DNA of 27,904 bases from IMG/VR virus record IMGVR_UViG_3300007538_000133, positions 1 through 27,904 of that record, one strand, 5' to 3'. This DNA is from a virus. The notes under the pieces are model-generated. The model was not told where the DNA came from and made no database searches. It saw only the letters and a program-made list of their open reading frames with translations. This document shows, in pieces, positions 1 through 27,904 of the stretch; within the stretch, counting starts at the first letter, position 1, and every line of letters starts with the position of its first letter. The translations under genes were made by a program, and so were the position numbers.

Positions 1-791
1 CGCTCAAGGACCTGCTGCATGATTTCGGTCGGGGCTTCGACGAGGGCTCCAGTAACGGCCGACTGCCCAGTCCGCACGAAGAGGTTCTTGCTGAGCGGGA
101 TATTCAGGCCAAATAGTTTCCCCGTGAGCAGGAGTTTTTCCCCGAGGGTATTGAGCGCGGCCTGCCCGCCAGCGGCAAGAAAAGCATCCATGCGGTCTTT
201 GCCCGCCAACTCTCCGGCGGCGATCTGGTCTTCTTGGCGCTGGATATTCCGACCATAGAAGAATGGGGTGGCTGCGGCCATACCGGCGGAGAAACCGCCT
301 ACGGGACCACCAAATAATGTACCGGCACCGGTGGCAGCAAGGGTAGCCCCCATCTCTGGGAGCGACTGCCCCGCGACCTCGCCAAGGAACGTAAGCCCGC
401 TGCCGAACCCGGTAACGTCCTCCCAACGCGTTGGTGCGGGCATCTGGGTGGCTTCGCGCAGCTGCTCGCCCCGGGCCGACTGCTCCATGCCCGCACCGAA
501 GGTGCTCAGCCAGTCAAACCCGGTCGCCTCGCCCACGTCCCGTGCGGCCGTACCCAAGGCGCTATAGGCGGACGTTTTGCCGACATCAATGCCGCGACCG
601 AGAGCCGTGCCGTCGTCTTCGGGCAGTATGGGCTGACCAAAAGTTTCTTGGCTCTGCTGGTTTAGCTTGGCCCGGTCAGCGTTGACGTACTGCTGCATAA
701 ATGCCCAGTCTTCCGGCGCGGGAGAGTCCCCCCCGTGCTCGAAATTGTACGTCTTACCGGTTTGCGAGTCGGTGTACTGGTAGATACCCAT
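1..791 (-). CDS. Large internal virion (ejection) protein, N-terminal part; C-terminus beyond the window
   Basis: I translated this frame by hand from the ATG at 791 and found no stop down to base 1, so about 263 residues of a longer protein are visible. It begins MGIYQYTDSQTGKTYNF. Residues about 130-170 are rich in Gly, Ala and Leu (SLPEMGATLAATGAGTLFGG), followed by an amphipathic helical stretch, and the visible end reads ALVEAPTEIMQQVLER. Such Gly/Ala membrane-like helices followed by an E-rich, Q-rich helix are common in very long phage virion proteins that are ejected into the host or carry a transglycosylase further on. AAAGG sits 9-10 bases before the start, and 17 bases separate it from the previous stop. 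It is the last visible gene of the internal-protein group. The coding call is strong; the role rests on position and composition, and no catalytic motif is visible in the part shown. Confidence 0.8.
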   Translation of the reverse strand, partial: MGIYQYTDSQTGKTYNFEHGGDSPAPEDWAFMQQYVNADRAKLNQQSQETFGQPILPEDDGTALGRGIDVGKTSAYSALGTAARDVGEATGFDWLSTFGAGMEQSARGEQLREATQMPAPTRWEDVTGFGSGLTFLGEVAGQSLPEMGATLAATGAGTLFGGPVGGFSAGMAAATPFFYGRNIQRQEDQIAAGELAGKDRMDAFLAAGGQAALNTLGEKLLLTGKLFGLNIPLSKNLFVRTGQSAVTGALVEAPTEIMQQVLE

Positions 792-808
792 TATTCGCGG
801 CCTTTGGT

Positions 809-2851
809 TTAGGGAGCTGTCGGTGACTTGATGGTGCTAGGCACATCCGATAATGCCGGAGCCGCCCCCATACCGCTAGCCCTAAGTTGGCTTCGCACCG
901 CAGCAATCTCACCGTCTAGGGCACTTGCGCGTGCAAGCTGGTTGGCGTCGATGGGCATGCCCGGCATAGGGTTCAGCTCCCCACGCTGCGCCACGAGGTC
1001 GTCAAGGTACGAGATCATGTTTGCAATCGTGGGTGGCTTGGTGCCCCCGCCGCCACCTGCCTTACGAGCTGCGAGCGCCTGCCGTGCCATCTTGGCTTCC
1101 TCAAAGTTCTTCTTGGCCTGCTGGAAGTCTGCCGTTGCCGCCAGCCCAGCCTCACCGATAGCCCCTCCCATGGTGGGTTGCCGTGAAGCCATTAGGGCCA
1201 TACCGAACTTGGCCAGAGACAGCCACTTGTCTTGCTCGAGAGATTTTTCGAGGTCCGACATAACGGCCTTACCAGACCCGCCAAGCGCGGAGCCCCCGCC
1301 ACCGCCACCACCGCCACCAGCACCAGCACCGCCACCAGCACCGCCACCGCCACCGCCACCCGAGGGGGCAGTCGGCGGCATAAGGGACTCAATCCCGGTA
1401 CTCGGGACCTTCAATGGCGTGCCCGTGTCCATACCTCCAAGGTTGCTGGAGGCCTGCATGACGTCCTCTTCGGACGCAAACGGGTTGAGCATTGCTGCCG
1501 TACTTCCGAGGTCTTCCCCGATAATATCTACCAAGCTCCGGCCGGGGCTTTCGGGTTCCGGTCGGGCCCGACGGGCCTGCGAGGTTCTAGCGACCTCCGC
1601 CCATACGGCGTCTGGGTCGGCGGCTCCGGAGTAATCTGCGACCGCTGCAAGCCCCGACGGAGCTGTAGGCATTCCTGTGGTATTCAGAAGGTCCTCCATG
1701 TTGCCGCGTGCCTGCCCCAGCATGTCGCCGGTGGGGGTATCTCCCGCACCTTGGGCCATAGCGTCTTGGCGCTTCCGCAACGCGTCTTGGGGAGCGCGGC
1801 GGGCTTGCGAGGTCCTAGCGACCTCTGACCATACGGCGTCGAGGTCTGCTGCGCCCGGCGGAGCTGCAGGTGCCCCCGTAGTCCCCAGAAGGTCCTCCAT
1901 GTTGCCGCGTGCCTGCCCCAGCATGTCGCCGGTGGGGGTATCTCCCGCACCTAGGGCCATAGCTTCCTGACGCTTCCGTGCTTCCTCCGCGATGAAATCG
2001 TCGATGGTTGCCGGAGGCCGGAAGGGCGTTGGCTCTGAGCCAATCTCGGGCATCATCTCTACGGGCGGGGCGCTCGGCCGAAGGCTAGGCAGCGCGATTG
2101 GGGCGTCGGCCAGCGAGGCCGCTCCAAGGCGGGGTGGGGTGTCTTGGCCCGGACCCGACGGCATCCCGGTCCCGGGCAGGCCCGGCAGGCTTGGGGGCAT
2201 TTGACCGAGGCGGTACCGCGTATCGAGCTCGCTCTGGGAGGGCATAATGAACCCCGGCCGATCCGGATTCTCGCCATCGTAGCTCGGGTTCACGCCCGGA
2301 AGGGCAGTTATCTCGTCGAGGAATTGGTCGCGGGTCACTGGCCCTCGGGGCCCCCGGTCCTGATTAGACAGGCGGCGCTCTTCGGCGGTCCGCTGCTCAT
2401 CGGTTAGCGCTGCCCACAGCTGCGCAGGACGCATCCCCGCACGTTGGGCCATGAGCTGTACCGCCGGATCGCGTAGGTAGCTAACCGGCGGGGACGGGTA
2501 GCTGCTCAGGCTAGCGCCTTCTTGTGCCTTGATCACGCCACCCCCCGCCATCGCCTGCACCGGAGCCTGCCCGGTGTTCTGGCCTGCGTTGGTCTGGGGA
2601 GCCATAGCCTGCATCATACCGGCAAGGCCTTGCTGGGGCACGCCTGCGGCCGCCACGGCGTCTTGGGCTACCGTGGTCTGGTTCTGCTGGGCTTGACCCT
2701 GCATGGCGCTGGATTCCATACGCTTGCGTCGCTGCAGCTCGCCAAGGACGAGGTACTGGGGCACATTCCCGCTGGGCATCTGCATCTCTTTGGCGAGCTG
2801 CTGCTGGGAGAAGTCTTTGAGCTGCTCTTGCAGCTGGACCAGATTCATCAT
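809..2851 (-). CDS. Low-complexity internal virion protein, 680 aa
   Basis: Probable virion component of the internal-protein group; no enzymatic motif is seen. The first 45 residues form a Gln-rich helix (LQEQLKDFSQQQLAKEMQ) ending in PQYLVLGELQRR, a start I recognise from other aquatic phage virion proteins. A Gln/Met/Ala-rich linker follows, with MAGGGVIKAQEG at 101-112, then a long Pro/Gly/Asp-rich middle containing a tandem duplication (units of about 63 and 72 residues around TPTGDMLGQARGNMEDLL), then a run of about 30 mostly glycines, and finally a helical Ala/Lys/Gln-rich C-terminus. The start overlaps the previous stop as ATGA, so translation is probably coupled. It could be an ejection protein or a structural spacer; the sequence does not decide between them. 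Confidence 0.85.
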   Translation of the reverse strand: MMNLVQLQEQLKDFSQQQLAKEMQMPSGNVPQYLVLGELQRRKRMESSAMQGQAQQNQTTVAQDAVAAAGVPQQGLAGMMQAMAPQTNAGQNTGQAPVQAMAGGGVIKAQEGASLSSYPSPPVSYLRDPAVQLMAQRAGMRPAQLWAALTDEQRTAEERRLSNQDRGPRGPVTRDQFLDEITALPGVNPSYDGENPDRPGFIMPSQSELDTRYRLGQMPPSLPGLPGTGMPSGPGQDTPPRLGAASLADAPIALPSLRPSAPPVEMMPEIGSEPTPFRPPATIDDFIAEEARKRQEAMALGAGDTPTGDMLGQARGNMEDLLGTTGAPAAPPGAADLDAVWSEVARTSQARRAPQDALRKRQDAMAQGAGDTPTGDMLGQARGNMEDLLNTTGMPTAPSGLAAVADYSGAADPDAVWAEVARTSQARRARPEPESPGRSLVDIIGEDLGSTAAMLNPFASEEDVMQASSNLGGMDTGTPLKVPSTGIESLMPPTAPSGGGGGGGAGGGAGAGGGGGGGGGSALGGSGKAVMSDLEKSLEQDKWLSLAKFGMALMASRQPTMGGAIGEAGLAATADFQQAKKNFEEAKMARQALAARKAGGGGGTKPPTIANMISYLDDLVAQRGELNPMPGMPIDANQLARASALDGEIAAVRSQLRASGMGAAPALSDVPSTIKSPTAP
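1293..1360 (-). repeat. Poly-glycine codon microsatellite (GGC/GGT)
   Basis: A 68-base tract of alternating GGC and GGT codons, with some GCT, on the coding strand. It encodes most of the glycine run of the 680-residue protein. The coding strand has many GG doublets at 3-base spacing, which makes slippage and two-tier G-quadruplex formation possible. Confidence 0.8.
1570..1978 (-). repeat. Tandem internal duplication within the 680-aa gene
   Basis: Two diverged copies of a 190-215 base unit lie side by side. A 66-base core is identical at 1686-1751 and 1887-1952. A second conserved block (VARTSQARRA) lies near 1570-1600 and 1800-1830. The offset changes from 201 to 228 bases because one copy carries nine extra residues (LAAVADYSG). 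The identical core suggests recent duplication or conversion. Confidence 0.85.
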
Positions 2852-4461
2852 GCGGTAAGACCCCTATAAAGGCCGACAGCGCCAAGACCCGCACCGAGCG
2901 CCTGCTGCAGTGGGTTGTACGGAGCCATCGTAGTAGACGTTGTGTTCGGTGTAACCGGCACGCCGCGCATGATACCTGACAGTGCGTTGAGCTGCTGCAT
3001 CGGATAGTCGCGCTGCGCGATGAAGTCTTGGTATGCGGTGTCGAGCCCTTGCTGCTGCCGGGCCTCTTGCTGCTGACCAATCGTGTCGAGCAACTGAGCC
3101 GCTTGGATATCTCCGGCACGGGCCATCTCGCCCAGAGCCGCCAGCTGGTTGGCCTGCTCACTGCTGAACCCAAGGGCCGCGAGCGATTGGTCACGAGCAC
3201 GGGCGTTTTCGTCCGCTTGCGAGGACTCTACACGCGCCCGCTCGGCGGCGTTGGCGGCCTGAACCCGTGCGGCTTCGTCCACGGTGATGCCTTGTACTCG
3301 GGCCATCTCCGCCGCTTGGGCCTGCTGCACACGGGCGGCCTCGTCGATGCTGATACCCTGCACTCGGGCAAGTTCCGCTGCCTGCGACTGCTGGATACGG
3401 GCAAACTCGTCGGCGGACAGCCCCTGAATGCGAGACAGCTCCGCCGCTTGGGCTTGCTGCACGCGCGCCGCCTCGTCGATACCGACGCCTTGGGTCCGGG
3501 CCAGCTCTGCGGCTTGGGCCTGCTGCACGCGAGACGCCTCGTCTACGCCGATACCTTGCACACGGGCAAGCTCGGCCGCTTGGGCCTGCTGCACGCGGGA
3601 GGCTTCTTCGATGCTGATACCTTGGGTGCGCGCGATCTCGGCCGCTTGCGACTGGCGCTGCGCTTGCTGCGCCGCACGGTCCGCCTCGAACTGCGTGGCG
3701 GCTTTCCCATAGGCCGCCTGCGACCCTTCGGCCTGAATGCGCGCCATCCGGTCGAGCATCTCAGACTCTGCAATTCCCTCTTGCACCGCAGCGCGCGACC
3801 CGCCGAACGCCCCGGCTTGAACTGCGTCCGCAGACCGACCGGCTATGGAGCGGTCATAGTCCTTCTGGGCCTGCTTCTTCTGGACGTCCACCACATTCTG
3901 CATGTAGGGGTCCATGTACTGCTGAACCTCTTGCGAGGAGAACTGCCGCTCCGGCCCATAATTGAAGGTCTGCGCACTGCCCGCTTGAAAGTTGGCATAG
4001 GGGTCGTCTTGCGTTTGGGCAAACCCGGCGTAGGGGTTAGCTTGCCCTTGCTGGAAGCCAGCATAGGGGTCGAACTGCGCAGCAGCAAACCCGGCATAGG
4101 GATTAGCTTGCCCCTGCTGGAAGCCCATGTAGGGATTTACGCCGGTCATCTGGAATTGCGAGGGGCCAAACTGATACGGCTGCACGTTGGCCATCTGCTG
4201 CCCGGCAGACATATTTTGAGCCGTAGTGCCCATGGCTGCGCCTAGCCCCGGAATGCCTTGCCCCGCCACTTGGCGAGTTAGGTCATAGGCCGCTCCGGTA
4301 TCTGCAGACACATCCGCAAGCCGCTGCCCTCCGTAAGGCGTGTACGGAGCCAAGGACTGCCCTTCCGCCCGGTCCATAAGGCGGATGGCGTAGGGTTCGT
4401 AGTAATCGGGCAGGTTGGTCTGTGTGACCGTCTGCTCTGTAGGCGCGCTGCCCTTACCCAT
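2848..4461 (-). CDS. Helical-repeat internal virion protein, 537 aa
   Basis: Probable internal or ejection protein with two repeat arrays. Residues 109-163 hold five 11-residue units of the type NPYAGFQQGQA. Residues 272-403 hold six 22-residue units of the type QAAELARVQGIxxDEAARVQ, predicted as continuous Ala/Gln/Glu/Arg helix, likely a coiled rod. Between them, residues 165-270 are helical and include VQAGAFGGSRAAVQEG, a segment common in aquatic phage virion proteins. The C-terminus is helical and ends in a small Gly/Leu segment. The start overlaps the stop of the GNAT-like gene by 8 bases (ATGGGTAA), and its own stop overlaps the start of the next gene. Coding status is certain; function is inferred from position and composition. 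Confidence 0.88.
   Translation of the reverse strand: MGKGSAPTEQTVTQTNLPDYYEPYAIRLMDRAEGQSLAPYTPYGGQRLADVSADTGAAYDLTRQVAGQGIPGLGAAMGTTAQNMSAGQQMANVQPYQFGPSQFQMTGVNPYMGFQQGQANPYAGFAAAQFDPYAGFQQGQANPYAGFAQTQDDPYANFQAGSAQTFNYGPERQFSSQEVQQYMDPYMQNVVDVQKKQAQKDYDRSIAGRSADAVQAGAFGGSRAAVQEGIAESEMLDRMARIQAEGSQAAYGKAATQFEADRAAQQAQRQSQAAEIARTQGISIEEASRVQQAQAAELARVQGIGVDEASRVQQAQAAELARTQGVGIDEAARVQQAQAAELSRIQGLSADEFARIQQSQAAELARVQGISIDEAARVQQAQAAEMARVQGITVDEAARVQAANAAERARVESSQADENARARDQSLAALGFSSEQANQLAALGEMARAGDIQAAQLLDTIGQQQEARQQQGLDTAYQDFIAQRDYPMQQLNALSGIMRGVPVTPNTTSTTMAPYNPLQQALGAGLGAVGLYRGLTA
3253..3648 (-). repeat. Six tandem 66-bp (22-residue) helical repeats
   Basis: Six in-frame units encode residues 272-403 of the 537-residue protein. 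Consensus QAAELARVQGISIDEAARVQ plus QA. Differences are mostly conservative (I/V, S/A, T/V), so the period is maintained at protein level while the DNA has diverged. Confidence 0.9.
3973..4137 (-). repeat. Five tandem 33-bp (11-residue) NPYAGF repeats
   Basis: Five in-frame units cover residues 109-163 of the 537-residue protein: NPYMGFQQGQA, NPYAGFAAAQF, DPYAGFQQGQA, NPYAGFAQTQD and DPYANFQAGSA. The aromatic residues at fixed spacing suggest a repeating binding or packing surface. Confidence 0.9.
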
Positions 4462-4897
4462 TCTTTAGCTCCATCTTGTACGCGATATAGTCTGGTTTCC
4501 ACCCGTACCGCTCTAGCCAACGACCCCATGCCTTGCGGCCATAACCCTCAAGGTGCGTACACCCATTGCCCGCCGCAAACTGCTCGATAGTCGCCTGCGC
4601 CAGTGGTAGCCACTCTCTCATGCGGCGGCCGCCGATCCAGTCGAGTGCCATCGCACGGCACCCCGGGTATTCGATAATTCGCGTGGTGATAGCCGCGACA
4701 GGCTTAGTCCCGTCAACTACAAGCCACAAGACCAGCATCCCAGACTCTATGTTCTGTTTAACGTCGGCGGCCTCGAATTTGCTGCCTGCAGTCTGTATTG
4801 CCGGGGTGAGGAGGGCTTCGACGTCGGGCCACACGATATCCAAAACCTGCAGAGGTACGCACCCGAAGCTCAGTGCTTGGTGTTGCGTATCCCTCAT
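4454..4897 (-). CDS. GNAT-fold acetyltransferase-like virion protein, 147 aa
   Basis: The protein resembles the GNAT-like proteins often found among the internal virion genes of podophages (T7 gp13 sits in a comparable place). Visible hallmarks are a central strand pair (MLVLWLVVDGTKPVAAITTR), followed by MREWLPLAQATIEQFAAGNGC and the C-terminal block HLEGYGRKAWGRWLERYGWK. The last corresponds to the segment near the acetyl-CoA pyrophosphate loop and the final helix of the family. A canonical Q/RxxGxG/A loop is not clear, so acetyl-CoA binding may be lost and the role may be structural. The start overlaps the previous stop (ATGA) and the stop overlaps the next start by 8 bases, which places it firmly inside the internal-protein operon. 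Any substrate is unknown. Confidence 0.75.
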   Translation of the reverse strand: MRDTQHQALSFGCVPLQVLDIVWPDVEALLTPAIQTAGSKFEAADVKQNIESGMLVLWLVVDGTKPVAAITTRIIEYPGCRAMALDWIGGRRMREWLPLAQATIEQFAAGNGCTHLEGYGRKAWGRWLERYGWKPDYIAYKMELKNG

Positions 4898-6126
4898 GCC
4901 GGTAGCAACCCACCAGCGGCAACCTGTTTAGGCTGCTCGCGCATGCCTGTTCGGGTCTGCCTGACACGGCCCATCATGTTCTCCAACTCTGCGGCCCCCG
5001 CATCCGTGGAGCCATTACCCAGCCCGCTGACGACGTCCGCCGGGACGATAAACTCGCCGTCGCTGAGCAACACGTCTGAAGAGCCGTCATCCATGGCGGC
5101 AGGCACGAGATCGTCCATCCCATCCCCGGGCCCCTTGATCTGCCCTTCCATGTCGCCGCCGGGCACTCGCCCGCTCTGCACGTCGTCCACCACCTTACGG
5201 AGCGCATCTTCGCCGAAGGTCTGCACGAACTGGGCCAACACCGTCGCAGCCGTCTCTTCAGGCAGCTCGCTCCGGATAGCCTTGATCGTCATAGACACGA
5301 GCTCTCGCTCGTTCATCTGGGGCGCTTGCGGCGCTGCGCTTGGGAACATCGCGTCGCCCTGTGGCATGTCCGCGAGCCCTCCGGCCGCCATACGCACAAG
5401 GCCGCCTCCGGCATACCGCGAGCGCGTCGGGTATGGGTCGAAGTATAGCTGCTCCCCGTCGCGGCCGGGGCGGTAGCTTGAGGCCGGAGTGTACTGCTGG
5501 CGGGTGGCGGGGTCCGCTTGCGGGAAGTCCCGCTTCTCTTTCTCTTTCATCTCTGGGGCGTAGAGGCCGGGGGCCAGCATCGACGGGGCCAAGGCTGCAC
5601 CCATACCCGCACCGGTCATAGCTCCCCGCTGGAAGCCGTACTTGGCCACATCTCCAAACGGAACTTGCCCTGCACCGGACCCCATCTGCCCAAACCGCTC
5701 TCCAAAAGTAGCGCCGGTAATGCCGGGAGCGGGCGGGATAGCCCCCATACCCGAACCGCCGGGTAGCATGCGGCCGAGGAAACCACCGGCTCCTTGGGCA
5801 GCACCCTGTGCGGTCCCCTGCGCAGCCGCTTGGGCTACGGTCTGCCCAGCGTTTGCGGCGGCCGTGGTGGCGGCAGTGGCAGGAGTTCCTGCAGCGGCTC
5901 CCAGCGCGCTGCCCGACGCTCCGCCCATCAGGCTGCCCATCGCGGCCCCTCCAAGTCCCCCAAGCAAACCCGCTTGCAGGCCTTTTCCGAGGTCTCCGGT
6001 CTGCACCGCCGTCCCCAGCCCGGACCCGATAGCCCCAGCGATGAGGGGGCTAGCGAGCAGTCCGGTCCCCAAAAGTCCCGCTCCCGCAGCGGTTGACCCT
6101 AGAAAGCTGAGAATGAGCGGTAGCAT
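4894..6126 (-). CDS. Gly/Ala-rich internal virion protein with glycine-zipper N-terminus, 410 aa
   Basis: Start chosen at the ATG at 6126 because GGGGA lies 5 bases upstream; the in-frame TTG four codons earlier overlaps that site. Residues 1-80 are hydrophobic and Gly/Ala-rich with GxxxG spacing (LLGTGLLASPLIAGAIGSG), a pattern of membrane-inserting helices. Residues 80-125 are Ala/Gln/Gly low complexity. A motif YAGGGLVRMAAGGL lies near 238-251. The C-terminal 130 residues include a helical acidic region and VLLSDGEFIVPADVVSGLG, a block I recognise from other aquatic phage virion proteins. The protein ends VAAGGLLPA. It is first in the internal-protein group and follows a possible promoter. 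A role in penetrating the host membrane during ejection is an inference. Confidence 0.82.
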   Translation of the reverse strand: MLPLILSFLGSTAAGAGLLGTGLLASPLIAGAIGSGLGTAVQTGDLGKGLQAGLLGGLGGAAMGSLMGGASGSALGAAAGTPATAATTAAANAGQTVAQAAAQGTAQGAAQGAGGFLGRMLPGGSGMGAIPPAPGITGATFGERFGQMGSGAGQVPFGDVAKYGFQRGAMTGAGMGAALAPSMLAPGLYAPEMKEKEKRDFPQADPATRQQYTPASSYRPGRDGEQLYFDPYPTRSRYAGGGLVRMAAGGLADMPQGDAMFPSAAPQAPQMNERELVSMTIKAIRSELPEETAATVLAQFVQTFGEDALRKVVDDVQSGRVPGGDMEGQIKGPGDGMDDLVPAAMDDGSSDVLLSDGEFIVPADVVSGLGNGSTDAGAAELENMMGRVRQTRTGMREQPKQVAAGGLLPA

Positions 6127-6156
6127 GGGCGTCCCCAATTTGTGACACTAAGTTGG

Positions 6157-6190
6157 CGTGCATTTTAGCACGGTTGATTCTGTTTGTAAC
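6157..6190 (-). promoter_or_regulatory. Candidate sigma70-type promoter with overlapping dyad
   Basis: On the minus strand GTTACA (6190-6185, 4/6 match to TTGACA) is followed after 17 bases by TAAAAT (6167-6162, 5/6 match to TATAAT). The -10 element is the loop of an inverted repeat CGTGC/GCACG at 6157-6172, which could be an operator or a small hairpin. It sits in the 66-base gap before the internal virion genes. This is a pattern match only. Confidence 0.35.
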
Positions 6191-6192
6191 CC

Positions 6193-6408
6193 CTAGCCAC
6201 ATGCAGCATCCAGAGCGGCAATCAGCGCCGCTCCGGTAATGACTGCCCGATCATCGGGGCTAACGAGGAGAGTATCGGCATGGGCGTCTCGATACCGGAT
6301 GGTTCCGTCGCAGATCGCGTTACTGTTTATTCCGAGTGCGCAAGAACTCACGAGCAGCATCGAGGTCATTGATGTCCACCGCACTAATCCGTTTGCTCGT
6401 ATCGACAT
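6193..6408 (-). CDS. Outer-membrane lipoprotein spanin (o-spanin), about 71 aa
   Basis: The frame encodes a likely lipoprotein: a basic N-terminus (MSIRANGLVRW), a short hydrophobic segment, and a lipobox-like LLVSSC whose Cys would be lipidated, then a short periplasmic part ending LDAACG. Three Cys follow the signal region in all. It begins inside the inner-spanin gene in a different frame and runs past its end, the usual Rz/Rz1 arrangement. The start at 6408 has AGAGGA three to four bases upstream; an alternative ATG at 6369 would leave a signal peptide of only about nine residues. The o-spanin would fuse the outer to the inner membrane with its partner at lysis. The assignment rests on architecture, because spanins have little sequence conservation. 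Confidence 0.72.
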   Translation of the reverse strand: MSIRANGLVRWTSMTSMLLVSSCALGINSNAICDGTIRYRDAHADTLLVSPDDRAVITGAALIAALDAACG

Positions 6409-6532
6409 AGTCCTCTGCCTTTTCGAGGTTGGCGTCAATTTGCGCCGATTTTCTGCCACCAAACCAGCTTGCCACCAGTAGGGCGATGCCAACGCCGAGC
6501 GCGGCGGCCCATACCTTTAGGCGGGCGATCAT
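6320..6532 (-). CDS. Inner-membrane spanin (i-spanin), 70 aa
   Basis: A short protein with one N-terminal transmembrane helix (about residues 5-24, VWAAALGVGIALLVASWF) followed by a charged helical periplasmic part of about 45 residues. This topology, directly after an endolysin gene and overlapped by a lipoprotein gene, is that of an i-spanin, which complexes with the o-spanin across the periplasm and disrupts the outer membrane. The start overlaps the endolysin stop as ATGA, so expression is probably coupled. The periplasmic domain is short compared with lambda Rz. Confidence in the reading frame is good; the function follows from context. Confidence 0.75.
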   Translation of the reverse strand: MIARLKVWAAALGVGIALLVASWFGGRKSAQIDANLEKAEDYVDTSKRISAVDINDLDAAREFLRTRNKQ

Positions 6533-7158
6533 CTGTCGCCCCCGGCCCACTTGCGTAGGCGCTCGCGCATGACCCATGCGGCGGCGAGGATCACGATACC
6601 GGCAAACGCCAGCGCGACGATCTGGGCAGTACCATCGAGGGCTCCGACGGCGGCCAGACCTGCGCCCACACCGGACGTGATCTGGATAGCTGAGGCCTGC
6701 ACTGTGCTTGACTGCGCGGGGGTGGCTCTCGGTACTGGGGCCCGGCGGACGGCCAGCAAGCGGCTGAAGGAGTACGGGGAGATTGAGACCGCATTGCCTT
6801 GGTTGCCACCCAACACCAGAATCCCCCGCTCGTCCTTGCCTGCATAGAACCCCACGTGCCCGGTAGCAGCATGCGGAGAGCCGCGCCAGAAGACGAGGAT
6901 ATCGCCGACTTCGGCATCGGCGATGCTGACCTCTTCGCCCCACGTCAGGTACGAGCGGGCGTTTAGCTGGCCCGTATGAGGCAAGCCGACCTGCGCGAGC
7001 ACCGCGCCGACAAACGACGCGCACCATGGGGTCTCATCATCCTTCACCCAGCTGTGGCCGACGGCCGCCGCAAACCCCACAATGGTCTCGTTGTTCCGCG
7101 CGCCCGGGTATTCCTTCAACCCGAGGTACGTAGTCGCCACTTCATAGACCGCGTTCAT
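6529..7158 (-). CDS. Endolysin, NlpC/P60-like cysteine peptidase (TIGR02594 type) with C-terminal membrane segment, 209 aa
   Basis: Residues 1-140 match the TIGR02594 family of CHAP/NlpC-like peptidoglycan hydrolases. Visible catalytic motifs are TPWCASFVG (nucleophile Cys46), TGHVGFYAG (His101) and LGGNQGNAVSI (Asn119 as the probable third residue). It would cleave peptide bonds in the cell-wall stem peptides. After a Pro/Ala/Ser linker (about 141-156) come a moderately hydrophobic stretch (158-174) and a convincing membrane helix (about 178-197, IVALAFAGIVILAAAW), then a basic tail. The ATG at 7158 was chosen over an in-frame upstream extension because that extension overlaps the neighbouring gene in another frame, and AAGGGTGG precedes this ATG. 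The neighbours are a coiled-coil membrane protein upstream and spanins downstream. The C-terminal helix is unusual for a soluble endolysin and may hold the enzyme at the membrane. Confidence 0.88.
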   Translation of the reverse strand: MNAVYEVATTYLGLKEYPGARNNETIVGFAAAVGHSWVKDDETPWCASFVGAVLAQVGLPHTGQLNARSYLTWGEEVSIADAEVGDILVFWRGSPHAATGHVGFYAGKDERGILVLGGNQGNAVSISPYSFSRLLAVRRAPVPRATPAQSSTVQASAIQITSGVGAGLAAVGALDGTAQIVALAFAGIVILAAAWVMRERLRKWAGGDR

Positions 7159-7159
7159 G

Positions 7160-7435
7160 TTATCCACCCTTTGTTTTGTTGAATGCGAAGGCCATCCCCG
7201 CCGTAACGACGATCCAGAACACGCGTTCGGCAAACCGGAGCATCTGCCCGTTGGTGCCCACCCGGCCTTCGACGAGCTGCAAGCGCCGAAAATGGTCACT
7301 TTGATCGTGGTCGAGCTTGTCCATACGTTTGAACAGCGTGATCATCCTCTCCTCCATGCGTGCTAGAGCTACAATAGCCTGCCCGACTTCGTCCAGTTTC
7401 TTCTCTATCCGTTCAAGTCGGGCGTCTTCGCTCAT
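7160..7435 (-). CDS. Coiled-coil protein with C-terminal membrane helix (XhlA/holin-associated type), 91 aa
   Basis: The start at 7435 is supported by GAGG eight bases upstream; a TTG-started extension to 7498 would run through an inverted repeat and is less likely. Residues 1-60 are a charged amphipathic helix (RLERIEKKLDEVGQAIVALA). Residues about 70-84 are a short hydrophobic segment (FWIVVTAGMAFAF), followed by a basic tail NKTKGG. This layout is that of XhlA-like haemolysin/holin-associated proteins. The stop is immediately before the endolysin start, so it is most likely part of the lysis timing apparatus. It could instead be the holin itself, as no other free-standing holin candidate is visible. 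Confidence 0.7.
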   Translation of the reverse strand: MSEDARLERIEKKLDEVGQAIVALARMEERMITLFKRMDKLDHDQSDHFRRLQLVEGRVGTNGQMLRFAERVFWIVVTAGMAFAFNKTKGG

Positions 7436-7468
7436 ATCGCAATCCTCATAGACCGAGTCGTGTTGGTA

Positions 7469-7484
7469 GACGCTACCTAGCGTC
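7469..7484 (-). promoter_or_regulatory. Perfect 7-bp inverted repeat before the lysis cassette
   Basis: GACGCTA and TAGCGTC are separated by two bases in the 68-base gap between the tail-fibre stop and the first lysis gene. No U-run follows, so it is not a standard intrinsic terminator. It could be a processing site, an operator or an mRNA stabiliser. Confidence 0.4.
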
Positions 7485-7503
7485 CGTGTGATTTCCAAGC
7501 CCG

Positions 7504-8604
7504 TTACAGCTGCAGCTGGCTGACCTTAACCAAGACGGCCGGAGCGGCAGGGGCAAACGCAGAGGCCGCGAGGGCATTCAAGAAGAGGGCGGTGCTGTCG
7601 GCAGCCCAGTAAATTTCGACGTAGTCTCCCACCTGAAGCGATATCGTGTAGTTCAAAACCAGTGCGCTGAACCCCCCGTTAATGTCGACTGTCGTAGCCC
7701 GGGTTGTTGTGGGCACGTCTACCCCATTTTTGCGGAGCCAAAAATACGCCGTCTTGGCGCTGGCGCTTGATGAGGCAAGCTGGAGGTTGGCGTCGATCTG
7801 GTAATACCCGGCGGCGACTACACCCAACCGAGACCCGGCGGATAGTGTGACGTCGTTAGCGGACGCCGTGGTGTCGAGGGCTACAGCGGTCGCCGTATTC
7901 ACGACCCCTAGCGTCTGATCAATGGTGCTGGCAAACGATCCATAGCTTAGACCAATCGGAATAGTGGGGCGAACCAGAATCTCCCCGGCTGCGGCGTCTA
8001 CAATCAAAACAGCCGCCACGGAAATGACGCTGTTCGGAGCCGTAGGCCGCACGTTCGTGAAGGCTCCGGCCGTGGTAGGAGAGGCGTACAAGATGTCACC
8101 CACCGACCACGTCTCTCCGACAGGAGTTCCCGTTGTGTCGAGGTCGCGCACCCTGCCGTACAGCGTAACCGGCCCGACATCTTGGTCGGGCATATCGTGC
8201 GTGGCCACACCAACGAAGTAGAGCTCCTCAGACGCCGCATTGGCGATAAACGGAGCAACCATGATCTCGCTGCCTGCTACTCCGGAAAACCCGATAACGG
8301 CCCCGTTCGGAATAGTGCTGCCCGTGTCGTTCTTGACCCGCATGTAGGTTTCAAACCCTACTTGCTGCACAACGCCGTCACCCATAGTGATGTCGACGGT
8401 CTCTTCGGCAGTGTTCCAAGACAACTGACCTTGCGAGACATTTGTGGTCGACGTGGTCAGGGTGAGCTCTGTGGCACGCCACGCACCGGGCGTATTGATC
8501 TGCTGCGCAAACGTGGAGAATGCACGCGTGAGTTCCGCGAAGTACCGGGGGTCATACTGTGCCGGAGGGACGGGAAAGAACGGAATCGGTGATGGTAGGG
8601 ACAT
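7504..8604 (-). CDS. Tail-fibre or appendage protein with C1q/TNF-like C-terminus, 366 aa
   Basis: Three regions are visible. Residues 1-60 form an N-terminal helical and anchoring part (DPRYFAELTRAFSTFAQQIN). Residues 60-215 are a beta-rich segment (LSWNTAEETVDI ... MRVKNDTGSTIPNGAVIGFSG) seen in many phage fibre or capsid-decoration proteins. Residues about 228-366 have the strand pattern of a C1q/TNF jelly roll, including AGYYQIDANLQL, TAYFWLRKNGVDVP and LQVGDYVEIYWAADST. Such ends trimerise and bind receptors or sugars. The start overlaps the nozzle stop as TGATG. It is probably a receptor-contacting fibre; the exact location on the virion is inferred. Confidence 0.78.
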   Translation of the reverse strand: MSLPSPIPFFPVPPAQYDPRYFAELTRAFSTFAQQINTPGAWRATELTLTTSTTNVSQGQLSWNTAEETVDITMGDGVVQQVGFETYMRVKNDTGSTIPNGAVIGFSGVAGSEIMVAPFIANAASEELYFVGVATHDMPDQDVGPVTLYGRVRDLDTTGTPVGETWSVGDILYASPTTAGAFTNVRPTAPNSVISVAAVLIVDAAAGEILVRPTIPIGLSYGSFASTIDQTLGVVNTATAVALDTTASANDVTLSAGSRLGVVAAGYYQIDANLQLASSSASAKTAYFWLRKNGVDVPTTTRATTVDINGGFSALVLNYTISLQVGDYVEIYWAADSTALFLNALAASAFAPAAPAVLVKVSQLQL

Positions 8605-10466
8605 CAGCGCCTCCCATCAGTGCGCAGATCAATACGCGGAGACCCGAGACGCCACTTCACGTTGCGCTCGTTTGACGAAATCTGGAAGCTCATCTGGCGG
8701 CCACGTAGGCGGAAAAACAGCTGCTCGGTACGCTGGTCTACCGGCGCGGACTGGGTCTTGACGTAGTCCTGCGTGGTGCTGTCAAAGTACGTTCCGTCCG
8801 AGAAGTTGCGAACGGACAACGTGAGCTGCACCTTCGGTATGGTGGCCGTCGAGTTCATGAACGACACGTCCGGGATCATGCGAGAGATGAAGGCGAATTG
8901 GTCACCCTCTCCGATGTCTATCGGGCTGGACTGCACATAGGATACAATGGCTGCCGACGGGCTTACGCTGCCGTCGTTGATCCCGTTCTCTTGCTCGTAA
9001 AGGTAGCCATCCAGCCCTGCTGCAATGGGGTACTCATTCACGCCACGGTCGAGCCACGCAGAGCGCGCGAGGGAGCCGTAGTACCACGTGTCCTCGGTGA
9101 AGTTGTGGATGACGTACTTGTCTACGAGACCTCCGCCGGAGGTAGACGGATAGAACCACCAGACCTCTGAGTGCTCCGCGTTAACCCCCGCCACGATCTT
9201 TTCGATTTGGGTCTGGTCGATATCTCCAAACACGTAATCCCGGACGGTCGATACGAGCCTGCCCACGGCACCCGTGTAGACGTAGAACTCGTTGCGGCCC
9301 ATCCAGAACACCCGGTCCTGCACAGCGACTGCAGAGTTAGGCGACATGATCGTGATGCCTTCGGATATTGTGCTGACCCCGAACGTATACGGGGGCCCGA
9401 GAAACTGCATCGCGTAAAGCGTGGTGTCCGTAAACACCAGAACTTGCTGGCGCGTCTCCACGGCGCAGACGATCTCAGAGCCGGAGCCCAGTGGTATCTC
9501 CCCGGCGGTATTGGTGGTGCTGACAACATTCCAGTCGAGGATGTTGTCTTGGTCGGAGAACCGGATCAGCATGGGGTCTTGTACGCCCGGGTTAAACTGG
9601 CTGTCGCACCCGAACGCGATGATGTGGCGGTCCCGATCCGAGACGAGGACCTGCTTGGCAATCGTCGGGGGGTCGATAACGTCCGTGAGGGAATCCAAGG
9701 ACACGCCCCGCTGGTCCAGCGGGTTCACAGCGGCGGCATCCCAGAAGTAAATTCCGCCGTCCCGCACGTTATATACAAGGTGCTGCCCATAGTTGTCGTG
9801 GGTCCACAGACGCAGAGTACTCGTGACGACCGGCGCATCCGACGCGGTGCCCCAAGCCCCGGTGCTCCATGTATCGGTGCCCCAGCCCGTACCCGTGACG
9901 GTGGTGTCGAGGCCGACATTGATCTGGTAAGCCGCAGTGACAGACCCCCCGCCTGTAGCGGTAGATGTTGCGGCGGCGCTGAGCACGATGGTGTAGTTGT
10001 CGGCGTCGATGATAGAGGCGATCTGGTGTTCTTGGTTCAGCGTGGCCGCCAGCACTCCGCCCACGTCCGTGGCTCCGCTAAATGTGACGAAGTCGCCGGT
10101 AACCGCGCCGTGATCAACGTCCGTTACCGTAAGCACTGCACTGCCGCTCGTTACAGAGAAAGGGTCTGTGAGCGACACCGTCGCGCGGATTGGGGTGATG
10201 TCGTAGAAGTCGCCGCCGGATTCGATGTAGTATTTTGTGCTGGTCCCCACACCGAGATACTGGGCGCGGTTGAGCGCCACCCAAGGATGCAAGGCGCGGC
10301 ACGTCCCAAGGAACGTGTTGTTCGACTTGCGCTGCCACCCGCCAATCTGCTCGGGATAGCCCTTCTGAAACCGGACTTTGTCGCAGTCGTGCCATCCCCC
10401 CTCGTTGGAGTACGAGGTGATCTCTCGGTTAATACCGGGACGGAACTGGAGTTTTGTAAGGCCCAT
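8604..10466 (-). CDS. Tail nozzle / packaged-DNA stabilisation protein (P22 gp10 / T7 gp12-like), 620 aa
   Basis: Length, position and repeated beta-propeller-like blades fit the nozzle (gp10/gp12) proteins that close the tail of short-tailed phages. The protein opens with LQFRPGINREITSYSNEGGW and DKVRFQKGYPEQIGGWQR, a start typical of this group. Blade-like motifs include LVSDRDRHIIAFGCD, QQVLVFTDTTLYAMQFLGP, DRVFWMGRNEFYVYTG and AEHSEVWWFYPS. Residues about 100-190 appear to be an inserted Ig-like beta domain (VTDVDHGAVTGDFVTFSGA). The last 80 residues (FRLRGRQMSFQISS) form a final beta domain. It would bind under the adaptor ring and hold DNA in the head until infection. Fibre genes lie on both sides. 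Confidence 0.82.
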   Translation of the reverse strand: MGLTKLQFRPGINREITSYSNEGGWHDCDKVRFQKGYPEQIGGWQRKSNNTFLGTCRALHPWVALNRAQYLGVGTSTKYYIESGGDFYDITPIRATVSLTDPFSVTSGSAVLTVTDVDHGAVTGDFVTFSGATDVGGVLAATLNQEHQIASIIDADNYTIVLSAAATSTATGGGSVTAAYQINVGLDTTVTGTGWGTDTWSTGAWGTASDAPVVTSTLRLWTHDNYGQHLVYNVRDGGIYFWDAAAVNPLDQRGVSLDSLTDVIDPPTIAKQVLVSDRDRHIIAFGCDSQFNPGVQDPMLIRFSDQDNILDWNVVSTTNTAGEIPLGSGSEIVCAVETRQQVLVFTDTTLYAMQFLGPPYTFGVSTISEGITIMSPNSAVAVQDRVFWMGRNEFYVYTGAVGRLVSTVRDYVFGDIDQTQIEKIVAGVNAEHSEVWWFYPSTSGGGLVDKYVIHNFTEDTWYYGSLARSAWLDRGVNEYPIAAGLDGYLYEQENGINDGSVSPSAAIVSYVQSSPIDIGEGDQFAFISRMIPDVSFMNSTATIPKVQLTLSVRNFSDGTYFDSTTQDYVKTQSAPVDQRTEQLFFRLRGRQMSFQISSNERNVKWRLGSPRIDLRTDGRR

Positions 10467-10469
10467 GGG

Positions 10470-11930
10470 TCACCCGATCCGCCAGTTGGTCCCGTCAGAA
10501 TAGACCGGCACCCCATTCGATCCGCCTCCAGCAACCACGCTTGCGAAGGTTGTGACGGTAGCGTCGGTAACGAAGGACCGCGCCCCTGCTCCGACGGTCG
10601 CGGCGGAGGGTAGCCCAGACACGGTGACTGTGAAGGGAAGCCGCAACACCGTGTGGACGCTGTTACCGAGGGTGATTTCGTTTGATGCGGTCGCCGACGA
10701 TACATTGGCGTTAGTCCCAATGACTATGTTGTTTCCGCCCGTGGTAAGCGAATTACCCGCCGCCCGGCCAATCCCAATGTTGTTTGATCCCGTAGTGGAG
10801 AACAGCGTTTGGGCCCCAAGCCCGACATTGTCGCTACCCCCACTGTTCTCCCCCGCCTGCCTACCGACAAAGACGCTGTACGAAGTGGTAGCGTTCCCCG
10901 CAGCCGAAGCCCCGACAGCTACTGTATTGCTGTGGGTTCCGTAGCGCAGCGCATTAGCCCCTACAGCTACGTTGCTGCTCTGCGAAGTTACCTGCGAGGC
11001 GGCGTTGAGGCCGAGGGCCGTGTTTTGGTTGGACGTGCCGTCATCGGAAGCAAGTGCTCCGGAACCAAGCCCGACAGACGACCCGTCAGAATAGCCGTCG
11101 CTAAGGGTGTTGACACTCGGCGTTACAAAACTGAGCGTACCAGAGCCGTTGGTCTGCAACAGTTGGCTTGGCGTGCCGTCCGTTGTTGGCAAGGTGAAGG
11201 CCGTTACGAACGACTGCAGGTTGCTGTCGTAGGCCAGCACGTTCGTCCCAATAGCTAGTCCGAGCGTTGCGCGAGCCGTAGCCGCGTCTGCGTCATCCAG
11301 CAGCGTGCGAGCAAACGCGGTCAGCGACGCCGTGGCATAGGCGTCGGAGCCGGTAGTGTAGACCATCTGGTCAGCAGAGGTTGTCAGGCCCGCGATAGAC
11401 TGGAGCCCCGCGTCGTAGGCTTGTACATTCGTACCGATAGATAGACCGAGATTTGTTCGGGCAGTAGCCGCGTTTGTGACGTCAGATAGATTATTTGTGG
11501 GCTGCAACACGTTCAGCAGTGGGGCCACATCTACGACGGCTGCACCTGTACCGGCTCCCGTAGCGTAAACAATAGCGGACTTCCCGGCAGCAATCGTCAC
11601 ATTCCCGCCTGACCCTTGGGTCATCACCACGCTGTTCGCAGTGGTGTTGCGGACAATGAAGACCTTCTGTTGGTCGTTCGGGTTGATTGTTACCGTGCAA
11701 GTGCCGCCGGGCGTCCCCGCAAACACGAGCGCTGCGTAATGGCCCTCGGACAGGGTGTAATCGACGGTGTTGAGGCTATAGCTTGTCGAGCTGAGCGTGA
11801 TTGTCCCTACGCCCTTGGTGGCGCGGTCAATGATCTGCAGGTTGACGTTGGTGATGTCGCCCCATTGCCCCGACTTTTCGCCGGTAGCCATCAACTCGAA
11901 GGCGTTATTCTGTGACGCTGTACTGGCCAT
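10470..11930 (-). CDS. Tail fibre with NxxIG (trimeric-adhesin head-like) repeats, 486 aa
   Basis: Residues 1-140 are a beta-rich virion-attachment part with WGDITNVNLQIIDRATKGVG, widespread in phage tail fibres. Residues 140-275 contain two LGLxIGTNVxAYDxxLQS units (162-178 and 223-240), also typical of fibre shafts. Residues about 300-405 carry seven or eight repeats of the type NNVGLG/NNIGIG, like the left-handed beta-roll repeats of YadA-type trimeric adhesins. They are closed by SNEITLGNS and a C-terminal cap ending VPVYSDGTNWRIG. AGAGGG lies four bases before the ATG. The repeat part and its cap closely resemble those of the 615-residue fibre at 14369-16216. It likely assembles as a homotrimer that contacts the host surface. 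Confidence 0.85.
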   Translation of the reverse strand: MASTASQNNAFELMATGEKSGQWGDITNVNLQIIDRATKGVGTITLSSTSYSLNTVDYTLSEGHYAALVFAGTPGGTCTVTINPNDQQKVFIVRNTTANSVVMTQGSGGNVTIAAGKSAIVYATGAGTGAAVVDVAPLLNVLQPTNNLSDVTNAATARTNLGLSIGTNVQAYDAGLQSIAGLTTSADQMVYTTGSDAYATASLTAFARTLLDDADAATARATLGLAIGTNVLAYDSNLQSFVTAFTLPTTDGTPSQLLQTNGSGTLSFVTPSVNTLSDGYSDGSSVGLGSGALASDDGTSNQNTALGLNAASQVTSQSSNVAVGANALRYGTHSNTVAVGASAAGNATTSYSVFVGRQAGENSGGSDNVGLGAQTLFSTTGSNNIGIGRAAGNSLTTGGNNIVIGTNANVSSATASNEITLGNSVHTVLRLPFTVTVSGLPSAATVGAGARSFVTDATVTTFASVVAGGGSNGVPVYSDGTNWRIG

Positions 11931-11939
11931 GTTGCCCTC

Positions 11940-12968
11940 TTAGGCTGCTATTTCGGTCCATACATCGGAAGATGCGGGGTCTACAGGAGTCCACGTGCCG
12001 TTAGGGCCCGGGTTTATTGGGGTCCACGTGCCGTTAGGGCCCGGGTTTATTGGGCCCCACACTACCACAGGCTTCACAAGTCCGGTAGCCTCTATGCCGT
12101 CCGGGAATACGCGCGCTGAGCCGGTAACTGCGAGGGAGCCAACGGCACCCGTGGCGAAAACGCCTGTAAGAGATACTGCCGTTGATCCGGTCGCTACCGC
12201 CGCTCCGACGGCGGCCGTGGCGGAGACGCCCGTGAGTGGAACTATCGCTGTCCCGGTGGCAGTAAGCGAGCCTGCAGCGCCAGTGGCGGAGACGCCCGTG
12301 AGCGAAACAACTGCTGCGCCGGTAGCCGTGACTGCCCCGACGGCACCCGTGGCGGAGACACCCGTGAGGGGCACTTCGGTCGGAATACTGGCCGTGGCGG
12401 TTCCGACGGCCCCCGTAGCAGAGACGCCCGTGAGGCTGGCTATGGCCGACCCCGTGACCCCGAGAGAGCCAACGGCCCCCGTGGCAGCAACGCCCGTCAG
12501 AGGTACTATTGCTGCTTTGGCTACTGTGGCGGTGCCAACGGCTCCCGTGGCGGAGACGCCCGTGAGTGAAACGACGGCTGCGCCGGTAGCCGTGGTTACG
12601 CCAACGGCTCCCGTGGCGGAGATGCCCGTAAGAGCTACGGTGGTTACAGTCCCGGCCGTGACCGTTCCAACGGTCCCCGTGGCGGAGACACCCGTGAGCA
12701 AAACGCCTGCTGCGCCAGTAGTCGTGACAAGGCCAGCGGCCCCCGTGGCGGAGACGCCCGTGAGGAGGGCCACGGCCGACCCAGTGACCGTGACCGTGTC
12801 AACGGCCCCCGTGGCGGAGACGCCCGTGAGCAAAACGCCTGCTGCACCAGTAGCCGTGACCGTACCAGCAGCCCCCGTGGCGGAGACGCCTGTGAGAGAA
12901 ACGGCGACAGAAACTCGCGTTAGATCATCGGCAAGCGGTAGCGCGGCTAGGGGGGCAAAACCCAGCAT
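11940..12968 (-). CDS. 22-residue 'LTGVSATG' repeat protein, 342 aa
   Basis: After a 24-residue start (MLGFAPLAALPLADDL) the protein consists of 12 consecutive 22-residue units (residues 25-288) of the form LTGVSATGAVGTVTATG followed by five variable residues. A degenerate thirteenth unit (PDGIEATG) follows. The C-terminus has a doubled INPGPNGTWTP block and ends VDPASSDVWTEIAA. The pattern predicts a regular beta-solenoid or beta-roll. Proteins with GVSATG-type repeats and a Trp-rich end are common in aquatic phages and are generally taken to be virion structural proteins. It lies in the fibre module and starts right after the previous stop (tandem TAA TAG). Exact function is unknown. Confidence 0.85.
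   Translation of the reverse strand: MLGFAPLAALPLADDLTRVSVAVSLTGVSATGAAGTVTATGAAGVLLTGVSATGAVDTVTVTGSAVALLTGVSATGAAGLVTTTGAAGVLLTGVSATGTVGTVTAGTVTTVALTGISATGAVGVTTATGAAVVSLTGVSATGAVGTATVAKAAIVPLTGVAATGAVGSLGVTGSAIASLTGVSATGAVGTATASIPTEVPLTGVSATGAVGAVTATGAAVVSLTGVSATGAAGSLTATGTAIVPLTGVSATAAVGAAVATGSTAVSLTGVFATGAVGSLAVTGSARVFPDGIEATGLVKPVVVWGPINPGPNGTWTPINPGPNGTWTPVDPASSDVWTEIAA
11989..12054 (-). repeat. Perfect 33-bp tandem duplication
   Basis: Two identical adjacent 33-base units (11989-12021 and 12022-12054) encode the doubled INPGPNGTWTP near the C-terminus of the 342-residue protein. Complete identity implies a very recent duplication. Confidence 0.95.
12105..12896 (-). repeat. Twelve tandem 66-bp (22-residue) repeats
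   Basis: Twelve in-frame units of 66 bases each, all exactly 22 codons, encode residues 25-288 of the 342-residue protein. The first half of each unit (LTGVSATGAVG) is nearly invariant, and the second half drifts. Confidence 0.93.
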
Positions 12969-12971
12969 CTA

Positions 12972-13208
12972 TTAGACTGCCAGTGCAGCGTTGCCCGCAG
13001 CGATAGCCGCGTCGATAGATGCCATGTCTTCGTCAGTCCAGAAGCCCGCCTGACGCATCCCTTCAAGGTGTTTGACGTTTCGCTCGAGCACAGTATCGTC
13101 ACCCGTGTAGCGGTTAGGATTCGCAATCGCATCGTTAATCACCCACACACTGTCGAGGCAGGCGGAGTAATGCTTGGTGATGCGTTCTGGTGTCAGTTGG
13201 TCGTCCAC
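12972..13208 (-). CDS. Small acidic hypothetical protein, 78 aa
   Basis: I cannot assign a function. The protein begins with GTG at 13208, preceded by GAGG at a six-base distance, so the start is well supported. It is predicted mainly helical (ITKHYSACLDSVWVINDAI; ERNVKHLEGMRQAGFW) and acidic, with a C-terminal helix TDEDMASIDAAIAAGNAAL. It lies between a tail-assembly-chaperone-like gene and the 22-residue repeat protein, with gaps of three to eight bases, which suggests a role in fibre assembly. No signal peptide or membrane segment is seen. Confidence 0.75.
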   Translation of the reverse strand: MDDQLTPERITKHYSACLDSVWVINDAIANPNRYTGDDTVLERNVKHLEGMRQAGFWTDEDMASIDAAIAAGNAALAV

Positions 13209-13216
13209 GTGTCACC

Positions 13217-13651
13217 TCAAGGTCTTGTCGGCCATATGACTTCGTAGGGGAAGCCTTCTTGCGCGGTTATATCACGAAGCGCCTGCCGATACACTTCCCA
13301 TTCTGCGGAGATACCCTCGCCACGCTCGTATGCCTTGATGGCGACCCAGTCGGTCTCTTGCAGCAGGCTGTCACGGCGGGAGCGGATGTTGCGTTCCGCT
13401 TGCTCCAGAGGCAGCGCCTCCAGCCTATACGGAAGCATCCATGCGCCATCGACTCGCTCAAAGGCACCATCCGTCAGGCGATGCGAGAGGCTGTCGTATT
13501 CAGGGACCACAGGCCGAGTGTAGGGATACACATCATAGCTTGCCAGAAGATCGTCAGGTATCGACCTAGGAAAGCTGGTCTGCGGATTATCACGGCGCAG
13601 TTGTCCCAGTGTGTGTTTGGCTGGGGTGCCGTTTGTGAGTTTCAGGTGCAT
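13217..13651 (-). CDS. Tail-assembly-chaperone-like protein (Phage_tail_APC type), 144 aa
   Basis: The ATG at 13651 is chosen because AAGGAG lies six bases upstream, overlapping the stop of the preceding gene; an upstream in-frame start would lie across that site. The C-terminal 60 residues match the tail assembly chaperone family (PF16778 type): RRDSLLQETDWVAIKAYERG, then EVYRQALRDITAQEGFP and a final WPTRP. The N-terminal half (LKLTNGTPAKHTLGQLRRDN) is less conserved. Such proteins help fold or attach distal tail-fibre subunits. It sits directly downstream of the AT-rich gene at 13662-14372, which may be the fibre part it serves. Confidence 0.75.
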   Translation of the reverse strand: MHLKLTNGTPAKHTLGQLRRDNPQTSFPRSIPDDLLASYDVYPYTRPVVPEYDSLSHRLTDGAFERVDGAWMLPYRLEALPLEQAERNIRSRRDSLLQETDWVAIKAYERGEGISAEWEVYRQALRDITAQEGFPYEVIWPTRP

Positions 13652-13661
13652 TGATTTCTCC

Positions 13662-14372
13662 TTATTCTGCAACGAAAGCCATGCCCGAGAGTGTCTGTGT
13701 CGTGCTGGTTGCTGTCACTGTGTAGACCCCAGGATTTGTGATTATCCCAGTCCTGACCCGAGAAGTATCCACTATTTGGGTTGTAGTGCTGTAAACCATG
13801 TCGCCAGTCGCATCCGGGAATGTGTTGGTGTTTGCGGAATAAGACATATGGACACCTACAGAAGCACTAGTCATCGAAGAGCTAAAATCAAAATTTAGCG
13901 CCATTGGATTGACGTTATCTTCTAGAAACTCTGTAGCCAAGATGCTCGGACTAGACCCAGACGGGATGAACCTATAGAGAAAAAATTGCTGTCGTGTTGT
14001 GTTTACGCTTGCAACATTGGTGACAACAACATTTGCCGTAGTCCCAGACGGTATGGCGCTATTTGTTATATACATACACGCATAGGCGTTAGATGTAACT
14101 GTGCCTTCGTCCACAATCCTTGTAGTCGCCACTCCGCCGACAGTTATTGTTGGGTAACTTGTGCCAATAGAACCATTGTTTCTAATAGCACAGGCAATAG
14201 CAATAAATCTTTTATCGCCAGCGGTACCAATGTCTCTGCCGGTAAAGGTTCTTGAACTAAATGCGGGTATGTCCGTCGAGTCACCAAAATAGTCGGCATA
14301 ACTTATTTCCGCAGTGGCGCCAGCACTCACCCCCGCCCGAGCCATCAACAGTTTCTGCGTAGACCCGATCAT
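13662..14372 (-). CDS. Probable virion or fibre-tip protein with atypical base composition, 236 aa
   Basis: The start at 14372 overlaps the stop of the 615-residue fibre as ATGA; a longer ORF start at 14405 lies inside that gene and has no better ribosome site. The protein is Ser/Thr/Ala/Val-rich and beta-predicted, without recognisable motifs beyond [19 protein letters not shown] near the N-terminus. It ends [13 protein letters not shown]. Hand counts of three 60-base lines gave 38-45% G+C, against about 58% in a line elsewhere, and codons ending in A or T are frequent. This suggests separate ancestry. Placement between a fibre and a tail-assembly chaperone suggests a receptor-binding or tip protein, which is inference. 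Confidence 0.8.
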
Positions 14373-16216
14373 GCCATCGCATCCCCAGCGAGGAAGCCAT
14401 ACCAAGTGGTGCCTCCGTTCACTGTCATAAACGTGTAAACGTCCACCTCGCCGCTTGCAGGGGCAGCAGGAGCCGCGCCACCAGCCCAGTCAACCGAGGC
14501 AGGCCATGTCAGCGTGTGGGTGCCGCCAGCCGTGATGATGAGGCTGAATGTGCCGACCTGACCAGACGAGGGAACACCCGTGAAGGTGAAGGTCGTGTTG
14601 CCAGAGGTCGTCAGCGTGTAGGTGTCTCGTGCGCCTACGTCTACCGACGGGGTGGTGCCGGAAAGAGCAGCCGAGGTATTGTCGATCCCCGCACCGGGGA
14701 CACGGAAGCGAGTGACACTGCTGTTCCCCAACGTGATCTCGTTGGAAACTGAGGTTGAAGATGGGTCAGCAGTGACCCCAATCACTATGTTGTTTGAGCC
14801 TGTGGTCAGACCCGCTTCGCCCGCATAGTCTCCGATAACGACGTTGAATTGGCCACTCGTAATGTCCTCACCCGCCTTTCGACCTATGCAGACGTTATAT
14901 GCACCTGTGGTGGTGAACTGCATGGCGTCTTCACCAATAGCCACGTTGTTTGCGCCTGTGACCGAAAGGAGGTTAAATCCTCCAATACCTATATTGGCGT
15001 TTCCGTTTGCCGCTGACGACATAGGACGCCAACCGATACCGATATTTCGCTGGCCCGATGTTATGTTGTCGCCAGCCTCCATCCCTAGAAACACATTGTA
15101 TGTGCCGGAAGTCAGCTTTGCGCCAGCGCTGTCGCCAACCGCGATGTTGTACCCAAAAGCAGCCGTAGCCACTCCAACACCCATAGCGTCCTGACCGATG
15201 GCGACGTTGCGTCCCCCCGTAGTGGCGGCATCCAACGCCCCGCTACCGATAGCCACGTTGTTGGAGCCGGTGGTGAGGTTGGCTCCCGCTAGGCTACCTA
15301 CAAGGACATTGGTAGTTCCCGTAGTCAGGTCATACCCGGCATCCTCACCAATGCCGATGTTGCTTGCTCCCGTGCTTGCGCCAGATACTCCACTTAATGC
15401 CCTACTACCAATCGCAATACGGTAATCTCCCTCGTTGAAGTATCCAGCCTGATACCCCACTGCGACGGTTCTATATCCCCCGGCTAGTCCCGCCGAAGCA
15501 CCGACAGCAACAGCTCCGCTTTGAAATCCATTCCGAGCAGCACTGTTACCGATAGCAACATTATCAGAGGTTGTAGTGGCGCTGAAGAGTGCCTCTTCCC
15601 CGATCACCACGTTGCCGGAGCCAGAGGTTAAAGCCTCGCCTGCGGTGACACCGACAACGAAGTTGTTTGCGCCTGTCGTTAGTGCAGGAAGCGTAGCAAT
15701 GGCGGCTAGGTTATTTGTCCCAATGACTGAGAACGCGCCCCCAGACGTGACCCAATCATAGTCCGTCCCGTTCCACGACAGCACCTCACCAGAGGCAGCG
15801 GTGCCGGTATTCAAGTGGGTGTCAACCAACGGGTTTACATTGCCCGCGTCGGTTACGTCAGCCCCAGATTCAATGCCATCCAGCTTGGTCTTGTCGCCGT
15901 CAACAAACGGCCCCTCAGCGGGGGGCTGTTGAATGTCCTCAGCGGCCGCCGTCACGTAGACAACCGCATCTCCGGAAAGACTGAGCAGAGAGCCGGTGGA
16001 GCTTTCATCCAGCACGCGCGTCAAGGTACCCGAGCTATAGGTGCCAAGGCCGATCTCCCAAGCATCCCCCTCCTCAATGACGTAGCGGACTACGTCCGCG
16101 TCGGTCACGCCAGCGGCGGAGAACGTCTGGAAGCCGTCAACCGCCGCCCCGAGGGTGATTGTCCCCGTGCCTGTGGTGGCCGTGGTCATCTTTGCGCGGT
16201 TGACGAGCGTTACCAT
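14369..16216 (-). CDS. Long tail fibre with about 18 NxxIG repeats, 615 aa
   Basis: Residues 1-95 are a virion-attachment domain common in aquatic phage fibres ([40 protein letters not shown]). Residues 100-175 include [17 protein letters not shown] and a linker frequent in fibre proteins. Residues about 184-480 hold some 18 units with cores such as NNVAIG, RNIGIG or YNVFLG spaced 15-20 residues apart, resembling the left-handed beta-roll of YadA-type trimeric adhesins. The array closes with NNIVIG and [10 protein letters not shown]. Residues 520-615 form a beta-rich C-terminal domain with [20 protein letters not shown] and [15 protein letters not shown] lies six bases before the ATG. It probably forms a trimeric fibre contacting the host. 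Confidence 0.86.
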
Positions 16217-16225
16217 GGGCAGTCC

Positions 16226-16663
16226 TTACGCGATACGGATGATGGCGTTTGATGCGTCCGCCGTCGGGAACACGATCTGAAAATCGCCAGCGGTGGATGC
16301 CTTGTCGGCCCCAAAATCCAGCACGACGACCGTTGGGTTGCCTGCCGTGGTGGTGTTGTAGATCAACGCGCCCCGGGCCGTAATCGTGGCCGAGGTGAAC
16401 GTCAGGTCCGCAAAATCCGTCAGCGCAGTCGTGCCCGACGTGGTCGGGGTAACGTTGGTCAGCGTGCCGCCGCCAGCAGAATACGACCCCGAGGCACCAA
16501 CTTCGTTGGTCGCCGTATAGGCCGTAGTGGCCGCCGTGAAGGAAGCCGAGTCCGTATAAAGCGCCAGCTTGAACGTGTGCCCGGTGCTTGCGGTGAAGTC
16601 GTGCTTGGCCTGCAGCAGCTCTTGCTTGAAGGACGTGCACATGAAGTTGCCGGTAAAGGCCAT
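16226..16663 (-). CDS. Virion structural protein, 145 aa
   Basis: A beta-rich Ser/Thr/Ala protein beginning MAFTGNFMCTSFKQELLQAK, with HTFKLALYTDSASF, FADLTFTSATITARGALIYN, VVVLDFGADKAST and an end FPTADASNAIIRIA. I recognise this arrangement from small structural proteins that are frequent in aquatic phage tail modules; no enzymatic motif is present. AAGGAG sits eight bases before the ATG and overlaps the preceding stop. Position between an adaptor and a fibre gene suggests a tail or collar component. The exact place in the virion is unknown. Confidence 0.82.
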   Translation of the reverse strand: MAFTGNFMCTSFKQELLQAKHDFTASTGHTFKLALYTDSASFTAATTAYTATNEVGASGSYSAGGGTLTNVTPTTSGTTALTDFADLTFTSATITARGALIYNTTTAGNPTVVVLDFGADKASTAGDFQIVFPTADASNAIIRIA

Positions 16664-16664
16664 G

Positions 16665-16955
16665 TCAGAGTCTCCTTATGAGTTCGGCGAGCTCAGGGTG
16701 CCCGGCCTCTACCAGTGCATTATACACTGTTGTCCTATCGCTGTGAACCGCCTGTTGGAGGTACACCTCTACCAGCCCCTGCACGCGCGCTCGGAACGCC
16801 AAAGCCTGATCTCGGATTGCCGGAGGCGCAGTATCCGCCACCGACACAATCTTCTCTACGCACTGTTCGGCAAGCTCGGCCGCAGTGAACCCGCGATTGG
16901 TGGTGGTGCGGACACCGACCTGAAAATCCGACGGCATCTGAGCCAAAAAAGTCAT
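16665..16955 (-). CDS. Conserved small phage protein, 96 aa
   Basis: The protein is helical, with a conserved-looking core: IVSVADTAPPAIRDQALAFR, QGLVEVYLQQAVHSDRTTVY and a C-terminus NALVEAGHPELAELIRRL. I recognise this pattern as a recurrent hypothetical protein of aquatic phages, but no function is known to me. The ATG overlaps the stop of the adaptor gene (ATGA), indicating co-translation. It may assist tail or adaptor assembly; that is position-based inference. Confidence 0.8.
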   Translation of the reverse strand: MTFLAQMPSDFQVGVRTTTNRGFTAAELAEQCVEKIVSVADTAPPAIRDQALAFRARVQGLVEVYLQQAVHSDRTTVYNALVEAGHPELAELIRRL

Positions 16956-17599
16956 GTTGCAAGCACCTTGTTTCGATAAGCGTCCCCGGCCGACCGCGTG
17001 CCGATAACGTCGAGCGCCTCAAGCGCATCTTGATACGTGCGCTCATACGCCTGCATGAGGTCCGGATCACCCTTCAAGAAGCGATAGGCCTCAACTAGGG
17101 TGCCGTAGAGCAGTACGGTCTCTGCATTGTCGCCCAACCACGACGTCCCCGTATCCACGATAGACGGCGGGTCGAAGTAATAGTGCAGCTCCGCTTGGTA
17201 CTCTGCGCTGGGAGAGGGGGCGATGATGAAGTGTCCGTTTGACCCTCCGCTCGAGTAGTCCCCATCAAACTGTGCATAGTACCGAGGAGTTCCGGTATCT
17301 GTGGGGTTCGGGTACGCCTCGCGCAAGAAGTTGACGTCCTTGTTCACGAGGTACGTGTAAACCCCAGCGGCATTGATCACCGCTAGGGAAAACACAGACA
17401 GCATGTCCGATGGACGCGACAGGTAGACGCTACCCGACGCCAGCGAGGTCGTCGAGTTCTTGCGGAGTTCGGGGATCATGACGCGGCGAAAGATGCGCTC
17501 TTCTGCCTGCCGTATGAATGTGTCGATCTGCGAGACAAACGTGGTCTCGGTGCTCTCCACATAATCCTCTACTGCCTGTACCAGCTCGGTGTAGTTCAT
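16952..17599 (-). CDS. Head-to-tail adaptor-like protein, 215 aa
   Basis: The pattern matches phage adaptor/tail-tubular proteins (T7 gp11 and SU10-type adaptor relatives). An N-terminal helix pair (ELVQAVEDYVESTETTFVSQ and IDTFIRQAEERIFRRV) precedes a beta-rich centre with YLSRPSDMLSVFSLAV and PRYYAQFDGD. C-terminal helices (LLYGTLVEAYRFLKGDPDLM, then QDALEALDVIGTRSAGDAYR) complete it. Such proteins form a 12-fold ring under the portal and bind the nozzle. The ribosome site is weak, so translation may depend on the upstream gene three bases away. A second adaptor-like protein lies at 18231-18902; which binds the portal directly cannot be told here. Confidence 0.78.
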   Translation of the reverse strand: MNYTELVQAVEDYVESTETTFVSQIDTFIRQAEERIFRRVMIPELRKNSTTSLASGSVYLSRPSDMLSVFSLAVINAAGVYTYLVNKDVNFLREAYPNPTDTGTPRYYAQFDGDYSSGGSNGHFIIAPSPSAEYQAELHYYFDPPSIVDTGTSWLGDNAETVLLYGTLVEAYRFLKGDPDLMQAYERTYQDALEALDVIGTRSAGDAYRNKVLAT

Positions 17600-17602
17600 G
17601 TC

Positions 17603-17911
17603 TTAGCCGTTCTTCGAGAACTTGCCGCCTTTGGTGGCCGCGCCCATGCCCCGGCACATGCCGCCGCCAGCCATGCGCTTCTCTTTGCGCTCGGTAGCGG
17701 AGGACTCTTTGCCCTCGTGCTTTTTCATGGCCGCCTTGGACTTGTACTTTTCCTTGCCGCCATATTCGGAGACCTTGCCACCGGCTTTGTAGCCCTTGGC
17801 TGCCTGATCCAGCGCGCTCTGCGCTTCAAAATCAGATCGGGTAGTTGGTCGGATGGACTTCTTGGGTGCTGCCGAGGGCCGCGCCTTCGGACGGGGGGAT
17901 TTTTTCATCAT
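17603..17911 (-). CDS. Small highly basic Lys/Gly-rich protein, 102 aa
   Basis: No function can be assigned. The N-terminus is Lys/Arg/Pro-rich (KKSPRPKARPSAAPKKSIRP). A middle helical part (FEAQSALDQAAKGYKAGGKV) precedes a Lys/Glu-rich helix. The C-terminus holds AGGGMCRGMGAATKGGKF, aligning with KKGGAVRGDGCCMRGK of the 62-residue protein at 19433-19621. The net charge is strongly positive, so DNA or capsid-interior binding is plausible but not shown. GAGGA lies six bases before the first ATG, and the start overlaps the previous stop. It belongs to a run of similar basic proteins. Confidence 0.78.
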   Translation of the reverse strand: MMKKSPRPKARPSAAPKKSIRPTTRSDFEAQSALDQAAKGYKAGGKVSEYGGKEKYKSKAAMKKHEGKESSATERKEKRMAGGGMCRGMGAATKGGKFSKNG

Positions 17912-18231
17912 GAGTTGTCCTCAGTGTTGACGGTTACGGTTCCAACAGAGCCTACCATAGACTGCGCTGGGTTGCCTACAGGGTTCCACCCCCACAGGGC
18001 CCGGCTCGCCTGCATGGAGGTATCGGGGCGGGGATTGACCAGCGACTGCGGATCAAAAATTTTAGCCCGGCCCAGAAAGTTCTGGGGGTGATCCGGATCG
18101 ACCACATCCTTACCGACACGCATGCCGGTCTTCTTGCCGTTCTTGTACTCCCAGACAAGCTCGTTCAGCGGGTAACGAAACCCTGTCTTGTCGCAGTAGC
18201 CGAAGGCGTATTTACCGGCCGCGCGAGACAT
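17908..18231 (-). CDS. Conserved hypothetical virion-module protein, 107 aa
   Basis: The protein begins MSRAAGKYAFGYCDKTGFRY and continues with LVWEYKNGKKTGMRVGKDVV, then DPDHPQNFLGR. The C-terminal half is Gly/Asn/Pro-rich with RALWGWNPVGNP. I recognise the N-terminal block from aquatic phage structural modules, next to adaptor genes, but not a function. Only one Cys is present, so it is not a classical zinc ribbon. It overlaps both neighbours (TGATG at the start, ATGA at the end), implying coupled translation with the adaptor upstream. Confidence 0.8.
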   Translation of the reverse strand: MSRAAGKYAFGYCDKTGFRYPLNELVWEYKNGKKTGMRVGKDVVDPDHPQNFLGRAKIFDPQSLVNPRPDTSMQASRALWGWNPVGNPAQSMVGSVGTVTVNTEDNS

Positions 18232-18902
18232 CAGATGTACCCCACATACGGCACAAAGCGGACAGATGCCCGGTCCTCGTCCTCTCCAGCGGCCAGACCA
18301 AACTGCTCGTCGTAGTCCGCCTTCAGTTGCGGCACCCGGGACGCCGCTTCAGGCTTCTTCATCGCGATCTGGTAAGACAGCCCGGCCACGAGTGCCGGTA
18401 TGAAGCGGGGAGGTACGGCGGCCGTAGTGCCCACCCCCGATGCAAGCCCGTCGATGCCCTTGAGCCGGTAGTAGAAGAGAGTGTACGGGGTCGTGGTATC
18501 CGGAGTAGGCCACAAGGTGACAACCACGTCACTCACATTGCGCGCCACGTAGATTTGGGTGGGGCGGCCAACGGTATTCTTATTGGTCTGCTGCGCGTAG
18601 GTGGATACGCTGATACGTTCGAGCGCGGTGTCTACCTGAGACGTCCCGCTTCCCGTGCGCAGCTGGTGCTCGATGAGATCAATAGTGTCTGAGGGCATCG
18701 TGTACGTGGTCGTGCCTGCGGTAAGCGCCAGCGTCCCCGATTCGATGGTGAACAGGTTGAGGCCCCGGTTCTGCCACTCTAGGGCCAGCAGGTTCAAGCT
18801 GCGCCGTGCAGTCCGCAGGTCATACCCGGAACGCATCTCGAGGCCTGCGCGCTCGTAGGCCTCTTCAAACAACTCTGGTAGGTCTGGGACGACAACGGCC
18901 AT
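18231..18902 (-). CDS. Head-completion/adaptor-like protein (gp4/gp11 group), 223 aa
   Basis: The N-terminus is helical (LPELFEEAYERAGLEMRSGY; LRTARRSLNLLALEWQNRGL), a layout typical of podophage adaptor and gp4-type tail accessory proteins. The middle is a beta-domain: TLALTAGTTTYTMPSDTIDL, then ISVSTYAQQTNKNTVGRPTQ and VVVTLWPTPDTTTPYTLFYY. The C-terminus is helical (PPRFIPALVAGLSYQIAMKK). It would bind the portal ring and start the tail. Sixteen bases of AGGAAGT-rich sequence precede the ATG and overlap the previous stop. Homology to one specific reference protein cannot be settled by eye. Confidence 0.78.
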   Translation of the reverse strand: MAVVVPDLPELFEEAYERAGLEMRSGYDLRTARRSLNLLALEWQNRGLNLFTIESGTLALTAGTTTYTMPSDTIDLIEHQLRTGSGTSQVDTALERISVSTYAQQTNKNTVGRPTQIYVARNVSDVVVTLWPTPDTTTPYTLFYYRLKGIDGLASGVGTTAAVPPRFIPALVAGLSYQIAMKKPEAASRVPQLKADYDEQFGLAAGEDEDRASVRFVPYVGYI

Positions 18903-18905
18903 GGC

Positions 18906-19280
18906 TTACTTCCTGAACTTCGCGGTCTTGGCCGCAATCTTCTTCGGTTGCGGGACAAACTGCTTGCCTTTAGCGGTGCCCTCGCGCTTCGCGCGGGTGG
19001 TGGCCGCATATTCCGACTTGGTAAGGGACTCCCGGGCCTTCTTAGGCAGGTACCGCTCTCCCGTCTTACCTGACGGCTTACCACTCTTGGTGCCCCAGTC
19101 TTCTTTGGTCCACTTCGACATAGATTTTTGGGCCGACGATTTCTCCCCAGTATACCCCCCGCCGCCGTCGCGGTAGAGCTTACCGGCAAGCTGCATGGCG
19201 CGGGCGGAATGCTTTCCACCCATTTTAGCCTTGGCTTGCGCCTTAGACTTTTCCCACAGCTTTTCGTTCGTTCGGCCCAT
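18906..19280 (-). CDS. DUF5872-type basic protein, 124 aa
   Basis: The C-terminal two thirds carry the DUF5872 signature: KWTKEDWGTKSGKPSGKTGE, RYLPKKARESLTKSEYAATT and GKQFVPQPKKIAAKTAK. The N-terminal 50 residues are Lys/Ala/Gly-rich with an amphipathic stretch (RAMQLAGKLYRDGGGGYTGE). Function is unknown; the family is found mainly in viruses. The positive charge and lack of membrane segments would suit nucleic-acid binding or packing inside the capsid, which is inference. Neighbouring gaps are three bases on each side, and no strong ribosome site was seen, so coupling to the upstream gene is likely. Confidence 0.82.
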   Translation of the reverse strand: MGRTNEKLWEKSKAQAKAKMGGKHSARAMQLAGKLYRDGGGGYTGEKSSAQKSMSKWTKEDWGTKSGKPSGKTGERYLPKKARESLTKSEYAATTRAKREGTAKGKQFVPQPKKIAAKTAKFRK

Positions 19281-19283
19281 AAG

Positions 19284-19433
19284 TCACTTTGCCTTCTTGG
19301 CGCGTTTTTTCTTCGCCACGCCCTTGATGGTGCCCTTGTTCTCGGCAGCGTAGAAGATGCGGTCGCCCCGCTCCTTGCCGTACTGCTTCTCCATGGCGGC
19401 CTTGATCTTCTTGCCTTTGGCGTTCAGGGGCAT
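19284..19433 (-). CDS. Very small basic conserved protein, 49 aa
   Basis: The start at 19433 overlaps the previous stop by one base (TGATG). A longer ORF to 19472 would begin inside the neighbour. The sequence starts MPLNAKGKKIKAAMEKQYGK and continues with GDRIFYAAENKGTIKGV before a Lys-rich tail. This compact KGKKI...YG...FYA...NKGTI pattern recurs in many phage genomes as a small conserved protein of unknown role, usually near structural genes. It has no Cys and no membrane segment. It may bind nucleic acid; nothing here proves it. Confidence 0.8.
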   Translation of the reverse strand: MPLNAKGKKIKAAMEKQYGKERGDRIFYAAENKGTIKGVAKKKRAKKAK

Positions 19434-19621
19434 CAGCGCATACTCCCTTTGGTCTTGCCGCGCATGCAGCACCCGTCACCTCGAACCGCGCCGCCCTTTT
19501 TCATTCCCTGCGCCTTGCGCAGGAGCGGGGCAGGAGATTTGGTGGGGCCTCGAAGCGTAGATATCGCGGCTTTGATCCTACCGCCCAGTGCGTTTGCCGG
19601 TGCGCGCGTGTCTGTTTCCAT
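19433..19621 (-). CDS. Small basic Cys-containing protein, 62 aa
   Basis: AGGAG lies six bases upstream of the ATG at 19621, so this start is well supported. The C-terminal part KKGGAVRGDGCCMRGKTKG matches the pattern GGxxRGxGxxx[KR]G seen in the 102-residue protein at 17603-17911. The N-terminus (ALGGRIKAAISTLRGPTK) is helical. A Cys pair lies within the glycine-rich motif. No function is known to me. It is co-translated with the 49-residue gene that starts on its stop codon. Confidence 0.78.
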   Translation of the reverse strand: METDTRAPANALGGRIKAAISTLRGPTKSPAPLLRKAQGMKKGGAVRGDGCCMRGKTKGSMR

Positions 19622-19630
19622 AGCGATCTC

Positions 19631-19885
19631 CTAACACTTCCAAGCCCGCAGGCTCTTATTGATCCGGCTGTTTGGGTCATTGGCCGTCTTGGCCGACGTG
19701 AGCTTCTTCTTCATGCCCGACATCCGGGCACAAAAAGACTTCTTGCGGGCTCCGCCCTCTGGCTGTGGGGCCTTGAGCCCCGGCTTGCCCGGGTTCGCCT
19801 TGTTGTAAGACGCGCGACCCTTGGCGTTCAATCCGCCCTTGGCGCTCTTGCCTTCCTTACGGGTCCATGCCGGGGTCTTAGCCAT
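19631..19885 (-). CDS. DUF6321-type basic protein, 84 aa
   Basis: The sequence MAKTPAWTRKEGKSAKGGLN followed by AKGRASYNKANPG and GGARKKSFCARMSG follows the DUF6321 pattern, which is found in aquatic phages and some bacteria. The protein is Lys/Gly/Ala-rich and ends with a short helix (RINKSLRAWKC). No catalytic residues are evident. The ATG at 19885 lies four bases after the previous stop. Together with the other basic proteins nearby it may be a capsid-interior or DNA-binding component; that is inference from charge and location. Confidence 0.78.
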   Translation of the reverse strand: MAKTPAWTRKEGKSAKGGLNAKGRASYNKANPGKPGLKAPQPEGGARKKSFCARMSGMKKKLTSAKTANDPNSRINKSLRAWKC

Positions 19886-19889
19886 GGGA

Positions 19890-20165
19890 TCACTCGTAAA
19901 TGATGGTCGCCGACGTCACGTTCGTAAGGGTGACGTAGATGCTGGTGGAGCACAGAAGGCCGTCGTCCGGAATGTACAGGTCGTACGCATCGGCAACCGC
20001 AGGGGTCGCGAGGTTAAGTACAACCGCACCACTTGCGCCGCCGTCACGGACTACAATGCTTCCGGCAGTGCCATTGGCGATGTAATTCACCGTCTTCATG
20101 CGGGCGCGGCCGCCATAGGCCTCGCCGGTGGACGTAACTGTGACTGCGTGGACTGGGCAGCTCAT
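19890..20165 (-). CDS. Small beta-rich hypothetical virion protein, 91 aa
   Basis: Not recognised as a named family. The composition is beta-prone: VHAVTVTSTGEAYGGRARMK, then TVNYIANGTAGSIVVRDGG, LYIPDDGLLCSTSIYVTLTN and an end SATIIYE. It lacks a signal peptide or membrane helix and looks like a small jelly-roll or Ig-like structural subunit. The ATG overlaps the stop of the 40-residue gene (ATGA), and the preceding GAGGA provides a ribosome site. It may be a minor decoration or collar protein. Confidence 0.75.
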   Translation of the reverse strand: MSCPVHAVTVTSTGEAYGGRARMKTVNYIANGTAGSIVVRDGGASGAVVLNLATPAVADAYDLYIPDDGLLCSTSIYVTLTNVTSATIIYE

Positions 20166-20284
20166 TCCTCAGCATCCTTCTTGGGGGCTTTCTTCGGGGC
20201 CGCCTTTTTGAGGGGCGTACCATCCGGATTCAAGCCGCGTGCGGCGAGCTCTTCGGCGGTTGGTGGGGTAAATCGCTTACTCAT
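20162..20284 (-). CDS. 40-residue basic protein
   Basis: I translated this by eye. The ATG at 20284 has GGGGAG five bases upstream. The frame reads MSKRFTPPTAEELAARGLNP, then DGTPLKKAAPKKAPKKDAEE and TGA, and that stop overlaps the next ATG. The good ribosome site, the 11-base gap to the previous stop and the exact ATGA junction all support a real gene. The C-terminus KKAAPKKAPKK resembles histone-H1-like or linker tails, so nucleic-acid binding is possible but unproven. The N-terminal TAEELAARGL is helical. Confidence 0.75.
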   Translation of the reverse strand: MSKRFTPPTAEELAARGLNPDGTPLKKAAPKKAPKKDAEE

Positions 20285-20295
20285 CAGTGCTCCCC

Positions 20296-20520
20296 TTACG
20301 CCGCTGCAATCGTGCCGCCGGTATCCGAACGCTTCCAGTTCGTGCCGTCGGAGAAAGCGAGGATAGCTGCGCCAGCTGCGCCATTCGATACGTAGATGAT
20401 CGTACCGGCACCGGCCGTGGCCGCTGAGGGGGCGGCAGCAACTGTGTATGTCGGGACGATGATGTCACCAATGAAGCCATTGGTCGAGGTCACTGGACCG
20501 CTGAATGTCGTGTTCGCCAT
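20296..20520 (-). CDS. Small protein with fibre-type C-terminal module, 74 aa
   Basis: The start at 20520 is preceded by AGGAG five bases upstream; a longer frame to 20589 would run through an inverted repeat and has no ribosome site. Residues 1-40 are MANTTFSGPVTSTNGFIGD plus an Ala/Thr/Gly-rich linker. Residues 40-74 (TIIYVSNGAAGAAILAFSDG, then TNWKRSDTGG) align with the C-terminal module of the 486-residue fibre, which ends VPVYSDGTNWRIG. It could be a head fibre or decoration subunit. It is the first gene after the head-module terminator. Confidence 0.8.
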   Translation of the reverse strand: MANTTFSGPVTSTNGFIGDIIVPTYTVAAAPSAATAGAGTIIYVSNGAAGAAILAFSDGTNWKRSDTGGTIAAA

Positions 20521-20544
20521 GATATCTCCTGTCGTGGCTAGTGT

Positions 20545-20563
20545 CAGCCGCACCGTGCGGCTG
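20545..20563 (-). promoter_or_regulatory. 9-bp inverted repeat just upstream of the 74-aa gene
   Basis: CAGCCGCAC and GTGCGGCTG flank a single base, about 15 bases before the ribosome site of the next gene. It could be a 5'-leader hairpin or a repressor-type dyad. No -10/-35 pair of good quality is seen beside it. Confidence 0.5.
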
Positions 20564-20605
20564 TCAGGGATACCGCTAGGATACACCACAACACGCTAGA
20601 AAGAA

Positions 20606-20640
20606 AGAGGGGCACAATGGTTGGCCCATCGTACCCCTCT
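20606..20640 (-). promoter_or_regulatory. 15-bp stem-loop that is continuous only in minus-strand RNA
   Basis: In the minus-strand transcript AGAGGGGUACGAUGG pairs fully with CCAUUGUGCCCCUCU around a GCCAA loop. Two of the 15 pairs are G-U, which become A-C mismatches on the opposite strand. The stem is followed by UUUCUUUCU. It may be a second, back-up terminator or a structured leader of the downstream mRNA. Confidence 0.6.
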
Positions 20641-20685
20641 GGGCCAGACCGGGAGGAAATCTGACCGTGCGCATATAGTACACTA

Positions 20686-20723
20686 CCGAAAAACAAAAAA
20701 GAAGGGGCTCCCGAAGGAGCCCC
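20686..20723 (-). terminator. Strong intrinsic terminator after the major capsid gene
   Basis: On the minus strand an 8-bp stem GGGGCTCC/GGAGCCCC closes a TTCG tetraloop (20723-20704) and is followed by TTCTTTTTTGTTTTT. This is a textbook rho-independent terminator, 22 bases after the capsid stop codon. Partial read-through would set a high capsid to tail-protein ratio. The rest of the gap (20521-20685) holds the two stem-loops listed separately and an AT-rich patch (TACTATATG near 20675) without a convincing -35. Confidence 0.93.
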
Positions 20724-20745
20724 GACCGTAGTTCTGGTGCCCTGC

Positions 20746-21654
20746 TTACGCAGCGCCGGGGGAGCCGTAGATACCCAGCGGGTCCGACACGCCAAAGCTG
20801 TAACGCTCGCGGGCCTTGTAGCGGACGTTGCCGGTATCGAAGTCGCCATCCATCGACGTGGCCAGCGGGGTCCGCACAAAGTGCTTCATGCCGTTGGGGA
20901 TGTCGGTGGTGAGGAACCATGCGTCGTTGTCAGTGAAATAGTGGTTGACACTGTACCCTTCCGGGATCGACCCATTCGACTTCAGGGCGTTGAGATCGTT
21001 GTCGGCGGTACCGACGCGGAGCTCAGTCTGCAGCAGACGGGTAGCAACGAACATGAGGGCTGGCGGAACGAGCAGCTTGCGTGGGCGAGCAGCGATCAGG
21101 AGACCGCGTTCGTCGACGTAGCCCGCGATGTCAATCACGGCCTGTTCAAGCGAGGTTTCGTTCAGGTCCGACGCAACCGAAGGACGGTTTGCGTTGACGG
21201 TACCGGCCACTGTCGGGTGCGCGGTCGAGAACAAGGTGACGCCATCGCCCGAGGTGAACGAGGTGAAACCGGTGTTCAGCAGCGAGGCTGCCTTGACCTG
21301 CTTGGTGTACGCCATGGCACGTGCGAGCGCCTTGGTGTAGCGAGCCGACAGCGAGTCATACAGGTTGTCTTCCATCGCTTCTTCAGTGATGGAGAAACCC
21401 ATAGCCACCGTCTCGTGCGTATAGCGAGCGGTGAACGACTCTTGCGCGTTGTCGTAGGCGATAGCCGCGCCTTCAGCCTTGGTCGGCGCAGCGCCGAAGC
21501 CTGAAAGTTTGACTTCTTCCTCGAACGAACGCTCGGAGTTTTCGGTCTCGTAGATTTCCGCATGCTCGTTGTCGTAGGAGTCATACTCCATACCAAACAA
21601 AGCATTCAGACCGGGGAGTAGCTCTTTAAGGAGCTGGGAGCGTGAAATAGCCAT
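20746..21654 (-). CDS. Major capsid protein, 302 aa
   Basis: The length, position after the scaffold and a strong terminator directly downstream identify the major coat protein. Motifs resemble HK97-fold major head proteins of the Mu gpT kind: FTARYTHETVAMGFSITEEA, the helix ARYTKALARAMAYTKQVKA (spine helix), then DGVTLFSTAHP and RPRKLLVPPALMFVATRLLQ. The C-terminus includes HYFTDNDAWFLTTDIPNG and YSFGVSDPLG. AAGGAGG lies seven bases upstream of ATG 21654, the strongest ribosome site in the window, consistent with high expression. No cleavable N-terminal scaffold domain is apparent, in line with the separate scaffold gene. Confidence 0.9.
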   Translation of the reverse strand: MAISRSQLLKELLPGLNALFGMEYDSYDNEHAEIYETENSERSFEEEVKLSGFGAAPTKAEGAAIAYDNAQESFTARYTHETVAMGFSITEEAMEDNLYDSLSARYTKALARAMAYTKQVKAASLLNTGFTSFTSGDGVTLFSTAHPTVAGTVNANRPSVASDLNETSLEQAVIDIAGYVDERGLLIAARPRKLLVPPALMFVATRLLQTELRVGTADNDLNALKSNGSIPEGYSVNHYFTDNDAWFLTTDIPNGMKHFVRTPLATSMDGDFDTGNVRYKARERYSFGVSDPLGIYGSPGAA

Positions 21655-21666
21655 GAGTCAGCCTCC

Positions 21667-22263
21667 TTATGCCACGCCAAGACCGGCAGTGTACGCGTGC
21701 GACGACGGATTGAACTTAACAATCACGTCGGTGTAAGCGTCACCAACAGCCGAGGAAGTGCTGGCCACGAAGTCGACCACTTTGAAAGCAATCGTCGCCG
21801 TAGTTGCACCGGTTGCCACGTCGAGCGAAATGCGCGAGTTGCCCGTTGCAGTGGAACCTGCGGTCTGGTTGACTGCATAGTTCGTGTGCAAAGTCGCCTG
21901 CGCAAGCGTGGTATCGGCTTGGATCATGAACAGCGCGTTCGGATCGTCGACGATAAACGCAACTGCGTCAGACGCTACCGTGCCCGTGGGCCAGTAGTTC
22001 GAGTTGCGAAGCCCGGATACGGCGTCGGTGTAGGAGCAGCCTACAAAAACACCAATCGTGCCAGCGGGGAACGGATCGGCAGCAGTGCCGACGTTGGTCA
22101 CCTTCGTGATGGTGCCGTCCGTGTGGACCTGCACAATGTCACCGTTGAAGATGTTGGCCGCGTAGCCCGAAGCAATCTTGATTTGGCGGGTCGATCCTGC
22201 AAAAGGGCGACCACCAATCAGATTGACCGGACGCAGGCCATAGGGAGCGGCAGTAGAAGCCAT
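21667..22263 (-). CDS. Probable capsid decoration / structural protein, 198 aa
   Basis: A beta-rich, Ala/Thr/Gly-rich protein beginning MASTAAPYGLRPVNLIGGRP. Sequence features include ANIFNGDIVQVHTDGTI, FVGCSYTDAVSGLRNSNYWP, AFIVDDPNALFMIQADTTL and a C-terminal SSAVGDAYTDVIVKFNPSSH. Proteins with this N-terminus commonly sit immediately before the major capsid gene in aquatic phages and are annotated as structural. AAGGAG is six bases upstream of the ATG. It probably stabilises the capsid surface, but the family assignment is by memory and location. Confidence 0.8.
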   Translation of the reverse strand: MASTAAPYGLRPVNLIGGRPFAGSTRQIKIASGYAANIFNGDIVQVHTDGTITKVTNVGTAADPFPAGTIGVFVGCSYTDAVSGLRNSNYWPTGTVASDAVAFIVDDPNALFMIQADTTLAQATLHTNYAVNQTAGSTATGNSRISLDVATGATTATIAFKVVDFVASTSSAVGDAYTDVIVKFNPSSHAYTAGLGVA

Positions 22264-22292
22264 GGTTCTCTCCTTGTTGCGTCAAATGGCAA

Positions 22293-22736
22293 TTACTTGC
22301 CAAAACTCGTCCGCGATGCGCGCTCTGGTTTCAAGACAGGCATACGCGGATCAGATTCGCGGAGATAGTTTCGATCCACAGAATCAATCTGATTCTTGGC
22401 CTTTTGAGCCATCTGGTCGTTACGATCTTCCACAATTTCGGTCGGGATGGAGCACAGAAGCAGGCCACCCACCTCGATGTTGCCCTTGAAACGTGAATCC
22501 ACGTCGGACATCACCATAAGCTCGGGATGGTCTTCAGCACGTACCGGAGTATATCCCTCACGGAAGCGCATGGAAACATTTCGGTTGTCTGCATCACCAA
22601 GGGTAGCGGTGCGAATCCAGCGGAAGCTCAGGCCTGCGCGAGGTTCGGGGGTGGGCAGAGCCGACGGTTGTTGCCACAAGCGTTTGCGTTCACCCGCTTC
22701 GCGGGTTTCTTGGGTGCGTGGGGTCCGGTCAGCCAT
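22293..22736 (-). CDS. Conserved hypothetical protein of the head module, 147 aa
   Basis: The protein is rich in charged residues and Pro near the N-terminus (TPRTQETREAGERKRLWQQP). A mixed core follows: FRWIRTATLGDADNRNVSMR, FREGYTPVRAEDHPELMVM and KGNIEVGGLLLCSIPTEIVE. It ends with a helix (EDRNDQMAQKAKNQIDSVDR) and a basic tail. The ATG overlaps the scaffold stop by eight bases, so it is probably translated together with the scaffold. No known catalytic motif is visible. A head-assembly or minor capsid role is inferred from the location. Confidence 0.8.
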   Translation of the reverse strand: MADRTPRTQETREAGERKRLWQQPSALPTPEPRAGLSFRWIRTATLGDADNRNVSMRFREGYTPVRAEDHPELMVMSDVDSRFKGNIEVGGLLLCSIPTEIVEDRNDQMAQKAKNQIDSVDRNYLRESDPRMPVLKPERASRTSFGK

Positions 22737-23649
22737 TGATCTGGTCCTTTAGTAGTTGCGCCGCATATCGTTCAGGTGTCAAACCCAGCCGCTTGGCGAG
22801 AGCAACTTGGGTTGAGGTAAGCCTCACTTTGCGTGGATTTGTCGAGCTGCGAGCAGCCGGTGCCACCACGTTGGCGGTTTTTCGTGGCCCTGCGTCTACC
22901 TCATGCGTAGAGCCCGCGAATTTCTCGGGGAAGCGCTTACGCATCCCTTCGTTGATCTTATCATAGTACGTTTGTGTGTTTGGATCAACACCACTACGTA
23001 CTAGGCGCTCGTGGAGCCCATAAGCGGCCCCAGTCATCTCTTCGTCAGTGCCAAACCACTCGTTATCCACCAACCACGTGCGCTGCTGCTCGTTGAGCTG
23101 AGGGACTTGTGGTTGCTGTGCCATACGCTGCTGGTAGGCCTGCTGGAGCTGCTCGGGCCCGTACTGGGGCTGGACTGCCTGTGGTCGCCAATTCTGCACC
23201 CGCTGCAGGTCGTTCTGCGACCGCATCAGCTTCTGCTGGGCTTCGACCAAGGCATCGGCGTCTCCGGCCTCATACGCCTGTTTGTATTCCCGCTTGGCCT
23301 GAGCGATCTCAGACTCGTACCGCGCTTTTGCGTTCTCGATGACGCTGGTCTGGCCCTGAGACAGCCGTTGGCTGAGCTGTTTGTTCTCTTCGGCAGCGCG
23401 CTGGGCGTACGAGATAGCCTCTTCGCGCAGGCGGATGGCCTCTTCCTTCTGGCGGGCAGCCTCGTGGTACTCGAATTTCAGCTGCTTGATGCGTTTTTGC
23501 ACCGATTCACTGTACTTCTCGACCTCGTCATCGTCGGGGACGTCGGCCTTGTGGTCTTCGGGCAACCGGGGCTTCTTCTCGGCGGGAATATCATCCACCA
23601 CCTCGAGCTCGAAGTCGTCGTCATCGTTGGTGTTTTCGTTGGTATTCAT
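22729..23649 (-). CDS. Capsid scaffolding protein, 306 aa
   Basis: The organisation is typical of podophage scaffolds. Residues 1-45 are very acidic (NTNENTNDDDDFELEVVDDI). Residues about 50-150 form a long charged coiled coil (KRIKQLKFEYHEAARQKEEA; KARYESEIAQAKREYKQAYE). A Gln/Pro-rich linker follows, then a conserved-looking helical part (TWLVDNEWFGTDEEMTGAAY). The last 33 residues are a basic helix (VRLTSTQVALAKRLGLTPER) like those that bind coat protein. GAGGG lies eight bases before the ATG, and only two bases separate it from the co-chaperonin stop. It would guide coat assembly and then leave the capsid. Confidence 0.85.
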   Translation of the reverse strand: MNTNENTNDDDDFELEVVDDIPAEKKPRLPEDHKADVPDDDEVEKYSESVQKRIKQLKFEYHEAARQKEEAIRLREEAISYAQRAAEENKQLSQRLSQGQTSVIENAKARYESEIAQAKREYKQAYEAGDADALVEAQQKLMRSQNDLQRVQNWRPQAVQPQYGPEQLQQAYQQRMAQQPQVPQLNEQQRTWLVDNEWFGTDEEMTGAAYGLHERLVRSGVDPNTQTYYDKINEGMRKRFPEKFAGSTHEVDAGPRKTANVVAPAARSSTNPRKVRLTSTQVALAKRLGLTPERYAAQLLKDQING

Positions 23650-23651
23650 GG

Positions 23652-24017
23652 TTAGGCCCTCGTATAGCCGCGTGGGTCGCTTACAACAGCTTCCACGGTG
23701 TCGTCGTTGATGATACGAAATTCTTTTCCGCCGATCTTAAATCGGGTTCCGGAGTAAGAGCGGAAGATCACGAAGTCGCCCTCTTTGCACCACGGCCCCG
23801 TCGGGAACCGATCAGCGTCCGCGTAGGCCTCTGCCCCGACCTTCAGCACGAAGCCGATGATAGACGCGGTGTCCTCTGCGGATTTCAGTTTGTCGGGCAT
23901 ATAGACCCCACCCTCGGTCTTCTCGTCGACCCCTAGCGTGGCGATCAGTACCCGATACCCCTTGGGTTCGGGCAGTTTGTGGGCGATTTTCTCGTCCACC
24001 TCAGTCGGTGTATACAT
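23652..24017 (-). CDS. GroES-like co-chaperonin, 121 aa
   Basis: Cpn10 hallmarks are present in order: PKGYRVLIATLG near the N-terminus (residues 18-29), the mobile-loop region DEKTEGGVYMPDKLKS (31-46) with GGVYM in place of the GroES GGIVL, IIGFVLKVG (53-61), a roof-type insertion, WCKEGDFVIFRSYSG (76-90), and TRFKIGGKEFRIINDDTVEAV (91-111). The length is slightly above that of bacterial GroES. It should cap host GroEL during folding of phage proteins, probably the capsid protein, as T4 gp31 does; no GroEL gene is visible. The ATG at 24017 is preferred because AGAGGG lies six bases upstream, whereas it abuts the ATG at 24023. The gene sits between portal and scaffold. Confidence 0.9.
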   Translation of the reverse strand: MYTPTEVDEKIAHKLPEPKGYRVLIATLGVDEKTEGGVYMPDKLKSAEDTASIIGFVLKVGAEAYADADRFPTGPWCKEGDFVIFRSYSGTRFKIGGKEFRIINDDTVEAVVSDPRGYTRA

Positions 24018-24043
24018 ACGCATCCCTCTTCGCGCAGCGATTT

Positions 24044-24104
24044 AGGCTCGCCGTAGCCTGCCCCGGACCACCCGGGGATATGTAGACCCGTTACAGGTCT
24101 ACAT
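24044..24104 (-). promoter_or_regulatory. Three back-to-back stem-loops ahead of the co-chaperonin gene
   Basis: In minus-strand RNA, stem 1 (24104-24080) pairs AUGUAGACC with GGUCUACAU around seven bases and includes the stop codon of the 60-residue gene. Stem 2 (24077-24061) pairs CCCCGG with CCGGGG around GUGGU. Stem 3 (24059-24044) pairs AGGCU with AGCCU around ACGGCG. Gaps between them are only two and one bases. No U-run follows, so this is not an ordinary terminator; it may be a structured leader, an attenuator or a processing element. Confidence 0.65.
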
Positions 24105-24273
24105 GCCGTTCGATCATCTCCTCCAGATCGCTCTCGACGGCGCTAAACGCCTCGATCCGACCTACGATTCGATAATACCCCTCGATGTTCTGGGCGGACC
24201 CAACAGCGAGGTATTCTTTGAGTTGCTCCCGGTACTCACGTACCTTCTTTCGGAGGAGTTGAAGTTCGTCCAA
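24091..24273 (-). CDS. Small coiled-coil protein, 60 aa
   Basis: A short, almost fully helical charged protein: MDELQLLRKKVREYREQLKE, a short break, then EGYYRIVGRIEAFSAVESDL and an end MIERHVDL. It overlaps the last 38 bases of the portal gene in another frame. A reading frame of this type in this place recurs after portal genes in aquatic podophages. It may form a small coiled coil linked to head assembly; no function is known to me. Its stop codon lies in the loop of a 9-bp stem. Confidence 0.75.
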   Translation of the reverse strand: MDELQLLRKKVREYREQLKEYLAVGSAQNIEGYYRIVGRIEAFSAVESDLEEMIERHVDL

Positions 24274-26767
24274 AGTTTGCTCCCATAGCCAAATCGGCGG
24301 CGATCTTTACGCCTAGCTTAGCGCCCTCAATCTTTTCGTTCCGAGAAGCCGCGTCAAGCTGCGAGGCCATTCTGGCGCTGATGTTTGCTGCATCGCGTTG
24401 CATATCCGCATCCAGCCGGTCCTTCTTGATCTCCATCTCGCCCGCCCGGGTCGCGGAGTCCATCTTGAAGCGCTCGACCTCGAGCAGGGCGTTGTGCCGG
24501 GCGATGTCTTCTTTGAGCTTGACCTCACGAGCCTTGAGCTCCAGCTCCGCTTTCTGGATTTGCGTGAGTGGGTCTTGGGCCTGCTGCTGGGCCTGCTGCT
24601 GGGCGGCCTCGGCTTGGTTCCCTTTGAGGAGCTTGTCGGCGGCCAGCGCGGCCATCCGCGATACCTCGAGCTCGACATCCTCAGGCAGCGTAGCCTCTGG
24701 GTCAGGCAGTTCGGTCCCCAAGCGCTTCTGGATTTCCATGCGGTACTGCATGGCGATGTGCTCGGTGACGTGCGAGGACAGCGCGTTCTGGATAGCGCTT
24801 GCGAACGGAGACTGCCCGACCATCTGCTGAATTTTCGGGTCTTGGGCCATAGCCATGTGGACCTGAATATGCGCTGCGTGGTCTTGGTACATAAACGCTT
24901 TGACCGGCGCTTGCTTCAACATGGCCATGTTCTCGGTCACAGGGTCCGCCGGTTTGATGTCCTCCGGCAGCTTGATGATGTCGTCGGCGTCTTGGATACC
25001 CAAGACCTCCAGCATCTGCCGGTGCAGTTTGCCCATGTCGTAGAGCTGCGGAGCCTGCTGAGCCAGCTGCAGGGCAGACTGATACTGCATCACGCGCTGG
25101 GCCATGGTGGCCGCATTCGGGTCCGAGACTGGAATGATCCCCACCCGGCCGTCAAAGTCTTCGGTCCGGTTGAAAATCTGGGTGTCTTCTTTGTCGTCCG
25201 CATCCGCAAGAGGGTATGCGTACGTGGGCGGCATGTAGTCGTGGATCACGCGAGCAATCAGGCGCAGCTCGTTCTTCATGGCGGCGTGCAGGCGAGCCTG
25301 TACGCCAGACATAACCTTCAGGGACCGCTCCAACAGGGCCAAGGTGGTCCCTACAGGAGCTTCCGAGTTCATGTTCCCCACCTGAACATCGGCTACGGAG
25401 CCGATACGGCGGCCCTCTTCAACCACATTTCCGAGGAGTTGGTACAGGACAGCCGACGGTTCTTTGTACGGCAGGAACGTGATTGAATCCCGAATAGCCC
25501 CGCCCGGGATGTCCACGTCGCGGAACTCGCCCGGCATGATGGGCGTATCGTCGCCGCGAATACGCATGCCCCGAGCTTTCAGGCCGCCCGGGAGGTTCGA
25601 CAGCGTGCCCGCGTCAATAAGCTGGCGCATGATGGAGGTCGCAGACTTTGCCAAGCCGCCAATCAGGTGGATCAACCCGGTTCCGTAGAAGCCAAGGCCG
25701 GGCAGGTACTTGTAGTGCACGAAGTGCATTTGCTTGCGCTTGCGCTCGTCGCTCTCGTCCCAATTCCGGCGGATGGATAGGATCGTGCGAGAGCTCTTGT
25801 CGATAGTTACGACGTGGGGCCGGGCAATGCCGTCGGGGTCATCAAACTCCTCCGGCATATTGAGGTCTACGTGCATCTCGAGGAGGGTATGCCGGTCGTC
25901 GTCGTCAATTCCGGCCTCTTCCCCGTCCAGATCGTCGTACTTCTCTTGGATGTCCGAGATGTCGGTCGTAGGCGCAGGCAGATCGACGTCGCGGTAGAAC
26001 CCGCTGAGCTGCAGCTTCAAAATCTCGTTCGGGGTCTTCTTCATGATGTGCGTGTAGCGCGGGCACGTGGGCAGGTCCGCAGCGCCGTACGCCACGACAA
26101 AGTCCTCCACCGGCACAAACATGGCGACCGGTCGCTCGCGAAGGGGGTCAAAATACACCTTCTTGAAGGCAGACCCGGCAATAGGGAGGCGGAACAGCAG
26201 CTGCTCCAGCTCGTCCCGGTACTCCGTCATTTCCTCGGTAAGCTGATAGTTCAGCTCGTTGCGCACGCGTTCAGCCTGCCGAAACTTGTCCGGGGTGACT
26301 TTTCCCATAATCTGCGTCTTCGCGGGCCCCGAAGCGGGAAAAATCTCTCCCATAGACTGTGCTTGGAACCGCACGACGGCCTCGGTCAAGAGGGGGTGAA
26401 AGACCCCCGACGCGCCCTGCCATGGCTGGCTACGCTCTTCGACCTTGAACCCCAGCAGGTCCAGCCCCTTCATGTAGGCGGTGGCCCACTCCTTGCGGGA
26501 CCGGCGGTCTGCTTCAAACTCAGCGACGAGCTCGCTGGCCATGCTGTCCAGTGTTGCCTCGTCGATCACCTCCGCGAGGTTGTCGCCATGCTCAAGACCT
26601 GCAACCTCATCGGTCATGTCGCCGGTAAAGTCGAGGATGAGCCCCCCATCGTCCGTCTCAATAGAGATAGCGTCCGGGTTGACGATCTCCAGCTGCATGC
26701 CAGAACTATCGCCCCCAAGGTCTTCCTGTGCGAGATCAAAGGGCTGCTGCATCTTCTCGATAGCCAT
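24236..26767 (-). CDS. Portal protein, 843 aa
   Basis: The portal forms the 12-fold ring at the unique capsid vertex through which DNA is packaged and to which the tail binds. Podophage-type features: an N-terminal acidic region; RRSRKEWATAYMKGLDLLGF and ERSQPWQGASGVFHPLLTEA (about residues 88-130); FRLPIAGSAFKKVYFDPLRE; IRRNWDESDERKRKQMHFVH; YKYLPGLGFYGTGLIHLIGG; and the long wing/stem helices that follow. Residues about 700-830 are a Gln-rich coiled coil (QAEAAQQQAQQQAQDPLTQI). The length is at the upper end for podophage portals because of this C-terminal extension. AAGGAA lies five bases before the ATG. Confidence 0.88.
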   Translation of the reverse strand: MAIEKMQQPFDLAQEDLGGDSSGMQLEIVNPDAISIETDDGGLILDFTGDMTDEVAGLEHGDNLAEVIDEATLDSMASELVAEFEADRRSRKEWATAYMKGLDLLGFKVEERSQPWQGASGVFHPLLTEAVVRFQAQSMGEIFPASGPAKTQIMGKVTPDKFRQAERVRNELNYQLTEEMTEYRDELEQLLFRLPIAGSAFKKVYFDPLRERPVAMFVPVEDFVVAYGAADLPTCPRYTHIMKKTPNEILKLQLSGFYRDVDLPAPTTDISDIQEKYDDLDGEEAGIDDDDRHTLLEMHVDLNMPEEFDDPDGIARPHVVTIDKSSRTILSIRRNWDESDERKRKQMHFVHYKYLPGLGFYGTGLIHLIGGLAKSATSIMRQLIDAGTLSNLPGGLKARGMRIRGDDTPIMPGEFRDVDIPGGAIRDSITFLPYKEPSAVLYQLLGNVVEEGRRIGSVADVQVGNMNSEAPVGTTLALLERSLKVMSGVQARLHAAMKNELRLIARVIHDYMPPTYAYPLADADDKEDTQIFNRTEDFDGRVGIIPVSDPNAATMAQRVMQYQSALQLAQQAPQLYDMGKLHRQMLEVLGIQDADDIIKLPEDIKPADPVTENMAMLKQAPVKAFMYQDHAAHIQVHMAMAQDPKIQQMVGQSPFASAIQNALSSHVTEHIAMQYRMEIQKRLGTELPDPEATLPEDVELEVSRMAALAADKLLKGNQAEAAQQQAQQQAQDPLTQIQKAELELKAREVKLKEDIARHNALLEVERFKMDSATRAGEMEIKKDRLDADMQRDAANISARMASQLDAASRNEKIEGAKLGVKIAADLAMGANFGRTSTPPKEGT

Positions 26768-26776
26768 AGTGGTTCC

Positions 26777-27514
26777 TTACCTGCTCATGCGGCTGGCCAG
26801 CAAAGCCCCCAGCCCTGAGTTCATCATGGGGGGCCGCCGCTGACCACCCTTAGCACTGCGTGGAGCCGGTTGCATAGGGGCCTGCGGGACCCTCTGCATC
26901 TGCTGCAACTGCGCCTGCATGGATGCTCGATCTGGCTGCTGCATAGGGTTCTGCGGGGCCAGCTGCTGACCGGGCTGTATCTGCATCTGCTGCTGCATCT
27001 GCGCCCGCTGCTGCATCTGCGCGTTCATCTCCTGCAGTTCGGCAGTACTCATGCCCGCATACGGGTTCGGTGGCTGGTTCGGCGTGGGGCCTACCTGCAT
27101 TCCTGCTTGGCGGGCTTGCATCTGCGGTATCTGCGGGGTGCCGTAGTATTGTGTCGCCTGCTGCATAGGGTCCTGCGGGGCCAGCTGCTGCTGCATCTGC
27201 ATCTGCTGCTGCATCTGCTGTTGATATGAGTTCATCTGCGCGTTCATCTGCTGCAGTTCGGCCGTACTCATGCCCGCATACGGGTTCGGTGGCTGGTTCG
27301 GCGTGGGGCCTACCTGCATCCCTGCTTGGCGGGCTTGCATCATGGCAAGCTGCTCTGGTGCCTGCGGCGTGTTCGCCAACAGAGCGCCCTTACCGCTCCG
27401 GCCGGGCTGTGCCTGCGGCGTCGGTTGTGGCTGCATCGGCATGCCCTTACCGCTCCGGCCGGGCTGTGCCTGCGGCGTCGGTTGTGATTGCGATCCGTAG
27501 GTTCCTGATCCCAT
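26777..27514 (-). CDS. Met/Gln/Pro-rich low-complexity protein, 245 aa
   Basis: Start at ATG 27514: GAGGAG lies seven bases upstream and overlaps the stop of the preceding gene, whereas an earlier TTG would lie within that site. The protein is dominated by Gln, Met, Pro and Ala. It contains a doubled PTPQAQPGRSGKG block near the N-terminus and two copies of QARQAGMQVGPTPNQPPNPY followed by AGMSTAELQ, separated by Met/Gln runs. The C-terminus is basic (APRSAKGGQRRPPMMNSG). No catalytic or membrane motif is seen. Its place directly before the portal suggests a head or packaging accessory, unproven. Confidence 0.82.
   Translation of the reverse strand: MGSGTYGSQSQPTPQAQPGRSGKGMPMQPQPTPQAQPGRSGKGALLANTPQAPEQLAMMQARQAGMQVGPTPNQPPNPYAGMSTAELQQMNAQMNSYQQQMQQQMQMQQQLAPQDPMQQATQYYGTPQIPQMQARQAGMQVGPTPNQPPNPYAGMSTAELQEMNAQMQQRAQMQQQMQIQPGQQLAPQNPMQQPDRASMQAQLQQMQRVPQAPMQPAPRSAKGGQRRPPMMNSGLGALLASRMSR
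27017..27340 (-). repeat. Two 105-bp near-identical direct repeats in the low-complexity gene
   Basis: Copies at 27017-27121 and 27236-27340 differ at three of 105 positions. They encode the doubled block MQARQAGMQVGPTPNQPPNP and the following AGMSTAELQ part. Near identity at silent sites points to recent duplication or gene conversion. Confidence 0.92.
27386..27486 (-). repeat. Two perfect 44-bp direct repeats
   Basis: Identical copies at 27386-27429 and 27443-27486, 13 bases apart, encode the two PTPQAQPGRSGKG blocks near the N-terminus of the 245-residue protein. Confidence 0.95.
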
Positions 27515-27525
27515 GCTGGGGCTCC

Positions 27526-27904
27526 TCAATAGAATGGTCGGCTTCCGCCTTTTGAGTTCATCCCGTACATTGGGACCGTGCTGCCTCCGCCTTTGCCGCC
27601 CTTACCACTCATGCCGAACTGCGGTTGCGGTTGAGGTTGCGACATCGGCGGGGTGGGAGCCGGTCTGTACTCCCCGTAAGCGTTACGCTGCATCTGCGCC
27701 GGAGGCTGCGCCTGCGGGGCGGCCATAATCCCACCGTACATATTGGCCGCGTAGGGGTTAGAGTACGTCGAATACGGGTTGGCTGACGGGGTGTATCCGC
27801 CATAAGACGGCTGGCTGTAGCCATAAGACGGCTGGCTGTAGCCATAAGACGGCTGGCTGTAGCCATAAGACGGCTGGCTGTAGCCATAAGACGGCTGGCT
27901 GTAG
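27526..27904 (-). CDS. Tyr/Gln/Ser/Pro-rich low-complexity protein, C-terminal 125 residues (start beyond the window)
   Basis: The frame is open from base 27904 to the TGA at 27526, so the N-terminus is outside. The visible part begins with five perfect YSQPSYG heptads, then GYTPSANPYSTYSNPYAANM, a Pro/Gln-rich stretch (PQAQPPAQMQ), repeated PQPQPQ, and a Gly/Lys-rich end FGMSGKGGKGGGSTVPMYGM followed by NSKGGSRPFY. The composition is that of an aromatic, prion-like disordered domain. The SGKG motif recurs in the next protein downstream (GRSGKG), suggesting related tails. Eleven bases separate the stop from the next ATG. No function is recognised. Confidence 0.8.
   Translation of the reverse strand, partial: YSQPSYGYSQPSYGYSQPSYGYSQPSYGYSQPSYGGYTPSANPYSTYSNPYAANMYGGIMAAPQAQPPAQMQRNAYGEYRPAPTPPMSQPQPQPQFGMSGKGGKGGGSTVPMYGMNSKGGSRPFY
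27800..27904 (-). repeat. Five perfect 21-bp tandem repeats, continuing past the window edge
   Basis: Five identical 21-base units (27800, 27821, 27842, 27863, 27884) encode the heptad YSQPSYG in register. The array is cut at the window end, so its full copy number is unknown. Complete identity suggests active slippage. Confidence 0.97.

Follow-up and report, generated by a model that had tools for sequence, protein, structure and literature searches.

The low-complexity domains of FUS, EWS, and TAF15 (the FET proteins) are rich in serine, tyrosine, glycine, and glutamine and carry regularly spaced tyrosine stickers, whose usual partner is arginine. Phages have low-complexity proteins of their own: a 2017 survey predicted prion-like domains for thousands of phage proteins, some of them tied to assembly and many with no assigned function (PMC5694896). 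Phages also compartmentalize assembly, as in SPP1, where the portal initiates procapsid formation at the membrane and the procapsids relocate to a viral DNA compartment (PMC13212656). By analogy, a local concentrator could be useful to a phage, which does not make the protein described here such a concentrator.

Here, we analyze a gene at the end of a 27,904-base stretch of viral DNA (an IMG/VR record, hereafter the window), which encodes part of a Tyr-rich low-complexity protein, LC1. LC1 shares with FET proteins a Ser/Tyr/Gly/Gln-rich region with regular Tyr, and differs in being a viral gene with few Arg and more Pro and in having no sequence relation to them that we found. The FUS/EWS/TAF15 resemblance proposed in an earlier note on this DNA therefore stands for composition and Tyr spacing and lapses beyond them, as no Pfam RNA-binding domain scores above cut-off in either half of LC1 or in the homologue from its near relative, and the translations contain no RGG. 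Like the proteins of the 2017 survey, some of which are linked to assembly, LC1 is a low-complexity phage protein, and unlike that set it is Tyr/Pro/Gly/Ser/Gln-rich with little Asn and has perfect heptads; the survey used prion-like composition scores, whereas LC1 is compared by plain composition (PMC5694896). Prion-like and low-complexity phage proteins are known in general; particular to this locus are the Tyr heptad, the position at the start of a head operon, the fast-changing homologues, and an anatomy spread over two contigs.

A Tyr-rich gene cut at its heptad array

The window closes with 106 bases of perfect tandem repeat (Tandem Repeats Finder: period 21, 5.0 copies, 100% matches), whose 21-bp unit array reads on the minus strand as (YSQPSYG)x5, each heptad contributing two regularly spaced Tyr. 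Together with a 90-residue tail the array makes up an open frame of 125 residues containing 15% Tyr, 16% Pro, 15% Gly, 14% Ser, and 10% Gln; LC1 has little Asn, few Arg, and a net charge of about zero. Both the five perfect heptads and the Tyr/Gln/Ser/Gly/Pro-rich remainder described in the earlier note are thus borne out. Five identical 21-mers are not a product of chance, and because all 21 positions, synonymous sites included, are the same in every copy, the array is either recent or homogenized. It runs off the contig end, so the gene is cut and "five" is only the number of heptads that the assembly retained; what had been taken for a phage protein is indeed a Tyr-rich phage protein, but only its C-terminal part. 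The tail carries two [GSA]KGG motifs, which recur in the LC2 of the near relative L088 and in L090, L047, and L061.

Such composition is rare in our sample. We scanned 246 sequence records, counting overlapping and duplicate loci, for open frames of 60 codons or more; across the 11,001 obtained, just nine distinct stretches combined a Gly/Ser/Tyr/Gln/Asn/Pro/Phe content of 70% or higher with a Tyr plus Phe content of 10% or higher. Five of them belong to the locus described here (LC1 of the window, its half on a second contig, the L088 homologue, and LC2 of the L088 lineage twice); the other four are a protein of L047 and L061 (two) and an ejection-like protein of the window and of its relative (two).

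Table 1. Features of the LC1 locus and the downstream head genes in the window.
Feature	Position	Strand	Basis
LC1 3' part, Tyr-rich low-complexity protein	27526..27903	-	open frame; 125 codons remain, 5' end missing beyond the contig end; agrees with the relative's LC1 in position and composition
Perfect 21-bp tandem repeat, five YSQPSYG heptads	27799..27904	-	Tandem Repeats Finder; identical repeat at the L085 end
LC1 C-terminal tail, GKGG/SKGGSRP motifs	27526..27614	-	sequence
LC2 ribosome-binding site (GGAG), immediately behind the LC1 stop	27522..27525	-	TGA-GGAG-CCCCAGC-ATG in sequence
LC2, Gln/Pro/Met-rich low-complexity, 245 aa from ATG	26777..27514	-	internal 219-bp duplication, RSGKG/SAKGG motifs
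Portal protein	24236..26767	-	phrog_1216 portal, E 4.6e-42; 83% identical to relative
GroES-like co-chaperonin	23652..24023	-	Pfam Cpn10, E 2e-13
Candidate scaffolding protein, charged, probably helical	22729..23649	-	phrog_28737 (unknown function), E 1e-39; 78% identical to relative
Major capsid protein	20746..21654	-	phrog_371, E 2.7e-23; 94% identical to relative
Terminator-like hairpin after capsid gene	20704..20723	-	GGGGCTCC-TTCG-GGAGCCCC and T run

The probable 5' half on a second contig

A search of 2.9 million IMG/VR contigs with a pattern of two and a half heptads, which may leave out the window's own record, matched only L085 (IMGVR_UViG_3300007538_007676, 4,597 bases). This contig carries a terminase small-subunit (TerS)-like gene, the large-subunit gene TerL, and then an LC1-type frame (3878-4597) that starts at an ATG preceded by GGAG, encodes 215 residues ahead of the array, and ends in identical 21-mers at the contig end. 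The window and L085 hence reach the same repeat from opposite sides with matching orientations. From the shared 21-mer, gene order, and composition we infer that the two frames are probably halves of one LC1 gene. The upstream part that the earlier note saw as needed for the full gene is probably this frame, directly behind TerL. The 215 residues ahead of the array, a minimum of five heptads, and the 90-residue tail would together give LC1 a length of at least about 340 residues. Tetranucleotide usage (0.707 for L085 against the window; 0.264-0.701 for pieces of the window against the rest) is compatible with a single virus, yet L085 ranks only 20th of 235 and is not singled out.

The window part of LC1 found no relative in IMG/VR besides L085, and the L085 part matched L085 alone. 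A two-heptad pattern had no match among the bacterial and archaeal genome_contigs (one genome per species, 84,980 species), PDB sequences gave no match, and a tblastn search of named phages with LC1 of L085 and L088 was likewise empty. Within the searches run, the exact heptad array is private to the window virus (the window and L085).

A near relative with uninterrupted gene order

The TerL of L085 led to L088 (G001; IMGVR_UViG_3300034374_002231; 64,667 bases, 64.7 kb) and to L090, with 85% TerL identity; L089 is identical to L088 over 8,353 bases, and L087 is 99.7% identical to it. In L088 the order TerL, LC1, LC2, portal is uninterrupted, and the TerL-portal interval holds a 308-codon frame (293 aa from the favored ATG) and a 262-aa frame. 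The two parts of LC1, one from L085 and one from the window, align collinearly to the single L088 LC1 gene (tblastn, SEG off). When 37 frames of the window and four of L085 were compared with 59,667 bases of L088 (tblastn, SEG off, E 1e-3), 36 of the 41 found a match and five, LC2 among them, did not.

LC1 and LC2 diverge far faster than the neighboring genes. LC1 is about 32-33% identical to its counterpart (SEG off) and LC2 has no detectable similarity, whereas the other window genes from portal to capsid are 78-94% identical, except a 60-aa frame at 71%. The L088 LC1 shares with the window LC1 its place, operon, Tyr/Gly/Gln/Pro repeats, GKGG tail, and lack of a domain; it differs in its unit (GYGMQQPSYG or GGYGMQQPSYG-type rather than YSQPSYG), which has diverged at the DNA level between copies, and in an N-terminal DANNDGKINFAD stretch. 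Likewise, the L088 LC2 has GFGGF runs where the window LC2 is Gln/Pro/Met-rich. Place and composition are thus conserved in both proteins and sequence is not. The earlier note had held that absence of the repeats from close relatives would speak against it, and this came out half one way: the exact heptad is absent, but the L088 homologue has another Tyr/Gly/Gln/Pro repeat in the same place.

Outside the repeats, none of 1000 local shuffles reached the score of LC1 of L090 against L088 or of L085 against L090, while direct homology of L085 to L088 is marginal (39/1000). These LC1 sequences (L085/window, L088, and L090) have in common an F-Y-PS block and an SQ...N.M block outside the repeat. 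The window part contains neither block and its tail does not beat shuffling against the L088 tail (279/1000 reach the score), so its link to the family rests on the 21-mer, gene order, and composition. A profile search with the LC1 core recovered five contigs in three lineages and no others.

For LC2, similarities of the window protein to those of L088, L121, and L047 were rejected because 87, 68, and 31 of 300 shuffles, respectively, reached the score, and it is therefore matched to the L088 LC2 by place and composition only. L121 against L047 (6/300) and the L088 LC2 against L047 (12/300) are borderline, and a search for LC2 relatives in IMG/VR confirmed none. The LC2 genes of the nearly identical contigs L087 (3373-4943) and L088 (6579-8290) are about one repeat unit (66 bp) apart; the discrepancy, either genuine length variation or a collapse in assembly, carries no weight here.

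Pfam gave no match above cut-off for either half of LC1, for the L088 homologue, or for LC2. An EF-hand in the DANNDGKINFAD stretch of L088 LC1 was rejected at 11 bits against a cut-off of 25.4. PHROG gave no match for LC1 and one short, weak match of unknown function for LC2 (2.1e-5). The AlphaFold model of L088 LC1 (mean pLDDT 45, four-row alignment) is almost all coil, and that of the window LC2 (mean pLDDT 57, single sequence) contains two longer helices in the copies of the duplication. These models, built on alignments of one to four sequences, are weak evidence that LC1 is intrinsically disordered, and its composition agrees. A folded known domain, the other finding that the earlier note would have taken against itself, did not appear: no Pfam family is above cut-off and the model has no confident fold.

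LC1 and the head operon

LC1, LC2, and portal are tightly packed, with ribosome-binding sites, and only 9 nt separate LC2 from the portal gene (Table 1); the earlier note's second low-complexity protein and portal are in place, the latter identified by its PHROG match. The scaffolding protein is a candidate by its position and sequence character. A head scaffold is an alpha-helical protein whose gene falls between those for portal and major capsid protein, a description that suits this candidate (22729-23649) better than LC1, which is encoded ahead of the portal and whose modeled homologue is nearly all coil.

Behind TerL, L085 and L088 share a promoter-like TTGCCA-N18-TATAGT. TATAGT starts 26 nt past the TerL stop, with TTGCCA ahead of it, in L085, L087, and L090, and L121, which has a Gln-rich protein at this place, carries TTGCTA-N17-TATAGT. 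Elsewhere in the window such sites occur at chance frequency (6 found, 6.6 expected). At the other end, the relative has a hairpin, GGGGCCGC-TTCG-GCGGCCCC, at the same place after the capsid gene, the stem changed and the pairing kept. No plus-strand terminator-like site was found in L088 5500-9000. The promoter-like site at LC1 is thus seen in three lineages and the terminator-like hairpin in two. Because the one precedes LC1 and the other follows the capsid gene, LC1 probably opens a head-assembly transcript that ends at the hairpin, a reading that rests on predicted signals.

A variable slot between TerL and portal

We collected 144 distinct TerL-portal junctions among the matches listed, removing duplicates by the sequence before the TerL end. 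They come from portal and TerL searches in which the best 80 of 600 stretches were covered and the portal listing missed L088 itself, and rarity is to be read as an estimate. Among these junctions the gap is below 120 nt in 57, 120-400 nt in 30, and larger in 57, and the slot holds unrelated genes on either strand. A plus-strand protein with more than 60% Gly/Ser/Tyr/Gln/Asn/Pro/Ala/Met occupies it in only 2/144, namely the L088 lineage (both genes) and L121 (a single Gln-rich protein). The slot is variable and the LC1-LC2 pair is accessory, and since most of the listed relatives are without the gene, LC1 is not a general requirement for head assembly in this phage group. Three slot entries (L117, L134, and L182) qualified only through low entropy and, being probable antisense frames, were left out.

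The nearest named phages among the matches listed are HTVC023P-type/MinM2-like podoviruses (MN698239, OQ594354, and OR003939; portal and TerL about 39-46% identical), in which, as in the rest of the named-phage collection, tblastn detected no LC1. HTVC023P has in the slot a Lys/Gly-rich protein, gp30, with one GGG motif, and DSL-LC04 has a PcfJ-like gene there. This gp30 is one of a set of Lys/Gly-rich basic proteins with GGG motifs between TerL and portal in phages of the group (L234, 4174-5001; L238, 431-1255; and L166, 5496-6101); those of L234 and L238, with repeated GGG motifs, were kept as a separate Lys-rich type.

Two further arrangements were seen. Directly upstream of TerL, L047 (137-787) and L061 (1107-1739) encode a Gly/Pro/Gln/Tyr-rich protein with two GKGG motifs, and the slot of L006 (1686-2279) and L027 (3620-4213) holds a 197-aa protein that we take to resemble a 2-oxoglutarate oxygenase.

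Possible roles of LC1

Our leading reading, to which we give roughly even chances, is that LC1 is a disordered accessory protein of head assembly or of the virion and works through weak multivalent contacts of its aromatic residues. On a transcript running from the promoter through LC1, LC2, portal, the GroES-like protein, the candidate scaffold, and capsid to the terminator, the evenly spaced Tyr of LC1 would make many weak contacts with itself, LC2, or another virion part, and LC1 could serve as a soft tether or concentrator at the site where portal and procapsid form. Its exact sequence would then matter little, allowing rapid divergence and repeats that expand and change fast. This and the readings weighed below overlap in part, and our confidence in them need not sum to one.

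The variability of the slot, filled with unrelated genes on either strand among the 144 junctions, raises the possibility, to which we assign a distinctly smaller but real weight, that LC1 and LC2 are moron-like passengers, host-directed or near idle, and the repeat a recent, functionless product of slippage. In the 57 junctions shorter than 120 nt the flanking genes are otherwise adjacent, as around a moron; the pair has a predicted promoter-like site of its own, the DNA identity of the units suggests recent expansion, both proteins are nearly unalignable next to neighbors mostly 78-94% identical, and rarity among the listed junctions would suit a dispensable passenger no less than an assembly factor. 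The packing of LC1, LC2, and portal argues the other way: because the gap is 9 nt there is no room between LC2 and portal for the moron's own terminator, nor was a terminator-like site seen in the L088 interval, and two lineages retain the pair with order and composition unchanged, while a third retains LC1. About as tentative is a role for LC1 as a flexible structural component of the completed virion, whether inside the head, at the neck, or on the surface, with no part in assembly and no condensate. Late-operon position, predicted disorder, and the GKGG motifs of both proteins are consistent with it, as are the Lys/Gly-rich basic proteins that occupy the slot in L234, L238, and HTVC023P, which could be internal head proteins; LC1, in contrast, is near neutral, unlike a DNA-binding internal protein.

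Somewhat less probable again is the condensate proposed in the earlier note: LC1 would form true condensates by prion-like phase separation, and these would concentrate portal, LC2, and capsid parts or label an assembly site in the infected cell. The composition and regular Tyr spacing of LC1 speak for this, as do the aromatic-rich repeats in LC1 and LC2 of the relative (the latter with Phe), which are of like type but unlike sequence, and the compartmentalized assembly of phages such as SPP1 (PMC13212656). The scarcity of Arg, a net charge near zero, the lack of a Pfam RNA- or DNA-binding domain in LC1, and its absence from most of the listed relatives all weigh against it. The boldest version, in which a FUS-like sticker-and-spacer protein is the first product of the head operon and surrounds the portal with a condensate, its composition and Tyr spacing being conserved instead of its sequence and its heptad number serving to tune it, we consider improbable. 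Were it true, FUS-like phage genes would escape notice systematically, since short-read assemblies fail at their repeats in the terminase-portal interval. If LC1 does condense, it would offer a small, testable case from a bacterial virus of a mechanism studied mainly in eukaryotes, with its homologues as a natural series varying the repeat. That the array is no more than an assembly artifact, a k-mer loop, is very unlikely: the window and L085 do both end inside the repeat and L090 and L087 in or at the low-complexity pair, but just such breaks are expected from a genuine tandem array that exceeds the k-mer length, there are real flanks on either side of the array, and LC1 of the relative contains a Tyr-rich repeat of another kind that assembled completely.

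Broken contigs and other repeat proteins

Of the six contigs in this lineage with LC1 or LC2, four break off at these repeats or within them, so Tyr-rich repeat proteins are probably under-counted in metagenomic virus collections, where the two halves of such a gene look like unrelated orphans. Besides the window and L085, the contigs ending at or inside the pair are L090 (at 7244) and L087 (at 4943).

Several other minus-strand genes of the window deserve mention. An ejection-like protein (2848-4461; phrog_4287, E 1.4e-7) has aromatic NPYAGFQQGQA-type repeats, also present in the relative, which are possibly another set of sticker residues in the same virion. A protein at 11940-12968 has LTGVSATGAVG repeats of about 22 residues and a homologue 44% identical in the relative, and 19631-19885 encodes a small basic protein (Pfam DUF6321, E 2.8e-19). 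Two long tail-region proteins (14369-16216 and 10470-11930), both matched in the relative, contain NNVAIG-type repeats that resemble those of YadA-like head domains.
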